This document shows, one piece after another, positions 1-64,000 of a stretch of 64,000 nucleotides of DNA. Position 1 is the first letter of the stretch; the number at the start of each line of letters is the position of its first letter. Origin of the DNA: Christiangramia portivictoriae DSM 23547 (GTDB lineage: Bacteria; Bacteroidota; Bacteroidia; Flavobacteriales; Flavobacteriaceae); NCBI RefSeq assembly GCF_000423045.1, contig NZ_AUHF01000007.1, positions 1 through 64,000 of the forward strand, in the 5' to 3' direction. The notes beneath the pieces are model-generated. The model had not been told where the DNA came from, did not search any database, and worked only from the letters and a program-made list of their open reading frames with translations. The translations under genes and the position numbers were made by a program.

Positions 1-76
1 TTTCTTTTTTCAAAAGCTTCCCTACCTTTACTCTCTCAGCCAGTTCTTAGAACGTCGCTTCGTTTTCAAAGCGGGT

Positions 77-110
77 GCAAATATAAAACTACTTTCGCTC
101 TCCAGCCAAA
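77..110 (-). promoter_or_regulatory. Leftward promoter P3 (Bacteroidota type), proximal to the left edge
   Basis: Reading leftward, TTTGG at 110-106, a 20-bp spacer, TATATTTGC at 85-77, with an A/T-rich tract upstream (111-141). Positions 1-76 would be the transcribed leader. No gene begins before the window ends. Positions 384-534, between this promoter array and the porin stop, show nothing recognisable. Confidence 0.65.
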
Positions 111-214
111 TAAAATTTAAAGAAATTTAATTTTTATTTTTTTTGCCTTAGACCAACAATAGCCTACCCTTTACATATCTTTCAGTGAACTTTCGCCTTG
201 CTCTCAAAGCGGCT

Positions 215-248
215 GCAAATATACACTAACTTTTTTCTTTCCACCAAA
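215..248 (-). promoter_or_regulatory. Leftward promoter P2 (Bacteroidota type)
   Basis: Reading leftward, TTTGG at 248-244, a 20-bp spacer, TATATTTGC at 223-215, preceded by an A/T-rich stretch (about 249-278) that could act as an UP-like element. Same architecture as the copies on either side. Confidence 0.65.
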
Positions 249-352
249 CTAAAATTTGAAAAATTTTAATTTAATTTTTGATCAGTCAATATCTATCAAA
301 CACCCCATCATCACTACTCTCAACGAACATTCGCCTTGCTCCGAAAGCGGCT

Positions 353-383
353 GCAAATATACACCCCATTTTTAATTACACAA
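353..383 (-). promoter_or_regulatory. Leftward promoter P1 (Bacteroidota type)
   Basis: Reading leftward, TTG at 383-381, a 19-bp spacer, then TATATTTGC at 361-353, matching the Bacteroidota -33/-7 consensus (TTG, TAnnTTTG). It is the most distal of three tandem promoters pointing off the left edge. The target is inferred to be an rRNA operon. Confidence 0.6.
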
Positions 384-534
384 TGACTTTCAGAAGAAAG
401 TTTTCGATTTGCGATATTCCTAAACATTTCAGTCAAACACCAGCTAAATCAGCTTAAATAAATTCCTTTTAGATCGGATTCAGCAATAGAAACTGCAAAT
501 AGTCCTTAAATCTTCAGCAGTGATCTCGGATATC

Positions 535-2433
535 TTAAAGAAAAAGATCCCAAACCAAACCAAAACGCACGAGAAAATCGGTGTATGGATAATCTGGAGC
601 AGCGAAATTATTATTGCCAGTGACCAGGGAGTTTAAATGTTCCAGTTTAAAAAAGATCCTCGCCTTGTCCACTTTTGCATTAAAAAAGTAATCTACTATT
701 GGAAATCCACCAATTTCCTGCTCATTTTGAACATAGAATTCAGCAAGAATCGGATCATAGGCATTGGCTTCATACTTCGTAAAGTATTTAAAGGTAAATC
801 CTGTTTGAAGATATAACGCCTTATCAAACCAGAAGTCTTTATAGTAGAGAGAATTTCTGGTAATTAAGTCTGGTACATTCAGCACACCCGCTCCTTCAAG
901 CACATTCTGATACATCACGGTATTATAACTTCCGAATAGACCAAAATCAAATTCCTTTTCGGCTCTGAGTTTTAAGTGTCTTACCGGCTGATCATATTGA
1001 AAAGGCTTAACAGATCCCATTTCATTCTCTGCAAAGTATGTATAGTTATCGATTTGTGAGAGAGAAAAATTGATGTTTGCGTATTTTTCAGAAGAAATAC
1101 TGGCGTATAATCTTTGTGAACTAACATTATCGAAATCGTTCTGCCAGTTATAATTGATATAGTCATTCTGATACAGTAGGAAATTAAAGTTAGGGAGACT
1201 ACTGTTTTGATCGAAACCGAAACGAATACTATTTCGATCATCAAATTGATATCCGGCAGAAAGATTTAGAAAGTTACCTGAAAAAACATCATCCAGGTTC
1301 AACCTTCCTGCAGCTTTGAGATCAAAATCACCGATGCGTTCTTCATAACTGGCTCCAAGATGCAAAAGGTTTCCGAAGAGTTTATTCCCTACTATCGATT
1401 CTTCCGTAATATATACAGCGTTGTACCCGTAATCATAATTTGTGTGTCCGGCCTTAACGGAGAGTTTTCCCAGCAGATCATTTTTAAAATTTACAGCGGC
1501 TTCATTAAAGGTGGTATATAGTCGGGTAGATGTTTGCAAATTTGTTGCCTCGAAAGAATTTCCGTAGAGCTCATTCTCCGCAGATTCCTGATTAAAGACA
1601 AACTTTTTGTAACTGTAATCAAAAATATGTGAGATAGTGAGACTATTAGTGGAATCACGGGGATTCGTAATTTGATATTCGTGATCGATAAAAAGTCGTT
1701 TTCCGAAGAGAGTGCTTTCAGCATCTTCATATTTAACATCCAGGACAGATCGATCATCGAATTCTTCTTCCTCCGCAATGTATTGCAGTACTGCAAGACT
1801 GTCCAATCCACCATTTTCCTCATTCAACAGATCCTGAGAAACGAAGTGGGCTTTAATGCGGTATTTATCGCTGTTGGTATGATATGAAAATCCCATTCTT
1901 AGATTTCCAGTACTAGTCAAAATATTTTGATATTTGCCTAAAGCCCTGGTGCCCTTGTATGAGATAAACATATTCAAGTTCCTATAGGTATTTATGGTAA
2001 ACAGCGCGTCCAGCTGCTGACCCTGTTCCGGGACGGTCTTAAAATACAGTTGAGTCCAGGGAGTTGGAACTTCATAGTAATTGATATCATCGACTTCCAT
2101 AAAGTTAAAATGCCTTGCTCTTGCACCAAATTCAGGAAACGCCTTTTCATTTTCACCATTATAGCTAAGTGAGTTATAGGTTTGACCAGTATTCGAGAAT
2201 GGCAATAACTCAAAATTGTCCCTTCTTAAATAATTGAATTTGTAATCCTTAAGTATAGTAAGTGTGGTATCGAGATGAGTTGTATCATTTTTTACTGAAA
2301 TGATCTTATAAAGATCTACCGGAGGTATGCTATCCTGTTTCTCATCCTGTGATTTGGAGTCCTGTCCAAAATTTTCCTGGCTTAAAGCTGAAAAGGAAAG
2401 TAATAACGTTAATAAGGCGAAAGCTCTATACAT
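535..2433 (-). CDS. Putative outer-membrane porin (Porin_10-like)
   Basis: 632-aa predicted outer-membrane beta-barrel. A signal peptide occupies about residues 1-19 (hydrophobic core, ending SALSQ). A polar Gln/Asp/Lys-rich linker follows, and the rest alternates short aromatic strands with polar turns, with many Tyr, Phe and Asn, ending in an aromatic strand (WDLFL) as expected of a barrel terminus. The family is known in Bacteroidota as putative porin. Substrate specificity cannot be read from sequence. It stands alone: its own promoter-like -7 element lies just upstream and the SusC/D terminator separates it from the next gene. The family call rests on overall pattern, not a catalytic motif. 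Confidence 0.75.
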   Translation of the reverse strand: MYRAFALLTLLLSFSALSQENFGQDSKSQDEKQDSIPPVDLYKIISVKNDTTHLDTTLTILKDYKFNYLRRDNFELLPFSNTGQTYNSLSYNGENEKAFPEFGARARHFNFMEVDDINYYEVPTPWTQLYFKTVPEQGQQLDALFTINTYRNLNMFISYKGTRALGKYQNILTSTGNLRMGFSYHTNSDKYRIKAHFVSQDLLNEENGGLDSLAVLQYIAEEEEFDDRSVLDVKYEDAESTLFGKRLFIDHEYQITNPRDSTNSLTISHIFDYSYKKFVFNQESAENELYGNSFEATNLQTSTRLYTTFNEAAVNFKNDLLGKLSVKAGHTNYDYGYNAVYITEESIVGNKLFGNLLHLGASYEERIGDFDLKAAGRLNLDDVFSGNFLNLSAGYQFDDRNSIRFGFDQNSSLPNFNFLLYQNDYINYNWQNDFDNVSSQRLYASISSEKYANINFSLSQIDNYTYFAENEMGSVKPFQYDQPVRHLKLRAEKEFDFGLFGSYNTVMYQNVLEGAGVLNVPDLITRNSLYYKDFWFDKALYLQTGFTFKYFTKYEANAYDPILAEFYVQNEQEIGGFPIVDYFFNAKVDKARIFFKLEHLNSLVTGNNNFAAPDYPYTDFLVRFGLVWDLFL

Positions 2434-2451
2434 ATGGAATTAATAGTCTCA

Positions 2452-2459
2452 CAAATTTA
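2452..2459 (-). promoter_or_regulatory. Putative -7 element of the porin gene
   Basis: Reading leftward, TAAATTTG matches TAnnTTTG. It lies 18 bp from the ATG at 2433. No clear TTG was seen at the expected -33 distance, so support is moderate. Confidence 0.4.
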
Positions 2460-2501
2460 TAATTAATAACGTAAGTATCTCTCTGAAATTGGGTAATAAA
2501 A

Positions 2502-2526
2502 AAAGCCGCTCTAAAAGAGCGGCTTT
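2502..2526 (-). terminator. Rho-independent terminator of the susCD operon
   Basis: Perfect 10-bp stem (2502-2511 with 2517-2526) around a 5-nt loop. On the minus strand it is followed by a T-run, 21 bp after the SusD stop. Confidence 0.85.
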
Positions 2527-2547
2527 GAAATTGTCTAAGTTATAGAA

Positions 2548-3969
2548 CTAGTAACCCTGGTTCTGAACAACGTTAGCATTTACACCAACTTCCGAAGTTG
2601 GAATTGGCAAAGCTAATCTAAAGTCTCCGTAAGGGATACCACTATGTAATTGTAGCACAGGATCTACTGCGTCTACACCCATACCAGTTCTCACCAAATC
2701 ATGAAATCTGAAGCCTTCAAAAGCAAGCTCCTTACGTCTTTCAAGTAAAATATTATCTAAAGACGCATCATCGTAAGATTCAGCACCTCTGTTTTCAGGG
2801 ATCATATTTAACCAATCCAATGCATCATCACCACCTGTTGCCAAGAGAGCTTCAGCGTAGATCAAAACAACTTCTTCGTAACGGATTACCGGTACATTAT
2901 CCTCATACGGTGCAAATGATGGATATTTTCCAACGTTTCTAAAAGCACCATCAGGATGTAGTCCAATAACTGTTGAAGGCGTCACTGTGGTTGCAGGATC
3001 GTAATCACTAACACCACGTACATCATCTTCATCGTAAATATTGGCTAAATTTGGAAGCGCAATCACGTCTCCATAAGCACCTACCTGGTAGATATTTGCC
3101 AAACCATTGATTCCTGGGTTATCTGTAGCTGTGTTAGCAATCTCCCAGATCACATTTACACCACCATCTGTAGAGAAAGTACTTAAGAAAGCATCTTCAC
3201 TTGCCACAGAATAATTACCTGAATCGATTACCATTTTAGAAGCTGTTAAAGCTCTATCATGATCACCAAAGTAATTAGCGATTCTAGCTTCAATCGCATA
3301 AACCGCGTTGGTAGAAATATATTCTTTAGCAGGGTCGTCTAGTCCAGCTGTCATAAGTGAAGCTGCCATTTCAAGATCTGCATATGCAAGGTTCTTAACT
3401 TCTCCAACAGTATTTCTTGCTGGGAAAAGATTTTCAGAATCTCTAAAGCTAGTTACATAAGGAACACCTAAGGCAGACTCCCCACCAGAAACATTTTGCT
3501 GACCGTAAAAAGTTACCAGATCAAAATGAGCTAGTGCTCTAATTGCGTAAGCCTGACCCTTCAGGTGATTAATTGTAGCTTCATCACCATCAATACCTTC
3601 AGCACCAATAACAATGTTAGCAGAACCAATAACCTGGTACCAGTTCGTCCATAAAGTTGCTGCAATTCCAGCTTCTGGAGTTAAAGAAAATTGAGCTTCG
3701 GTAACAAAACGGTTTGAATTAGCGTTCGAACTTGTATTGTCAGACATGATCTCTCCCATAACGATCTTGTCACGACCGTAATATGACGATTCCTGTAGTC
3801 TTTCGTAAGCACCAATTAATACTGCTTGAAGATCACCAGTAGCATTGATACTGGTTTCTATACTTTTGGACTGTGCCAGTGTTGGCTCAAGATCCTCTTC
3901 AGAACAGGATGTAGTCGCAAGACCAAGTCCTAATCCAAAAACAAATAAATATTTTAATTTCATTTTCAT
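2548..3969 (-). CDS. SusD/RagB-family nutrient-binding outer-membrane lipoprotein
   Basis: 473-aa SusD-like lipoprotein. The signal sequence ends in a lipobox (TTSC, Cys22) followed by acidic residues (EED) as in surface-exposed Bacteroidota lipoproteins. SusD proteins cap the SusC channel on the cell surface and bind the incoming ligand. The body shows the family's TPR-like N-terminal half and a C-terminal segment with the typical RRKELAFEGFRFHDLVR sequence near residues 410-427. The gene begins 3 bp after the SusC stop, so the two are translationally linked. It is shorter than many SusD proteins (often above 500 aa). No glycosidase, peptidase or regulator is next to it, so the substrate is unknown. 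Confidence 0.93.
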   Translation of the reverse strand: MKMKLKYLFVFGLGLGLATTSCSEEDLEPTLAQSKSIETSINATGDLQAVLIGAYERLQESSYYGRDKIVMGEIMSDNTSSNANSNRFVTEAQFSLTPEAGIAATLWTNWYQVIGSANIVIGAEGIDGDEATINHLKGQAYAIRALAHFDLVTFYGQQNVSGGESALGVPYVTSFRDSENLFPARNTVGEVKNLAYADLEMAASLMTAGLDDPAKEYISTNAVYAIEARIANYFGDHDRALTASKMVIDSGNYSVASEDAFLSTFSTDGGVNVIWEIANTATDNPGINGLANIYQVGAYGDVIALPNLANIYDEDDVRGVSDYDPATTVTPSTVIGLHPDGAFRNVGKYPSFAPYEDNVPVIRYEEVVLIYAEALLATGGDDALDWLNMIPENRGAESYDDASLDNILLERRKELAFEGFRFHDLVRTGMGVDAVDPVLQLHSGIPYGDFRLALPIPTSEVGVNANVVQNQGY

Positions 3970-3972
3970 TTT

Positions 3973-6900
3973 TTAAAATTTAACATTAACGCCTACAGAG
4001 TAAGTCTTTACAGGTGGAGTAGTCAAAGTAGTATAACCATTAGCTCGAACCTCAGGATCTAATTTCAATCCATCTTCTTTAACCCAAGTATACAAGTTAG
4101 TACCTCTAAGACTAATCGTCAAAGCATCAATTCCTATGCCATCTGTTAAGTTAGAAGGCAGACTGTATCCAATAGTTGCATTTCTTAGACGAATATAATC
4201 TCCATCGTAAAGATGTCTTGAGCTCGTAGCATGGAAGTTATTGTTCGTAGCATAGTTTACAGCAGGAACGTCTGTAACGTCACCTGGCTGCTGCCATCTG
4301 TCTAATAATTCCTGAACCCCATTAAATGAACCTAAAGTAAAGCTATTTGTTCTAAGGTAGAATTGTGCAAACTGCTCGTAGATCTTGTGACCTCCAGCGG
4401 TGTAAAGAGTAGCATCTGCAAATAAACCTTTGTAGCTAATTCTTGTACTAAAACCTCCAGAGTAGGTAGGTAATGCACTCGCATCGTCTTGGAATACTCT
4501 TGCTGCAGAGTTATAATCTGAAGTTACCTCACCATCTACACCATTAACGTACCATGTTGGAAGTCCAGTCTCTGTATCTACACCAGCCCATGTTCTCATG
4601 TACCAAGCAGCAGCAGGCAATCCAGTAACTGTAGACTTGTATCCACTTCCTGCAAGAGGATCGATCTCATTTCCATCAGCACCAATAGCAAGTTCAGTAA
4701 CCTCATTGTCTACAGTCGCATAGTTAGCAGATACATTCCATACGAAATCATTCGTTCTAATCACATCTACAGATAATTCTGCCTCAATACCAGAGTTTGT
4801 CATCTCTCCAAGGTTTCTAGCCTGTGAAGTAAAAGATGAAGTTGGAGATAGCGGCACATCCTGAAGAAGATCATATGTTCTTCTGTTAAAGTAAGTGAAA
4901 GTACCATTTACTCTATTATCTAGAAGTCCAAAGGTAACCCCAACGTCAAAGTTCTCACCTTTCTCCCAGGTTAGATCTGGATTACCAAATTGAGATGGTT
5001 CTGCACCACCATTATTAGAGTAATCTGCCCCATAAGCAAGTAGCGCCTGGTAGTTATTTAAACCTACAGCGTTGTTACCAGTAAGACCGTAAGAAGCTCT
5101 CAATCTCAAAGTGTTAAATAATCCACCTTCCATGAAAGACTCACGGTGAATATTCCAGGCGGCACCTACAGATCCAAATGTACCGAATCGATTTTCAGGA
5201 GCGAATCTTGAAGATCCTTCACGACGAATAGTAGCGTCTATTACATAGCGACCATCGTAGTTATAGTTCAACAAACCTAGGTAACCAACGTTCACCCAGT
5301 CTGTAAGACTTGAAGAAGCATCGAAGTTAGCTGAAGCTGAAGCGATATTAGTTAAACCGTCTGCCGGGAAGTTTTCACCATAAGCATAGATATAGTAGTT
5401 CTGGTTTTCCTGGTATTCGAATAAAGCTGTAAGATCAAAATTATGCGCATCGCCTAAAGTAAAACCATAGTTTAATGATCCCTGATACACATAGTTATAG
5501 TTTTTCTCATCACTAACAGTCGATGAACCATTTACTGGTGCAGAATCTCCCTCATATCTATTCTCATAGTTTCTGTATTCTGTCAACTGGTAGTCTAAAC
5601 TTAAAGTATTTCTAAAAGTGAAACCTTCAAATAACTCCCAGTCCAATTGAGAATTAGAGATACCTCTAAGAAGCTTATTACGAGTAATGTTATTATCTAA
5701 CACATAAAGTGTGTTGTGCAATGAACCATAAGACAACTCAGTATTTGGAGTTCCATCCTCATTGTATGGATTGTTCAATGGATTCATTAAGAATCTTGTG
5801 ATGAATGGGTTTGAGAAAAATGAACCCTGCTCAAGAATTGGATTTCCCTGCTCAGTGTTAGAAACATTCACACTAGTAGAGAATTTTAGGTTATCTCTAA
5901 ATTGTCTGTCAAAACTAACAAGACCGTTAATTCTTCGGAAATCTGACTTGATAACTGTAGATTCTGTATCATTAAATCCAATAGAGGCGTAGAAAGAACC
6001 TTTCTCACTACCTCCAGACGCAGAAAACGTATGATTTTGCGTTAAAGCATCATCATTACGAATGATCCCATCCCAGTCATAGTCAGTTCCGTCAAAATCC
6101 AGGTAACCAGCTGGAAGAAGACCAAAATCAACACCTAACTGGATTGCGTTATCCCGAGTAAATCCAAAATCACCGTTGGTTCCATTTGCTCCATAAGCAT
6201 TAACGAATGCTTCACGAGTTAGATCCAATCTTTGAGCACCTGTTAAAGACTCTCTTTCATTGAAAGCGTCATTTTGAACACCAACTTGAGAAGTAAAAGT
6301 AAATTTAGTATCTCCTGAAGTTCCACTCTTAGTAGTAATAACGATAACCCCGTTAGAACCACGCGCCCCATAGGCAGCAGTAGCAGATGCATCCTTCAAT
6401 ACTGTAATACTCGCGATATCCTGGCTATTAATAGCAGCCAATGGATTCAAGGAACTACGGTTTGCACTACCTGAATTGTTATTGTTAACAACCGGCACTC
6501 CGTCAATAACATCTAGTGGTTCGTTCGAAGAGGCTAAGGAACTAAGACCACGAATACGTACATCCTGAGTAGAACCAGGTGTACCAGAAGAAGTAGAGAT
6601 CTGAAGACCTGCAACTTTACCCTGTAATGCCTGATCTGCTGAAACTACAGGAACATCTGCAATTTCCTCACCTGTTACCTGAACCGATGAACCAGTTACT
6701 TCTTCAACTCCCTTTGTACTGTATCCCAATACAACCACTTCGTCTAACGCAGCAGCATCAACTTCAAGAGTAACATTCAATTGGTTTGAACTTCCTACAG
6801 GAATTTCCTGACTTTTAAAACCAACATAACTAAAAACTAATGTTTGAGTAGGTTCAACGAGAATACTGTAATTTCCATCGAAATCAGTCTGTTTACCGTT

Positions 6901-7050
6901 ATTTGTACCTTTAACTACTACATTAACACCTGGCAATGGCAAGCCATCACCATCCACAACCGTACCTCGTACAGTTTTTTCCTGTGCAAAACCAATTTGC
7001 ACGACTAACACCAGTAATAGTGTTAGAAATCCATGTAATCTTTTTTTCAT
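3973..7050 (-). CDS. SusC/RagA-family TonB-dependent outer-membrane transporter
   Basis: 1025-aa TonB-dependent transporter. In order: signal peptide (1-22, ending GFAQ), a carboxypeptidase-regulatory-like beta-sandwich (about 26-105, VRGTVVDGDGLPLPGVNVVVKG region), a plug domain (about 115-240) with the SusC signature of an RIRG motif and a DGVPV turn, then a long beta-barrel ending in SVGVNVKF with a terminal Phe. It imports a ligand captured by the adjacent SusD using TonB energy. It is the first gene of a two-gene operon closed by the terminator at 2502-2526. A consensus promoter could not be pinned down in 7051-7220, although the region is AT-rich. Confidence 0.95.
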   Translation of the reverse strand: MKKRLHGFLTLLLVLVVQIGFAQEKTVRGTVVDGDGLPLPGVNVVVKGTNNGKQTDFDGNYSILVEPTQTLVFSYVGFKSQEIPVGSSNQLNVTLEVDAAALDEVVVLGYSTKGVEEVTGSSVQVTGEEIADVPVVSADQALQGKVAGLQISTSSGTPGSTQDVRIRGLSSLASSNEPLDVIDGVPVVNNNNSGSANRSSLNPLAAINSQDIASITVLKDASATAAYGARGSNGVIVITTKSGTSGDTKFTFTSQVGVQNDAFNERESLTGAQRLDLTREAFVNAYGANGTNGDFGFTRDNAIQLGVDFGLLPAGYLDFDGTDYDWDGIIRNDDALTQNHTFSASGGSEKGSFYASIGFNDTESTVIKSDFRRINGLVSFDRQFRDNLKFSTSVNVSNTEQGNPILEQGSFFSNPFITRFLMNPLNNPYNEDGTPNTELSYGSLHNTLYVLDNNITRNKLLRGISNSQLDWELFEGFTFRNTLSLDYQLTEYRNYENRYEGDSAPVNGSSTVSDEKNYNYVYQGSLNYGFTLGDAHNFDLTALFEYQENQNYYIYAYGENFPADGLTNIASASANFDASSSLTDWVNVGYLGLLNYNYDGRYVIDATIRREGSSRFAPENRFGTFGSVGAAWNIHRESFMEGGLFNTLRLRASYGLTGNNAVGLNNYQALLAYGADYSNNGGAEPSQFGNPDLTWEKGENFDVGVTFGLLDNRVNGTFTYFNRRTYDLLQDVPLSPTSSFTSQARNLGEMTNSGIEAELSVDVIRTNDFVWNVSANYATVDNEVTELAIGADGNEIDPLAGSGYKSTVTGLPAAAWYMRTWAGVDTETGLPTWYVNGVDGEVTSDYNSAARVFQDDASALPTYSGGFSTRISYKGLFADATLYTAGGHKIYEQFAQFYLRTNSFTLGSFNGVQELLDRWQQPGDVTDVPAVNYATNNNFHATSSRHLYDGDYIRLRNATIGYSLPSNLTDGIGIDALTISLRGTNLYTWVKEDGLKLDPEVRANGYTTLTTPPVKTYSVGVNVKF

Positions 7051-7220
7051 TATTTCGTTAAATTTGAATTAGCCTGCGCCAAAAATGCTAATAATTCCTT
7101 AACATTCCAAAAAATCTTACACTTTAACTTATTAAAATTTTAACAGGGTCTAAGAAAACGTTGTAATTCACTGCATCCTTCAACCCTCAATTTGTTAAAA
7201 GATTAGAATCTTGAACCTAT

Positions 7221-7817
7221 ATGCTTAGATCTTATGATAAATCAAAACTGGTAGCAGGCACCGATGAAGCAGGTCGCGGTTGTCTCGCAGGGCCTGTCAC
7301 AGCTGCTGCCATCGTTTTACCTAAAAACTTCAAAAACAAAGTTTTAAATGATTCCAAGGTCCTGAGCCATCATAATAAGATTTTATTAAGACAATTATTT
7401 GAGGATAATGCATTCGATTTTGCAGTAACTCATATATCTATGGAAGAAATTGATCGTATTAATATTTTGAATGCCTCTATCCTGGCAATGCAGCGTTCCA
7501 TAAAGAGATTAAAGAATAAGCCCGATTGCATTATTGTAGATGGAAACAGATTTAAACCGGTTGGCTCCATCCCGCACAAATGCATCATCAAGGGAGATGC
7601 GAAATTTCTTAGCATCGCAGCCGCTTCAGTCCTGGCGAAAACACACAGAGATGAATACATGGAGAAAATTCATCAGGAATTTCCCATGTATAATTGGATC
7701 AAAAATAAAGGCTATCCAACCAGAGAACACAGGGCAGCCATTGAGAAATACGGAATTAGTAAATACCATCGGAAAAGTTTTAAACTACTTCCTGATCAAT
7801 TGAAGATTGAATTCTAA
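7221..7817 (+). CDS. rnhB: Ribonuclease HII
   Basis: 198-aa cytoplasmic endonuclease that nicks RNA in RNA-DNA hybrids, including single ribonucleotides in DNA. The signature [13 protein letters not shown] supplies Asp15 and Glu16; Asp107 (IIVDGN) and Asp144 (KTHRDEYM) complete the DEDD catalytic set. Length is typical for the family. The ATG at 7221 places the conserved DEAGRG motif at the usual distance from the N terminus. The gene is divergent from susC. Confidence 0.96.
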
Positions 7818-7830
7818 GTTTATACTTTTG
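7800..7830 (+). promoter_or_regulatory. Promoter of the 791-aa lipoprotein gene
   Basis: TTG at 7800-7802, a 20-bp spacer, then TACTTTTG at 7823-7830, matching the Bacteroidota consensus. It overlaps the last codons of rnhB and ends 18 bp before the ATG at 7849, so the lipoprotein gene can be transcribed separately from rnhB. Confidence 0.7.
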
Positions 7831-7848
7831 TAAGCCTACCTAATTACC

Positions 7849-10224
7849 ATGAACAAGTTTTTGAGTCTTTTCCTTTGCCTGATCCTGTTTTCCTGTGCAG
7901 AAGAATCTGAATCCAACCTGACCCCTAGGGATCTTATTCCACATTCTTCGGAAGTGATCTTCGTTTCTCCTTCGAGCCAGCAACTTAAAAATGATCTTGC
8001 GAGGCACGTTGCGACTTTCAACAGCGCCAATCTGAAGGATATCATAGCTGAATCCATAGATATTCTACATCATATCAATTCTGATAAAGAGCTCGTCCTT
8101 TATTTTGATAAAGACAGCACTAAGGATAAAAAGCCAGTATTGATCATTCACAGAGACTCCACTTCCTTACTCCTTGACAGTATTCAAAATAAAGTAGTCG
8201 AAACTTTTACCGCCAAAGAGATCCAATACAAAAAGCTCAGGCTGGAAAAATCTGAATTTTATCAGCGTGATATGGCAAACCTAAGCATATTCAGCCATAG
8301 TAAAGAGGCGATTCTTCAGGTGAGGCCAAATGACAATCCTGGCAACCAACAATTCCGGAAAGCGCTCAATGCTTCAGATCGAACGAAGACTTCTATAGTC
8401 TATTCAGAAAATAATGAGGTGACCCTCTTTTCTAAAATGGATGCTCAAAATAAATTTCCGAAGAAAGAGAACCGCTGGAACGTGCTGGATATGGATGCGA
8501 CCGAATCCAAACTTGTTTACAACGGAATTTCCATATATGCCGATTCTGAAAGTTCCGGAAAAAATCCAAGCCCATCTTATTTTAATCAGGAAGTCGCCAG
8601 GTTCTGTCCTGAAGACTTTATATCTATGATCTCCATAAGTCCCGCATTAAAATTTCAGAGCAAAGACACTATTGCCACATCCGGCATCTTAGACCAGGTT
8701 GTTCATTGTTCCAAAATAGAACTTAAGTCTGGAACTATTCATATCTGGAACAGTATTGAAACCGAAATAGTAAAAAATCGACTGTTCCCAGAATACGAGC
8801 TTCAGGAACGATTCCGCGAAGTGGAGATTCATAAGGGCTCATTCAGAGTTCCGGAGTTATTGCTAAGCCCAGATAGCGCGAGTCCGGAATTTCTCTTAAC
8901 TATCGATCATTTTATAATTGCTTCTGAAGAGATCTCAGTTCTAAAGGAATTACTCGTAAGTTTTCAAAATGGCAAGACGCTTCTGGAAAAGGCGCAATAT
9001 ATAAGAATGATGAATTCCTTGTCATCAGAATCCAGCATGCTTAGCGTCACGAATATTTCAGCAGCCAGCGAAAGTTTGGGGATCGCAAAACAATCGAACT
9101 TTAAAAAAGGGAGCCTGGCCGCTTTCCAGATAATTTCAGAACAAAATTATAATCATTTACATGCTGTGATCGCTGAACCTACGGAGGCAGAACGACTTAC
9201 CAAAGGCGCTGAGCAGATTGCGACCATTACTACCAGCAAACCCATCTCAGGAATTCTTCAGTTCTTCCGGAATCATGAAACAGACCAGATGGATATTCTG
9301 GTGGAAGATTCAGAAAATCAACTCAGCCTGTTTTCCAACAATGGCAGCATGTTCTGGACCAAACAACTGGACAGCCAAATTTCAGGAAAAGTACACGAAG
9401 TGGATCTCTTCAAAAATGGGAATAAGCAACTGGCATTTTCTACTGGTTTTCAGCTTGAAGTGCTGGACCGCAAAGGCCGCGATGTAAAACCCTTTCCTAA
9501 AAAGTTTAATGATGCGCTCACGCAGCCCCTGGCAGTGTTCGATTATGACAACAATCGCAAATACAGGTTTGTGCTTACCCAGAAAAACAAAGTCTACATG
9601 CTTGGACCAAAAGGCAACAGTGTTACTGGTTTTGATTTTGACGGAACAAAAAGTGACATCAGCAAAGCACCAAAGCACATCCGGCTGGGAACAAAAGATT
9701 ATATCCTGGTTCAGGAGGAATCGGGGAAGCTTCAAATCCTGAGTCGGCAGGGTAAGGTTCGCGTTCCAACCTCAAGTAATTTTAATACTTCTGAAAATGA
9801 ATGGTACGGCTACCAGTCTGATTTTATCACTACTCAACCTGAAGGCAATTTGATTGAAGTCGATCAAAATGGAAAAGCTGATTTAAAAAACCTCGATCTT
9901 GCAGAAAACAATCGTTTAGTAGCAAATACAAAACATCTGGTCTACCTTAACGAAAATGAACTTGTGATCGATGATTCCAGTGTCAATCTTGATTTCGGAC
10001 TCTACACAGATCCTCAACTATTTGAAATTGGCCGGAAGACCTATATCAGTATTACCGACACCCAGGCGAAAAAAGTCTATGTATTTAATGCTGATGCTGA
10101 TTTGCTTCCCGGTTTCCCGGTATATGGAACTTCAGAAATAGATCTGGCCAATGCAGACCTGGATAAGCGCCTGGAAATGATCGTTAAAGGCGAAGATAAT
10201 GAGATATTGCTTTACAAATTGTGA
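7849..10224 (+). CDS. Large lipoprotein of unknown function with a propeller-like C-terminal half
   Basis: I do not recognise a named family. The 791-aa product has a lipoprotein signal (ILFSC, Cys16) and is probably membrane-anchored in the envelope. The first ~450 residues are mixed alpha/beta with many polar repeats and no catalytic motif I can identify. From about 460 on there are recurring short units of hydrophobic strands ending in Asn-Gly, Lys-Gly or Asp-Gly turns (for example SNNGSMFW, LDRKGRDV, GPKGNSV, SRQGKVR), which resemble blades of a PQQ- or WD-like beta-propeller. It has its own promoter and converges on lipB with a 13-bp overlap. The propeller idea is inference from the repeat pattern. 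Confidence 0.75.
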   Translation: MNKFLSLFLCLILFSCAEESESNLTPRDLIPHSSEVIFVSPSSQQLKNDLARHVATFNSANLKDIIAESIDILHHINSDKELVLYFDKDSTKDKKPVLIIHRDSTSLLLDSIQNKVVETFTAKEIQYKKLRLEKSEFYQRDMANLSIFSHSKEAILQVRPNDNPGNQQFRKALNASDRTKTSIVYSENNEVTLFSKMDAQNKFPKKENRWNVLDMDATESKLVYNGISIYADSESSGKNPSPSYFNQEVARFCPEDFISMISISPALKFQSKDTIATSGILDQVVHCSKIELKSGTIHIWNSIETEIVKNRLFPEYELQERFREVEIHKGSFRVPELLLSPDSASPEFLLTIDHFIIASEEISVLKELLVSFQNGKTLLEKAQYIRMMNSLSSESSMLSVTNISAASESLGIAKQSNFKKGSLAAFQIISEQNYNHLHAVIAEPTEAERLTKGAEQIATITTSKPISGILQFFRNHETDQMDILVEDSENQLSLFSNNGSMFWTKQLDSQISGKVHEVDLFKNGNKQLAFSTGFQLEVLDRKGRDVKPFPKKFNDALTQPLAVFDYDNNRKYRFVLTQKNKVYMLGPKGNSVTGFDFDGTKSDISKAPKHIRLGTKDYILVQEESGKLQILSRQGKVRVPTSSNFNTSENEWYGYQSDFITTQPEGNLIEVDQNGKADLKNLDLAENNRLVANTKHLVYLNENELVIDDSSVNLDFGLYTDPQLFEIGRKTYISITDTQAKKVYVFNADADLLPGFPVYGTSEIDLANADLDKRLEMIVKGEDNEILLYKL

Positions 10225-10925
10225 TCCTGAATTAACTCAGCTTCGAACAATTCACTAAAATGTTTCATCAGTTTCTGCTGAACTTCAGCCATATCAACTT
10301 CTTTTTGTCCAAGCTCCACATTTAAGGAAGTTACGGCCTTATCCCTGATTCCGCAGGGAATGATATGATCGAAATAACCAAGATCTGCGTTTACGTTCAG
10401 CGCAAAACCGTGCATGGTTACCCACCTGCTGGCCCGTACACCCATGGCACATATTTTCCTGGCAAATGGAGTTCCCACGTCCAGCCAGACACCAGTCTCT
10501 CCAGGACTTCTTTCAGATTTAATTCCGTATTCAGCTAGCGTGAGAATTACCATCTCTTCCAGAAGCCTCAGGTATTTATGAATATCAGTAAAGAAATTAT
10601 CGAGATCTAGAATTGGATAGCCTACTATCTGTCCTGGCCCATGATAGGTAATATCCCCTCCTCTATTGATCTTATAAAAACTAGCATTCTTTTTCTCTAA
10701 TTGCTCTGCAGATAAAAGTAGATTGGAAAGATCACCGCTTTTCCCTAAAGTATAAACATGAGGATGCTCGACCAGCAATAAGTAATTGCGAGTAGCGATA
10801 TTTTCGTTCTGTCTCCGGTTCCTTATCTTTTGGTCCAGAGTATCCTTAAACAGCTGTTCCTGGTAATCCCAGGTTTCCTTATAATCCTTGCGGCCCAGGT
10901 TTCTAACTTCAACTTCCTTATTCAT
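10212..10925 (-). CDS. lipB: Octanoyl-[acyl-carrier-protein]:protein N-octanoyltransferase
   Basis: 237-aa cytoplasmic enzyme that moves octanoyl from ACP to lipoyl domains, the first step of protein lipoylation. Motifs visible: RGGDITYHGPGQ (from Arg88), the catalytic Lys157 in KICAMGVR, the MHGFALNV strand, and the catalytic thioester Cys181 in IPCGIRD. Length and motif order are normal. It starts 3 bp after the stop of the small Pmp3 gene, implying co-transcription. Its 3' end overlaps the convergent lipoprotein gene by 13 bp. No lipA lies in the window. Confidence 0.96.
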   Translation of the reverse strand: MNKEVEVRNLGRKDYKETWDYQEQLFKDTLDQKIRNRRQNENIATRNYLLLVEHPHVYTLGKSGDLSNLLLSAEQLEKKNASFYKINRGGDITYHGPGQIVGYPILDLDNFFTDIHKYLRLLEEMVILTLAEYGIKSERSPGETGVWLDVGTPFARKICAMGVRASRWVTMHGFALNVNADLGYFDHIIPCGIRDKAVTSLNVELGQKEVDMAEVQQKLMKHFSELFEAELIQDHNL

Positions 10926-10928
10926 ACT

Positions 10929-11087
10929 TTATGACTTGGGATTATTTAAAATGATGAGGGCTGCGATGACTCCGGGAACCCAACCCAGCAGCGTAAGAAT
11001 TAATACGATCAAAATTGAACCACAACCGCGATCATAAACGGCCAGTGGGGGAAATAATACTGAAAGAATTACTCTCCAAATACTCAT
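10929..11087 (-). CDS. YqaE/Pmp3-family small membrane protein
   Basis: 52-aa protein read directly from the intergenic DNA. It begins MSIWRVILSVLFPPLAVYD, then RGCGSI, then a second hydrophobic helix containing LGWVPGVIAAL and a short polar tail. Two transmembrane helices and the FPPLAV and LGWxPGxIxA motifs are the hallmark of the Pmp3/UPF0057 family, known in yeast and plants for effects on membrane potential and salt tolerance; the bacterial role is poorly defined. It is the first gene of a unit with lipB (3-bp gap) and is preceded by a good -7 element at 11106-11113. Confidence 0.88.
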   Translation of the reverse strand: MSIWRVILSVLFPPLAVYDRGCGSILIVLILTLLGWVPGVIAALIILNNPKS

Positions 11088-11105
11088 ATTCACTTATTAT
11101 ATTAG

Positions 11106-11113
11106 CAAAGATA
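11106..11113 (-). promoter_or_regulatory. -7 element of the pmp3-lipB promoter
   Basis: Reading leftward, TATCTTTG, an exact match to TAnnTTTG, 18 bp from the ATG at 11087. No clear TTG at -33. It lies back to back with the lysS promoter. Confidence 0.55.
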
Positions 11114-11140
11114 GAATTAATATTTCGGCTTTTAATTGCG

Positions 11141-11171
11141 TTGTATGGCAGGCTGATAGTCACTATATTTG
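11141..11171 (+). promoter_or_regulatory. lysS promoter
   Basis: TTG at 11141-11143, exactly 20 bp, then TATATTTG at 11164-11171. Transcription would start near 11177, which favours the ATG at 11208 over the one at 11190. Confidence 0.75.
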
Positions 11172-11207
11172 CAGCTGCATTTTTGTTGAATGCATAAAAA
11201 AATTAAT

Positions 11208-12899
11208 ATGCAGCAGTTATCAGAACAAGAACAAATTAGACGTGAGAAATTATCGGCGATACGAAAAGCCGGAATCAATCCATATCCAGCCGATCTTTTC
11301 CCGGTTGATCATACGACTAAAAAGATCAAGGAAGAATTTGCTGAAGGTAAAAAGGTGGTAATTGCCGGAAGATTGATGTCGAGAAGAATCCAGGGAAAAG
11401 CATCTTTTGCTGAACTTCAGGATTCCAACGGTAAGATACAGGTATATTTTAACCGTGACGAGATTTGTACTGGTGATGATAAAGCGAAATACAACGATTT
11501 TTATAAAAAATGGCTGGACATTGGCGATTTTATAGGAATTGAGGGAGAACTTTTTAAGACTCAGGTAGGAGAAATGACCGTGATGGTGAAAGATTTCCAA
11601 CTCCTAAGCAAATCTTTGAGACCATTACCACTCCCAAAAACAGACAAAGATGGAAATACCTATGATGGTTTTACAGATCCCGAGCACCGTTACAGACAAC
11701 GTTATGCAGATCTCGCGGTTAATCCCAAGGTAAAGGAGGTTTTCGTGAAACGCACAAAGCTTTTCAATGCTATGCGTAACTTCTTTAATGACAAAGGATA
11801 TTTTGAAGTGGAAACTCCAATACTTCAGCCAATTCCAGGTGGAGCCGCTGCAAAGCCATTTATATCTCATCACAATGCGCTCGACATTCCTTTGTATCTA
11901 AGAATTGCGAACGAACTTTACCTTAAAAGACTTATCGTAGGCGGATTTGATGGTGTCTATGAATTCTCAAAAAACTTCAGAAATGAAGGGATGGACAGAA
12001 CTCACAATCCTGAATTTACGGCAATGGAAATTTACGTGGCGTACAAGGATTATAACTGGATGATGGAATTTACTGAAAACCTCCTAGAGCATTGCGCCAT
12101 GGCGGTGAATGGTAAAACTGAGGCTACCTTCGGAAAGCATACCGTAGATTTTAAAGCTCCGTACAAGCGAGTAACGATGACCGACGCCATCAAGCAGTTT
12201 ACAGATTTTGATATTACCGGAAAATCTGAAAAGGAACTATACGAGGCTGCCAAAAACATGGGGATCGATGTAGATGAAACCATGGGGAAAGGAAAATTGA
12301 TCGATGAGATCTTTGGAGAAAAGTGCGAAGGTAACTTTATCCAACCAACGTTCATCACAGACTACCCGAAGGAAATGAGTCCGCTGTGTAAGACTCATCG
12401 TGATAATCCTGAACTTACAGAACGTTTTGAATTGATGGTTTGCGGTAAAGAAATTGCCAATGCCTATTCTGAGCTCAATGATCCTATCGACCAGAGAGAG
12501 CGATTCGAAGAGCAATTAAAACTTTCAGAAAAAGGAGATGACGAAGCGATGTTTATCGATAATGATTTTCTTCGAGCCCTGGAGTATGGAATGCCTCCAA
12601 CATCTGGACTTGGAATCGGGATGGACCGGTTGATCATGTTTTTAACCAACAACCAGTCGATACAGGAAGTGTTATTCTTCCCTCAAATGAAGCCAGAAAA
12701 GAAACAGGTAGAACTTTCAGAAGAGGAGAAGTCGGTTTATACCCTACTAAAGGATGACCAGGTGCATGATATGAATTTAGTGAAGGAGAAAAGTGGTTTA
12801 AGCAATAAGAAATGGGACAAAGCATTAAAATCTCTCCGGAAACACAAAATGATCGAAGTTTATAAAGAAGGTGATGTACTTAGCATCAAGATCGCTTAG
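11208..12899 (+). CDS. lysS: Lysine--tRNA ligase (class II) with C-terminal extension
   Basis: 563 aa from the ATG at 11208 (an in-frame ATG at 11190 would add six residues, but is less likely given the promoter position). Cytoplasmic enzyme charging tRNA-Lys. An OB-fold anticodon-binding domain occupies about 45-145. The class II catalytic core carries motif 2 (FRNEGMDRTHNPEF) and motif 3 (GLGIGMDRL). E. coli LysS is about 505 residues. Here roughly 65 extra residues follow motif 3 and the core end, rich in Lys/Glu, reading like a small winged-helix unit (LSEEEKSVYTLLK to the end). Such tails occur in Bacteroidota LysS proteins; their role is not known to me. Confidence 0.96.
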   Translation: MQQLSEQEQIRREKLSAIRKAGINPYPADLFPVDHTTKKIKEEFAEGKKVVIAGRLMSRRIQGKASFAELQDSNGKIQVYFNRDEICTGDDKAKYNDFYKKWLDIGDFIGIEGELFKTQVGEMTVMVKDFQLLSKSLRPLPLPKTDKDGNTYDGFTDPEHRYRQRYADLAVNPKVKEVFVKRTKLFNAMRNFFNDKGYFEVETPILQPIPGGAAAKPFISHHNALDIPLYLRIANELYLKRLIVGGFDGVYEFSKNFRNEGMDRTHNPEFTAMEIYVAYKDYNWMMEFTENLLEHCAMAVNGKTEATFGKHTVDFKAPYKRVTMTDAIKQFTDFDITGKSEKELYEAAKNMGIDVDETMGKGKLIDEIFGEKCEGNFIQPTFITDYPKEMSPLCKTHRDNPELTERFELMVCGKEIANAYSELNDPIDQRERFEEQLKLSEKGDDEAMFIDNDFLRALEYGMPPTSGLGIGMDRLIMFLTNNQSIQEVLFFPQMKPEKKQVELSEEEKSVYTLLKDDQVHDMNLVKEKSGLSNKKWDKALKSLRKHKMIEVYKEGDVLSIKIA

Positions 12900-12921
12900 A
12901 TCTGAAAATTATAATAATTAA

Positions 12922-12947
12922 AAAAAGAGGCTTTTCAGCCTCTTTTT
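12922..12947. terminator. Terminator between lysS and the 68-aa gene
   Basis: A 10-bp stem (12922-12931 with 12938-12947) with a 6-nt loop, a T-run on the plus side and an A-run on the other. It can serve lysS and the convergent small gene. Confidence 0.85.
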
Positions 12948-12972
12948 TTGCATTGGGATACTCCAGAAGTTC

Positions 12973-13179
12973 CTATTTTCCAAACATTCCACCAAGCTTT
13001 CCAGCCATATCGCTAAGATTCCCAGCATCTCCATCGCCTTTCAAATAAGAATCAAGATGTTTAGACATTGTTTCAGGCATTCTATCCTTCAAAATTTCAG
13101 AAACCACCTGTACAGCAATCTTTGCCTGCGATTCAGTAATTCCAGCCTTTTCTGAAACCATCTTTACTATTTCTTCCAT
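12973..13179 (-). CDS. Small conserved protein, DUF2267-like in appearance
   Basis: 68-aa soluble protein. Residues 1-45 form predicted helices with the pattern IVxMVSEKAGITESQAKIAVQ, reminiscent of the repeat in DUF2267-type and related flavobacterial small proteins. The tail is Gly- and Asp-rich (GDGDAGNLSDMAGKLGGMFGK). No signal peptide. It is monocistronic, facing lysS across a shared terminator. Function unknown; the family resemblance is a recollection of the helical pattern rather than a match I can prove. Confidence 0.7.
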   Translation of the reverse strand: MEEIVKMVSEKAGITESQAKIAVQVVSEILKDRMPETMSKHLDSYLKGDGDAGNLSDMAGKLGGMFGK

Positions 13180-13387
13180 AATTTGAGTTGTTTTAGTTTT
13201 AAAATCACCTAAATATAAGAAAACGTCTAAAAAGTGATTGTTTCAAAAATATTAATTCTTTTAACTTAAATTTAAACCTTTCAGGAATCTGTGAGTCCTA
13301 CCATCGCTGAACGTTGTAGATTTATTCTTTTCAGAAAAAGTAAATCTTCATCTTCAGCTCAACTTATTAACTAAAAACAAACTATTT
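13180..13387. other. Intergenic region without a recognisable feature
   Basis: 208 bp of AT-rich DNA between the divergent 68-aa gene and the metalloprotease gene. I see no hairpin, repeat or convincing TAnnTTTG at a proper -33 distance. It must contain promoters for both genes. Confidence 0.5.
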
Positions 13388-15880
13388 ATGATTAAGAATC
13401 AGAGCTTTAAGCTTATGCTTATCGCCCTTTCGTTATCGGTTTCCAGCTGTGCTGTTTTTCAGAAGCAGGATAAAAAGGAAGCTAAAACCGCTTCATCTGA
13501 AGAATCTAAAAAGGATAAAGATGGAATGAAGCCTTACGCAAAGGTGATCACCAAGGATGCGAAATCAGACGAAGGTCTGTTCACCGTTCATAAGGTAGAC
13601 GAAAAGTATTTCTACGAAATTCCGGATAGCCTTTTCAACCGTGAAATGCTTACCGTAACCCGAATTGCAAAAACTGCCAGCGGAATTGGTTTTGGTGGTG
13701 GAAAACAAAACACACAGGTCCACAGATGGCAGAAAAAAGGAAACAAAGTTCTCCTGAGAGTTGTTTCTTATGACATCTACGCGGCAGATTCTCTTCCGGT
13801 ACATGAAGCAGTAGTAAACTCCAATTTTGAGCCCATCATAGAATCTTTCGATATTCAGACTGTTGGTAAGGACAGCCTTTCAAAATCTACGGTAATTGAT
13901 GTTACGAACCTGTATACAAAGGATGTTCAGGCTCTTGGCTTACCAGACAGAACCAGAAAACAGTACAAAGTTTCCAGGTTAGATGATAACAGGTCTTACA
14001 TTGATACGATAAGATCCTATCCTGAAAATATTGAAATTAGACACGTAAAAACTTACAATGCCGGTGACCCGCCATCTAACGAAAGTCTTGGTTCCATTTC
14101 ACTGGAATTCAGCAATTCAATGATTCTTCTTCCAAAGGTTCCTATGGAAAGAAGGTATTTTGATGAGCGTGTGGGATGGTTTACCACAGAACAGACAGAT
14201 TATGGTCTTCCAGCTCAAAAAAGTGAAACCGTAGAATATCTTGATCGCTGGAGACTTGAAGTGAAGGATGAGGATATTGAGAAGTTCAAGAACGGTGAAC
14301 TTGTTGAACCAAAAGAACAGATCGTTTATTATATCGACCGTGCCACCCCAAAACAGTGGGTTCCTTTTATCAAGCAGGGGATTGAAGACTGGCAGGTTGC
14401 ATTTGAGGCTGCAGGATTCAAAAACGCGATCATTGCGAAAGATGCTCCAACAGTAGAGGAAGATCCAGACTGGAGTCCGGAGGACGTGAGATATTCCACG
14501 GTAAGATACCTGGCTTCTCCAATTCCAAACGCCAATGGACCTCACGTAAGTGATCCACGTTCCGGAGAGATCCTGGAATCTGATATCAACTGGTATCACA
14601 ACGTAATGACTCTTCTTAGAAACTGGTTCTTTGTACAAACTGCAGCGATTAATGAAGATGCGCAGGGAGTTGCTTTTAAGGACGAAGTAATGGGAAGACT
14701 TATTCGTTTCGTATCTTCTCACGAAGTAGGACACACTTTAGGTTTACCTCATAACATGGGAAGTAGTGTCGCTTACGCGGTAGAGGATCTTAGAGATCCG
14801 GAATTTACGAAGGAGTTTGGAACAGCACCATCTATTATGGATTATGCACGTTTCAACTATATCGCGCAGCCAGAAGACGGCGATGTAGCTTTAATGCCTG
14901 AAATTGGACCATACGACAAGTATGCCATCAAGTGGGGATACAGACCAATTCTGGATAAAGAAGGTAAAGAAGAGAAAGAAATTCTTGACCAGTGGATACT
15001 TGAGAAAGCAGGAGATCCTAAGTATCGCTTCGGAAGACAGCAAAGCGGTGTGATCGATCCAAGTTCTCAAACTGAAGATCTTGGTGATGACGCGATGCTT
15101 GCCAGTGAATATGGTATCAAAAACCTAAAGAGAATCGTTCCAAAATTGATCGAGTGGACAGCTGAAGATGGTAAGGATTATGATGATCTGGATGATCTTT
15201 ATGGCCAGGTTCTATCTCAGTACAACCGCTATATGGGTCATGTAACTGCTAATATTGGTGGTGTGTATGAATATTACAAAACTTACGATCAGGAAGGTGC
15301 TGTTTATACTCATGTTGACGCTGAAAAGCAGAAAAGAGCCATGAAATTCCTTCAGGAGCAATTATTCACAACTCCAGAATGGATGATTAACCAGGATATT
15401 TTCAATAAAATTGAATTTGATGGAAATATTGAACGAATCCGTGGAATGCAGGAGAGAACTCTTTCTAATCTTCTTGACTTCGGAAGAATGGCGAGATTGA
15501 TGGAAAATGAGGAGATCAATGGCAAAAGCGCTTATTCCTTACTGGATATGATGACCGACCTTAGAAGAGGCCTTTGGAGTGAGATTTACAATGGCAGATC
15601 CATAGATCGTTACCGTAGAAATCTCCAACGTGCTTACGTTGAGAAAATGGGTGAGCTAATGACTGAAGAGCAGGATGAGATCCCGGCACGTTACAGAAGC
15701 TGGGTGACCAGAAGTAATTTGAACGTTTCGCAGAGTGATATTAGACCAGTTGTTCGAGGAGAACTTACCACGCTGCAAAGACAGCTTAGAAACACAGCAA
15801 ATTCTGGAGATACGCTTACGCGTTACCACAAGCAGGATTTATTGAAACGAATCGATCTTATCCTTAACCCGATAAAATAG
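13388..15880 (+). CDS. Zinc-dependent metalloprotease lipoprotein (DUF5117/DUF4953 type, metzincin-like)
   Basis: 830-aa predicted envelope lipoprotein: signal peptide with lipobox SVSSC (Cys21) and a Lys/Glu/Ser-rich linker. The extended zinc motif HEVGHTLGLPH begins at His445, giving the three His ligands 445, 449 and 455 and catalytic Glu446, as in metzincins. A downstream MDYARFNY segment could be the Met-turn. Bacteroidota proteins of this type carry DUF5117 before and DUF4953 around the zinc site. The substrate is unknown. The gene is monocistronic and followed by a strong terminator. Confidence 0.92.
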   Translation: MIKNQSFKLMLIALSLSVSSCAVFQKQDKKEAKTASSEESKKDKDGMKPYAKVITKDAKSDEGLFTVHKVDEKYFYEIPDSLFNREMLTVTRIAKTASGIGFGGGKQNTQVHRWQKKGNKVLLRVVSYDIYAADSLPVHEAVVNSNFEPIIESFDIQTVGKDSLSKSTVIDVTNLYTKDVQALGLPDRTRKQYKVSRLDDNRSYIDTIRSYPENIEIRHVKTYNAGDPPSNESLGSISLEFSNSMILLPKVPMERRYFDERVGWFTTEQTDYGLPAQKSETVEYLDRWRLEVKDEDIEKFKNGELVEPKEQIVYYIDRATPKQWVPFIKQGIEDWQVAFEAAGFKNAIIAKDAPTVEEDPDWSPEDVRYSTVRYLASPIPNANGPHVSDPRSGEILESDINWYHNVMTLLRNWFFVQTAAINEDAQGVAFKDEVMGRLIRFVSSHEVGHTLGLPHNMGSSVAYAVEDLRDPEFTKEFGTAPSIMDYARFNYIAQPEDGDVALMPEIGPYDKYAIKWGYRPILDKEGKEEKEILDQWILEKAGDPKYRFGRQQSGVIDPSSQTEDLGDDAMLASEYGIKNLKRIVPKLIEWTAEDGKDYDDLDDLYGQVLSQYNRYMGHVTANIGGVYEYYKTYDQEGAVYTHVDAEKQKRAMKFLQEQLFTTPEWMINQDIFNKIEFDGNIERIRGMQERTLSNLLDFGRMARLMENEEINGKSAYSLLDMMTDLRRGLWSEIYNGRSIDRYRRNLQRAYVEKMGELMTEEQDEIPARYRSWVTRSNLNVSQSDIRPVVRGELTTLQRQLRNTANSGDTLTRYHKQDLLKRIDLILNPIK

Positions 15881-15901
15881 ATTCATATTTCAATTTAGAT
15901 A

Positions 15902-15933
15902 AAAAAGGCAGGATTATTGAATCCTGCCTTTTT
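15902..15933 (+). terminator. Terminator of the metalloprotease gene
   Basis: Perfect 13-bp stem (15902-15914 with 15921-15933), 6-nt loop and T-run, about 20 bp after the stop codon. Confidence 0.88.
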
Positions 15934-15990
15934 CTATTTAAACCTTTTATAAAGAAGTAAGTCTTAATTGTATAACTAAAATTTTTGAAG

Positions 15991-16407
15991 ATGAAAAAGA
16001 TAATCACCGTATTATTCCTGGCACTGGGCTTGAGCACTTTTGCACAGGAAAGAGGCGAAGGCCGCAAGGATCTAAGCAATGAAGAGATGGCGACGCTTAG
16101 CGCGAAAAGACTGGCTATGCAGCTGGATCTTAATGAAGATCAGGAAATGAAGCTTAAAACGCTTTACATGTCCAGAATAGAGACTGCAAAAGATGCCCGC
16201 AAGGAGAATGCTGAAAAACGTGAGGAAATGAGAGAGAAGCGTGAGGAGATGAGGGAGAAGCGCGAAGAAATGCGTGAAAACGATGTGGAAGAGATGAAAA
16301 CCGAGTTAAAAAAGATCCTTACTGCAGAGCAATACCAGAAATGGGAACAACTACAGGAAAAAAGACGTAAAGGCCGTAGATCTGGTAATGTTAGGATTCG
16401 GAACTAA
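15991..16407 (+). CDS. Spy-like periplasmic protein with EKREEMR repeats
   Basis: 138 aa from the ATG at 15991; an upstream in-frame TTG at 15985 is not needed. Signal peptide 1-19 (LGLSTFAQ), then an almost purely helical, charged mature part. Residues 75-95 are three perfect tandem copies of EKREEMR, extended by near-copies on both sides. LDLNEDQEMKLKTLY and LTAEQYQKWEQLQ resemble the LTxxQ-type pattern of Spy/CpxP chaperones. A periplasmic chaperone or metal/envelope-stress role is plausible but unproven. It converges on copA across a shared terminator. Confidence 0.8.
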   Translation: MKKIITVLFLALGLSTFAQERGEGRKDLSNEEMATLSAKRLAMQLDLNEDQEMKLKTLYMSRIETAKDARKENAEKREEMREKREEMREKREEMRENDVEEMKTELKKILTAEQYQKWEQLQEKRRKGRRSGNVRIRN

Positions 16408-16443
16408 AAGTTTAGGTGTTAAGTTAAGTGTTAGTTAGTTGAG

Positions 16444-16471
16444 AAAACGGGATCTGTGAAGATCCCGTTTT
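16444..16471. terminator. Terminator between the Spy-like gene and copA
   Basis: 11-bp perfect stem (16444-16454 with 16461-16471), 6-nt loop. The T-run is on the plus side; on the minus side the complementary A-run also ends in T residues, so it may serve both convergent genes. Confidence 0.8.
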
Positions 16472-16478
16472 TGCATTA

Positions 16479-19211
16479 TTATTCTTTCAGATCGGCTGTT
16501 TTTAATCTCAAAGCATTGGCAATCACTGAAAAACTGCTAAAGCTCATCGCCAGAGCTGCGATCATGGGAGAAAGTAATATTCCGAAAACAGGATATAGTA
16601 CACCCGCCGCGACTGGAACACCTACCGTATTATAGATAAGAGCGAAAAAGAGATTTTCCTTGATGTTCCTCATTACTTTCTGGCTCAATAAAATCGATTT
16701 CCTGATACTGCGCAGATCTCCATTAACCAGTGTTAAGGCAGCACTTTCAATGGCGACGTCTGTCCCGGTTCCCATAGCTATTCCAACATCAGCTTTTGCC
16801 AGAGCAGGCGCATCATTAATACCATCGCCGGCAACCGCCACGATCTTCCCTTTTTTCTGAAGTTTTTCAACTTCTTCAAGTTTGTTCTGGGGAAGCATCT
16901 CAGCTTTGAACTTATGTATCCCAATGGCTTGTGCCACCGCAGCTGCAGTATTTTTATGATCTCCGGAAATCATGATCACCTCAACACCATGATCTTGCAG
17001 TTCCTGTATCACTTTCTTTGTGTCTTTCTTGATCCTATCGGTGATGACCACATAGCCCTTGACCTCTGTATCAATGGCAATATAACTTACTGTATTTCCT
17101 CTTTGCTGTTCTTCGGAAACACTGGCAACAAGATCTGAACTAATTTTTATTTGATTCGCGTCCATAAGCTTTTTGTTGCCAAGAAAGACGCGGCTCTTTT
17201 CGAGAGTTCCGGTTACCCCCTGTCCTGTTTCCGATTCAAAATCTGAAATTGCTAAAAGTCCAATTTCGTGCTTTTCCGCATAATCGACAGTTGCCTGCGC
17301 GAGGGGATGTTCGCTATGAGTGTTCAAACTGGCAATGATGGCTGTAAGCTTTCCTGAAGTATATTCCGAAGAAACCGACACTACCTTATCCACACTTGGT
17401 TTGCCTTCTGTAAGCGTGCCAGTCTTATCAATAATGAGCGTATCCACTTTGTTCAGCCGTTCCAGAGATTTCGCGTTTTTGATTAATATACCATTACTCG
17501 CACCGCGACCAATACCCACCATTACAGACATTGGAGTTGCCAGACCCAGTGCACAGGGGCAGGCGATGATTAATACAGCAATAGCATTTACCAGCGCGTA
17601 CACTAATGCTGGTTCCGGACCGAAGATGGACCAGATGACGAATGTAACCGCTGAGATGATTACTACTACCGGCACGAAATAACCCGAAATCTTATCTGCT
17701 AGCTTCTGAATTGGCGCCTGTGATCTACTGGCTTCATTTACCATTTTGATGATCTGGGCGAGTAGGGTATCATCCCCTACCTTCTGCGCTTTCATGATAA
17801 AAGATCGATTCCCATTGATGGTACCTGAGCGCACTGCATCTCCTTTTTGCTTATCTACCGGAACAGGCTCTCCAGAGATCATCGATTCATCGATACTGCT
17901 TTCTCCTTCTATAATCTCGCCATCCACAGGAATCTTATCTCCTGGTTTTATTTTTAACAGATCATCTTTTTCGATTTTGCTGGCGCTAATTTTTTCTTCC
18001 TTTCCATTTTTGACTCTAAGTGCAGTATCGGGTTGTAATTTCAATAGTTCCTTAATGGCAGAGTTGGTTTTGCTGTGTGCCCGGGCTTCCAGGACCTGCC
18101 CCATCAGGACTAAGGTAAGTATGACAGTGGCGGCTTCAAAATAGACGTGCACGGTTCCCGATTCTGTTCGAAACTGCGCTGGAAAAAAATCTGGCACCAA
18201 CATTCCGAAAACACTAAAAGTCCAGGCTACACCTGCCCCTATCCCTATAAGCGTAAACATATTCAGATTCCAGGTAATGATGGATCGCCAGGCTCGCTGG
18301 AAGAACATCCAGCAGGTATAGAACACAACTGGCAGCGAAAGTCCAAATTGTATCCAATTCCATGTTCTGGCATCAAACCAAGTTTGCAAGGTATTATTTG
18401 GCACCATATCAGACATGGCGATGATAAAAATAGGGATTGTAAAAGCCAGGGATAGCCAGAATTTCCGAAGTAGTTTTTGATAGCCTTTTTCCTCGGTAGA
18501 AGGTTCTGGCTGCTTGGGTACAAGATCCATCCCGCAAATTGGACAATCTCCGGGTTCATCCTTACTCACTTCCGGATGCATGGGGCAGGTAAATTCCACA
18601 GATTTCTTATTGGTATTGATCTCTTCGACCAGGTCCATTCCGCAAACCGGGCAGTCGCCAGGTTGATCATAAGTTTTATCCCCTTCGCAATGCATGGGAC
18701 AATACCAGACACCCTTCCCGTTCTTCGCAGGATTTTTTGTTTGTGTTTTATCTTCAGGCCTGGTAGTCCCTGGTCTATGAATGGTATAGTTCCCTCCTGC
18801 CTGCTCTAGCGCTTTTTGTAATTCCTTCAGCGAAACTGGTTCTTTCATTTCAAGAATTGCTTCTTCATTATGAAGATCTACTTCTGCTGAAGCAACTTGA
18901 TTCAGATTCCCAAGTGTTTTTTGCACATGCATTTTACAACCATTACAGGTCATTCCATGAACATCATACGTTTCAATGATCATCCCATCATCATTCCTTT
19001 GGAATTCCTCAATACCATAATTTCCGCCTTCCGACTCCAGTTTATTTCTGAGTATCGACATATGAAAATCCTGTTCTGCCGCTATAGTCGCAGTTTCATT
19101 CTGCAAATTGACTTCCACGAAATCAACACCGTCCACCTCTGCAAGTGTTTCTTCCACATGTTTGCGGCAGCCGTTACAACTCATTCCTGTAATCTTGTAA
19201 GTTTTTTTCAT
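16479..19211 (-). CDS. copA: Copper-translocating P1B-type ATPase with two HMA and two HMBD domains
   Basis: 910-aa inner-membrane Cu(I) export pump. Domain order: HMA 1 (CNGC at 12-15), HMA 2 (CNGC at 89-92), heavy-metal-binding module 1 (about 169-194, CPMHCE then GDCPVCGMDL), module 2 (about 208-231, CPMHPE then GDCPICGMDL), transmembrane segments from about 250, actuator loop with SGEPVP near 446, the CPC ion-binding motif at 551-553, and phosphorylation Asp595 in DKTGTLT. Length exceeds typical CopA (about 800) because of the two extra modules. It is the last gene of the copper cluster but has its own promoter element at 19236-19243 and lies beyond the csp terminator. Confidence 0.96.
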   Translation of the reverse strand: MKKTYKITGMSCNGCRKHVEETLAEVDGVDFVEVNLQNETATIAAEQDFHMSILRNKLESEGGNYGIEEFQRNDDGMIIETYDVHGMTCNGCKMHVQKTLGNLNQVASAEVDLHNEEAILEMKEPVSLKELQKALEQAGGNYTIHRPGTTRPEDKTQTKNPAKNGKGVWYCPMHCEGDKTYDQPGDCPVCGMDLVEEINTNKKSVEFTCPMHPEVSKDEPGDCPICGMDLVPKQPEPSTEEKGYQKLLRKFWLSLAFTIPIFIIAMSDMVPNNTLQTWFDARTWNWIQFGLSLPVVFYTCWMFFQRAWRSIITWNLNMFTLIGIGAGVAWTFSVFGMLVPDFFPAQFRTESGTVHVYFEAATVILTLVLMGQVLEARAHSKTNSAIKELLKLQPDTALRVKNGKEEKISASKIEKDDLLKIKPGDKIPVDGEIIEGESSIDESMISGEPVPVDKQKGDAVRSGTINGNRSFIMKAQKVGDDTLLAQIIKMVNEASRSQAPIQKLADKISGYFVPVVVIISAVTFVIWSIFGPEPALVYALVNAIAVLIIACPCALGLATPMSVMVGIGRGASNGILIKNAKSLERLNKVDTLIIDKTGTLTEGKPSVDKVVSVSSEYTSGKLTAIIASLNTHSEHPLAQATVDYAEKHEIGLLAISDFESETGQGVTGTLEKSRVFLGNKKLMDANQIKISSDLVASVSEEQQRGNTVSYIAIDTEVKGYVVITDRIKKDTKKVIQELQDHGVEVIMISGDHKNTAAAVAQAIGIHKFKAEMLPQNKLEEVEKLQKKGKIVAVAGDGINDAPALAKADVGIAMGTGTDVAIESAALTLVNGDLRSIRKSILLSQKVMRNIKENLFFALIYNTVGVPVAAGVLYPVFGILLSPMIAALAMSFSSFSVIANALRLKTADLKE

Positions 19212-19235
19212 AAAGCATCAATCATTTACATTTCG

Positions 19236-19243
19236 CAAAAATA
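19236..19243 (-). promoter_or_regulatory. -7 element upstream of copA
   Basis: Reading leftward, TATTTTTG (TAnnTTTG), 24 bp from the ATG at 19211. No TTG at the exact -33 spacing, so support is moderate. It is consistent with separate control of copA. Confidence 0.45.
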
Positions 19244-19299
19244 CGGCTAGGTGTCGAACCTGAGCTTCAATGAGATGGGAATAACTTTCAAAAAGTAAA

Positions 19300-19324
19300 A
19301 AAGCTCTGTGGGATACAGAGCTTT
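19300..19324 (-). terminator. Terminator after the copper-binding four-helix protein gene
   Basis: 10-bp perfect stem (19300-19309 with 19315-19324), 5-nt loop, T-rich on the minus strand, beginning 4 bp after the stop codon. It isolates copA from the upstream genes. Confidence 0.8.
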
Positions 19325-19328
19325 CAAT

Positions 19329-19649
19329 TTATGCCGCATAAGCCTCACAGGCTTCCACGCATTCTTTACAGGCTTTTGCACAATCCTGGCAATGTTTGTG
19401 TTCATGCTTTCCACATTCATCGGCACAGGCCTGGCAAACTTTTTTGCAATAATCTACTAAACCCTGCACGTCCTTATAATTAGTGGCAAGAACCTGGTTT
19501 AGGGTAGAACAAACTTCCGCACAAACCCTGTCGGTTCTAATACAGTCTTTCATCATTTTCACATTGTCTTCATCAAGACATGCATCAGCACAGTAATTAC
19601 AATGGTTAATACAATTTCCAAGTGCGCTGATTAGCTTCTCATTTCTCAT
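19329..19649 (-). CDS. Four-helix-bundle copper-binding protein (DUF326/Csp-like)
   Basis: 106-aa soluble protein with 16 cysteines (positions 13, 17, 20, 24, 36, 43, 47, 68, 72, 75, 79, 87, 90, 94, 97, 101), mostly in CxxxC, CxxC and CxxxxxxC spacing along predicted helices, plus a His-rich turn (HEHKH, 82-86). This is the pattern of copper storage proteins (Csp), whose helices point Cys thiols into a core that binds many Cu(I) ions. There is no signal peptide or Tat motif, so it should be the cytosolic Csp3-like kind. It sits between the AraC-type regulator and copA. Confidence 0.9.
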   Translation of the reverse strand: MRNEKLISALGNCINHCNYCADACLDEDNVKMMKDCIRTDRVCAEVCSTLNQVLATNYKDVQGLVDYCKKVCQACADECGKHEHKHCQDCAKACKECVEACEAYAA

Positions 19650-19743
19650 AACTTATTGATTTTATTGGTTTCCAACTAATTTAGTCAAGAGAAACGTTTA
19701 GCGGTTTTAAAATTATGCTAAGATCTTTCAGTTTTAAGATTAC

Positions 19744-20310
19744 TTAAACAGAATCAAGTCGCTTTCTGTCCTTAATGTGAAGATTTTTATATTCGGAAGG
19801 AGTAAATCCTGTGGTTTTCCGGAAGGAAGTAGACAGATATGCCGGAGTTGAGTAGCCTAGGTTATCGGCGATCATGCCAATACTCCAGTCGTCATAATTA
19901 AGCAATTCCTTTGCTCTTTCTATGCGCACCGCGTTGTAGAATTTCTGAATGCTTTGCCCTTCACTTTCGGTAAAAGCATGAGTAATATGACTGTAGTCGT
20001 AATTCAATTCTGAACTGAGCAGACTAGATAGTTTTTGATTCGAAGAATTTTCAGAATAAACTTCCTCGATAATAAGGGATTTAATGTTATTGATGAGTTT
20101 TTCATTGCGATCCTGGATGATCTCAAATCCAACTTTTTCAAACTCCTTCTGAATTTGATGCCTTTCAATACTGCTAATTTCCCGCTCAAGAATGGCCTCA
20201 CCAAGATCTACTTCAGAAAAAGGAATATCCAGCCTGTCAAGAATCTCCTCCACCGTCATGATGCAACGCTGGCAAACAACATTCCTGATATTCAACTTAA
20301 CTTTTTCCAA
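19744..20310 (-). CDS. AraC-family regulator fused to an HMA-like metal-binding domain
   Basis: 188 aa. Residues 1-66 look like a heavy-metal-associated fold: first strand VKLNIRNVVCQRC with a CxxC pair (Cys13, Cys16), then helix-strand-strand-helix-strand. Residues 92-176 are an AraC DNA-binding region with two helix-turn-helix units; the second contains WSIGMIADNLGYSTPAYLS and FRKTTGFTPSEYK. There is no other effector domain. The likely role is a Cu(I)- or other soft-metal-sensing activator of the surrounding copper genes (inference). The only usable start is TTG at 20310, because an in-frame stop lies 3 bp upstream and the next Met is residue 18, after the CxxC. Confidence 0.88.
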   Translation of the reverse strand: MEKVKLNIRNVVCQRCIMTVEEILDRLDIPFSEVDLGEAILEREISSIERHQIQKEFEKVGFEIIQDRNEKLINNIKSLIIEEVYSENSSNQKLSSLLSSELNYDYSHITHAFTESEGQSIQKFYNAVRIERAKELLNYDDWSIGMIADNLGYSTPAYLSTSFRKTTGFTPSEYKNLHIKDRKRLDSV

Positions 20311-20332
20311 ATCTCAATTTTATCAATTAAAT

Positions 20333-20363
20333 GGATCAGGCCGAACTGATTCCGGCCTGATCC
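20333..20363 (-). terminator. GC-rich hairpin between the DUF3347 lipoprotein and AraC-type genes
   Basis: 11-bp perfect stem (20333-20343 with 20353-20363), 9-nt loop, starting 9 bp after the DUF3347 stop codon. The following minus-strand sequence is AT-rich but lacks a clean T-run, so it may be a weak terminator or an mRNA-stabilising 3' hairpin. Confidence 0.6.
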
Positions 20364-20372
20364 TATGTATTT

Positions 20373-20942
20373 TTACATGATGGTATTATCAACTCTACCA
20401 CATTTTAGCATCTTATCTCCAAAATAAGGATTTCTGATCTCTTCTGAATTAGAATACCAATAATCTCCTTTTCCTTCGAATGCCATCGGGCAAAATTGCT
20501 TGTAGATCTTCCCGGAAGAAATGGCTTCCTTCAGAACGGGTTCCATTGCTGCCGTTAGTTCTGAAAAAATCTCTCTTTGTACATTTACATCTTCAGTTTC
20601 TACCAGCTTTCCTGCGATTTCAGCGATCTCTGGCTGAGCTTCGGTTAGTGTGTTCTGAAGGTTCTGAGCAGATTTACCCGCAGCAGCAGCATTAGTTCTA
20701 ACCAACGCATCTTTTACTGACAGGTATTCCTCGTAAGCCTGAGTTACATTCTGATCACTGAACTCTGCATTAGCCTCTTCAGAAACTTTTTCAGATTTCA
20801 TATCTTCAGAATGATCGCTCATTTCAAGTTTCTCTTCAGAAACCTGCTCATTATTTTCTTTCTTATCATCTCCACAGGAAGTCAAAATTAAACTCCCGGC
20901 GATCAAACTCATAGTAATTAAACTTCTTACTTTCATTTTCAT
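20373..20942 (-). CDS. DUF3347-domain periplasmic lipoprotein
   Basis: 189 aa from the ATG at 20942; a longer upstream reading has no signal-peptide logic. Lipobox LTSC (Cys23) after a hydrophobic stretch. Residues 27-60 are acidic with scattered Met and His (EMSDHSEDM). The DUF3347 domain spans about 66-185 and ends with CPMAF (Cys151, Met153), NPYFG and KMLKCG (Cys181). The same C-terminal pattern closes the adjacent CusB-like protein. The paired Cys/Met residues suggest periplasmic Cu(I) binding or delivery to the efflux pump (inference). It lies downstream of the DUF305 gene in the copper cluster. Confidence 0.85.
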   Translation of the reverse strand: MKMKVRSLITMSLIAGSLILTSCGDDKKENNEQVSEEKLEMSDHSEDMKSEKVSEEANAEFSDQNVTQAYEEYLSVKDALVRTNAAAAGKSAQNLQNTLTEAQPEIAEIAGKLVETEDVNVQREIFSELTAAMEPVLKEAISSGKIYKQFCPMAFEGKGDYWYSNSEEIRNPYFGDKMLKCGRVDNTIM

Positions 20943-20997
20943 ATTTATAATTATTAGGTATTGATATTTGACGTATCTAAACTGTTTATATAACAAA

Positions 20998-21483
20998 TTA
21001 CTTTTTCTCCAGTTTCTCAATTAGTTTTTTCATTTCGGCAATCTCCTTTTCCTGCGCTTCGATAATTTCTTCTGCAAGTTCTTTAACTTCCGGATCATCA
21101 ATATCTGCTCTTTTACTAGTTAAAATCGCTATGGAGTGATGCGGAATCATCGCTCTCATATACATTACATCATCTACGATAGGTGCCTGCGCACGTACCA
21201 GTCCCAGAGCACCAAGAAAAAGAATCACACTTCCGGCATAGATCGCGATATTCTTTTTCCTGTTCTTATACATTTTTAGCATTAAAGACAGCATTATTAC
21301 GGCCATCGTTGAAATCCCGAGACAGGTCATGTAAAATCTGGTCATACTAAAATACACGTGATCGACCTCATAGGTATTTAGGTACATGGTGATATACATC
21401 GCCATAAAAGAGAGACCTAACATCAGAAAAAATCTGGTGTAGTTATTACCGCTATGTTTCATTTGACTTTCTTTTGAATCCAT
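20998..21483 (-). CDS. DUF305-family membrane protein
   Basis: 161 aa. Three hydrophobic segments (about 17-37, 48-69, 78-97) anchor a C-terminal DUF305 helix-rich part. It carries the family motif YMRAMIPHHSIAIL (His115, His116), a Met/His pattern found in DUF305 proteins such as CopM that bind copper. The C-terminal helix is rich in Glu and Lys. It starts 22 bp after the cusB stop, so it is probably co-transcribed with the CusABC genes. Its soluble part is likely periplasmic. Confidence 0.87.
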   Translation of the reverse strand: MDSKESQMKHSGNNYTRFFLMLGLSFMAMYITMYLNTYEVDHVYFSMTRFYMTCLGISTMAVIMLSLMLKMYKNRKKNIAIYAGSVILFLGALGLVRAQAPIVDDVMYMRAMIPHHSIAILTSKRADIDDPEVKELAEEIIEAQEKEIAEMKKLIEKLEKK

Positions 21484-21505
21484 TTTTTTAGTTTTTGATT
21501 AGTAT

Positions 21506-23194
21506 TTATTTGAGTTCTGAAGTCACTTCCCCGCAGGTAAGCATCGCATTACCGTAATAAGGATTTTTAACTTCTGAAGATAGGCTTAACCAGTCGGCAC
21601 CCCGATTATTATTAGCCATTGGGCAATGCTGAACATAAATAGTTTTGTCAAGATTATCCATATTACCAGCGATCGCTATCATTTGCTGAGATAAGATCCT
21701 GAAATTCTCCCGCTGGCTCTCCAGATTTCTATTTTCGGAAATCTTTTCAAGCATTTCTGTGATTTTATTTAGATGAGACTGAATTATTTTAGTTGAATTA
21801 TTCAGATTAATTTTTTTGGAACTATTATACAGTTCTGAAGCTATTTCTGAAGTTTTCTCGGGGTTAGAAGCTATAAGTGCATCTTTCAATTTGAAATAGT
21901 CGCTCAGTAATTCTTTGAAGTCCTCCTGAAAAGATTCTGAAAGTTTCTTATCCATCTTCATTTCAGAAGATTTAGAGTAAGTCTGATTCATCATCGATCT
22001 TTTTCCCTGCAGTTGTGCCGCAGCATCTACCGTAAAAGTCCCGTTGGTCACAATCTCTTCTCCTGAAGAAAGTCCGTCAAGAACCTGGTAAGTTTCTCCG
22101 CTTGTATTTCCCAATTTCACCTCTCTCATTTCGAAAACTGGCTGAGATCCGGCTGCTTTTACGTAAACCAGCGATCGCTCACCTGTCCACATCACGGCAC
22201 TTTTAGAAATTTCCAAACTTTCAGTTTCTGAAGCGGTCAAATTTTCTACCTCAGCTTGTACGAACATTCCGGGTTTTAGATCATTATTTCGATTATTCAG
22301 CACCACGCGGACTTCCACTGTTCTGGATTCCTGATTCAGAATAGGGTCGATAAATGAGATTTTTCCGGTGAAATCTTCATTTGGCAAGGCACCTACCGAA
22401 ATTTCAAGATTCTGACCTTCTTTCAAATTCGATATCTGAGATTCGTAAGCATCAAAGACAGCCCAGACAGAATTCAGGTTCGAAACCTTTAAAATCGGCA
22501 TCCCATCATTAATATGAGAACCTTCCTCAATCATGATCTCGGTAACCGTCCCGTTTACATGAGAATAAATAGGAATGGAATTTCTCACGTTTCCTGAACT
22601 TTCAATCTCATCCAGCATTGTATCGCTAATCTTCCAGTTTTTGAACTTATTTCGCACTGCATGATATAATTGAGGTTGAGAATTTTTCAGTTTCGCCGCA
22701 GTGATCAATTCCTGCTGTGCTGCTACAATTTCCGGAGAATAAATATTTGCAATGGTTTGTCCCGTACTCACTTTATCTCCAACAGTGTTTACATAGAGCT
22801 TTTCTACCCGACCATCGAAATGTGCCGGCATCGCTGCGTTCTGATCGTCGTTCACTTCGATCTTGCCAGAAAGATCTATTCTTCCATCCGTTCCGTTTCC
22901 TTCGCCAACTATCGTGGTCTGAATATTGGCAAGTTTCATCGCATTTTCGGTCATGCTGAATTGATCTGTACGCAATCCGTCTGAAGTTGCATCAGCAGGA
23001 ATAAGATCCATACCGCAGATAGGGCAATCTCCCGGCTCAGGTTGCATAACTTGCGGATGCATCGAACAGGTCCACATTTCATTAGTTTCAGCTTCCTGGT
23101 GATCATGAACTTCTTCCGAAGAATTATTAAAAATCACGTATCCCAGTAACAGTCCGGCGATGATTAGCAGTAAATAAATTGTATATTTTTTCAT
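21506..23194 (-). CDS. cusB: CusB-like RND periplasmic adaptor with HMBD and DUF3347 domains
   Basis: 562 aa. In order: N-terminal membrane anchor (4-22), a His/Glu-rich stretch, a heavy-metal-binding module (41-65, WTCSMHPQV then GDCPICGMDLIP), the adaptor core (barrel-sandwich, alpha-hairpin and beta-barrel, about 95-400), and a C-terminal DUF3347 domain (about 425-560) ending with HCPMA (Cys524), NPYYG and MLTCG (Cys554). E. coli CusB is about 407 aa and lacks the DUF3347 part. It bridges CusA to the outer-membrane channel and passes Cu(I) to the pump. The gene lies 1 bp after the cusC-like stop. Confidence 0.93.
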   Translation of the reverse strand: MKKYTIYLLLIIAGLLLGYVIFNNSSEEVHDHQEAETNEMWTCSMHPQVMQPEPGDCPICGMDLIPADATSDGLRTDQFSMTENAMKLANIQTTIVGEGNGTDGRIDLSGKIEVNDDQNAAMPAHFDGRVEKLYVNTVGDKVSTGQTIANIYSPEIVAAQQELITAAKLKNSQPQLYHAVRNKFKNWKISDTMLDEIESSGNVRNSIPIYSHVNGTVTEIMIEEGSHINDGMPILKVSNLNSVWAVFDAYESQISNLKEGQNLEISVGALPNEDFTGKISFIDPILNQESRTVEVRVVLNNRNNDLKPGMFVQAEVENLTASETESLEISKSAVMWTGERSLVYVKAAGSQPVFEMREVKLGNTSGETYQVLDGLSSGEEIVTNGTFTVDAAAQLQGKRSMMNQTYSKSSEMKMDKKLSESFQEDFKELLSDYFKLKDALIASNPEKTSEIASELYNSSKKINLNNSTKIIQSHLNKITEMLEKISENRNLESQRENFRILSQQMIAIAGNMDNLDKTIYVQHCPMANNNRGADWLSLSSEVKNPYYGNAMLTCGEVTSELK

Positions 23195-23195
23195 C

Positions 23196-24407
23196 TTATT
23201 GATTATTAAGAGTAAGGTATTTCACAACGGCATCATGCTTGAACCAGCTGCTCACCGCTACAATGAGATTTATCTGAATTTTCAATCGTATTTCCTGAAT
23301 ATCCAGAACATCATCAAAATCTATGGTTCCGGTTTCATATTGTTTTAAAAGCAATTCTTCGACATCTTGAGCCTGAGAAAGGTTATCTGACTGTGTTTCG
23401 AATTTGATCCTTGCTGAAGTTCTTTCATTTAAAGCTGAACTTAATCTACTGTCCAGATCGTTTAAAGCTGCATCACGATCAAAAGAGATCTGTTCTTGCT
23501 TCAGTTCATTTTGCCTGGAAACTGAGCGATACTTTTTATTAAAGATAGGCACCGAAAACGAGACCATCGGCATCACAATGTCTTTTCCGTTATCTGAGAA
23601 ATCCATGTCCGGTCTTTCCTGAACACTCACATAATCAAGACCAAAGCCCAATTTTGGTGCAGATTCCTGCTGATTTAGTGCTTCAGAATTGCTGATACTT
23701 TCAGCAAATTTATCATACCTCTGTAATTCGGGATGCAGGGTAATATCTATATTTTCGGTTTCCTGCATCGGAATGATCAAGGTATCCTGAACATCCACAT
23801 TTTCATCATCAGTATTCAATAACTTATTGAAACTTATCCTCAACGCATCCAGCTGAAGCCTGATTATTTTAATTTGTTCCTCTAGATCATTCTGGCGCAT
23901 TTTAAGTCTTAAAACCTCTACCGCCGAAGCTTTCCCGACTTCTATTGAATTTAGCGCAATCGTTCTATAAACTTCCAGCAGGTCGATATTCTGCTGTAAA
24001 ACTTCCAATTTTTCTTTCAATTCATAGATATCGAAATAGACCTGCGAAACATTCAGTTTCAAATTTCTTCTGGCGATTTCAAGATCTGCTTCTTCCACGC
24101 TTACCATAGAACCTGCATAATCTTTTCTGGATTGAATAGTTCCAAACCAGGGAATCATCTGTCTAACAGAAACTCTAAATTTCTGGGCACCAGTCCTGGT
24201 TTCCGGCTCACTAATAAAATATCCAATACCGAATTCTGTATCAGAAAGTGCATTTACTTCATTGATCCTTTCCTCGGCAATTTCGATAGAAGAATTCATG
24301 GATTGAATCTCCGGATTGTTTTTTAAAGCGCGGTTTTGATAATCCTCCAATTTTTGGGCCTGCACTAGAACCGGAAGAAATAGTAATATTGCTATTATAT
24401 TTTTCAT
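23196..24407 (-). CDS. TolC-family outer-membrane channel of the copper efflux system (CusC-like)
   Basis: 403 aa from the ATG at 24407. The open frame extends upstream to 24599, but that part only overlaps cusA and lacks a signal peptide, whereas MKNIIAILLFLPVLVQAQ is one. Long amphipathic alpha-helices rich in Gln, Glu and Asn with two OEP repeats, as in TolC channels. It forms the outer-membrane exit for CusAB. Its start codon overlaps the cusA stop by 4 bp (ATGA), showing translational coupling. Confidence 0.9.
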   Translation of the reverse strand: MKNIIAILLFLPVLVQAQKLEDYQNRALKNNPEIQSMNSSIEIAEERINEVNALSDTEFGIGYFISEPETRTGAQKFRVSVRQMIPWFGTIQSRKDYAGSMVSVEEADLEIARRNLKLNVSQVYFDIYELKEKLEVLQQNIDLLEVYRTIALNSIEVGKASAVEVLRLKMRQNDLEEQIKIIRLQLDALRISFNKLLNTDDENVDVQDTLIIPMQETENIDITLHPELQRYDKFAESISNSEALNQQESAPKLGFGLDYVSVQERPDMDFSDNGKDIVMPMVSFSVPIFNKKYRSVSRQNELKQEQISFDRDAALNDLDSRLSSALNERTSARIKFETQSDNLSQAQDVEELLLKQYETGTIDFDDVLDIQEIRLKIQINLIVAVSSWFKHDAVVKYLTLNNQ

Positions 24408-27400
24408 GATCTGTGTCTTTTTAATTGAGCTTCTTTTCTCCAACTGAACAGCACCGGCACTACGAATAAAGTGATCAGCGCAATCAACATTCCTCCAAAA
24501 GCAGGGATCGCCATTGGGATCATAATATCGCTTCCACGACCTGTTGAAGTCAAAATTGGCAGTAAAGCGAGAATGGTTGTGGCCGTAGTCATCAAACATG
24601 GTCTGATTCGCTTTTCTCCTGCTTCAATCACCGATTGCCTGATTTGCTTTCTATTATCCGGAGAATTTGCATCGAAAGTCTGAGTAAGATAAGTTGCCAT
24701 CACCACTCCATCATCTGTAGCAATACCGAAAAGTGCGATAAAACCGACCCATACCGCAACACTTAAATTAATCGTTTTAATTTGAAATAACTGCCTGATG
24801 TTTTCTCCAAATAAACTGAAATCCATGAACCAGTCCTGTCCATAGAACCAGATCATAAGAAATCCGCCACCAAAAGCAACTGCAATTCCGGCGAAAACCA
24901 TCAGTGAGGTTGATACCGACTTGAATTGAAAGTAAAGGATCAGTAAAATGATCAATAAAGATAGTGGTACAACCAGTGATAGTGTTTTTTCAGCTCTCAA
25001 CTGGTTTTCGTAATTCCCGGTAAAGCGATATTTAATACCGGCAGGAACTTTCAATTCTCCGGAATCTATCCTCTCCTGTATAAGATCCTGCGCATTTTCA
25101 ACCACATTCACCTCAGCAAATCCATCAAGCTTGTCGAATAACACATAACCGGTGAGAAATGTGTTCTCACTTTTTATCACCTGAGGACCTTGCTCATATC
25201 TTATATTTACCAATTCGCCTAATGGAACAGGCGCTCCATTTTCTACAGGCACATAAATATCTTTTATATTTTCGGGGCTGGCACGAAGTTCCCGAGGATA
25301 TCTAACCCTTATGCCATAACGCTCTCGACCCTCAACCGTTTCGCTCAATTGCATACCGCCAACAGCTACCTGGAGCACTTGCTGGACCTCATCTATGGAA
25401 ATCCCATAACGAACCAGTTTTTCACGTTGAATGTCGATTAATAAATAAGGTTTTCCTACAATTCTATCGGCAAAAACTGCCTCTTTTTTAACACCTTCGG
25501 CTTGTTTCAGAATATCTTCTAGTTGCATTCCAAATTCCTGAATTTGTTTAAGATCCTGCCCCTGAACCTTAATTCCCATTGGTGCCCGCATACCGGTTTG
25601 CAACATAATCAACCGGGTTTCTATAGGCTGCAGTTTTGGTGCTGAAGTAACGCCTGGCAGTTTTGTGACCCTGGCGATCTCATTCCAGATATCTTCAGGA
25701 GTCTCGATCTCAGGTCTCCAGTTTCTGAAATATTCACCATCTTCATCTGGAATCAACTGCGCCGAATTTATTTTCAACGGATTTATAACTAAAGATTGCT
25801 GGTATTTCTCGCGATTTTCAACTTCAGAATTAGGATTAGCCGCCAGTTTTCCATTTTTCAGCACAAAGAATCCATTCTCGTTAACCTGATATTTTTGCCT
25901 TTTCCCATTCTCATTCTCCATGTATTCTGTCTTGTACTGGATGATATTTTCATACATGGACAATGGAGCAGGATCTAGGGCAGATTCTGTTCTTCCAGCT
26001 TTTCCAACCACGGTTTCAATTTCCGGAAGACTGGCCACTGCCATGTCCAGTTGCTGAAGAACTCTCTTATTCTCTTTAACTCCGGAATGTGGTAATGAAG
26101 TTGGCATCAGTAAAAAGGAGCCTTCATTGAGGGAAGGCATAAATTCTTTCCCGGTATTCTTCATAATAAAGAATCCGTTAAGGATGATCGCTGCAGGAAT
26201 GGCCAGAAACAATGCTTTATTTTCCAGCGTCCAGGTTAATATCCGCACATAAAATCTTTTAAATAAAAAGAACACGGCAAGAAGTCCGAAACAGATAACG
26301 CCTACAAAAATTAGATTAAACAGAACACTGTTTTGAAGACCGAGTGGTCTCCAGTAGACTGACAGCAAAACTACAATCGTAACAATAGCAACAATGATCT
26401 TGAACATTTTACTCTGTACTTGATCTATCTTATCTAATTTCAATAATAGGTCCATAATTCCGAAAGCTATCAAAGCAAGACCTATTAGGTATCCGAAAAT
26501 TATCGCTGCGATCCCCAATGTGATCAGAACAGCAGGAAATATGAAGCTGATTTCCTTTCGGAAATTTCTTTTCTTAAATAGAATAGCCGCAAATGGAGGG
26601 ATAAGAAATAAAGCAACTAGTATTGAAGCAGTCAAAGCCATGGTTTTCGTGAACGCCAGCGGTCTGAATAATTTTCCTTCAGCACCAACCATGGTGAAAA
26701 CCGGAATAAAACTGATGATCGTCGTTAATACCGCGGTAAGAATCGCTCCGGAAACTTCAGCAGTAGCTTCATATACTACCTGATTCACCGGTCGGTCATT
26801 TTGCATGTCCAGATGCCTTATGATATTTTCGGAAAGAATGATTCCCATATCCACCATGGTCCCAATTGCGATAGCAATACCTGAAAGAGCAACAATATTG
26901 GCAGAAACCCCGAATATTTTCATCGATACGAAAACCATCAACACGGCAACTGGTAATAATCCTGATATTAGGATCGACGCTCTTAAATTGAAAACCATGA
27001 TTATGATTACCAGGATAGTGATCAGGATTTCCATAATTAAAGCCTCGTTTAATGTTCCTAATGTTTCCAGAATGAGTTCAGTCCTATCATAGAATGGAAC
27101 GATCGTAAGTTGCGATTCGGTTCCATCGCTTAAAATTTTAGAAGGTAAACCTGAGCTGATCTCATTAATTTCATCTTTTACATTGTTGATCACTTCCATT
27201 GGATTTGCACCATAGCGAGCCACTACTAATCCCCCAACAACCTCAGCACCTTCTTTATCAAGGATTCCACGGCGAGAAGCTGGTCCCATGGAAACATTGG
27301 CAATGTCTTTGATCCTGATAGATGTAAAATTTTCTGAAGTCACCACGGCATTTTCAATATCTTCCACAGACTTTACGTAGCCAAGTCCTCGCACGAGGTA

Positions 27401-28138
27401 TTCCGCCTGATTGATCTCCAGAGTTTGTGCACCTATCTCGCGATTACTTTCCTTAACCGCCATGACTACCTGATCCAAACCGATATTATACTGCCGCATC
27501 AATTCTGGCTTTACATCGATCTGGTATTCCTGAACATAACCTCCAATACTGGCAACTTCTGAAACCCCACTAACTCCTGATAGGGCGTATTTCACATAGT
27601 AATCCTGAATACTTCTTAATTCCTGAAGATCCCAGCCACCAGTCACATTACCATCTTTATCACGACCTTCCAGCGTATACCAGAATATCTGGCCCAGCCC
27701 TGTTGCATCGGGTCCAAGCTTTGGATTTACTCCTTCAGGCAATAGGTTGTCAGGAAGAGAATTCAACTTTTCGAGGATTCGGCTTCGACTCCAATAAAAC
27801 TCTACATCCTCTTCAAAAATGATATAGATACTGGAAAACCCGAACATAGAAGAACTACGAATCGTTTTCACCCCGGGAATTCCGAGTAAACTCGTGGTTA
27901 AAGGATAGGTAATCTGGTCTTCGATATCCTGCGGAGATTGGCCAGACCATTCGGTAAAAATGATCTGTTGATTTTCACCAATATCAGGAATTGCATCTAC
28001 GGCAACCGGATCGTTCGGAAGCAAACCCGTGTCCCAGTTAAAAGGTGAATTCATGATTCCCCAACTAACCAGTACTGCCAGTAATATAAAGGCAATGAGT
28101 TTGTTTTCGATAAAATATTTAATGCATTTATTCAGCAT
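24404..28138 (-). CDS. cusA: CusA/CzcA-type heavy-metal RND efflux pump, long form
   Basis: 1244 aa from the ATG at 28138 (MLNKCIKYFIENKL); upstream in-frame codons lack family similarity. Inner-membrane proton-driven trimeric exporter of Cu(I)/Ag(I). HME-RND features include the early DAIPDIGENQQIIFTEW and GQSPQDIEDQITYPL segments and the transmembrane charged motif around VALSGIAIAIGTMVDMGI. E. coli CusA has about 1047 residues. The extra length includes a hydrophobic insertion at about 520-630 with three or four extra membrane-spanning stretches. Coupled to the TolC-like gene by a 4-bp overlap. Confidence 0.95.
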   Translation of the reverse strand: MLNKCIKYFIENKLIAFILLAVLVSWGIMNSPFNWDTGLLPNDPVAVDAIPDIGENQQIIFTEWSGQSPQDIEDQITYPLTTSLLGIPGVKTIRSSSMFGFSSIYIIFEEDVEFYWSRSRILEKLNSLPDNLLPEGVNPKLGPDATGLGQIFWYTLEGRDKDGNVTGGWDLQELRSIQDYYVKYALSGVSGVSEVASIGGYVQEYQIDVKPELMRQYNIGLDQVVMAVKESNREIGAQTLEINQAEYLVRGLGYVKSVEDIENAVVTSENFTSIRIKDIANVSMGPASRRGILDKEGAEVVGGLVVARYGANPMEVINNVKDEINEISSGLPSKILSDGTESQLTIVPFYDRTELILETLGTLNEALIMEILITILVIIIMVFNLRASILISGLLPVAVLMVFVSMKIFGVSANIVALSGIAIAIGTMVDMGIILSENIIRHLDMQNDRPVNQVVYEATAEVSGAILTAVLTTIISFIPVFTMVGAEGKLFRPLAFTKTMALTASILVALFLIPPFAAILFKKRNFRKEISFIFPAVLITLGIAAIIFGYLIGLALIAFGIMDLLLKLDKIDQVQSKMFKIIVAIVTIVVLLSVYWRPLGLQNSVLFNLIFVGVICFGLLAVFFLFKRFYVRILTWTLENKALFLAIPAAIILNGFFIMKNTGKEFMPSLNEGSFLLMPTSLPHSGVKENKRVLQQLDMAVASLPEIETVVGKAGRTESALDPAPLSMYENIIQYKTEYMENENGKRQKYQVNENGFFVLKNGKLAANPNSEVENREKYQQSLVINPLKINSAQLIPDEDGEYFRNWRPEIETPEDIWNEIARVTKLPGVTSAPKLQPIETRLIMLQTGMRAPMGIKVQGQDLKQIQEFGMQLEDILKQAEGVKKEAVFADRIVGKPYLLIDIQREKLVRYGISIDEVQQVLQVAVGGMQLSETVEGRERYGIRVRYPRELRASPENIKDIYVPVENGAPVPLGELVNIRYEQGPQVIKSENTFLTGYVLFDKLDGFAEVNVVENAQDLIQERIDSGELKVPAGIKYRFTGNYENQLRAEKTLSLVVPLSLLIILLILYFQFKSVSTSLMVFAGIAVAFGGGFLMIWFYGQDWFMDFSLFGENIRQLFQIKTINLSVAVWVGFIALFGIATDDGVVMATYLTQTFDANSPDNRKQIRQSVIEAGEKRIRPCLMTTATTILALLPILTSTGRGSDIMIPMAIPAFGGMLIALITLFVVPVLFSWRKEAQLKRHRS

Positions 28139-28224
28139 ATAATAAGAGTTAAAAATTAGAATTTGGCGCATAAAGCGAGAAGCCACGGCAAAATATGCGT
28201 GGTTTAAAAACTAAAATCTAACTA

Positions 28225-28617
28225 TCAAATAAGGAAAACCTGGTCTTCCAACTGAATATCGGAAACCAGTAAAGGAGGGGAATAATCTTTAAATGGAATG
28301 ATCTGCTTTGGCAGACTTTCAAAAAGATTGAGATAAGCAAAAGAAAAAGTGGTAATGAATAATTGCTCATGGAAATCGAAAGAATCAAAAGATATTTTCA
28401 ATTCATCCTGACCTTCTACCGAAACCTTTTCATTGGTACAACAATGAGATTCAGCATCAGCAGACATTTGCATTCCACAGGTCTTAGCTTTTGAAAATAC
28501 GGCTTTATCAACAAGATGACTTCCGCAGAAATGTTTATCTACCGTAAAAGACATCGTAGATAGCAGGACCATAAAGGCCATGCTTAAAGAAACGATATGT
28601 TGAAAAGCTTTATTCAC
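28225..28617 (-). CDS. HYC_CC_PP-family protein
   Basis: 130 aa from GTG at 28617. A longer reading would start at a TTG at 28626, inside the likely -7 promoter element, so GTG is preferred; an ATG at 28581 is a shorter option. N-terminal hydrophobic signal or anchor (to about 25), then the family's conserved pieces: HFC (His29, Cys31), Cys47, the HCC pair (Cys59, Cys60) and SPP (Pro114, Pro115). This Bacteroidota family is typically seen beside copper/heavy-metal efflux genes. Function is unknown; periplasmic metal binding is a reasonable inference. It is 86 bp upstream of cusA and probably heads the cluster. Confidence 0.85.
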   Translation of the reverse strand: MNKAFQHIVSLSMAFMVLLSTMSFTVDKHFCGSHLVDKAVFSKAKTCGMQMSADAESHCCTNEKVSVEGQDELKISFDSFDFHEQLFITTFSFAYLNLFESLPKQIIPFKDYSPPLLVSDIQLEDQVFLI

Positions 28618-28623
28618 TAACGG

Positions 28624-28631
28624 CAAAGGTA
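28624..28631 (-). promoter_or_regulatory. -7 element at the head of the copper cluster
   Basis: Reading leftward, TACCTTTG (TAnnTTTG). It overlaps the first codon of the longest reading of the HYC_CC_PP gene, forcing a downstream start. No clear TTG at -33, which is compatible with an activator-dependent promoter. Confidence 0.5.
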
Positions 28632-28733
28632 CAAATTTCTAAACATCGAACGTTTACTTCCTAATATTCAAATATTAATGGTAAAAATAAAACCGAAATT
28701 CTAGAGTAGATTTCAAAATTCAGGTTAAAACTT

Positions 28734-29171
28734 TCAACTTAATTTTTTATTGATTCTATAATAATAGAATGCGGGAAGCAATACCAACAGAAATAAAGGA
28801 TGAATGAGAAATCTCCTAACATAAAACAACGCAAGATAATGTTCTCTTTCAATATTAAGCACCAGAAATATAAAAGCGCTCACAGCTCCTACATAAAGCA
28901 ATGCATATAGAATCACAGAAAATTTGATCATGCTTCTGTTTCTAAACGCGATATAGATAATAGCGATCGAAATAATACTATTAAGTGTGAAACGTATGCT
29001 GAGATGTATCATGAGCTTTGCCATATTCATAGGTGGAATGATACCAAGCAGATAATCTGACCTGAAAAACGCTATTAATGGATCGTAGAATAGACTATCT
29101 TCAAAAAAACGTATCGCTGCAAGTAGCAAAACCATGAAGCCAATAAGAATTATCTTATATCTTTTCTTCAT
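28734..29171 (-). CDS. Exosortase F system-associated membrane protein
   Basis: 145-aa integral membrane protein with about four or five hydrophobic segments and no catalytic motif. In Flavobacteria a small membrane protein of this kind (TIGR04127-like) is regularly encoded directly after exosortase XrtF, and the 4-bp ATGA overlap with xrtF here matches. Its role in the XrtF sorting system is unknown. The assignment rests mainly on position, size and topology. Confidence 0.75.
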   Translation of the reverse strand: MKKRYKIILIGFMVLLLAAIRFFEDSLFYDPLIAFFRSDYLLGIIPPMNMAKLMIHLSIRFTLNSIISIAIIYIAFRNRSMIKFSVILYALLYVGAVSAFIFLVLNIEREHYLALFYVRRFLIHPLFLLVLLPAFYYYRINKKLS

Positions 29172-29716
29172 GCTTTTTTGTATTTAGTGAAGATGCGTAT
29201 CCATACCAGCCAGAGCAGGAAAACCATTCCGTAGATCGCCAGTGGAAAAAATACGGTGTGCATAAAACCAGAATACTGCGGGTATTCAAGAATACTTACC
29301 GAAAGGATAACAATTCGCAAGATGTTAGTTGCATAAATAAGTGCCGAGCCGGCTAAAATATAGATCAATGTCGTGGAGGTCTTTCCGAAGAAAGCAAGAA
29401 TAAAGGAAGTGAATAATATAATAATACTTGCCGAATTGCATCCTTCCACGATACCGGCCAGAAAATGACCTTCCACCATTAGTTTCATGGATAGTCCTGT
29501 ATAATGCATTACCACTTCCACATTATCGTAGCCCAACGCATGCATGACATCTCCACTCTGGTAAGCAACCAATCTCGTGATGGCGTCTGGTACTGGCTGA
29601 GTTTGCTCATAAAACAGCAGAAATGCGTTGTAAGCACTGGAAAAAAGAAAATAGCTCCCCAGGAACACAAATATAAAACGCAATACCGTTCTGTATTTCT
29701 TGATGAGTTTCAGCAA
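29168..29716 (-). CDS. xrtF: Exosortase family protein XrtF
   Basis: 182-aa polytopic membrane cysteine transpeptidase-like protein. The exosortase triad is visible: Cys93 in VEGCNSA, Arg134 in TNILRIV and His153 in GFMHTVFF. Exosortases cut and sort proteins bearing a C-terminal PEP-CTERM-like tail. The start is TTG at 29716: an in-frame stop lies upstream and the next Met is residue 58. A -7 element 20 bp upstream supports this start. No protein with a matching sorting tail was recognised in this window. Confidence 0.9.
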   Translation of the reverse strand: MLKLIKKYRTVLRFIFVFLGSYFLFSSAYNAFLLFYEQTQPVPDAITRLVAYQSGDVMHALGYDNVEVVMHYTGLSMKLMVEGHFLAGIVEGCNSASIIILFTSFILAFFGKTSTTLIYILAGSALIYATNILRIVILSVSILEYPQYSGFMHTVFFPLAIYGMVFLLWLVWIRIFTKYKKA

Positions 29717-29735
29717 AGTAGGACTCGGTTTTTAA

Positions 29736-29743
29736 CAAATTTA
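29736..29743 (-). promoter_or_regulatory. -7 element upstream of xrtF
   Basis: Reading leftward, TAAATTTG (TAnnTTTG), 19 bp from the TTG start of xrtF. No TTG at -33. Confidence 0.4.
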
Positions 29744-29779
29744 TAGATTTACATTCCATGCTGAACACAGCAAATTGAA

Positions 29780-29787
29780 TACTTTTG
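29780..29787 (+). promoter_or_regulatory. -7 element upstream of the GAF-domain gene
   Basis: TACTTTTG (TAnnTTTG), 17 bp before the ATG at 29805. It lies inside the upstream extension of the reading frame, so it decides against the TTG at 29775. The -33 element is weak. Confidence 0.45.
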
Positions 29788-29804
29788 CACCAAATATTGT
29801 TAAT

Positions 29805-30260
29805 ATGAATGTGCAGGACTTAAAACCGCAGGTAGAACAAATTCTACGCGACTCGAATAAGGATGTAAAACTAAGAATGACAGAGGTTTGTGAACTTCTT
29901 GAGAAAAATATCGCTTACTATGATTGGGTAGGTTTTTACTTCAGAAATGGCGATAAAGAAGAATTGAAACTAAAAGCATTTGCCGGTGAGCCAACAGATC
30001 ATGAGATCATTCCGTTTGGCAAAGGTATTTGCGGGCAGGTAGCAGTAAGCAATCAGAATTTTGTGGTGCCAGATGTAAAAGCTCAGGATAACTATATCGC
30101 TTGCAGTATCAATGTAAAAGCTGAAATCGTAATTCCGTTATTTGTAAACGGTGAGAATGTAGGCCAGATAGATATTGACAGTCACACTGCAGATCCTTTT
30201 ACTGCTGAAGATGAGGAATTCCTGGTATGGGTGAACGAGAAAGTAGCAGCAATCCTGTAG
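29805..30260 (+). CDS. GAF-domain protein, free methionine-(R)-sulfoxide reductase type
   Basis: 151-aa cytoplasmic single GAF domain. It resembles fRMsr (MsrC/YebR), which reduces free Met-R-sulfoxide with Cys residues in the GAF pocket. Cys76 (GKGICG) and Cys100 (NYIACS, followed by EIVIPL) occupy the positions of the E. coli resolving and catalytic Cys; the third Cys of E. coli, just before GKGxCG, is absent here. DIDS near residue 123 matches the family C-terminal strand. It is monocistronic and ends at a very strong hairpin. Confidence 0.85.
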   Translation: MNVQDLKPQVEQILRDSNKDVKLRMTEVCELLEKNIAYYDWVGFYFRNGDKEELKLKAFAGEPTDHEIIPFGKGICGQVAVSNQNFVVPDVKAQDNYIACSINVKAEIVIPLFVNGENVGQIDIDSHTADPFTAEDEEFLVWVNEKVAAIL

Positions 30261-30275
30261 ATTACATTAAACTAT

Positions 30276-30319
30276 AAGAACAAAAAAACTCCTGATTTAC
30301 CAGGAGTTTTTTTGTTCTT
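30276..30319. terminator. Long terminator hairpin
   Basis: Perfect 19-bp stem (30276-30294 with 30301-30319) and a 6-nt loop, with internal A7/T7 tracts. It lies 15 bp after the GAF gene stop and also just past the stop of the convergent 33-aa gene, so it can terminate both. Confidence 0.9.
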
Positions 30320-30334
30320 GTATCGAGTTCAAAA

Positions 30335-30436
30335 TTACATTTGAAGTGCGATAATAAAGAAAAGAAATGCAAAAAAACCTACTAATTGTAGTATTGATAG
30401 CAGGTAGTTCTTTTCGATCTCATTTCCCATTTCCAT
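30335..30436 (-). CDS. Small membrane protein, 33 aa
   Basis: Read directly from the DNA: begins MEMGNEIEKNYLLSIL and ends in one hydrophobic helix (LVGFFAFLFFIIALQM). It ends against the shared terminator at 30276-30319, as expected of a real transcribed gene. A second ATG two codons in (30430) is possible. No family recognised; single-pass membrane peptide of unknown role. Confidence 0.45.
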   Translation of the reverse strand: MEMGNEIEKNYLLSILQLVGFFAFLFFIIALQM

Positions 30437-30559
30437 AGCTTTTTGTTTTAAAATTACACAAGCTATGTCTTCGCAATCAGATCTTTAACGAACTTTAATT
30501 TATTTTACTATAATTTATGTGAAATAAACCTTCGTATACTGTTTTTATTAAGAAAAGTT

Positions 30560-31816
30560 TTACATCCCGGTACGAATAGCCTCCACAGGATCCAATTTTG
30601 AGGCTGACATGGCAGGAATAATACCCGACACCAATCCTATGACCGCTGACACTAGTGTTCCTATGAACATATTATATGGCGAGAGGACAAATTCAAAGTC
30701 ACCCGTAAACTGTGAGGCTACGATTGAAACCAGCCACACGAAGAACAACCCAACCAATCCACCAATCACAGAAAGTATTACGGCTTCAAACAAAAATTGG
30801 GACAGAATAAATTTATTCTTTGCACCCAATGATTTTTGAATTCCAATAAGATTGGTTCTCTCCTTTACACTAACAAACATGATATTTGCGATTCCGAAGC
30901 CTCCTACCAGTAAAGAAAATCCACTAATTACCAGACCTATCACATTCAGCTGGCCGGTTATATTATCTACGAATTCTGTAAGACCTTTCAACTCATTCAC
31001 AAAAAAGTTATTGATCTCCCCTGGCTTGATCCCACGCATATTCCGCAGGTTTTGCTCCAGTAAGGCAATGAATTCATCACTATCTGCTCCGCTTTCTGGC
31101 TTCATGACCAACTGCGGAAATACCATTCCCTTGGTGGTCCCATAAACCAGACGCGCAAAATTCGCCGGCACAAAAGCCTGCCCGTCCCTGGAACCTGTAA
31201 ACAGGGATTGTCCCTGTTTTTTCAGGACTCCGATCACTGTAGCCCTACGTCCAAAAATTCTTACTTCTTCACCAATTCCGTTAGATCCACCAAACAGGGT
31301 TTGCGCCACTTCGTGACCAAGAACGACGACTCCAGAACCACTTACAGATTCAGATTCGTTGAAAAAACGACCTTCTTCCAGTTCCATTGCTTCAATATCA
31401 TAGTATTCATGAGTCACCGCGCCAATGTCTACACCGCTACTGGTAACATCCTGGTATTTAATTGCTGCTCCGCCGGGAATGCCCAGGACGAAGCTAATTT
31501 CATCCAGGTCTGGAAGGCTCTTCTTTAGATTCTGGTATTCTTCATAAGTGACGTCTGGAAATTGCTGACTCTTCCACCTGGGAACATCACTAGGTCCAAA
31601 ATTAAATCTCATCACGATCACCGTACTATTGTCCAGGGAACTCAAACTTCCGGTAATATCTTTTTTAAGGGAATCTACCGCTGCAAGAACGGCGATAATG
31701 GAGAAGATACCAATGGTCACCCCGAGCAGGGAAAGAAAGGTTCTTAGCTTATTATTGGTTAGAGCGCTAATCGCGAAATTAAAACTCTCTTTAAGTACCC
31801 GTAAATAGATCAGCAT
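30560..31816 (-). CDS. ABC transporter permease (MacB/FtsX type)
   Basis: 418 aa. One N-terminal membrane helix (about 25-47, LRTFLSLLGVTIGIFSIIAVLAAV), a large MacB-like periplasmic domain (about 50-275) and three C-terminal helices of the FtsX domain, with the conserved NIMFVSVKERTNLIGIQKSLGAK segment. MacB-type permeases drive extrusion or lipoprotein-related work across the periplasm with a separate ATPase. No ATPase gene is adjacent, so the partner must be encoded elsewhere. Monocistronic and divergent from purH. Confidence 0.92.
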   Translation of the reverse strand: MLIYLRVLKESFNFAISALTNNKLRTFLSLLGVTIGIFSIIAVLAAVDSLKKDITGSLSSLDNSTVIVMRFNFGPSDVPRWKSQQFPDVTYEEYQNLKKSLPDLDEISFVLGIPGGAAIKYQDVTSSGVDIGAVTHEYYDIEAMELEEGRFFNESESVSGSGVVVLGHEVAQTLFGGSNGIGEEVRIFGRRATVIGVLKKQGQSLFTGSRDGQAFVPANFARLVYGTTKGMVFPQLVMKPESGADSDEFIALLEQNLRNMRGIKPGEINNFFVNELKGLTEFVDNITGQLNVIGLVISGFSLLVGGFGIANIMFVSVKERTNLIGIQKSLGAKNKFILSQFLFEAVILSVIGGLVGLFFVWLVSIVASQFTGDFEFVLSPYNMFIGTLVSAVIGLVSGIIPAMSASKLDPVEAIRTGM

Positions 31817-31932
31817 AGTTGAAAATCTGCTATTAACTCATGAATTTCAGATAGGACGCATAATCCAAAATTTCGTTACAAAATTTATCGATAATTCATT
31901 AGTGCCACTTTCAAATTTTTCGCTTTATTAAT

Positions 31933-31940
31933 TACTTTTG
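31933..31940 (+). promoter_or_regulatory. -7 element of the purH promoter
   Basis: TACTTTTG (TAnnTTTG), 22 bp before the purH ATG. No exact TTG at the -33 position. No purine riboswitch-like structure was seen in the short leader. Confidence 0.5.
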
Positions 31941-31962
31941 CAGCTTTAACAAACACAACACA

Positions 31963-33495
31963 ATGAGCGAATTAAAACAAGCAAAGTCTGCTTTGATTTC
32001 AGTCTTCAGTAAAGATGGTCTTGAGCCAATCGTAAGAAAGCTGGATGAACTGGGCATCACTATTTATTCTACAGGTGGTACCGAGAAATTTATCAGGGAT
32101 CTTGGGATAGAGGTCGTTCCAGTAGAGGATGTTACCTCCTACCCTTCTATTCTGGGTGGCCGGGTAAAAACTCTTCATCCAAAAGTATTTGGTGGGATCC
32201 TTAACAGACAGGATCATGAAGGTGATGTGAAAGAGCTGGAACAATATGAAATCCCGCAGATAGACATTGTAGTTGTGGATCTATATCCTTTTGAGAAAAC
32301 CGTTGCTTCAGGTGCTTCGGAACAGGATATTATCGAAAAGATCGATATTGGAGGAATTTCCCTTATACGAGCTGCGGCCAAGAATTTTAAAGACGTTACC
32401 TGCGTTTCTTCCGTAGATGATTATGCTGAATTTTTAGAACTGCTAAATGAGAAATCTGGAAGCACTGACATAGCCGATCGTAAAAAATTCGCTGCCAAAG
32501 CTTTCAATATTTCTTCTCACTACGATTCAGCTATATTCAATTATTTTAATGCTGAAGGAGAAATTAATTCTTTCAAACAAAGTGAACTGAAAGGTAAAGA
32601 ACTACGATACGGAGAAAATCCTCATCAAAAAGGAACGTTCTTTGGCGATTTCGAAGCGATTTTTGATCAGCTGCATGGAAAGGAATTAAGCTACAACAAT
32701 TTGCTGGATGTGGATGCCGCAGTAAATTTGATGAGTGAGTTCAAAGGTGAAGCTCCAACATTCGCGATTTTGAAACACAACAACGCCTGTGGTCTTGCGC
32801 AAAGAGATTCGATTTACCAGGCTTATGTAGATGCCCTTGCCGGAGATCCGGTTTCAGCTTTTGGAGGAATTTTAATTAGCAATGTGGAAATAGACGCCGC
32901 TACTGCTGAAGAAATCCACAAACTTTTCTGTGAAGTGGTCATCGCCCCTTCATTCTCTGCGGAAGCTGAAGAAATTTTAAAAGGCAAAAAGAACAGAATT
33001 CTGCTGGTACAAAAAGATGCCAAACTTCCGAAGAACCAGGTAAGAACCTGCCTGAACGGTGTTCTTGTTCAGGATAAAGATCTTAAAACCGATGCTATCG
33101 AAGATCTTAAGTTGGCAACTAGCAATAAAGCGACAGATTCTGAGTTATCTGACATGATATTTGCTTCCAAGATTTGTAAGCATACAAAATCAAATACGAT
33201 CGTTCTGGCAAAGAATAAACAACTATGCGCAAATGGTACCGGGCAAACCTCCAGAGTAGACGCCCTTACCCATAGTATCGCCAAAGCAAGATCCTTTGAT
33301 TTTGACCTGAATGGTGCTGTGATGGCCAGTGATGCATTTTTCCCTTTTCCAGATTGCGTGGAAATCGCCGGTAATGCCGGAATTACTGCTGTCATTCAGC
33401 CTGGTGGAAGCGTCAAGGATGAACTGAGCATCAACTATTGCAACGAAAATAATATCGCAATGGTGATGACCGGGACACGCCATTTTAAACATTAA
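31963..33495 (+). CDS. purH: Bifunctional AICAR formyltransferase / IMP cyclohydrolase
   Basis: 510-aa cytoplasmic enzyme of the last two purine biosynthesis steps (AICAR to FAICAR to IMP). N-terminal IMP cyclohydrolase (about 1-190) with STGGTEKFIRDLG and the GGRVKTLHPKVFGGIL motif. C-terminal formyltransferase (about 200-510) with RYGENPHQKG, AILKHNNACG (the Lys-His pair of the active site) and the SDAFFPFPD segment. Normal length. It is 40 bp upstream of mreB, but I cannot tell whether they share a transcript. Confidence 0.97.
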   Translation: MSELKQAKSALISVFSKDGLEPIVRKLDELGITIYSTGGTEKFIRDLGIEVVPVEDVTSYPSILGGRVKTLHPKVFGGILNRQDHEGDVKELEQYEIPQIDIVVVDLYPFEKTVASGASEQDIIEKIDIGGISLIRAAAKNFKDVTCVSSVDDYAEFLELLNEKSGSTDIADRKKFAAKAFNISSHYDSAIFNYFNAEGEINSFKQSELKGKELRYGENPHQKGTFFGDFEAIFDQLHGKELSYNNLLDVDAAVNLMSEFKGEAPTFAILKHNNACGLAQRDSIYQAYVDALAGDPVSAFGGILISNVEIDAATAEEIHKLFCEVVIAPSFSAEAEEILKGKKNRILLVQKDAKLPKNQVRTCLNGVLVQDKDLKTDAIEDLKLATSNKATDSELSDMIFASKICKHTKSNTIVLAKNKQLCANGTGQTSRVDALTHSIAKARSFDFDLNGAVMASDAFFPFPDCVEIAGNAGITAVIQPGGSVKDELSINYCNENNIAMVMTGTRHFKH

Positions 33496-33535
33496 ATTCA
33501 TTACATTTACCCAACCTCAACACTTAAAATAGACT

Positions 33536-34564
33536 ATGGGATTTTTTGACTTTCTCATTGAAGAAATTGCAATCGACTTAGGGACCGCGAATACATTAAT
33601 CATACATAATGATAAGGTCGTTGTGGACAGCCCTTCGATCGTTGCCAGGGATAGAACCTCTGGCAAAATTACCGCAGTTGGTAAGGAAGCTGCAATGATG
33701 CAGGGGAAAACTCATGAGAATATTAAGACCATTAGGCCTTTAAAAGATGGGGTGATTGCCGACTTTGATGCCAGCGAGAAAATGCTCACAATGTTCATCA
33801 AAGAAATTCCGGCACTTAAAAAGAAACTTTTTACTCCGGCATTGCGAATGGTTATCTGTATTCCTTCCGGAATTACCGAGGTTGAGATGCGTGCTGTAAA
33901 AGAAAGTGCAGAAAGGGTAAATGGAAAAGAAGTATACTTAATCCATGAACCAATGGCTGCGGCCATTGGTATTGGTGTAGACATCATGCAGCCAAAAGGT
34001 AACATGATCGTTGATATTGGAGGTGGTACAACTGAAATTGCGGTGATCGCTCTTGGAGGTATCGTTTGTGACAAATCTGTAAAGATCGCAGGGGATGTAT
34101 TTACCAATGACATCGTGTATTACATGCGAACGCAGCATAACCTGTATGTTGGTGAACGTACTGCGGAAAAAATTAAAATCCAGATTGGTGCTGCGACTGA
34201 AGATCTTGAGGTTCCACCAGACGAAATGAGCGTTCAGGGACGTGATTTACTTACCGGTAAACCAAAACAGGTAAACATTTCCTACCGTGAGATTGCCAAA
34301 GCTCTGGATAAATCCATATTGAGGATCGAAGATGCTGTTATGGAAACTCTTTCTCAAACGCCTCCAGAACTGGCTGCCGATATTTATAATACGGGAATTT
34401 ATCTTGCCGGTGGTGGTTCGATGCTTAGAGGACTGGACAAACGACTTTCTCAAAAAACAGACCTTCCAGTGTATATCGCTGAAGATCCCCTTAGAGCTGT
34501 AGTTCGTGGTACCGGAATTACCTTAAAAACACTGAATCGCTATAAAGGCATTTTGATCAAGTAG
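33536..34564 (+). CDS. mreB: Rod shape-determining protein MreB
   Basis: 342-aa actin-like ATPase that forms membrane-bound filaments guiding lateral cell-wall synthesis. Phosphate-1 loop IAIDLGTANT at 12-20, phosphate-2 motif MIVDIGGGTTEIAVIALGG near 157-175, and adenosine motif YLAGGGSMLRGL near 288-299. Typical length. First gene of a five-gene operon with mreC, mreD, PBP2 and rodA, all closely spaced. Confidence 0.97.
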   Translation: MGFFDFLIEEIAIDLGTANTLIIHNDKVVVDSPSIVARDRTSGKITAVGKEAAMMQGKTHENIKTIRPLKDGVIADFDASEKMLTMFIKEIPALKKKLFTPALRMVICIPSGITEVEMRAVKESAERVNGKEVYLIHEPMAAAIGIGVDIMQPKGNMIVDIGGGTTEIAVIALGGIVCDKSVKIAGDVFTNDIVYYMRTQHNLYVGERTAEKIKIQIGAATEDLEVPPDEMSVQGRDLLTGKPKQVNISYREIAKALDKSILRIEDAVMETLSQTPPELAADIYNTGIYLAGGGSMLRGLDKRLSQKTDLPVYIAEDPLRAVVRGTGITLKTLNRYKGILIK

Positions 34565-34578
34565 GAGAAGCTTAGTTT

Positions 34579-35403
34579 ATGCAGCAGATTTTCAATTTTC
34601 TTATTAGGAATAAGAATTCAATTCTATTCCTGTTCCTGTTTGCTGTTTCTATTTTTCTCACAGTACAAAATCATTCCTTTCATAAAAGCCGGTTTATTAG
34701 TTCTGCGAACTGGGTTACCGGTGGCGTGTATTCGTGGTCCAATGGCATCAATACCTACTTAAATCTGGAAGAATATAACGAACGCCTTATTGCTGAGAAC
34801 AACCAGCTTCGAAATATCATTTCTAACATGAATGATAGCATTTCGATCTCAAAACAACTGGACAGCACTTCATTTGAAGGTGATTATATTTTCCGGCCTT
34901 CTCGTGTGATTAATAACAACTTCGCCAAGATCGATAATTACCTTACTCTTAACCGCGGAGAGAATTCTGGCATCCAGAAGGAATTTGGTGTCATTACCAG
35001 CCAGGGGATTGTTGGAATCGTAGACAGAGTTAATAATAAATATTCCCGCGTAATTTCCATACTTAACAGCAGGTCCAGGATCAATGCGCAATTGAGTAGC
35101 ACCAATCATTTTGGGAGTCTGGTCTGGAACGGGGAAGATCCAAACATTGTGCAGTTAATCGATGTGCCACGACAGGCACCGGTTCAAAAAGGAGACACGA
35201 TCATTACAGGTGGACGTTCGCTCATTTTTCCTGAAGGTTTACCCATTGGAAGCATTAAGGATTTTACACTTGATCAAACGCAGAGTTATTATACTATCAA
35301 CATCAAACTATTTAACGACATGACTAATATTGGTTATGTTTATGTAATAGAGAATATCAATAAAGACGAAATCAAGGAATTGCAGGAGCCAGATGAACAG
35401 TAA
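34579..35403 (+). CDS. mreC: Rod shape-determining protein MreC
   Basis: 274 aa. One N-terminal membrane helix (about 13-29), a coiled-coil (about 55-90, rich in Asn, Leu and Glu), then the beta-rich MreC core with NRGENSGIQKEFGVIT and GDTIITGGRSLIFPEGLPIG. It scaffolds the elongasome in the periplasm. It starts 14 bp after mreB and overlaps mreD by 11 bp. Confidence 0.95.
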   Translation: MQQIFNFLIRNKNSILFLFLFAVSIFLTVQNHSFHKSRFISSANWVTGGVYSWSNGINTYLNLEEYNERLIAENNQLRNIISNMNDSISISKQLDSTSFEGDYIFRPSRVINNNFAKIDNYLTLNRGENSGIQKEFGVITSQGIVGIVDRVNNKYSRVISILNSRSRINAQLSSTNHFGSLVWNGEDPNIVQLIDVPRQAPVQKGDTIITGGRSLIFPEGLPIGSIKDFTLDQTQSYYTINIKLFNDMTNIGYVYVIENINKDEIKELQEPDEQ

Positions 35404-35899
35404 ACTAGTATCAAATATCGCCCGCTTCGTGATCCTCATATTTCTGCAGGTTCTAATTCTGAATAATATTAATTTTCTGGGTTATATCAACCCCTATTTA
35501 TATGTGTTGTTCATTCTGCTTTATCCCTTTGCCGGAAATCAAAGTTTATTTCTTCTTCTATCCTTTTTGCTCGGGCTGAGCATCGATATATTTGAAGATA
35601 GTGGCGGGATCAATGCCGCCGCATGCCTGGTAGCAGCTTTTGCCAGACCTAACCTGCTTCGATTCTCATTTGGTATCAGTTATGATCACCAGAATATCAG
35701 GCTGGCCTTTACTCCATTTGGAGCGAAATTTAGTTATGTATCACTGCTCGTACTTATCCATCATTTCGTGTTTTTTTCCTTGGAAATGTTCAGTGTAAAT
35801 CATATACTTCTAATACTCAAGAAAACTCTTTTTTCAAGTATCTTTTCAGTAATTCTAATATTGCTGTCGTTAACACTTTTCAGTAGAAAACATCGATGA
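35393..35899 (+). CDS. mreD: Rod shape-determining membrane protein MreD
   Basis: 168-aa integral membrane protein with about five hydrophobic helices, placed between mreC and PBP2 as usual. MreD sequences are poorly conserved, so order and topology carry the call. The start overlaps the mreC end by 11 bp and the stop overlaps the PBP2 start by 4 bp (ATGA). Confidence 0.9.
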   Translation: MNSKLVSNIARFVILIFLQVLILNNINFLGYINPYLYVLFILLYPFAGNQSLFLLLSFLLGLSIDIFEDSGGINAAACLVAAFARPNLLRFSFGISYDHQNIRLAFTPFGAKFSYVSLLVLIHHFVFFSLEMFSVNHILLILKKTLFSSIFSVILILLSLTLFSRKHR

Positions 35900-37764
35900 G
35901 AAAATTATTGCTGTATATCACGATCCTTACCACAGGAATCATATTCCTGGGGAGATTGTTCTATTTACAGGTGATCGATACTTCTCTGGCCATACGCTCC
36001 CAGGATAATGCCATCAAAGTGATCTACGATTACCCGCAGCGAGGTTACATTTACGATCGCAACGGAGAATTGATGGTTAGCAACCAGCCTTCTTATGATG
36101 TCATGGTTATCCCAAGGAACCTTAAACCTTTCGATACGACCGAATTTTGCAATATTCTGAATCTTTCCCGCGAAGACCTGGAAAAGAAACTGGATAAGGC
36201 AAAGATCTATTCTCCCATGTTACCTTCAGTAGTTATACCGCAGCTTACCAAAAGTGAGTACGCGATACTTCAGGAGAAAATGAGGAATTACCAGGGGTTC
36301 TATATTCAGAAGAGATCATTGAGGGATTACCAGGTAGACCACAGCGCCAATGTACTGGGTTATATTGCCGAAGTAAACCAGAAGATCGTAAATGATAATC
36401 CTTACTATATATCTGGTGATCTTATTGGCCGGGCTGGTGTTGAGAGCTATTATGAAGAACTTTTAAGAGGTGAAAAAGGCGTAAAATACATTCAGAAGGA
36501 TAGATTCAATAGAGATATTGGACCTTATAAAGAAGGTATTTTTGACTCTTTGCCCGAAAAAGGAAAGGATATTACTTTGACTATCGACGCCGTGTTGCAG
36601 GATTACGGCACAAAATTAATGGAAAATAAGCGAGGTGGTATTGTGGCACTTGAACCTAATACCGGCGAGATCCTAACCCTGATCACGGCTCCAACTTATG
36701 ATCCGGCAGATTTGGTAGGTAGAAAACGCTCTCCAAATTTTACGAAATTATACCTTGATGAAGATGCAAAACCGCTTTATGATCGTGGCCTTTTAGCCGA
36801 ATATCCTCCAGGATCTCCTTTTAAAACTCTAAATGCATTAATCGGACTCCAGGAAGATGTTGTGGATACAGATGATGCATTTTCCTGTAATCATGGTTAT
36901 CCTTATGGCCGCGGTAGAAAACTGGGCTGCCATGCGCATAGTAGTCCGCTGAGCATGATTCCTGGCATCGCGCAATCCTGTAACGCCTATTTCGCCAATG
37001 TCTACCGAAGAATTATTGAGAAGTATCCAACTCCGCAGGAAGGAATGGATGCCTGGAATGCACATTTAAAGAGTTTTGGACTTGGAGATTACCTGGGGTC
37101 CGACCTAAGTACAGGAAGATCAGGTAAAATTCCGGATTCTGAGTATTACAATAAGATCTACGACTATCCAACTTACAAATGGTATGCTACAGCGACTCTC
37201 TCAAATGCGATCGGGCAGGGAGAAGTTCTTATGACTCCAATTCAACTGGCAAATATGGCAGCAACCATAGGAAACAGAGGCTGGTTCTATACACCTCACA
37301 TTTTGAAGGAGGTAAATGGGCAGCCAATTAAGGATGAGAAATACACCACGAAAAAAGTAACCACTATAGAAACAAGGCATTTTGAACCAGTTGTAGAGGG
37401 AATGCATGAAGTGTACAAGAGTGGAACAGCTTCTGCTCTAAGAATTCCGGGTATTGAAATAGCAGGTAAAACCGGAACCGCTGAAAACTTTACAAGAATC
37501 GACGGAAAGAGGGTACAGCTTACAGATCACTCGATCTTTGTAGCATTTGCCCCCGTAGACAATCCTAAGATCGCCATCGCGGTATTTGTTGAAAATGGAT
37601 ATTGGGGCGGTCGTTATGCCGGAAGAATCGCGAGCCTCATGATCGAGAAATATCTAAAAGGCACTATTACCAGAACAGATATGGAAGACTGGATCCTGTC
37701 GCATAGTCTTGAAGATGAATATGCCAAGCCATTGAGTGGCGAACCTTTCACAATAAACAGATAA
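35896..37764 (+). CDS. mrdA: Penicillin-binding protein 2 (elongasome transpeptidase)
   Basis: 622-aa D,D-transpeptidase that cross-links peptidoglycan during elongation with RodA. N-terminal membrane anchor (about 4-24), dimerisation domain with PQRGYIYDRNGELMVSN, then the transpeptidase domain. The SxxK motif is SPFK with nucleophile Ser307 (PPGSPFK). SCN (PGIAQSCNAYFANVY) and KTGT (AGKTGTAEN) motifs follow. Coupled to mreD by a 4-bp overlap and to rodA with no gap. Confidence 0.96.
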   Translation: MRKLLLYITILTTGIIFLGRLFYLQVIDTSLAIRSQDNAIKVIYDYPQRGYIYDRNGELMVSNQPSYDVMVIPRNLKPFDTTEFCNILNLSREDLEKKLDKAKIYSPMLPSVVIPQLTKSEYAILQEKMRNYQGFYIQKRSLRDYQVDHSANVLGYIAEVNQKIVNDNPYYISGDLIGRAGVESYYEELLRGEKGVKYIQKDRFNRDIGPYKEGIFDSLPEKGKDITLTIDAVLQDYGTKLMENKRGGIVALEPNTGEILTLITAPTYDPADLVGRKRSPNFTKLYLDEDAKPLYDRGLLAEYPPGSPFKTLNALIGLQEDVVDTDDAFSCNHGYPYGRGRKLGCHAHSSPLSMIPGIAQSCNAYFANVYRRIIEKYPTPQEGMDAWNAHLKSFGLGDYLGSDLSTGRSGKIPDSEYYNKIYDYPTYKWYATATLSNAIGQGEVLMTPIQLANMAATIGNRGWFYTPHILKEVNGQPIKDEKYTTKKVTTIETRHFEPVVEGMHEVYKSGTASALRIPGIEIAGKTGTAENFTRIDGKRVQLTDHSIFVAFAPVDNPKIAIAVFVENGYWGGRYAGRIASLMIEKYLKGTITRTDMEDWILSHSLEDEYAKPLSGEPFTINR

Positions 37765-39015
37765 ATGGCGAGAAGCACTGGAGCCAGTTTTGACTGGATA
37801 AGTATTTTAATCTATTTAGCACTTATACTTTTTGGATGGGCCAATATATACTCAGCTTCATTAGGCTCTACCAGCGGTTCTTTTTTTGACCTGGATCAAC
37901 CTTACGGAAAGCAGGCTCTTTTCGTAGGTCTAAGCATTTTTCTCGTTATAATTATTTTGTCCATTGAAGCAAAATTTTATCAGCGATTCTCCAGTATCAT
38001 CTATTTAGTATCGCTACTATCCCTTGCCGGACTTTTTGTCTTCGGAAAAACAATTTCAGGAGCTACCTCCTGGTACTCGTTTGGAAGCTTTGGATTGCAA
38101 CCATCTGAATTTGCTAAATTTGCCACTGCCCTGGCGCTGGCAAAATATCTAAGCGACATTCAAACCAACATTAAAAGACTCGATCACCAGGTCAAAGCTT
38201 TTATCATTATCGCCATTCCAGCGATCTTAATTGTACCTCAACCGGATCCCGGAAGCGCCCTTGTTTATGCCGCTTTCTTTTTCCCTTTGTACCGGGAAGG
38301 TCTTTCCGGGTTCTACCTGGTTACCGGGCTATCTGCGGTTACTGTCTTCATTTTAACGCTAATTATTGGACCTGTCTGGGTTGCTGCCCTGGTAGTGGCT
38401 ATTGCAGGAATCATGTTTTTTATGAAATCGCGTAAAGGACCGGGTAAAGTATTGATCAGCATTTTCGCGATCATATCCATTGCCTTGAGTTTTTCAGTAA
38501 ACTATATCTTCGAAAATGTCTTTGAACAGCGTCACCGGGATCGTTTCAACATTGTACTGGGAAAAGAGGTAGATTCCAGAGGTATTGGATACAATACTAA
38601 CCAGAGTGAGATCGCGATCGGTAGCGGCGGATGGTTTGGAAAAGGCTGGACCGAAGGAACGCAAACTAAAGGACATTTTGTTCCAGAACAACATACAGAT
38701 TATATATTCAGTACCGTAGGAGAGGAATGGGGTTTCCTTGGCAGCGCCATGGTTGTATTTCTATTCGTTGGTTTATTGCTGAGACTTATTGTACTTGCTG
38801 AGCGACAAAGAAATCAATTCTACCGCATTTATGGCTACTCGGTCATTGGTATACTATTCATTCACTTTCTGGTGAATATAGGGATGGTGATAGGTATTTT
38901 TCCAACCGTTGGTATTCCTTTACCATTTTTTAGTTATGGTGGTTCAGGTCTTTGGGGATTCACCATCTTACTATTTATATTTATCAAACTCGATAGCGAC
39001 CGGCTATCCTACTAA
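37765..39015 (+). CDS. rodA: Rod shape-determining protein RodA (SEDS glycosyltransferase)
   Basis: 416-aa polytopic SEDS-family peptidoglycan polymerase that pairs with PBP2. About ten hydrophobic helices. Recognisable SEDS segments are GLQPSEFAKFATALALA, PQPDPGSALVYAAF, the FVPEQHTDYIFSTVGEEWGFLGS loop and the C-terminal GIFPTVGIPLPFFSYGGSG. The ATG directly abuts the PBP2 stop codon. Last gene of the mre operon. No plus-strand terminator was found right after it. Confidence 0.95.
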   Translation: MARSTGASFDWISILIYLALILFGWANIYSASLGSTSGSFFDLDQPYGKQALFVGLSIFLVIIILSIEAKFYQRFSSIIYLVSLLSLAGLFVFGKTISGATSWYSFGSFGLQPSEFAKFATALALAKYLSDIQTNIKRLDHQVKAFIIIAIPAILIVPQPDPGSALVYAAFFFPLYREGLSGFYLVTGLSAVTVFILTLIIGPVWVAALVVAIAGIMFFMKSRKGPGKVLISIFAIISIALSFSVNYIFENVFEQRHRDRFNIVLGKEVDSRGIGYNTNQSEIAIGSGGWFGKGWTEGTQTKGHFVPEQHTDYIFSTVGEEWGFLGSAMVVFLFVGLLLRLIVLAERQRNQFYRIYGYSVIGILFIHFLVNIGMVIGIFPTVGIPLPFFSYGGSGLWGFTILLFIFIKLDSDRLSY

Positions 39016-39089
39016 GAACACTGTTCTGTCATAAGCAGGAGTGCTGCTACTAACAGAATGATAAATGGATAGATATACTTTCGTTTCAT
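39012..39089 (-). CDS. Possible 25-aa membrane peptide
   Basis: An open frame of 25 codons on the strand opposite rodA: MKRKYIYPFIILLVAALLL, then MTEQCS and stop. The positive N terminus, one hydrophobic helix and a C-terminal Cys give it the look of a small membrane peptide or lipoprotein signal. It overlaps the last 4 bp of rodA and lies just past the terminator of the upstream protease gene. No family recognised; could be chance. Confidence 0.28.
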   Translation of the reverse strand: MKRKYIYPFIILLVAALLLMTEQCS

Positions 39090-39112
39090 AGTATCAATTA
39101 TATGCATAAAAA

Positions 39113-39134
39113 AACCCGGAATTTCTCCCGGGTT
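39113..39134 (-). terminator. Terminator of the tail-specific protease gene
   Basis: 7-bp GC-rich stem (39113-39119 with 39128-39134), 8-nt loop, followed on the minus strand by a T-run, 17 bp after the protease stop codon. Confidence 0.75.
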
Positions 39135-39151
39135 CTAATCATTTAGCTGAA

Positions 39152-41305
39152 TTAGCTTTTCACTCTTTTGGACTTGTCTACACCTGCCATTTTGTTTCTG
39201 GTGATGTTATTCATTTTCATATCTGAAAGTACATTCACAGCTTCTTCGATATAAACATCTTTACTCAGGCTTTCATGCCATCTCAACCTCTTTTCCTTCA
39301 GAATGGTATCTGTAGCAAATAGCTGTTCTTCAAAAGGCAGGGAGTTGTAGGTGAGATCTGTTTTGTAATCTCTGATGGACTCAAATTGCTTGGCCATCTC
39401 TTTATCTTCCGTAGCCTGCGCAGCATATTCAGCATAGTTTAACGGGTAACTGCTTTCATCACTTTGGGTCTTCACCCATTTTGCATTCTCTTCAATCATT
39501 TTTAGCTGAGAGTTAGAGCTCATACGTTGCTTGCTGGCAGCAATCGCTTCATCATAGCCCACATAGCCGTCCCAGATATCATAATCTGCAGCATCGATCT
39601 TATCCCATGGTAATGGGTTTTCCTGGTCTTTTTCACCAATATCCACAAAGCTATAACGATCTGGAACTACGACATCACTCTTTACACCTTCCAACTGAGT
39701 AGAGCCACCATTTACACGATAGAATTTTTGCGTAGTGATCTTTAAAGCACCCATATCACCCATTTCATTATTTCGCAGCCATCTGTTCAGGTCGATCACA
39801 TTTTGCACCGTTCCCTTACCATAGGTTTGCTTACTACCAATAATGATCGCTCTCTTGTAATCCTGCATTGCAGCGGCCAGGATTTCTGAAGCTGAAGCTG
39901 AAAGTTCATTCACCAGGATCACGAGTGGTCCATCCCAAAGCACCTGAGGATCTTCATCCCTAAGCACTTCCTTTCTCTGTCCATTTGATTTCACCTGAAC
40001 AATAGGGCCTTCTTCGATAAACATCCCGGCGATGTCCACTACCGTCTTAAGTGATCCTCCACCATTATTTCTAAGGTCAAGAACCAGACCTTCCATTCCT
40101 TCCTGTTTTAATCTTATAATGTCTTCCTTGATATCTGAAGCAGCATTCCGGCTACTATAATCCTCCATATCAAAATAGAATTTTGGAAGATTTATGATTC
40201 CGAAGTTCTTACCATCTTTCTTTACCATGGAAGTTTTTGCGTAAGTTTCTTCGATCTCAATCACATCTCTAACCAGGGTGACATCTTCAATATTACCCAT
40301 TACTTTCTTACGTACTGTAAGCGTTACTTTAGTGTCTTTAGGGCCTTTGATAAGGTCTACTGCATCATCCAGTCTCATTCCCACAATGCTTACCGCATCC
40401 TGTTCATCTTCCTGCTTTACCTTAAGAATCACATCACCTTCAGTGATTTCATCACTTCTCCACGCGGGACCTCCAGAGATTACTTCAGTAATAGTAATAT
40501 TATCGCTATCCTTTACCAATCTTGCTCCAATTCCTTCCAGTTTTCCAGACATGGCAATGTCAAACCTGTCCTTTTCCTGAGGGGCAAAATAAAAAGTATG
40601 TGGGTCAAATTCTTCAACGATAGCATTGATGTATACTGAAAAGTAATCTTCTCTTTCAAGATCATCTGTAAAATCATAGTAGCGCTCCATATTGGAAAGC
40701 GTAGACTCTCTTGCCTCTTTTTCCAGTTCAGCATCAGATTTTATAGTATAGGAATCATCTGCTTCCTTTTTTGTTTCTTCATCCTGCTTAAGATCATGAT
40801 ACGTGATCAAAGTATTAAACTTCAGTTGTTCTTTCCATCTTTTGGTCAATTCGGCCTTGGAAGAAACATACTTCAGGTTATCATAATCTGTATCGATCTT
40901 CTCATTTTCAGTAAAATCGAATGGCTCTGCAAGTATTTTCTTGTAAATGGACCTGGCCTCTTCCATTCTTTGCTGAAGTCTTCCGTAGGTAAGATTAAAG
41001 AATTCGATATCTTTTCCTTTAATTTGATCGTCGATCTTATCCTTAAATGAACTGAAGTCTTCAATATCCTTTTGATAAAAGAACCTTTTTGAAGGATCCA
41101 TTCCTTCAAGATAATCCTCATATACGTTCGCAGAAAATTCGTCATTGATCTCCTTTGCATCATAATGTCCCTGGTTAAGAACATAGGTGATAAGATCTAT
41201 CAATAATTTGTCTTTATCTGGATCGTCAAAAGTCTTGGTTGTAAAACTACAGGACGCAGCTGCCATAAAGACCATGACCGCCAGTAATTTAAAATTCCTT
41301 TTCAT
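39152..41305 (-). CDS. prc: Carboxy-terminal (tail-specific) processing protease, S41 family
   Basis: 717 aa from the ATG at 41305, chosen because MKRNFKLLAVMVFMAAASC gives a clean lipoprotein signal; an ATG at 41326 would add seven residues. Domains: N-terminal helical Tsp domain, a PDZ domain (about 240-335), the S41 peptidase with NELSASASEILAAAMQDY and IGSKQTYGKGTVQN carrying the Ser and Lys of the dyad, and a C-terminal helical DUF3340-like part. It degrades or trims periplasmic proteins by their C-termini. Divergent from surE. Confidence 0.94.
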   Translation of the reverse strand: MKRNFKLLAVMVFMAAASCSFTTKTFDDPDKDKLLIDLITYVLNQGHYDAKEINDEFSANVYEDYLEGMDPSKRFFYQKDIEDFSSFKDKIDDQIKGKDIEFFNLTYGRLQQRMEEARSIYKKILAEPFDFTENEKIDTDYDNLKYVSSKAELTKRWKEQLKFNTLITYHDLKQDEETKKEADDSYTIKSDAELEKEARESTLSNMERYYDFTDDLEREDYFSVYINAIVEEFDPHTFYFAPQEKDRFDIAMSGKLEGIGARLVKDSDNITITEVISGGPAWRSDEITEGDVILKVKQEDEQDAVSIVGMRLDDAVDLIKGPKDTKVTLTVRKKVMGNIEDVTLVRDVIEIEETYAKTSMVKKDGKNFGIINLPKFYFDMEDYSSRNAASDIKEDIIRLKQEGMEGLVLDLRNNGGGSLKTVVDIAGMFIEEGPIVQVKSNGQRKEVLRDEDPQVLWDGPLVILVNELSASASEILAAAMQDYKRAIIIGSKQTYGKGTVQNVIDLNRWLRNNEMGDMGALKITTQKFYRVNGGSTQLEGVKSDVVVPDRYSFVDIGEKDQENPLPWDKIDAADYDIWDGYVGYDEAIAASKQRMSSNSQLKMIEENAKWVKTQSDESSYPLNYAEYAAQATEDKEMAKQFESIRDYKTDLTYNSLPFEEQLFATDTILKEKRLRWHESLSKDVYIEEAVNVLSDMKMNNITRNKMAGVDKSKRVKS

Positions 41306-41453
41306 AATTCTTTTTAATTTCGTCATCGCGTGGTTACATCTAGTACAGTAAAAACTATGCCAACAGACACTTAGAAACCTCCTAATTTGTCAAACCACTA
41401 ATATAACGTTTCCTTATTTAAATTCTTATTTTAGCTGAACCAAATAAAACAGC

Positions 41454-42236
41454 ATGAACAAGAAGAAACCACTGATTCTGGTTACTAATGACGATGGAAT
41501 CACCGCTCCCGGAATTCGTACTCTAATCGAGGTCATGAAGGAAATTGGTGACGTGGTAGTGGTCGCTCCGGATAGTCCCCAAAGCGGAATGGGTCACGCC
41601 ATCACCATTAGCGATACTCTTTTTTGCGAACAGGTGACTATCAAGGAGTCTTATAAACATAAAGAATACAGCTGCTCGGGAACTCCGGCAGATTGTGTAA
41701 AGATCGCAACCCAGGAGATACTTGACCGTAAGCCAGATCTTTGTGTAAGCGGTATCAATCATGGATCTAATAGCTCCATTAATGTGATATACTCTGGAAC
41801 GATGAGCGCTGCGGTAGAAGCTGGAATAGAAGGAATTCCTGCAATTGGCTTTTCACTACTGGATTACTCGTTAAACGCCGACTTTGAGCCTGCCAGGAAG
41901 TATGTTAAAGCGATCGTTAAAAATACACTGAAAAATGGTCTTCCGGAAGGTGTTGTTCTCAATGTAAACATTCCCAAGCTAGGTTCTGCTGATATTAAAG
42001 GCATGAAAGTATGCAGACAGGCCAATGCTCATTGGGAAGAAGAATTCGATAAAAGAACGAGCCCGCAGGGTCGTGATTATTACTGGTTAACCGGAACTTT
42101 TGTAAATAAAGATGAAGGTAAGGATACAGATGAGCAGGCGCTGGCAGATGGTTATGTCTCCATTGTTCCTGTACAATTCGATCTTACAGCACATCACTTT
42201 TTAAAAGAACTGAATAACTGGGAGTTTGATGATTAA
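41454..42236 (+). CDS. surE: 5'/3'-nucleotidase SurE
   Basis: 260-aa cytoplasmic metal-dependent phosphatase acting on nucleoside monophosphates. N-terminal LVTNDDGITAPGI with metal ligands Asp13 and Asp14, the PDSPQSGMGHAITI segment, and SGINHGSNSSINVIYSGTMSAA. Normal length. First gene of a run with a small membrane protein and lpxB; it overlaps the next gene by 8 bp. Confidence 0.96.
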   Translation: MNKKKPLILVTNDDGITAPGIRTLIEVMKEIGDVVVVAPDSPQSGMGHAITISDTLFCEQVTIKESYKHKEYSCSGTPADCVKIATQEILDRKPDLCVSGINHGSNSSINVIYSGTMSAAVEAGIEGIPAIGFSLLDYSLNADFEPARKYVKAIVKNTLKNGLPEGVVLNVNIPKLGSADIKGMKVCRQANAHWEEEFDKRTSPQGRDYYWLTGTFVNKDEGKDTDEQALADGYVSIVPVQFDLTAHHFLKELNNWEFDD

Positions 42237-42513
42237 ACAGGATATTCTAACTGGTTTTATTACCGGGCTGGCGGCCAACATTGCCGGAGTCCTGGTTTAT
42301 ACCGGATTATTCTCAAATGCCGGGATAGACGCTACCCTGGCCGATGCTGTCGCCAACGATTATTTAGGAAAGGTCTTTGCTCTGGGTGCTATTCTCAACT
42401 TCCTGCCATTCTATATTTTTCTACGGAAGAAACAGAATTACCATGCACGCGGAGTACTGTTGGCAACCATTATTGTAGCCGTCGCTGTAGCGATTTACAA
42501 ATTCGTGTTATGA
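42229..42513 (+). CDS. Small membrane protein between surE and lpxB
   Basis: 94 aa from the ATG at 42229, overlapping surE by 8 bp and lpxB by 4 bp. About three hydrophobic helices (TGFITGLAANIAGVLVYTGLF, VFALGAILNFLPFYIFL, GVLLATIIVAVAVAIYKFVL) around a charged RKKQNYHARG loop. No family recognised. The overlaps on both sides show it is a real, co-translated gene; a link to lipid A or envelope lipids is suggested only by position. Confidence 0.85.
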   Translation: MIKQDILTGFITGLAANIAGVLVYTGLFSNAGIDATLADAVANDYLGKVFALGAILNFLPFYIFLRKKQNYHARGVLLATIIVAVAVAIYKFVL

Positions 42514-43619
42514 AGTATTATATTATAGCCGGCGAAGCTTCCGGAGACCTGCACGCATCCAATTTGATGAAAGCGCTGAAAGAAGAAGATCCTGATGCAG
42601 ATTTCAGATTTTGGGGTGGTGATCTTATGCAGGCCCAGGGTGGAACAATGGTGAAACACTACCGGGAACTGGCCTTTATGGGTTTTGCTGAAGTTATTAT
42701 AAACCTGCGTACGATCTTCAGCAATATTAAACTCTGCAAAACAGATATCAATGAATATAAGCCGGATGTAATTATATATATCGATTATCCTGGCTTTAAT
42801 ATGCGAATTGCTGAATGGGCTAAAAAACAGGGATATCAAAATCATTACTATATTTCCCCGCAAATCTGGGCCTGGAAAGAAAACCGAATTAAAAAGATCA
42901 AAAGGGATGTGGATCACATGTATGTTATTCTGCCATTTGAAAAACAATTTTATGAGCAGAAACATAATTTCCCTGTAGAATTTGTAGGTCATCCATTACT
43001 CGATGCTATTCAGAACAGGCAGGTGCCGCCACCTGAAGTATTTAGAAGAGAACATCATTTAGATAACAAGCCTATCATTGCGTTATTACCGGGAAGCAGG
43101 AAACAGGAAATAGAAAAAATGCTGAGTATCATGCTTAGCGTTACAGATCATTTCAAGGATTACCAATTTGTGATCGCTGGCGCACCCAGCCAGGACAAAG
43201 AATTCTACCAGGATTTCACCGACAGGAAGAATGTGAGCCTTATCATGAATAAAACTTATGATATCCTCAGTTTTGCGCATGCGGCTCTAGTGACTTCCGG
43301 AACTGCAACCCTTGAAACCGCACTTTTCAAAGTTCCCGAAGTAGTGTGCTACAAAGGCAGTTATATCTCTTATCACATTGCTAAGCGTATTATTAACCTG
43401 GATTATATATCACTCGTTAACTTGATCATGGATCGCGAGGTGGTAAAAGAATTGATTCAAAGTGAACTCAATACTGAAAATCTGAAAAAAGAACTATCTA
43501 AGATACTTCAGGATGAAAAACGAGAAGAGATCTTTAGAGAATATCATGAACTGGAACAAAAGCTTGGTGGAGCTGGTGCCAGCAAGAATACAGCCAAACT
43601 CATCATCAATAAAATGTAG
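42510..43619 (+). CDS. lpxB: Lipid-A-disaccharide synthase
   Basis: 369-aa glycosyltransferase (GT19) joining UDP-2,3-diacylglucosamine and lipid X to form the lipid A disaccharide at the inner membrane. Motifs: YYIIAGEASGDLHASNLM at the start, YIDYPGFNMRIA, YYISPQIWAWKENRI, LLPGSRKQEIEKML and VTSGTATLETAL. Normal length. Its start overlaps the previous gene (ATGA), and the NlpC/P60 gene follows 3 bp after. Confidence 0.96.
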   Translation: MKYYIIAGEASGDLHASNLMKALKEEDPDADFRFWGGDLMQAQGGTMVKHYRELAFMGFAEVIINLRTIFSNIKLCKTDINEYKPDVIIYIDYPGFNMRIAEWAKKQGYQNHYYISPQIWAWKENRIKKIKRDVDHMYVILPFEKQFYEQKHNFPVEFVGHPLLDAIQNRQVPPPEVFRREHHLDNKPIIALLPGSRKQEIEKMLSIMLSVTDHFKDYQFVIAGAPSQDKEFYQDFTDRKNVSLIMNKTYDILSFAHAALVTSGTATLETALFKVPEVVCYKGSYISYHIAKRIINLDYISLVNLIMDREVVKELIQSELNTENLKKELSKILQDEKREEIFREYHELEQKLGGAGASKNTAKLIINKM

Positions 43620-43622
43620 GGA

Positions 43623-44180
43623 ATGAAAACAGCGGTTTTTCTAAAATTAGTGTTGGTCTGCATGCTGCTGGCCATTCTCAGTTCCTGCGGAAGCAGATCC
43701 AGAGTCATCACAACCAAAGAAGCGCAATCCAGGGTTTTAAGAAACGAAAATAAGCCGGAAAGGCTGGTGAATGAGCGAGAGCATAAAACTGATGCCAAAG
43801 TCGCTGAAAAGATCGTAAAGCATGCCAAAGGTTTTGAAGGCACCAGGTATAAATTTGGTGGCACCACCAAAAAAGGAATGGACTGTTCAGGGTTGGTTTA
43901 TGTAAGCTTTCTGGAAGAAGGTTTGTCGCTACCAAGAACATCACGGGCAATGTCCCTAAAGGGAAGAAGATTATATTTAAAAGAAGTCAGCACCGGTGAT
44001 CTGTTATTTTTTGAAACGGACAAGAACAAAAAGGTTATCAACCACGTTGGTCTGGTTGTTCAGGCAGACAAAGACCATATTTATTTCATACATTCATCAA
44101 CTTCCAGAGGCGTTATTATCTCCTCACTTTCAGAAACTTACTGGAAAGATAATTTTGTGCTGGCACGTCGCGTGATTTAA
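43623..44180 (+). CDS. NlpC/P60 (C40) peptidoglycan endopeptidase lipoprotein
   Basis: 185 aa. Lipobox AILSSC in the signal sequence, then a basic linker, then an NlpC/P60 domain (about 65-185). The catalytic set is visible: Cys88 in GMDCSGLV, His141 in NHVGLVV and His157 in YFIHSSTSRGV. Such enzymes cut stem peptides of peptidoglycan in the periplasm. It starts 3 bp after lpxB and is probably co-transcribed. Confidence 0.93.
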   Translation: MKTAVFLKLVLVCMLLAILSSCGSRSRVITTKEAQSRVLRNENKPERLVNEREHKTDAKVAEKIVKHAKGFEGTRYKFGGTTKKGMDCSGLVYVSFLEEGLSLPRTSRAMSLKGRRLYLKEVSTGDLLFFETDKNKKVINHVGLVVQADKDHIYFIHSSTSRGVIISSLSETYWKDNFVLARRVI

Positions 44181-44215
44181 AAAATTAATTACTTTCAGGC
44201 GGTTAATTCTACAGC

Positions 44216-46240
44216 TTGAAAAGTTCAGGATTCGTTTTTATACGGCTTAGTTTGTACCTGTTAGCGGGAATTCTGCTGGGCTTCTCCATTTGGGTAGATC
44301 TGGTTCTAAGCCTGTTAATCAGCATGGGCTTCCTGCTCCTCTTTTTCATCGCCTATCACAGAAGTACGAAACCAGTATTTCCAGATAACTTCTTCGGAAT
44401 ACTCACCTTTTTATTAATTGCCAGCCTGGGATTTACTGCAGTTCAGCTTAGGCAACCGGAAAACATATCCTCACATTATACCAATTTTGAACTTGAAGAT
44501 GGGCAAATTCTTAAAGCTGAAGTTTCAGAAGAATTAAAACCGAATCAGTATAGTTCCAGATATATTATTGAAGCCAGATCACTTCAGACTACAAATAAAT
44601 CTTTCAAGCTTACCGGAAAAATCCTGCTCAGCATCAATAAAAACCCAGAGAAGCTGATAATTTTAAGGCCTGGTGATGTTTTATTGCTCCCGTTTAAGCC
44701 AGAAAACGTCAAACCACCATCGAATCCTTTTATGTTTAGTTACAAGGACTACCTGGAGGGTTTGAAGATCCATCGGCAGTTGCAATTAACTTCTTCAGAA
44801 GTAGAGGTTCATTCTTATAATAAGAGTTTGCATAGTTATTCCAGGTCTTTACGAAGGGACCTTATCGGCAAAGTTCGAAAACATGATTTTTCGCAAAACG
44901 AGCTGGCGGTATTTCAGGCATTAATACTTGGTCAACGCAGCGATTTGAATGACGAACTTTATAAAGACTACTCTGCGGCAGGAGCGGTGCATATCCTGGC
45001 CATTAGCGGACTCCATATTGGAATCCTTTTATTGATACTCAACTGGCTCTTACAACCTCTAAAAAGATCTAGATCCGGGAAATTCGCAGGCTTGCTTCTA
45101 TCGCTTCTAATTTTATGGGCTTTTGCCATACTCACAGGGCTGCAGCCATCGGTAGTAAGAGCAGTAACCATGTTTAGCTTCCTGGCTGTGGGTTTAAATT
45201 TAAGAAGGAAAACCGGAGCTTTTAATAGCCTTGCTCTATCATTCTTCTTCCTCCTGCTTATCGATCCTTACTATATACTACAAGTCGGCTTTCAGCTAAG
45301 TTATCTCGCGGTATTCAGCATTTTGCTGATCCAGCCAAAACTATATAAATTAGTAAACATCGATGATAAGTTCCTTGATTATTTCTGGAAATTGAGTTCC
45401 GTGAGTATTGCTGCGCAGATTGGCGTCCTGCCCTTAAGTATTTATTATTTCCATCAGTTCCCGGGACTGTTCCTGCTTACGAACTTATTTATCCTTCCTT
45501 TTCTGGGTGTATTGCTCATTTCAGGTATTGTAGTGCTGGCGTTGGCATATTTTGGCTACTTACCAGATCTTTTTGTACGGATATTCAATGAAATGCTGGC
45601 AGGCATGAACTGGATTGTTACAGAGATCGCTTCTCAAAAGCAATTCGTGCTAAGTAATATTGACCTCGATCTTTATCATATGATGGCTCTGTACGTGGTT
45701 TTAGCAGGTTTATTGATGTTCTGGCAAAAAGCGAGCTTTAGAAATAGTACAGTTTTACTAATAGGAATCATATTTCTTCAGCTTAGCAGCATCGCCACTA
45801 GAATTTCAAATCCTTCAGCTGAAGTTATGATCATGCATCGCTACAAAACAAGCGGCATTACTTTTAAGGAGAACGACCATTTGTTAGTTGCTACAAGCAC
45901 TTCCGAAGCACCACAACTAATCGATTACATACGCGAACGTAAGATCAAGAGACTCGAGCGAAAGGCGATAGAAAAGGCCTATACGACTCCGCGTGGTTTA
46001 CTGTATGTCCAGAGTGATAGTATCATCCTGCCAGAGCTAGAGATTTCCCCTGAGTTACTTTTGCTTCGGAATTCTCCTAAAATCAATTTTGAAAGGTTGC
46101 TAATGAATTCCAAACCGAAACAGGTCATAGCCGATGGAAGCAATTATCCCTATCTGGTAAAAAAGTGGAAAGAGACTGCGCGTAATAAAAAAATCCCTTT
46201 CCATGCTACTGCTGAAAAGGGAGCTTATATCCTGAAGTAA
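44216..46240 (+). CDS. ComEC/Rec2-family DNA-uptake channel protein, without the metallo-beta-lactamase domain
   Basis: 674 aa, starting at TTG (44216): an in-frame stop lies 12 bp upstream and the next Met is residue 37, after the first helix. N-terminal DUF4131-like part with helices (10-70) and an OB-like extracellular region, then the Competence domain with ALILGQRSDLN, AAGAVHILAISGLHIGILL and GLQPSVVRAVTMFSF. The hydrolase-like C-terminal domain with the HxHxDH metal motif seen in many ComEC proteins is absent, as often in Bacteroidota. Probably an inner-membrane channel for transforming DNA. Confidence 0.9.
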   Translation: MKSSGFVFIRLSLYLLAGILLGFSIWVDLVLSLLISMGFLLLFFIAYHRSTKPVFPDNFFGILTFLLIASLGFTAVQLRQPENISSHYTNFELEDGQILKAEVSEELKPNQYSSRYIIEARSLQTTNKSFKLTGKILLSINKNPEKLIILRPGDVLLLPFKPENVKPPSNPFMFSYKDYLEGLKIHRQLQLTSSEVEVHSYNKSLHSYSRSLRRDLIGKVRKHDFSQNELAVFQALILGQRSDLNDELYKDYSAAGAVHILAISGLHIGILLLILNWLLQPLKRSRSGKFAGLLLSLLILWAFAILTGLQPSVVRAVTMFSFLAVGLNLRRKTGAFNSLALSFFFLLLIDPYYILQVGFQLSYLAVFSILLIQPKLYKLVNIDDKFLDYFWKLSSVSIAAQIGVLPLSIYYFHQFPGLFLLTNLFILPFLGVLLISGIVVLALAYFGYLPDLFVRIFNEMLAGMNWIVTEIASQKQFVLSNIDLDLYHMMALYVVLAGLLMFWQKASFRNSTVLLIGIIFLQLSSIATRISNPSAEVMIMHRYKTSGITFKENDHLLVATSTSEAPQLIDYIRERKIKRLERKAIEKAYTTPRGLLYVQSDSIILPELEISPELLLLRNSPKINFERLLMNSKPKQVIADGSNYPYLVKKWKETARNKKIPFHATAEKGAYILK

Positions 46241-46248
46241 CTGGCTTG

Positions 46249-46791
46249 CTATCCAGAGAATTTGTTTTCAAAATTCTCCTGGTAGGCTTTCCAGTCTTCC
46301 TCTGTAGTAACAGTTTTATAGTCGTTGGAGGCAAAAACTTTTAAGAATATTTCGAGCTTTTGAGGAGTGAGATATCCCTTGAGTGGAGAAAGAAACTTGC
46401 CTTGTTCATCGAAAAACACCATCGTTGGGTAGGCATTTACGCCCATAGCCAGGGCAAACTCATGCACAGAATTCCTTCCTTTCCTGTCGGCTTGATAATT
46501 CGGGTTCTTAAATACCTTGTCTTTGTATCTCACTACCTCATTACCTTCTGCATTAAATTTTACAGCGTAGTAATGTTTATTGATATAATTCGCGACGTCC
46601 TTATTACCAAAAGTGTTTTTATCCAAAAGTTTACATGGACCACACCAGGTAGTATAAGCATCTACAAAGATCTTTCTTGGCTCTTTCTTTTGAGCTGCCA
46701 AAGCTTCATTCATACTCATCCACTTAATTTCCTGCGCCTGTACCGCTGATACAGCCATGATGAGAATGAGAAAAAAAATCAGTTTTTTCAT
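46249..46791 (-). CDS. Periplasmic thioredoxin-family protein
   Basis: 180 aa. Signal peptide 1-19 (ending AVQAQ), then a thioredoxin fold with active-site WCGPC (Trp49, Cys50, Cys53) and a cis-Pro region YPTMVFF. Related to DUF255/thioredoxin_7-like secreted proteins. Likely a periplasmic disulfide reductase; partner unknown. Convergent with the comEC-like gene (8-bp gap) and monocistronic. Confidence 0.9.
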   Translation of the reverse strand: MKKLIFFLILIMAVSAVQAQEIKWMSMNEALAAQKKEPRKIFVDAYTTWCGPCKLLDKNTFGNKDVANYINKHYYAVKFNAEGNEVVRYKDKVFKNPNYQADRKGRNSVHEFALAMGVNAYPTMVFFDEQGKFLSPLKGYLTPQKLEIFLKVFASNDYKTVTTEEDWKAYQENFENKFSG

Positions 46792-46823
46792 ATGCTAAAA
46801 TTAATGAATTTAGCTAAGAGCAA

Positions 46824-46853
46824 AAAGCGTTCCTAAGCTAATAGAAACGCTTT
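46824..46853 (-). terminator. Terminator of the peptide-uptake operon
   Basis: 8-bp outer stem (46824-46831 with 46846-46853) around a 14-nt loop that can pair further. T-run on the minus strand, 13 bp after the transporter stop codon. Confidence 0.55.
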
Positions 46854-46866
46854 AATATGGCTTTAA

Positions 46867-48654
46867 TTATTTGATTCCGTGCATCAATTTCTTGAGCAAT
46901 GGATTCAGCAAGGCTACCAGCAATCCACCTGCAATCGGAACTATGGTGAATATGAGGAAGAAGGTAGAAAGGTCATACTGTTCTGTGACAGATTCGATCA
47001 TACCTCCAAGTGATCCGGCAAGTTTGTTTCCAATGGCGATCGCCAGGTACCACATCCCGAACATAAAGGCGATCATTCTTGCTGGCACCAGCTTACTTAC
47101 GTATGATAATCCAAGTGGTGACAGACATAATTCACCAAGAGTATGAAGCAAATATGCCAGAATAAGCCAGATCATGCTCACTTTCGCTCCTGCTGCAAGT
47201 CCGCTTGACCCAAGAGCTAGTAGTCCAAAACCAAGACCGAGCAGTACAAGCCCAAAACAGTATTTGTAGGCTGCAGAAGGATTGTATTTACTTTCCCACC
47301 ATTTCGAGAAGAAAGATGCAAAAACAATAATAAAGAAAGAATTCAGAATGCTAAACCACGACACCGTGATCTCGGTCGTAGTTGCTGAAAATTCACGCAC
47401 TAACATCCAGATCACCAAAGCCCAGATCCCCGCAAAGCATATTCCCAGGATGATATTAGAACCTGGGATTTTAGAAAAAGTCTGCTTCCATAGTAGATAC
47501 AGCACCCAAGTGATGATTGCCAGCGGCACTACGGTAAGCAGTGCATTCATAATATTGAAAACCATGGCAGAGTTTCCAGTGAGCACTCTGTCTACATTAT
47601 CCCTGGCGAAAATGATCAGGGAAGATGCTCCCTGTTCGAATGCCAGGAAAAAGAATACTGTAAATACAGCAAAAATAATCACTGCGATCAGGCGGTCACG
47701 AACAATTGGCGCATATCGGGCAATTCTGGATATTACCAGAATCAAAAATAGTATTAAACCAATCAAAGCCATTCCAATAGGGCCGGAAAAAGGTTCGCCA
47801 CCAAAATCGAAAGGCATCACCACGGGAAGTAAATTGAGATCTCCAATCCGGGACAATGGATCGTTGATCAAGTATAAAAATCCAATGCACGCAGAAGCAA
47901 AGACCAGTATCTTATCTAGTAGCGTAAAAGGATTTGGCTTGTGCTGTACTCCTTTGCTTTCCTCTTCTTGTAAATGTTTTGCCGCCAGTTCTTTATCTGG
48001 AACCCCACCAATCTTTCCGAAGAGAGGTTTCGCGAGCCAGAATTGTAAAGTCCCGAGAAGCATGAAGATTCCGGCAAGGCCAAAGCCCCAGCTCCAGCCA
48101 ATCTTTTCGGCAAGATAACCGCAGAGCATCATTCCGAAGAATGCCCCTGCATTTACACCCATATAGAAAATGGTATAGGCACCATCTTTTTTATCGGTTT
48201 TACCTTCATACATTTCAGAAATGATGGAGGTGATATTTGGTTTAAAAAAACCGGTTCCAATCACTAATAAACCAAGTCCCAGGTAAAGAGAAGTTTCAGT
48301 CTCCAGTGCCATGGATGCATGACCCAGGGTCATGATCGCAGCACCTATGATCACTGCCCAGCGATAACCAGTAAATTTATCTGCGATGAGTCCGCCCAGA
48401 ATTGGAGTGAGATAAAGCAATCCGGCATAGGTTCCGAAGAGAGCTCCGGCATTTTCAGCGGTCCAGCCCCAACCGGGATTATCGACGCCTACGATCGCCA
48501 TGGTAAGAAAATTTACCAAAAGCACCCGCATTCCGTAGAAAGAGAAGCGTTCCCACATTTCAGTAAAGAAGAGGACAAAAAGTCCTGCAGGATGGCCTAA
48601 TACTTTACTCTTAAAGAAATCATTTTCCAGGTTCACTGTTCCCTGCACACTCAT
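46867..48654 (-). CDS. Proton-dependent oligopeptide (POT/PTR2) transporter, first copy
   Basis: 595-aa MFS protein for di- and tripeptide import coupled to protons. The POT signature ExxERFxYG appears as EMWERFSFYGMR near the N terminus. About 14 hydrophobic helices, with a longer cytoplasmic loop (EEESKGVQHKPNPF). Longer than the neighbouring paralogue by 74 residues. It is the last gene of a DPP4-POT-POT unit, 12 bp after the second transporter. Confidence 0.94.
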   Translation of the reverse strand: MSVQGTVNLENDFFKSKVLGHPAGLFVLFFTEMWERFSFYGMRVLLVNFLTMAIVGVDNPGWGWTAENAGALFGTYAGLLYLTPILGGLIADKFTGYRWAVIIGAAIMTLGHASMALETETSLYLGLGLLVIGTGFFKPNITSIISEMYEGKTDKKDGAYTIFYMGVNAGAFFGMMLCGYLAEKIGWSWGFGLAGIFMLLGTLQFWLAKPLFGKIGGVPDKELAAKHLQEEESKGVQHKPNPFTLLDKILVFASACIGFLYLINDPLSRIGDLNLLPVVMPFDFGGEPFSGPIGMALIGLILFLILVISRIARYAPIVRDRLIAVIIFAVFTVFFFLAFEQGASSLIIFARDNVDRVLTGNSAMVFNIMNALLTVVPLAIITWVLYLLWKQTFSKIPGSNIILGICFAGIWALVIWMLVREFSATTTEITVSWFSILNSFFIIVFASFFSKWWESKYNPSAAYKYCFGLVLLGLGFGLLALGSSGLAAGAKVSMIWLILAYLLHTLGELCLSPLGLSYVSKLVPARMIAFMFGMWYLAIAIGNKLAGSLGGMIESVTEQYDLSTFFLIFTIVPIAGGLLVALLNPLLKKLMHGIK

Positions 48655-48666
48655 AACCGGATGAGT

Positions 48667-50232
48667 TTAAGATTTGGTATTTGCCAGATCATACTCTTCC
48701 TGCTCAGGCAATTCTCTTTCGTTGTCTTCCACGCCGTGAGTAAGCCTTTTTAGTGGCTTTAGCATAATAAGAACAATCGCTGCAAATATCACAGTGAAAA
48801 TGGTGATTCCTGAGAAAATAGCAATATCTCCTGCTTCTGAAGCAAATTCACCAATGATCCCAGCAACTTTGTTTCCAAGTCCTGTGGCCGCAAAGTAAAC
48901 ACCCATCATAAGCGATGCGTATCTTACCGGAGCCAATTTCGTGATAAAGGAAAGTGCAACCGGAGATGAACACAACTCACCTATGGTGTGGAATAAATAA
49001 GCCAGTACCAACCAGTACATGGCAGATGAACCATTAGACTCGAATTGTAGAGCTGCAAATACCATGAAAATAAAACCAAGCCCCATGATGATCACCCCTG
49101 TAGCCATCTTGAAAATGGAAGAAGCCTCTTTACTTTTAAGTTTACGCTTAGCCCAGTAATTTGCCACCACGAGACCAAAAACAATAATAAACAGGGCATT
49201 TAAGGACTGGAACCATGATGCTGGCACCTCATTTCCAATTAATGGTAAACTAAATGGCAATGATCTATCTGTATTATCCAGAGCGTAAATATTCATCAAT
49301 CCACCGGCCTGCTCAAAAGCTCCCCAGAATACAATTACCAGGATAAAAGATAGTAACATTACCACATAACGGTCTTTCATCACCTTGGTTGTAAGATCTT
49401 TATAAACCATCATCATCATACTGATCACAAGGGTTAGGAAAATGAACAGCAGGCCGTAACCTATTCCTATAAAGAAAAATCCTGCAATTGAAGCTACAAG
49501 TAGAATTCCGGTGATTGCTAATTGAACCGGAGACTTAAATAAGTCGGCAAACAAATTACCAAGAGAAGCACCTTCATCCCGCTCCACTTTGGAAAGCAGG
49601 TTTCCAACGTTCACCAGGTGTTTTTGTCCAACGAGGTAAACAATCAATCCAAGTGCCATTGCGATCCCGGCCAGACCAAAACCATAATGCCATCCTATGT
49701 TTTCTCCTACATATCCCACAATCAAACTTGAGAGGAAAGCTCCCAGGTTAATACCAATATAGAAAATCGTAAATCCTTTATCTCTTCGAATATCACCTTC
49801 TTTGTAAAGACCTCCCACCATGGTTGAGATATTCGGTTTTAAGAAACCAACACCGGCAATAATTAAACCCAGACCTGTATAGAATGCCCACATTTCTTCC
49901 ACTGCCAGTATACCATGTCCCGCAACCAGCACAATACCTCCTATAAGGACGGCTCGTTTTTGCCCAAATACTTTATCGGCCAGGATTCCTCCCGGTATCG
50001 ATGCGACATATACCAGCATGGTGTACCAACCGTAGAGCGCCAGGGCCTCAGCCTGGGTCCATCCCAGTCCTGCGTTACCTTCAGTAGTTGCACTTACAAG
50101 GTAGAGTACCAGAATAGCACGCATTCCATAATAGGAAAAACGTTCCCACATTTCAGTGAAAAATAAAATATAGAGACCTACCGGGTGGCCAAATAATTCT
50201 TTTTGTTTAACGCGTACGTCTGTAGTTGCCAT
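48667..50232 (-). CDS. Proton-dependent oligopeptide (POT/PTR2) transporter, second copy
   Basis: 521-aa MFS di/tripeptide:proton symporter with EMWERFSYYGMR in helix 1 and the FTIFYIGINLGAFLSSLI segment of helix 5. A paralogue of the adjacent transporter, probably from tandem duplication. It begins 18 bp after the dipeptidyl peptidase stop codon. The acidic C-terminal tail (DNERELPEQEEYD) is cytoplasmic. Confidence 0.94.
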   Translation of the reverse strand: MATTDVRVKQKELFGHPVGLYILFFTEMWERFSYYGMRAILVLYLVSATTEGNAGLGWTQAEALALYGWYTMLVYVASIPGGILADKVFGQKRAVLIGGIVLVAGHGILAVEEMWAFYTGLGLIIAGVGFLKPNISTMVGGLYKEGDIRRDKGFTIFYIGINLGAFLSSLIVGYVGENIGWHYGFGLAGIAMALGLIVYLVGQKHLVNVGNLLSKVERDEGASLGNLFADLFKSPVQLAITGILLVASIAGFFFIGIGYGLLFIFLTLVISMMMMVYKDLTTKVMKDRYVVMLLSFILVIVFWGAFEQAGGLMNIYALDNTDRSLPFSLPLIGNEVPASWFQSLNALFIIVFGLVVANYWAKRKLKSKEASSIFKMATGVIIMGLGFIFMVFAALQFESNGSSAMYWLVLAYLFHTIGELCSSPVALSFITKLAPVRYASLMMGVYFAATGLGNKVAGIIGEFASEAGDIAIFSGITIFTVIFAAIVLIMLKPLKRLTHGVEDNERELPEQEEYDLANTKS

Positions 50233-50250
50233 TTATTAGAGGATATTAAA

Positions 50251-52422
50251 TTAAAGTTTTTCGAGTATAAAGTCTGTCATCATCTGGTATAGATGAAGTC
50301 TGGTGTTTCCACCATAAATTCCATGATTTCTGTCTGGGTAGATCGCCCAGTCAAATTGTTTGTTCGCCTGCACGAGTTCTTCCACCATGCGCATGGTATT
50401 CTGCACATGTACGTTATCATCACCGCCACCGTGTATCAACAAATAATCACCTTCGAGTTTATCTGCATGGCTTAACGGGGAATTCTCATCGTATCCGGAA
50501 GCATTCTCCTGCGGAGTACGCATATATCTTTCAGTATAAACCGTGTCGTAAAATCTCCAGCTGGTAACCGGGGCTACGGCAATCGCCATAGAGAACACAT
50601 CATTACCTTTTAATATTGCGTTGGTAGACATAAATCCACCGTATGACCAACCCCAGATTCCAATACGATCTGCATCCACATAACTCATTTCAGCTAACTG
50701 TCTGGCTGCTGCGATTTGATCTTCCACTTCAAATTTTCCAAGTTCCTGGTAAGTTACTTTTTTAAATTCAGCTCCTTTGAAACCTGTTCCTCTACCGTCA
50801 ATACAAACGATCATATATCCTTTGTTCGCCAGTAATTGATACCAGTAATCATTACTTCCAAAGTATGAATTGGAAACCGACTGTGATCCGGGACCGGAAT
50901 ATTGAAACATTAAAACCGGGTACTCCTTATTCTCATCAAAGTTTGCTGGTTTGATCGTCCACATGTTCAGCTCATTTCCATTCACATTGATACTGGAAAG
51001 TTCTTTTGGTGAAAATTGATAAGCTTCATTATTTTTTAGGAGCTCGTTGTTATTAAGGATCTCACGCACCTGCTTACCATCTTTAGCCTGGTGCAGCGTA
51101 TAAACCGGTGGCGTATTCACATTCGTAAATGTGTTGATGAAGTAGGTGTAATCTGCACTGAAGTCGGCTGAATTTGTACCATCTTTCCTGGTTAGCCTTG
51201 TTTTTGATTTTCCATTGGGCTTGATAGAATAAATATCCCTGTTCACACTTCCATTTTCAGTACTTTGAAAATAGATGCGTTTAGCCTTTTTGTCAAAACC
51301 ATAGTAATTGGTCACTTCCCATTCTCCTGAAGTAATCTGATCGATCAACTTTCCATCTTCAGCATAGTGGTAAATATGATTCCAGCCATCTTTTTCGCTG
51401 GTCCAGATAAAACTATTGTCTTCAAGAAACGTTAGATTATCTGTGATATCCACATAAGCCTCATCAGTCTCGTTCAGGACCACTTTGGCTTCATTGGTTT
51501 CAGCATTTACAAAGATAAGATCCAGATTATTCTGATGCCTGTTTAAAACCTGAACGCTTAGCAGCATCTCTTCTGAAGACCATTTGATTCGTGGGATATA
51601 GAAGTCTGCATAATCTCCCAGTTTAATTTCTTCGGAAGAGTTCGCTTCTACATCGTACATATGCAGGCTAACTTCTGAATTGGACTCACCCGCCTTTGGA
51701 TATTTAAAAACCTGTTGTGTTGGGTAAAGGTCTTTTCCGAAGAGATCCATAGAGAATTCCGGTACTGCTGATTCATCAAACCTTAAGTAAGCGATCTTTT
51801 CACCGGTTGGGTTCCAGGCAAAGGCTTTTACAAAAGAAAATTCCTCTTCATAAACCCAGTCTGTAATACCATTAATAACACTGTTGATCTCCCCATCCAT
51901 GGTCACTTGTGTTTCTTTCATAGATTCAAGATCCAGCATATAAATGTTGTTTTCGAACACATAAGCAAGCTTGGAATTATCTGGGGAAAAAGAAGCTTCC
52001 TGGATTTTCTTGTCGCTAACTTTTGTGAGTTTTTTAGAAGCTATATCATAGACGTGAACGATTTCTCTCGATGAACGCCTGTAAATAGGCTCAATTTCAG
52101 TAGAAAGTAAAATTTTATTCTCGTCTTCGCTGAATTTGAAACTTTGAAAACTTTTAATTTCGGTAAGGTCTTTACTGTCCAGAAGTGTACGGGTTTTTTT
52201 ACCAGTCTTATAACTGTAAATATCGATGCTCACCGTACCGGTCTCGCGATCGCGGTTCATCACCACATATTCTTCTCCGTTATTGAGAGATTGCAGGGAT
52301 TGAAGCCTTTCCTGGCGGAAACTACCATTCCAGATCTCTTCAAGACTAACTTCCTTCTTTTGTGCAGATAGCACTGAAGTCGCCATGAGTAAAAAGGCAA
52401 CAAAAGTATAGGGGAATTTCAT
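50251..52422 (-). CDS. Dipeptidyl peptidase IV (S9 family)
   Basis: 723 aa from the ATG at 52422 (MKFPYTFVAFLLMATSVLSAQ, a signal peptide); upstream codons to 52452 add nothing sensible. N-terminal eight-bladed propeller (about 40-450), with WVYEEEF carrying the Glu pair that binds the substrate N terminus, and a C-terminal alpha/beta hydrolase with Ser593 in GWSYGG, Asp in GGGDDNVH and His in RNHGI. It releases X-Pro or X-Ala dipeptides in the periplasm, feeding the two POT transporters encoded next. Confidence 0.95.
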   Translation of the reverse strand: MKFPYTFVAFLLMATSVLSAQKKEVSLEEIWNGSFRQERLQSLQSLNNGEEYVVMNRDRETGTVSIDIYSYKTGKKTRTLLDSKDLTEIKSFQSFKFSEDENKILLSTEIEPIYRRSSREIVHVYDIASKKLTKVSDKKIQEASFSPDNSKLAYVFENNIYMLDLESMKETQVTMDGEINSVINGITDWVYEEEFSFVKAFAWNPTGEKIAYLRFDESAVPEFSMDLFGKDLYPTQQVFKYPKAGESNSEVSLHMYDVEANSSEEIKLGDYADFYIPRIKWSSEEMLLSVQVLNRHQNNLDLIFVNAETNEAKVVLNETDEAYVDITDNLTFLEDNSFIWTSEKDGWNHIYHYAEDGKLIDQITSGEWEVTNYYGFDKKAKRIYFQSTENGSVNRDIYSIKPNGKSKTRLTRKDGTNSADFSADYTYFINTFTNVNTPPVYTLHQAKDGKQVREILNNNELLKNNEAYQFSPKELSSINVNGNELNMWTIKPANFDENKEYPVLMFQYSGPGSQSVSNSYFGSNDYWYQLLANKGYMIVCIDGRGTGFKGAEFKKVTYQELGKFEVEDQIAAARQLAEMSYVDADRIGIWGWSYGGFMSTNAILKGNDVFSMAIAVAPVTSWRFYDTVYTERYMRTPQENASGYDENSPLSHADKLEGDYLLIHGGGDDNVHVQNTMRMVEELVQANKQFDWAIYPDRNHGIYGGNTRLHLYQMMTDFILEKL

Positions 52423-52572
52423 AAAATTTGTAGAATAATTAATGCAGGCCAAGTTTACTAAAATTTAACCAAAAAATGACTATCATATCTTGTAAATTAC
52501 TAAGTAAGTGTTAAAGAGACAGGGCTATCCCGGGGCATGAAACCACTTTATACAGGTCTTAAATTAGCTTCG

Positions 52573-52580
52573 TATCTTTG
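52573..52580 (+). promoter_or_regulatory. -7 element of the mvaA promoter
   Basis: TATCTTTG (TAnnTTTG), 20 bp before the ATG at 52601. A TTTA sits at the -33 distance instead of TTG. It lies inside the upstream extension of the reading frame and so supports the ATG start. Confidence 0.5.
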
Positions 52581-52600
52581 TGCTCCTGAAAACTACTCAA

Positions 52601-53917
52601 ATGACCAAACCCGTTAACGGATTCTCCAGGCTCAGTAAGCAAGAAAAGATCGACTGGCTGGCAGAAAACTACCTGTCAAAATCTCCTGAAGCTGTAGCTA
52701 TACTCCAGAATTACTGGAATACAGACGAAAGCCTTCAAAAGCTGCATGACGAATTTATAGAGAACACGATCTCCAACTACTATCTTCCCTTTGGGATTGC
52801 TCCAAACTTTAAGATCAATGACCGGCTATACGCCATACCAATGGCGATTGAAGAAAGCTCGGTAGTTGCTGCCGCGAGCAAAGCGGCGAAATTCTGGGGA
52901 GAACGTGGAGGGTTTAAAGCTGAAGTTTTAAATATGACCAAAATTGGCCAGGTTCATTTCATGTTCAGGGGCAGTAAAAAAAATCTGGAACGTTTTTTCG
53001 AGGAAAATCGTCAAAACCTGCTCGATGCTGTAGCTCCTATCACCAAAAATATGGAAAAGCGTGGCGGCGGAATTCTGGATCTTGAGCTAGTAGATAAAAC
53101 TTCAGAACTCGAGCATTATTATCAGCTATTCGCAAAGTTCGATACACGTGATTCCATGGGTGCGAACTTCATTAATTCATGCCTCGAGAAATTCGCAGAT
53201 GTCCTGCGGAACCAGGCGCGAGTCACCAACTATTTTTCAGAAGATGAAAAGCAGCTGGAAATTGTAATGAGCATACTTTCCAATTATGTTCCTGAATGTA
53301 TTGTAAGAGCAGAAGTTTCCTGTCCTGTAGATCAATTATCAGACAACCCAGAGATACAGGGAAGAGATTTCGCAGAGAAATTCATACAGGCGATTAAAAT
53401 TGCTGAAATTGAGCCCTATCGCGCAGTGACACATAATAAAGGAATCATGAACGGGATCGATGCCGTGGTACTGGCTACCGGGAATGACTTTCGCGCGGTT
53501 GAAGCTGGTATTCATGCCTATGCCTCCAGAAATGGACGCTATACAAGCCTGACGCATGCGAAGCTGGAAGATGGTATTTTTCACTTTTGGATGGAAATTC
53601 CTCTTGCTCTTGGTACGGTTGGCGGCCTTACCTCACTACATCCATTGGTAAAACTTGCACTGAATATGTTGCAGGATCCGTCTGCTGAAGAATTAATGAA
53701 AATTACAGCCGTTGCCGGATTAGCGCAGAATTTTGCCGCGGTTAAATCTCTTACCACTACAGGAATTCAGCAAGGACACATGAAAATGCACCTTATGAAT
53801 ATCCTTAACCAGCAACAGGCTACCGAAGAGGAAAAACAACTAATGATCGCTTACTTCACCAAAAACACAATTACGCATAGTGGAGTGATCGAACAACTTG
53901 AAAGAATACGAGGCTAA
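52601..53917 (+). CDS. mvaA: Hydroxymethylglutaryl-CoA reductase, class II
   Basis: 438 aa from the ATG at 52601. Makes mevalonate from HMG-CoA, the committed step of the mevalonate route to isoprenoids used by Flavobacteria. Visible class II features: MAIEESSVVAAASKAAKFW (catalytic Glu), DTRDSMGANFINSCLE, HNKGIMNGIDAV (catalytic Lys) and LTSLHPLVKLAL. Often labelled degradative by homology to Pseudomonas, but the next gene is a GHMP kinase, which argues for a biosynthetic role here. The stop overlaps the kinase start by 1 bp. Confidence 0.93.
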   Translation: MTKPVNGFSRLSKQEKIDWLAENYLSKSPEAVAILQNYWNTDESLQKLHDEFIENTISNYYLPFGIAPNFKINDRLYAIPMAIEESSVVAAASKAAKFWGERGGFKAEVLNMTKIGQVHFMFRGSKKNLERFFEENRQNLLDAVAPITKNMEKRGGGILDLELVDKTSELEHYYQLFAKFDTRDSMGANFINSCLEKFADVLRNQARVTNYFSEDEKQLEIVMSILSNYVPECIVRAEVSCPVDQLSDNPEIQGRDFAEKFIQAIKIAEIEPYRAVTHNKGIMNGIDAVVLATGNDFRAVEAGIHAYASRNGRYTSLTHAKLEDGIFHFWMEIPLALGTVGGLTSLHPLVKLALNMLQDPSAEELMKITAVAGLAQNFAAVKSLTTTGIQQGHMKMHLMNILNQQQATEEEKQLMIAYFTKNTITHSGVIEQLERIRG

Positions 53918-54840
53918 TGCAGCAATATCATAGTAACGGCAAATTATTGCTTACGGGAGAATATGCCATTCTGGATGGCGCGAAATCTTTAGCATTACCA
54001 ACCAGAAAAGGCCAGTCCTTACTGGTGGAAGCCAATGATTCTTCCATTATTTCCTGGCAAAGTCTGGACAAAGACAAGCAAAGCTGGTTCCAGGCAGATT
54101 TCAAAATAAACGATGGTGAGTTTTCAACAGAAAACTCTGTTCTTGCAAATCCCGAACAAAAGGAAATTGCAAGACGCTTACAGCAGATCCTGAAGTACGC
54201 CTACGCTATAAAACCGGAAAATTTCAGGAATGGTTATGATATTAAGACTTTACTGGAGTTTAATAGAAAATGGGGCCTGGGAACCTCCTCTACCTTAATC
54301 AACAATATTGCGAACTGGCTGGATCTTGATGCCTATAAACTTCTGGAGGCCACTTTTGGTGGCAGTGGTTATGATATTGCTGCAGCAAATAACGATCATC
54401 CCATCAGCTTTCAACTAACTGACCGGGAAGCTTCAGTATTTACGGTAGATTTTGATCCTCCATTTAAGAATGAACTTTTTTTCGTGTATCTCAATCGTAA
54501 ACAGAATAGCCGAGAGGCGATCGCCCATTACCGCAAGCAGAGCACCTCCAACAGAACAGCGCTAATTGAGAAGATCTCTGGCATTACTGAACAGGTACTG
54601 AGATGTGATAACCTGATAGAATTCAAAATGCTTTTAAAGGCGCATGAAATCCTGATTTCAAAGGCAATAGCTACTCCAAGGATACAGGATCAATTGTTCC
54701 CGGATTATAAAGGATTTGTAAAAAGTCTTGGCGGCTGGGGAGGAGATTTTGTAATGGCGACCGGTGATGAACTATCGAAAGAATACTTTAGAAATAATGG
54801 ATATCGTGACATCCTAAGCTATTCTGAAATGATCAAATAA
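53917..54840 (+). CDS. GYDIA-family GHMP kinase (mevalonate-pathway-like)
   Basis: 307 aa. N-terminal strand KLLLTGEYAILDGAKSLALPT is shared with mevalonate-type kinases; the ATP loop is WGLGTSSTLINNIA, and the family name motif GGSGYDIAAA lies near residues 148-157. The family is common in Flavobacteriia next to HMG-CoA reductase. It probably phosphorylates mevalonate or phosphomevalonate; which one cannot be told from sequence. Translationally coupled to mvaA and followed by a strong terminator. Confidence 0.9.
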   Translation: MQQYHSNGKLLLTGEYAILDGAKSLALPTRKGQSLLVEANDSSIISWQSLDKDKQSWFQADFKINDGEFSTENSVLANPEQKEIARRLQQILKYAYAIKPENFRNGYDIKTLLEFNRKWGLGTSSTLINNIANWLDLDAYKLLEATFGGSGYDIAAANNDHPISFQLTDREASVFTVDFDPPFKNELFFVYLNRKQNSREAIAHYRKQSTSNRTALIEKISGITEQVLRCDNLIEFKMLLKAHEILISKAIATPRIQDQLFPDYKGFVKSLGGWGGDFVMATGDELSKEYFRNNGYRDILSYSEMIK

Positions 54841-54870
54841 AAAAATCCTCATCTTTCGATGAGGATTTTT
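54841..54870. terminator. Terminator between the mevalonate unit and the PpiD-like gene
   Basis: 13-bp perfect stem (54841-54853 with 54858-54870), TTTC loop, T-run on the plus side and A-run on the other. It can serve both convergent genes. Confidence 0.9.
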
Positions 54871-54892
54871 TTACAACTGTAATTGCTAAGCC

Positions 54893-57010
54893 TTAGTAGA
54901 ACTTAGCCCTGTTATCCTGAATATCTGCTTTCTTCTTCAAAGCTTCAAAAACTCTGGAAGTAGCCTGAGCTCTTCTTGAAGCACTTTCCTGGTTAGCAAA
55001 GGCTTTATAGGATTCCATTTTTGGAGCTTCGAACTTACTTACAAGCTCTGCAATATACACACCCTTTTCGCCAGCGATAGGCTCACTCATTTCTCCTTTT
55101 TCGAGTGAAAAAACAGTACCCACTACTTCCGGCTCTTCACCTGCTCCTGCCAGAGTAGGACTGTTAAGGTTCACCGCATCTGCAGTTTGAACACTTACAC
55201 CTTGATTTCCGGCAATCTCTTGTAGAGAATTTCCTTTAAGTCTTTCCTTAATAAGTTCCGCTTTCTTTTGCTTAACCAAAATTGGAGTAACTTCAGCTGA
55301 AGCTTCTTCAACACTCATAAGACCTTTGTCCTGCTTGGAAGTAAGCTGTGCAACAACGTAGCCATTGTTCGTATCAAATCTTCTTACGTCCCCAACTTTG
55401 GCATCATCTTCAAATGCCCACTGGATCACTCTTCTTTGAGCACCAGCACCAGGAATGTTCTCATCAAGCGCTTTTACATCTTTTACAGTACGTACTTCAT
55501 AATTGCTTTCCTTTGCTACTTTACCAAAGCCTTCAGCCGCAGCGATCTCAAACTTCGTTACTTCGTTGAACTGTTCGTTCATTGTTTTTTCTGAAGCCTG
55601 TATCTCTCTGGCAATGGTCGCAACTTTCACCGCTCTGGCAGCTTCAGTTTGATCATCTATGGAAATTACATGATATCCAAGTGGAGTTTCCACAACACCT
55701 ATATCTCCGGTTTTATTTTCAAACACGTAATTTTCAAATGCTGGGATCATCATTCCAGGAACGAAGTATCCAAGATCACCAGCCTGTTCTTTATTGGAAG
55801 TATCGGCTGAAAATTCAGAAGCAAGTGCTGCGAATTTACCGGAGTCTGATCTTACAACTCCAGCAATACTATCAGCTAAAGCTTTAGCATCAGCCTTTGT
55901 TCTATTACCGGCTGCACCTAACTGAGAACCGTTGTAGCTAATTAGAATGTGACTTGCTTTTACAGAATCTGGAATATTTTTGGTCTCCACAACCTTACTA
56001 AGTTTCCAGAATCCGTTTTCCTTATAAGGACCAAAAGATTCTCCCTCGTTAAGATTGAAGATCTGCTCAGCGTTCTCACCTTTCAGATCATTTCTGAATC
56101 TAAAGATGTTCTGATAAGGAAGATCTGAGTTGTTGGCAATAAAATCTGCATAGTTATCTGTACTGTCAAATCCTGGAAGAGTGTCATTCGCACCTATCGC
56201 TGCGTTATATTCAACTCGCTGACTTCTTAATTTTGAAAGTGCTTCTTTAGCTTCAGATTCATCATCCATGGAAGCGGCTTCTTCAAAAATCACATACTGC
56301 ATGCTTCTGGAAGCATCAGATTCATATTTGGAAGCATGTTTTTCGATATATGACTTGATATCAGATTTAGAAACTTCAACTTCACTATCTGGAATTGAAG
56401 AATAAGGAATCTGGACAAATTTCATATTAATATTATCATTCTGCATCTTGTAAGCCTGCTCACCTTCCAGTAATGTTGCTCCAACACCAGCGCTAACCAT
56501 GTTGTAATAAGCATTCATCTTGGCGGTTTGCGCAAGATTAGAAGTAAACTGCTGCCACTGAGCATAAGCCTCTGGAGAGGTTTCCTTTAAATTGGCAACA
56601 TATTCCCTTAGTCTGTTCTCATCAAACATTCCAGCTTCATTAGAGAAGTTTGGATTTCCAGCCATTTGAGTACGCACAAGTTCAGTTACCTGATCTTCTC
56701 CCGCTCTTAAACCTAATTTCTCCACTTCTTCTTCAAGAATTACCTGGCGTAATTTCTGGTCCCAGATACGGTTTACCGCCTGGGTAGTACTAATATTATT
56801 ACCCATATTTCTTTCGAAAGCCTCCACTTCACGGGCAAATTCCTCTCTATCCACATCGTTCCCGTTCACGGTTGCGATTACATTTTGGGAATCCTGGCCA
56901 CTAAAGCCTCCATTTCTAATCACATCGGCCAATACAAAAGAGAAAAGAGCCAGTGCAATGATAATAATCAGGAAAACAGAACGCTGTCTGATTTTGTTTA
57001 ATACTGCCAT
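54893..57010 (-). CDS. PpiD-like periplasmic peptidyl-prolyl isomerase/chaperone
   Basis: 705 aa. One N-terminal membrane helix (about 12-32), a SurA-N-like chaperone region, a parvulin rotamase domain (about 350-455, with VKASHILISY, QAGDLGYFVPG and PLGYHVISID) and a second partial rotamase-like stretch. It is anchored in the inner membrane facing the periplasm, where it helps fold outer-membrane proteins. It lies 94 bp downstream of the coaX-CNNM envelope operon, a common order in the family. Confidence 0.93.
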   Translation of the reverse strand: MAVLNKIRQRSVFLIIIIALALFSFVLADVIRNGGFSGQDSQNVIATVNGNDVDREEFAREVEAFERNMGNNISTTQAVNRIWDQKLRQVILEEEVEKLGLRAGEDQVTELVRTQMAGNPNFSNEAGMFDENRLREYVANLKETSPEAYAQWQQFTSNLAQTAKMNAYYNMVSAGVGATLLEGEQAYKMQNDNINMKFVQIPYSSIPDSEVEVSKSDIKSYIEKHASKYESDASRSMQYVIFEEAASMDDESEAKEALSKLRSQRVEYNAAIGANDTLPGFDSTDNYADFIANNSDLPYQNIFRFRNDLKGENAEQIFNLNEGESFGPYKENGFWKLSKVVETKNIPDSVKASHILISYNGSQLGAAGNRTKADAKALADSIAGVVRSDSGKFAALASEFSADTSNKEQAGDLGYFVPGMMIPAFENYVFENKTGDIGVVETPLGYHVISIDDQTEAARAVKVATIAREIQASEKTMNEQFNEVTKFEIAAAEGFGKVAKESNYEVRTVKDVKALDENIPGAGAQRRVIQWAFEDDAKVGDVRRFDTNNGYVVAQLTSKQDKGLMSVEEASAEVTPILVKQKKAELIKERLKGNSLQEIAGNQGVSVQTADAVNLNSPTLAGAGEEPEVVGTVFSLEKGEMSEPIAGEKGVYIAELVSKFEAPKMESYKAFANQESASRRAQATSRVFEALKKKADIQDNRAKFY

Positions 57011-57104
57011 TTGAATATAAAATTTGTCAAAATATAGGGGGCGAAAATAAGGTTTTTAGGCTAATAATAAAATTTAAAATTAGCAAATTCTTAACTTTCA
57101 ATTT

Positions 57105-58391
57105 TTAGTCTTCCGGATTGATTTTCAGCTCTACCAATTCGATTTTGGTGTTGGAAGTTTCCAGGATTTTGATCTCGAAATCCTCGATCTTAATGACTTC
57201 TCCCTGCTGCGGAATTTCTTCGGTATGGTTGACTATAAATCCGCTTAAGGTTTCGTAGTTTTCTCCCTCGGGAATTTCAGTCCTGTAATTCTCGTTTAAA
57301 TAATCTACTTCCAGCCGGGCTGAAAATTTAAAGTGATTATCTGCCAGTTTTTCCTCGATCAATACTGCTGAATCATGCTCATCTTCAATCTCTCCAAAAA
57401 GTTCCTCCACAATATCTTCAACCGTCATCATCCCACTGGTACCTCCATACTCATCGATAACCACTGCAATACTTTTTCTTTTTTTGATCAGTATATTCAG
57501 AACATCCTTGATCCACATGGTTTCCGGCACAAAGATTACTGGTAAAAGGATTGATTTGATAGATCTTGGTCTTTTAAACAACTCGAAGGAATGTACATAA
57601 CCAATAATATCATCAATGGTATCGTTGTAAACCAGCAATTTCGATAGTCCGGTTTCTGTAAAGGTTTCAACCAGGTCACTTGGCGCCTGGTTTTGATCTA
57701 CCGCGATGATCTCGGTTCTTGGAATCATCACCTCTCTAGCCTTAATATCTGAAAATGACAAAGCATTCTGAAAGATCTGAATTTCACTATCCACATCCTC
57801 GTGCTCTTCAACAGTTTCCATTTGTTCACTAATGAAGTTGCCTAATTCCACTTTACTGAAGGCTAATTGAACTTCATCTCCATCGGTTTTGAAAAATCTC
57901 TTCAGAATAATATCTGAAATCCAGATAACAAAAGAAGACACAAAACTGAAGAGCAGGTAGAAAATATAGGCAGGTACGGCAAATAATTTTAACATGCTGT
58001 TGGCGTAGATCTGGAAAAATACCTTCGGAAGAAATTCCGCAGTAAGCAAAATTACGAGAGTAGATATAACTGTTTGAGTAAGCAGACTAAGATCCACAAC
58101 GAGATAATTGATAATGCCATTCTGTGGATCGAGACCGCCTAACCAGTACATAAGCAGATCGCCCATGAAAAATCCATAAACCACCAGCGCTATGTTGTTT
58201 CCAACAAGCATGGTTGCGATGAATTTAGAAGGTTTTTTGGTAAGGCGTTTTAAAACGGTCGCCAGGAAATCATTTTGGCGCTTTTCTATCTCTATAAAGA
58301 TCTTATTGGAAGAAACATAAGCGATTTCCATTCCTGAGAAAAACGCAGAAAGAATTAAAGAGCAAACTATGATAACTATCTCAACCTCCAT
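57105..58391 (-). CDS. CNNM/CorC-type membrane protein (hemolysin family)
   Basis: 428 aa. N-terminal DUF21 domain with about four helices (1-165), two CBS domains (about 205-330, including REVMIPRTEIIAVD and VVIDEYGGTSGMMTVEDIVEELFG) and a C-terminal CorC/HlyC transporter-associated domain (about 345-425). Members are linked to Mg2+ or Na+ transport; the hemolysin label is historical. GldE of gliding motility has the same architecture, but there is no gld gene beside it. It follows the 63-aa gene by 5 bp. Confidence 0.9.
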   Translation of the reverse strand: MEVEIVIIVCSLILSAFFSGMEIAYVSSNKIFIEIEKRQNDFLATVLKRLTKKPSKFIATMLVGNNIALVVYGFFMGDLLMYWLGGLDPQNGIINYLVVDLSLLTQTVISTLVILLTAEFLPKVFFQIYANSMLKLFAVPAYIFYLLFSFVSSFVIWISDIILKRFFKTDGDEVQLAFSKVELGNFISEQMETVEEHEDVDSEIQIFQNALSFSDIKAREVMIPRTEIIAVDQNQAPSDLVETFTETGLSKLLVYNDTIDDIIGYVHSFELFKRPRSIKSILLPVIFVPETMWIKDVLNILIKKRKSIAVVIDEYGGTSGMMTVEDIVEELFGEIEDEHDSAVLIEEKLADNHFKFSARLEVDYLNENYRTEIPEGENYETLSGFIVNHTEEIPQQGEVIKIEDFEIKILETSNTKIELVELKINPED

Positions 58392-58396
58392 TCAGG

Positions 58397-58588
58397 CTAT
58401 TTATTGCGCTCTTCGTAGCGGCGCCTAAATCGCCGTTTGAAGAAGAACATGAATATTGCAATTGCCACAAAGAACAGAAATACGTAAGCCCGTTGCCGCT
58501 CATCATTCCAGATGCGCACTGCTTCAAAAAGAAAGAATGCTGCGAACATCAAGTATGCGTATTCAAAATATTTGAAAAATTTACTCAT
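58397..58588 (-). CDS. Small two-helix membrane protein
   Basis: 63 aa with two hydrophobic helices (about 8-26 and 35-50) and a strongly basic tail (KRRFRRRYEERNK). No family recognised. It overlaps lptC by 8 bp and precedes the CNNM gene by 5 bp, so it is a genuine member of the operon. The basic cytoplasmic tail is its only notable feature. Confidence 0.82.
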   Translation of the reverse strand: MSKFFKYFEYAYLMFAAFFLFEAVRIWNDERQRAYVFLFFVAIAIFMFFFKRRFRRRYEERNK

Positions 58589-59153
58589 CTTCTTTTTCTT
58601 CTTCTACAATTTGGATTCCCGTATTGGTTCTTGAACGAAAATTACTGAAATCCTGATTAGAATCAAAACCAAGATCTTCGGTGTACGATCCATCCGGAAA
58701 CCTGATCTTGTTTGGTTTATCTGTAAATACCCAGTTGCGATCCTGGTCCCAGAATAACTGACTCGCTTCCAGTTTGGTGCTATCTGCAGTTATGATAACA
58801 ACATTACCCTGGAGGTCTACCAGCTTAGTTGCCTCATAAACGATCCCATAATCTGCAACTACGGTATTGCTTTCGTTCTTCTCATCAAAGAATTCCACTT
58901 CTACTCCATCGGGAAATTCCCGGTAAGGAAAGCTTTTATTGGTAAAATCCAGCATACGCGGACTCTTGAGTGTTGCTACCAGTCTGCCCGAATCTGTAAA
59001 CTTTAAATTAATGCCCTCGGCAATGGCCTGCGGAGCATCTTCCTCCATGCTAAATGCACGGACCTCGCGAAGATTACCTTCGCATGAAAAAAGCATTGTC
59101 ACGCCTAAGAGCGTGACAATGCCTGAAATAATATTGCTATATGTTAGCCTCAT
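58581..59153 (-). CDS. lptC: LPS export periplasmic protein LptC
   Basis: 190 aa. Lipobox MLFSC (Cys24), then a beta-jellyroll of the OstA/LptC type with GRLVATLKSPRMLDF, VVADYGIVYEATKLVDLQGNVVI and an acidic C terminus. It accepts LPS from LptB2FG and hands it to LptA. The lipoprotein anchor differs from the N-terminal helix of E. coli LptC but is normal in Bacteroidota. It starts 1 bp after the TPR gene stop. Confidence 0.9.
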   Translation of the reverse strand: MRLTYSNIISGIVTLLGVTMLFSCEGNLREVRAFSMEEDAPQAIAEGINLKFTDSGRLVATLKSPRMLDFTNKSFPYREFPDGVEVEFFDEKNESNTVVADYGIVYEATKLVDLQGNVVIITADSTKLEASQLFWDQDRNWVFTDKPNKIRFPDGSYTEDLGFDSNQDFSNFRSRTNTGIQIVEEEKEDE

Positions 59154-59154
59154 C

Positions 59155-60522
59155 TTATAGATTCGGTACTTTCACCGATGTCCCGATCCAACATCCAAAA
59201 GTGATGGACTGTCCTGGCTTGTAAGAAGACTGGAATACATCAGACTTCTGTGGAGCAAGACCTTTATAAGAAGCTGCTGCCTGATTTGCGTTAGAAGCGA
59301 TCGATGGATCAACTCTTGCTGCTCTGGAAGCATAATCTGCCGCCAACCAGTACACTGCTCTTTTTGTAAAAGTATCTGTACCACAGCTATTTGCACTCTT
59401 AGCATACATATTTGCGATCTGTAGGTAAGCGCTACCAAGAGATGGCTTTGCAGCTATCGCTTTGTTGTAAAAGTTTCTGGCTTGACCGTACTGTCCTTTA
59501 TCCTTATAGTTACCAGCGATTCTATAGTAGATCTTCGCCTGGTCAGACTTATTAGTTTCAAGCTCTGCTGCCTGGTTGTAATACTCCAACGCCTTTGAAC
59601 CATTCCCATTAGCTTCAGCTAACTGCCCTAAAGAGTATGCAGACTTTGCAGATGGCTCTAACTTATGTAAAGCTTCAGAAACCTGGATGAACAATGGATC
59701 TTCAGTACAATCTTTAGCCGAAAGTCTAGCGTTTGCATTCTGTAACCATTTTACGTCCCCTTTCTTTTCCTCAAAATCTTTCTTGTATAAAGGGATAAGG
59801 TTACTACAATCTGCTCTTGCACCCAATTTCCCATTTAATGCATTTCTAACCATACTATAGTTCTTCAGGTTAATTTCAGCATTTTTGATCTTCTTTTCTT
59901 CCTTCGCAGTTAACTCTTCACCGTCTTCCTGCTTTTTAAGAAGTGGAGCCAGTGCCTCTGCAGCATCGTTCTCTTCTTTTTCGATCTTAGCATATACTTT
60001 ATCGTATTGATCGAACACATTCTGAAGGTTTCTTTCTCCTGCATCCTGCATATCAACTACAAGGTCAAAATATGCATATAATGCCTTAGGGCTGGTGAAA
60101 TTCTCTACATCTTCATTCCAGGCTTTGTCATAGGCCTTATAAAGCTCTTCCTTATCCCCAAGTTTGTTATCATACTTCAACTGAGCGATATCTGAATACA
60201 CTTTTCCAGCCTTGGTTTTTTCAGGATACAATTCCAGTCTGGTTTCCCATACTTTGATAAGTTCCTTTACCAATTCACCTTTATCGCCTTCTTCGGCTTT
60301 ATCAATTTTAGATTCGATAGCTCTTTCCAGGTACTGGTAAGTTGCAAGACTATATTTTGGACAGTCTTCCATCACTTCCATAAGTTTTGGATAAGCTGCC
60401 TCGTAATTTTTTGCTTTAGCAGCATCATAAGCCAAAGCTGCGGTAGTTGTACAATCCTGTGCACTAACAGCTCCAGTTCCTACCATGGCAACTGTCAAAA
60501 GTGCTAAGAAATTCTTTTTCAT
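59155..60522 (-). CDS. Secreted TPR-repeat protein
   Basis: 455 aa. Signal peptide 1-21 (ending AVSAQ). Several tetratricopeptide-like helical pairs; the clearest are at about 285-375 (AYSLGQLAEANGNGSKALEYYNQA, then KIYYRIAGNYKDKGQYGQARNFYNKA). A charged Lys/Glu region lies near 190-215, with Cys residues spread through the mature part. Probably a periplasmic protein-interaction scaffold; partner unknown. It sits between an outer-membrane protein gene and lptC, 18 bp after the former. Confidence 0.88.
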   Translation of the reverse strand: MKKNFLALLTVAMVGTGAVSAQDCTTTAALAYDAAKAKNYEAAYPKLMEVMEDCPKYSLATYQYLERAIESKIDKAEEGDKGELVKELIKVWETRLELYPEKTKAGKVYSDIAQLKYDNKLGDKEELYKAYDKAWNEDVENFTSPKALYAYFDLVVDMQDAGERNLQNVFDQYDKVYAKIEKEENDAAEALAPLLKKQEDGEELTAKEEKKIKNAEINLKNYSMVRNALNGKLGARADCSNLIPLYKKDFEEKKGDVKWLQNANARLSAKDCTEDPLFIQVSEALHKLEPSAKSAYSLGQLAEANGNGSKALEYYNQAAELETNKSDQAKIYYRIAGNYKDKGQYGQARNFYNKAIAAKPSLGSAYLQIANMYAKSANSCGTDTFTKRAVYWLAADYASRAARVDPSIASNANQAAASYKGLAPQKSDVFQSSYKPGQSITFGCWIGTSVKVPNL

Positions 60523-60540
60523 CGTTGTAGTTTATTGTGG

Positions 60541-61785
60541 TTAATCAAATTTTCTTTTCGTGAACCATTTGTCGTTTAAAGATAGTCCTACAGACAGTCT
60601 TAAAAACTTCTCCTGAACTAGTCCGGCATCTCTTGTACCTCTTTGTCCAAGCTCGATCCCGAAGTTTGCATTGGAGAACAATTGTCCAATCGGTAGTCCT
60701 AATCCAAAAGACATGCCAAACTCATTGATAGATTCACCATTGACGATAAGACCGGTTTCATCGTACCGGAATCCAGCACGGTAAACCACTCTTTCCAAAT
60801 AACTTGTGAAAGAATTATAATCTGGCACATAAAAGCCTCCAAGACTAAATTGAGAAGCATCCTCATACTGCCCACCATCATTTCTAAAGCTAAAGCTATC
60901 CTGGTAAGAACCTGAACCAACGTTGGAATATTCAGCTCCCACGAACCATTTGTTCGTTTGTCCTATTCCTGCTCCAAGACTGTACTTAGACGGGAAGGCA
61001 AACTGGGTTTCGCTTAGATCCAGTTCCCTTTCATCCAGCGTTCTTCCTGTACCGCTGGCAAAATCTATCGTGGAAATAGTTCTGAAATTTTCAGAATCAA
61101 GATCCATTTCCGGTGCATAAGTAGTAGAAAGATGAAGATTAAGCTTCTCTGAAATCGGGCGTTGATAACTCGCTCCAAAATTGAAAGTGAAACCTTTAAT
61201 GTCTGATCTGTTCACATCACTGGTTCCATATTGTAAACCTTCAGTATTGATACTTTGGGTATTCTGGAAGTTTCCAAAGTTATAATCGGCATCAACCCCT
61301 AAACTTAAATGCTCATTGACGGCATATCCGGCAGAAAGGAAAACTCTGTTCATCCCACCTCTACCAGTCAACAAACTAGAGGCGTCATCTTCAACATCCA
61401 AAATCTTGTATCCAACCGAGGTATAAGGCATTACTCCAAAACCAATCCCAACCTTATCACTAATTGGAAAGGCCAGCGCTAAATAATCAAGCGATGATAT
61501 CTTGGAGTTATCTGATGCTCCGTCAGTTTCAAGTTTCACTCGATCGTGACTTGCACCAACAGTAAAATCTGTAAGCTTTAATCTACCATAACTGGCAGGG
61601 TTCTGCAAGTTTACATGGATGCTATCCATAAACACACTCAAACCTCCCATAGACCTGTTTTCAACAGTTCCCTGGAAGTTCGTCAAACCAATACCATAAT
61701 ATGAATAAGGCGAAGAAACATTTTCCTGAGCTTCAGCGATAAATCCTGTAAATAAAGCTACGATTACTATAAATCGTTTAATCAT
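60541..61785 (-). CDS. Outer-membrane beta-barrel protein of unknown function
   Basis: 414 aa. Signal peptide 1-19 (ending AEAQ). The start of the mature part (SSPYSYYGIGLTNFQGTVENRSMGGLSVF) and regular amphipathic strands recall FadL/OmpP1-like barrels. Ends in a basic, aromatic tail (KWFTKRKFD). Ligand unknown. The start overlaps the coaX stop by 4 bp (ATGA), so it is co-translated in the envelope operon. Confidence 0.85.
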   Translation of the reverse strand: MIKRFIVIVALFTGFIAEAQENVSSPYSYYGIGLTNFQGTVENRSMGGLSVFMDSIHVNLQNPASYGRLKLTDFTVGASHDRVKLETDGASDNSKISSLDYLALAFPISDKVGIGFGVMPYTSVGYKILDVEDDASSLLTGRGGMNRVFLSAGYAVNEHLSLGVDADYNFGNFQNTQSINTEGLQYGTSDVNRSDIKGFTFNFGASYQRPISEKLNLHLSTTYAPEMDLDSENFRTISTIDFASGTGRTLDERELDLSETQFAFPSKYSLGAGIGQTNKWFVGAEYSNVGSGSYQDSFSFRNDGGQYEDASQFSLGGFYVPDYNSFTSYLERVVYRAGFRYDETGLIVNGESINEFGMSFGLGLPIGQLFSNANFGIELGQRGTRDAGLVQEKFLRLSVGLSLNDKWFTKRKFD

Positions 61786-62513
61786 TGAGTCTTGTTAAAT
61801 TCTAGAATGAAATTAAGTCCTTCTAACAAAAAATTTGAGTTGGCAAATATGCTATTTTTAGTTGGTATAGACAAAAGTTGACTATCTCCACCGGTAAATA
61901 TTACTGTTAAATCTTCAAATTCAGAAGCATAGGTTTCCACAACCCCCTTTAATTCCATTTTTAGTCCGTTAATAATTCCGGATTGCATGCTGCTCTCGGT
62001 GGTATTACCTATGAGATCAACATCCGGCTTCGCAGATATTAACGGTAAATTTGCTGTAAACTTGTGCAGACTTTTAAATCTCATTTCCAATCCTGGTGAA
62101 ATTGCTCCTCCAAGATACTTTTCCTCATCAGTCTTAAGATCGAATGTGATACAGGTACCAGCATCGATCACCAGTACATTTTTCTTCGGAAATTGGTGTA
62201 CAGCCGCAGCCATTAACGCAATTCTATCCAATCCCAAAGTATGCGGAGTGGCATATTCATTCCTGAAAGAAACCGGTGTATCCTGGGATAACTGAAGAAA
62301 AACTGTGCGACTTTTTAATTCAGAAATGATCATTCCCTCGACTTTTGTGACTGCGGAAAGTATCGAATGAGTGATTTCAGGATAGTCGCTGAAAATTTTT
62401 TCTAATTCCTGAAAAAAAAATTCTTTTGGAAATACAACTTTATGCTGAAGTGTATCGTTTTGATAAACAGCTGCTTTTACTGACGTATTCCCTGCATCGA
62501 GTACTAAATTCAT
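61782..62513 (-). CDS. coaX: Type III pantothenate kinase
   Basis: 243-aa cytoplasmic enzyme for the first step of CoA synthesis. ASKHA-fold motifs: LVLDAGNTSVKAAVY with Asp6 at the N terminus, GLDRIALMAAA, VIDAGTCITFDL and GGAISPGLEMRFKSLH, then FTGGDSQLL near the end. It heads the operon that continues into outer-membrane and LPS-transport genes. Likely promoter -7 element 20 bp upstream. Confidence 0.95.
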   Translation of the reverse strand: MNLVLDAGNTSVKAAVYQNDTLQHKVVFPKEFFFQELEKIFSDYPEITHSILSAVTKVEGMIISELKSRTVFLQLSQDTPVSFRNEYATPHTLGLDRIALMAAAVHQFPKKNVLVIDAGTCITFDLKTDEEKYLGGAISPGLEMRFKSLHKFTANLPLISAKPDVDLIGNTTESSMQSGIINGLKMELKGVVETYASEFEDLTVIFTGGDSQLLSIPTKNSIFANSNFLLEGLNFILEFNKTQ

Positions 62514-62532
62514 GCTTGATTTTGTTCAACTT

Positions 62533-62540
62533 CAAAAATA
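62533..62540 (-). promoter_or_regulatory. -7 element upstream of coaX
   Basis: Reading leftward, TATTTTTG (TAnnTTTG), 20 bp from the coaX ATG. No good -33 TTG; it lies back to back with the tRNA-Phe promoter. Confidence 0.42.
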
Positions 62541-62564
62541 CAAAAGCATTTTTTTAAAAATTCC

Positions 62565-62596
62565 TTTGCCAGTTCCTAAAAATGAAATTATATTTG
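62565..62596 (+). promoter_or_regulatory. tRNA-Phe promoter
   Basis: TTTG at 62565-62568, 20-bp spacer, TATATTTG at 62589-62596, followed by CCACCGCTT. This closely resembles the leader start of the three promoters at the left edge (GCAGCCGCTTT). Confidence 0.75.
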
Positions 62597-62617
62597 CCAC
62601 CGCTTAAACAAGCAACT

Positions 62618-62690
62618 GGTGCCTTAGCTCAGTTGGTAGAGCAAAGGACTGAAAATCCTTGTGTCCCTGGTTCGATTCCTGGAGGCACCA
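62618..62690 (+). tRNA. tRNA-Phe (GAA)
   Basis: 73-nt cloverleaf. Acceptor stem GGTGCCT (62618-62624) pairs with AGGCACC (62683-62689). D-arm AGCTCAGTTGGTAGAGC. Anticodon stem AAGGA/TCCTT with loop CTGAAAA; anticodon GAA at 62651-62653. T-arm CCTGGTTCGATTCCTGG. Discriminator base A at 62690. CCA is not encoded (next bases are CCT). Confidence 0.97.
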
Positions 62691-62695
62691 CCTTT

Positions 62696-62725
62696 AAAAA
62701 CCCGATTCTTCTGAATCGGGTTTTT
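62696..62725 (+). terminator. Terminator of tRNA-Phe
   Basis: 13-bp perfect stem (62696-62708 with 62713-62725), TTCT loop, T-run, starting 6 bp after the tRNA. Confidence 0.9.
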
Positions 62726-62757
62726 TTATGCATATAATTGACTATGATATTGAATAC

Positions 62758-62787
62758 AAAAAGCCGGAATTGACATTCCGGCTTTTT
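62758..62787 (-). terminator. Terminator of the 49-aa gene
   Basis: 13-bp perfect stem (62758-62770 with 62775-62787), TGAC loop, T-run on the minus strand. It is about 34 bp beyond the stop of the small gene at 62821. Confidence 0.82.
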
Positions 62788-62820
62788 GCATGATAACCTG
62801 ATTCCTCAGAAAAAGTGTTA

Positions 62821-62970
62821 TCAAACTGTGTGAAGTACTACGTTTATAACTGCACCAACTATGGCTGCAAAAATAAACATCAGGGTAAGCGCGACCAGTA
62901 TCTTTGCGATAATATTGAGGCCATGAATACTCATCTTGTAGTTATCCACAAATTCAGTAAAGATTTCCAT
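62821..62970 (-). CDS. Small membrane protein, 49 aa
   Basis: Read directly from the DNA. It begins MEIFTEFVDNYKMSIHGLN, then has one long hydrophobic helix (IIAKILVALTLMFIFAAIVGA) and ends VINVVLHTV. An own terminator follows at 62758-62787, which supports a real gene. No family recognised; single-pass membrane protein. Confidence 0.55.
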   Translation of the reverse strand: MEIFTEFVDNYKMSIHGLNIIAKILVALTLMFIFAAIVGAVINVVLHTV

Positions 62971-63128
62971 ACGCCTATTTTTTAATGATTCATACTTAAC
63001 TACCTATAATATAGACAATTAAGTCGTGTAATCCTAATCTTTTCGGCTAGGTCGTATTTTAATCGTTGAATGGACAACTTCGGCGAAATTTCTGAAATTT
63101 TGTATCTAAATACCTACTATTCTTCGAG

Positions 63129-64000
63129 TTACATACGTATCATTCTTCCCCCTCTTCTGCCAGGTGCTTTACCACCTCCAAAACTGCTTAGCTTATAGGT
63201 GAAGCTTAGCATCGCATATCGCTGCAAAACCAGGTTATTTACGTCCTGAATGTAATCGTCGCCTACAAGCCTACGTGTATCCACATTTTGATCCAGTAAG
63301 TCATACACTTTAACTTTTACCGTTGCATTGTCTTTGAGAAACTGGTAGCCTAAACTCATATTCCACAACAGGCTCGTACTGTCAAATCCCGGAGCAACAT
63401 TACCAAATTTGTTATATGAAATATCATTTCCAAAAACTACATTCTTTGGCCAGTAAGTAGTGGTCTCCAGAGACAGGCTGTGATTTACATAGTTTTGATC
63501 TCTCCCGCTGTTTATATTATACTGAATATCATTGAAGGTTGCCGAATAGCCTGGTTCAATTTCAAACACCTCATCGATAGCGTACGTAAGTCTCAAGGTT
63601 GGAGTTACCGTAAATTGATCAGACTCGTATTGCACGGCATTAATGAAGCCAACATTTCTATTATAGCCACCATTCGCTCCAATTCGATACCTGAATTCTG
63701 TAGCATCCTTTTTGTAACTTTTACTGTAAGATGCGCCCAGGTTACCATTCACCACGCCATCTACGTTAGTATAGGTAGTAGTTCTTACAAAATTATCCAC
63801 GCTACTGGTTGCTGCAACCTGATTATTGGTAAAGTTAAAATACGCATAAGCAAAAATCCCGCTCCTGGAAGCAAAATCGAAGTTTCTATAATTAAGATTT
63901 ACTCGTTGATTAAAAGTTGGTTCCAGTTCAGGATTACCTACAATGATATTAGTAGGGTTGGTTCTATCCACTACAGGCTGCAACTGTCTCACTGAAGGTA
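63129..64000 (-). CDS. TonB-dependent-receptor-like outer-membrane barrel, C-terminal part (runs off the window)
   Basis: The last ~290 residues of a large beta-barrel. The frame stays open to position 64000, so the true start is outside. The stretch PSVRQLQPVVDRTNPTNIIVGNPELEP matches the motif preceding the last strands of Bacteroidota outer-membrane beta-barrel family proteins that carry an N-terminal carboxypeptidase-like domain and plug. The C terminus is unusual in ending with a basic Gly/Arg tail (GGGKAPGRRGGRMIRM) rather than an aromatic strand end. Substrate unknown. Confidence 0.85.
   Translation of the reverse strand, partial: PSVRQLQPVVDRTNPTNIIVGNPELEPTFNQRVNLNYRNFDFASRSGIFAYAYFNFTNNQVAATSSVDNFVRTTTYTNVDGVVNGNLGASYSKSYKKDATEFRYRIGANGGYNRNVGFINAVQYESDQFTVTPTLRLTYAIDEVFEIEPGYSATFNDIQYNINSGRDQNYVNHSLSLETTTYWPKNVVFGNDISYNKFGNVAPGFDSTSLLWNMSLGYQFLKDNATVKVKVYDLLDQNVDTRRLVGDDYIQDVNNLVLQRYAMLSFTYKLSSFGGGKAPGRRGGRMIRM

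Follow-up and report, generated by a model that had tools for sequence, protein, structure and literature searches.

DUF3347, a candidate periplasmic Cu(I)-binding module, occurs fused to CusB and as a free lipoprotein in Christiangramia portivictoriae

The cusB locus of Christiangramia portivictoriae DSM 23547 was found to encode two copies of DUF3347, one fused to the C-terminus of the efflux adaptor CusB and one forming a free lipoprotein, and the domain is likely to bind Cu(I) or otherwise to handle metal. The swaps observed at the C-terminal slot of CusB, the four near-invariant sulphur residues of the domain, the Met residues retained in CusA and the copper genes in the neighbourhood together make Cu(I) binding likely, and by this comparison of sequences the metal-handling role suggested in the initial annotation gained support. 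With slightly less confidence, DUF3347 would act in the periplasm as a Cu(I)/Ag(I)-binding module working for a Cus-type efflux pump. How periplasmic copper reaches RND pumps has been described chiefly from CusF and CusB of Escherichia coli, and a search of open-licence papers found no account of the function of DUF3347, of its motif, or of a CusB extension of this kind.

Two DUF3347 copies in a copper efflux gene cluster

The window, a stretch of 64,000 nucleotides from contig NZ_AUHF01000007.1, contains a cluster of copper genes on the minus strand (Table 1). A whole-genome profile search of the 3.27-Mb assembly with PF11827 returned exactly two matches, both at the cusB locus. In Pfam scans, the fused copy scored 59.2 bits at residues 430-514 of 562 (ORF 23194-21506, minus strand) and the free copy 41.9 bits at residues 96-165 of 215 (TTG-start ORF), both above the cut-off of 25.5, which confirmed that DUF3347 occurs twice, fused to CusB and as a free lipoprotein two genes on. 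The mechanically assigned TTG start of the free gene (21020) falls within the preceding gene; the ATG at 20942 is likely the true start and would give a protein of about 189 aa with the lipobox LTSC. By pattern alone, the N-terminal signal and the lipobox Cys identify this copy as a lipoprotein.

Table 1. Features of the cus locus and flanking copper genes in the window.
Feature	Position	Strand	Support
Copper P1B-type ATPase, two HMA and two HMBD stretches	16479..19211	-	TIGR01511 587.7 bits (cut-off 397); Pfam
Four-helix copper-storage-like (Csp-like) protein	19329..19649	-	PF03860 47.6 bits (cut-off 20.4)
AraC-type regulator, N-terminal CxxC (CQRC) segment	19744..20310	-	PF12833 62.9 bits; CQRC read from sequence
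Terminator-like hairpin, 13 pairs, directly 3' of the lipoprotein gene	20333..20363	-	consensus scan alone
Free DUF3347 lipoprotein	20373..20942	-	PF11827 44.5 bits at 20526-20735 (genome search); lipobox and start read from sequence
CPM...NPYFG..MLKCG motif, free copy	20398..20492	-	pattern match
Protein between the two copies: hydrophobic N-terminal half, C-terminal DUF305 (CopM-like) part	20998..21483	-	PF03713
cusB, RND periplasmic adaptor, 562 aa: N-terminal HMBD, HlyD_D23 core, C-terminal DUF3347	21506..23194	-	HlyD_D23 229.4 bits
CPM...NPYYG..MLTCG motif, fused copy (2 Cys, 2 Met)	21531..21625	-	pattern match
DUF3347 domain fused to CusB, Pfam extent	21653..21907	-	PF11827 64.1 bits (genome search)
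HMBD of CusB, residues 41-67	22994..23074	-	PF19335 41.5 bits
cusC, outer membrane factor ORF	23196..24599	-	PF02321 160.9 bits
cusA, heavy-metal RND pump	24404..28186	-	TIGR00914 790 bits (cut-off 701.45)
HYC_CC_PP family small Cys/His protein, upstream of cusA	28225..28626	-	NF047658 132.7 bits (cut-off 28)

The fused protein is a CusB-type HME-RND adaptor by its HlyD_D23/CusB core and by being encoded with CusA and CusC, and it scored 95.9 bits against the E. coli CusB chains. The cusC gene probably starts at the ATG at 24407, as judged by eye. In a chain alignment with an inferred offset of 7, CusA retained Met at the positions matching E. coli M573, M623 and M672, the copper-site positions being those listed in PMC11213822. 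The gene between the two DUF3347 copies scored 44.2 bits against PF03713 (cut-off 27; 58 of 151 positions covered) and 45.6 bits against the CopM model NF049983, below the cut-off of 90; the initial annotation had overlooked this CopM-like neighbour as a rival shuttle. The copper-storage-like protein likewise scored below the cut-off of TIGR04401 (45.7 bits against 100). Multicopper oxidases were found in other DUF3347 loci.

Conserved motif and predicted fold

Both copies carry the motif CPM...W.S...NP...M..CG beyond the Pfam model, 5-11 residues past the PF11827 match. Written as CPM(17)NPY.G..M..CG, it was found at the two places given in Table 1, with 0 matches in 100 shuffles. The shared end pattern of CPMA, NPY.G and ML.CG described in the initial annotation was thus recovered, while its count of two Cys and one Met per copy has to be amended, as two Met are conserved: the two Cys and the two Met were each present in 120 of 121 alignment rows, the other row having a gap. 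The motif was also present in 32/32 of the Pfam-hit loci checked, two of which are the window's own. Among the 76 sequences gathered through the CusB core and not through the motif, C, M, M, C and W were conserved in 76, 75, 76, 76 and 76, respectively; DUF3347 was then recognised in them with a profile that spans the motif, so that domains without it could escape. For alignment A1, rows were selected by a less strict form of the motif and the aberrant row L116 was omitted; alignment A2 and loci L123-L241 were retrieved by the motif pattern itself, are invariant by construction and were excluded as evidence.

DUF3347 is confidently predicted to form four helices together with short strands that carry the motif (pLDDT 97.0). 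A Foldseek search of the PDB with this model at E 0.001 gave 0 matches, and no solved relative of DUF3347 was found. A histidine phosphotransfer protein headed the VIA list (Z 8.9), a likeness that may reflect an arrangement widespread among helical bundles; the motif region was barely covered, and no conclusion is drawn from this match. The single-sequence prediction of whole-length CusB (pLDDT 40) was left out of the analysis.

Exchange of modules at the CusB C-terminus and relation to CusF

The C-terminal ends of 86 close CusB relatives, with at most four candidates per genome scored, were occupied by DUF3347 in 76, by an HMA-like tail in four and by a second HMBD stretch in two (G389 and G160, by Pfam), while three had none and one reached the contig end. 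Three of the four HMA-like tails were scanned and scored 26.3, 24.7 and 21.0 bits, two of them below the cut-off of 24.8. HMA and HMBD are Pfam families separate from DUF3347, and both also appear joined to DUF3347 in further free proteins; a more distant CusB (locus L033) ends in a CusF domain according to Pfam. One of the three untailed proteins (G394) has two in-frame stops within the match, and the occurrence of three untailed CusBs in the sample indicates that the tail is dispensable. In Eudoraea adriatica, an untailed CusB of 423 aa and one free DUF3347 lie in a single cluster, which was read as a fission. Since some loci pair free DUF3347 with HMA-tailed or untailed CusB, the partnership of two proteins of the same fold proposed in the initial annotation does not hold as a requirement.

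DUF3347 was present in 134 of the 395 sampled genomes of the phylum Bacteroidota, and its distribution followed that of the CusB clade: 71 of the 81 genomes with the clade carried the domain, as did 63 of the 314 without it (p ~8e-30). The latter 63 genomes point to other settings for DUF3347. CusA was too general to serve as a discriminator, as TIGR00914 matched 393/395 genomes, 314 of them over the cut-off.

A published precedent is SilB of Cupriavidus metallidurans, a CusB-type adaptor with a C-terminal CusF-like domain (PMC4446572, citing Bersch 2011); as in the window, the C-terminal extension of a metal RND adaptor exists elsewhere as a stand-alone protein, there CusF. The likeness is one of layout only: the tail of SilB is a CusF beta-barrel, whereas that of the window's CusB is a predicted four-helix Cys2Met2 domain with no PF11604 match. 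What is new is the predicted DUF3347 fold and the swappable slot. In E. coli, CusF and CusB exchange metal, and CusF has an OB-type beta-barrel fold, as reported in PMC4446572. The window resembles E. coli CusCFBA in having the gene of a small periplasmic protein next to that of a CusA in which the key Met residues are the same, but E. coli CusF is unfused to CusB and differs in fold from the confident DUF3347 model, which is helical and not an OB-type barrel.

The search with PF11604 (CusF_Ec) gave 0 matches in either DUF3347 protein and in the whole genome, which bears out the earlier remark that no CusF-like gene is present. CusF matches were absent from 358 of the 395 sampled genomes of the phylum, and according to PMC11213822 the flavobacterium that its authors examined for CusF had none. 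The proposal that DUF3347 and CusF exclude each other was not sustained: nine of the 395 genomes had both, the association was insignificant in either direction (Fisher p 0.27), and three operons elsewhere hold both. These three operons, of the order cusC-cusB(DUF3347)-cusA-cusF with cusF directly 3' of cusA, come from an Idiomarina MAG and one other genome of the same family, and argue against DUF3347 being a simple replacement for CusF. Frequent sharing of an operon with CusF had been named in advance as speaking against the copper shuttle; the sharing was seen in these three operons, but that it is frequent found no support. In the nine genomes with both, CusF and DUF3347 lie more than 800 kb apart or on different contigs, which as fragments could still conceal some proximity, and in the 8-15 kb around the nine CusF genes neither CusA nor CusB nor CusC of the window had a match. 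Ten CusF proteins, from the best locus of ten of 37 genomes, comprised eight with CusF and an SCO-like part as judged by eye, one CusB-CusF fusion and one short protein.

It is plausible, if not quite the favoured expectation, that CusB-type adaptors present a swappable C-terminal metal-relay socket in which unrelated modules (DUF3347, HMA, HMBD and CusF) have been exchanged in evolution, the free partner being likewise DUF3347 or CusF, and perhaps also DUF305/CopM. On this view the fold would count for less than the presence of two soft-metal sites, one of them tethered and the other free, and DUF3347 would represent a class of Cu(I) chaperones of the periplasm undescribed in the searched papers.

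Free copies and alternative roles of the domain

It is unlikely that the Cys pair of DUF3347 forms a disulphide and that the domain is redox or structural, as a thiol-disulphide partner or docking module, with no metal site. The periplasm is oxidising, and this favours a disulphide. Both copies also matched NF047615 (LIC13259/LIC11441 of Leptospira), weakly at 34 and 28.4 bits and outside the family by its cut-off of 100, with the match of the free copy extending to the end of the model. PMC13344006 predicted that a disulphide joins Cys108 and Cys133 within LIC13259, a distant relative, and showed that this protein undergoes thiol-disulphide exchange with C8gamma. The role reported there is complement evasion by disulphide exchange, with the words copper and metal absent from that text, and the Cys residues of LIC13259 are presumed to correspond to those of DUF3347. 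Moreover, a plain disulphide needs no Met, whereas in DUF3347 the two Met match the two Cys in conservation, and the exchange of the CusB slot with metal-binding families and the neighbouring copper genes likewise speak against a redox or structural role.

Free DUF3347 proteins often bear a lipobox, and many are encoded in clusters that also hold a fused copy. The pairing of free and fused copies was followed in the subclade of the window's free protein. Among its 11 other genomes, nine also encode CusB-DUF3347, so that the free-plus-fused arrangement recurs as the initial annotation implied; the fused gene lies within 10 kb of the subclade's free gene in seven of the nine, and in the eighth a second free copy adjoins it. 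Some hit regions were hand-picked from the best matches and are rich in double-hit loci and in the nine CusF loci, and free-plus-fused counts from those regions are therefore biased. The DUF3347 tree was built from 262 ORFs, of which 261 were used and 258 were different; dropping 22 cut ones left 236, and removal of near copies left 186 rows, with few columns and unsettled bootstrap values. Fused and free copies fell mostly in separate parts of this tree (12 and 17 label changes). Outside the window's clade, 42 of 68 free rows had no fused CusB within 2.5 kb and no CusA or CusC within 6 kb, many of the loci being short, and the 19-kb locus L090 had no CusA or CusC match while a Haem_bd gene adjoins its DUF3347. 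This separation in the tree and the free copies without a Cus pump nearby are what would be expected if DUF3347 were a copper sink for buffering or storage in both places, with copies that act separately and exchange no metal; such a role is nevertheless improbable, as the domain is fused to the adaptor in 76 of 86 relatives, which fits delivery to the pump better than storage.

The remaining alternative involves DUF305, a family distinct from DUF3347, whose member CopM of Synechocystis is, like the proposed module, a periplasmic Cu(I) binder of an HME-RND-bearing cell; according to PMC4335983, CopM binds Cu(I) with a KD of about 3e-16, confers resistance, lacks Cys and acts independently of the CopBAC pump. 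Although a Cu(I)-binding relative, a PF03713 match above cut-off, DUF305 relatives in 22/199 DUF3347 loci (some overlapping) and a GDDKKE stretch after the lipobox Cys, in part resembling QKDDE and SDDFE, which are signals for surface export (PMC5080379), would suit a middle protein that is the real shuttle or sink and a free DUF3347 that is an accessory or surface lipoprotein not feeding CusB, this is quite improbable, since the DUF305 gene accompanies just a fraction of DUF3347 loci, CopM is reported to act apart from its pump, and within the free clade of the window several proteins start with an ordinary signal peptide and are apparently soluble, which disfavours a surface role for the clade.

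In the preferred reading, in which DUF3347 is a Cu(I)-binding module of the Cus pump, the two Cys and two Met would form one soft-metal site, the free copy would gather periplasmic copper and bring it to the adaptor, and the tethered copy, on the model of SilB and its CusF-like tail, would take metal arriving at the adaptor and pass it towards CusA. That the free copy donates its metal to the tethered one is the more doubtful part of this scheme and is less likely than not. If DUF3347 is a working substitute for CusF, a testable role would be at hand for a widespread domain of unknown function, and the exchanges at a single adaptor position would amount to a natural experiment on the requirements of a metal-relay domain.

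A copper cluster with two DUF3347 domains

The copper cluster lies on the minus strand, and its gene order was read from the sequence together with Pfam and NCBIfam matches. PF11827 (DUF3347) matched residues 430-514 of CusB as well as the free protein, with no further matches in the whole assembly, and CPM-17-NPY-x-G-xx-M-xx-C-G closes both copies; the initial annotation was thus correct that DUF3347 occurs twice, fused to CusB and as a free lipoprotein, with a common C-terminal pattern. In the free copy, the lipobox LTSC holds Cys 49 (long-ORF numbering), and GDDKKE after the lipid Cys is partly like surface export signals (accessible part of PMC5080379), so that a periplasmic location of this copy is not certain. 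CusA has Met where E. coli M573, M623 and M672 align (residue list from the accessible part of PMC11213822; the chain-to-gene numbering offset of 7 is inferred).

The AraC-type regulator, in which Pfam matches HTH alone, carries an N-terminal CxxC (CQRC) segment resembling a heavy-metal-associated half; its relatives were found repeatedly in DUF3347 loci, and it is a possible candidate for a copper sensor type. The HYC_CC_PP protein was found upstream of cusA in 17 of 63 near-full-CusA loci, some of which overlap, and is possibly another metal-binding partner. Other DUF3347 loci contain multicopper oxidase, Haem_bd and DUF302 genes.

Features of the window, in cluster order, and of genome regions fetched around matches (L-numbers)
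Region	Feature	Position	Strand	Remark
Window	Membrane protein, presumably resembling an exosortase-family protein	29168-29716		Upstream of copper cluster
Window	HYC_CC_PP family protein (NF047658)	28225-28626	minus	
Window	cusA		minus	
Window	cusC		minus	
Window	cusB		minus	
Window	DUF305/CopM-like-ended protein		minus	
Window	Free DUF3347 lipoprotein	start 20942	minus	ATG, most likely; alternative TTG at 21020 falls within DUF305 gene
Window	Terminator-like hairpin		minus	
Window	AraC-type regulator	19744-20310	minus	
Window	Csp-like protein		minus	
Window	P1B-type copper ATPase		minus	
L319 (Idiomarina MAG)	CusF	9007-9366		After cusA
L320 (Aliidiomarina maris)	CusF	3122-3481		After cusA
L323 (G459)	CusB with tandem pair of DUF3347 domains	7231-9555		774 aa; genome without CusF match

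Conservation and distribution of DUF3347

The Pfam match ends 5-11 residues ahead of the motif, and the conservation of the motif among Pfam matches is therefore an independent check. It was present in 32 of 32 Pfam-match loci, including the window's own two. Across the fetched regions, C, M, M and C each occurred in 120 of 121 domain rows, the remaining row being a gap, while the 76 rows reached via the CusB core gave 76, 75, 76 and 76, respectively; Arg, Trp, Asn and Pro are also conserved. The AlphaFold2 model of the free domain (pLDDT 97.0, pTM 0.91) predicts four helices followed by short strands bearing the motif, and neither sequence search nor fold comparison found a solved relative. 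The PF11827 model stops short of where the domain is best conserved and fails to match some members, e.g., those in L132 and L196; a longer model would be useful.

Pfam matched DUF3347 in 134 and CusF in 37 of 395 genomes of the phylum. The former count is low, because five genomes whose DUF3347-tailed CusB was recognized by our own profile (G042, G089, G108, G159, and G297) escape Pfam. DUF3347 was found in 71 of the 81 genomes with a close CusB relative, as compared to 63 of the 314 without one. A motif scan of GTDB species genomes revealed at least 119 stretches; by record label, the matches listed are mostly from Bacteroidota, and also from Idiomarina, Aliidiomarina, Planctomycetota or Phycisphaerales, Opitutales, Verrucomicrobiales, Kiritimatiellia, Lentisphaerae, Myxococcota, Deltaproteobacteria, Gemmatimonadetes, Delongbacteria, and Aminicenantes. 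Plasmid records with a DUF3347 match numbered 15, and two Ornithobacterium rhinotracheale plasmids of ~14.8 kb (CP094847.1 and NC_011414.1) carry a DUF3347-annotated gene.

Free and tethered modules

The 120 DUF3347 ORFs in fetched regions comprised 65 short, 39 CusB-length, and 16 intermediate ones; Pfam scans of four longer free proteins (L045, L092, L100, and L103) gave one HMA just below cut-off and one HMBD. In a tree of 186 domains, free and fused labels were strongly clustered (12 changes for fused and 17 for free, against ~59 and ~63 when shuffled). The window copies fall in separate clades and so look like old paralogues rather than recent duplicates. The clade in which the lipoprotein falls is supported and comprises 23 free proteins; the nearest relative of the lipoprotein (61.7% identical), from Zunongwangia atlantica, is encoded directly beside a cusB-DUF3347. 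The subclade of the lipoprotein has 12 rows, and the whole genomes of the 11 remaining members encode CusB-DUF3347 in nine cases, located within 10 kb of the free gene in seven and adjoining a second free copy in an eighth (G417). Of the two members without it, an Aquimarina MAG (2.7 Mb) has no close CusB, and Eudoraea adriatica is a natural fission, its cluster encoding a 423-aa CusB that lacks a tail together with a single free DUF3347. Genome G059 is a second such case, where free DUF3347 genes lie upstream of a CusB without a tail. Within the 23-row clade, 15 proteins fit a simple lipobox pattern (in L231 the match seems spurious) and a near lipobox was recognized by eye in a further three; L064, L066, L096, L098, L206, and L231 have plain-looking signal peptides, and thus lipid anchoring is optional.

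The C-termini of all 86 close CusB relatives (at least 250 bits to the window CusB core, the window's own left out) carried DUF3347 in 76, an HMA-like domain in four (one of three scanned exceeding the Pfam cut-off), a second HMBD in two, and nothing in three, and one further relative was truncated by its contig end. CusF fills the same slot in the CusB of L033, whose genome gave no Pfam match for DUF3347. The alternatives all belong to families that bind metal, and this is the best indirect evidence for metal binding by DUF3347. The adaptor SilB of Cupriavidus metallidurans has a CusF-like tail (accessible part of PMC4446572), whereas that of the window CusB is DUF3347.

The proposal that CusF and DUF3347 exclude each other did not hold. 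Both occur in operons L319, L322, and L325, where cusF directly follows cusA and cusB is DUF3347-tailed (two operons in an Idiomarina MAG and one in a family relative). DUF3347 occurs in 4 of 59 sampled genomes of this family, the other two having DUF3347-tailed CusB, one with tandem domains, and no CusF match. In the flavobacterium Bizionia argentinensis, the accessible part of PMC11213822 describes an unsuccessful search for CusF. Tethered DUF3347 can thus have CusF as its free neighbour and, in L089, free DUF3347 accompanies an HMA-tailed CusB, which contradicts a necessarily same-fold pair; the recurring feature is one free and one tethered module. The L319 and L320 CusF proteins differ at 1 of 119 residues, suggesting that the cluster was transferred recently.

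A putative copper relay

The architecture, motif, neighbours, and swaps of DUF3347 are established, and the domain is widespread and, judging from sequence, probably a copper-binding module. Each domain would have one Cys2Met2 soft-metal site, the free DUF3347 supplying Cu(I) and the tethered one relaying it to CusA. A serious alternative is that the Cys pair forms a disulphide: that of LIC13259, whose distant relationship is based only on an NCBIfam score, is a predicted disulphide and undergoes exchange (accessible part of PMC13344006), and it has to be weighed against the metal-binding families sharing the CusB slot. The DUF305 neighbour could also be the shuttle (PMC4335983). The initial interpretation of the DUF3347 pair as Cu(I) shuttle and receptor is partly supported. 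The arrangement of adaptor and metallochaperone is known, and what is new is a variant of it with a DUF3347 module.
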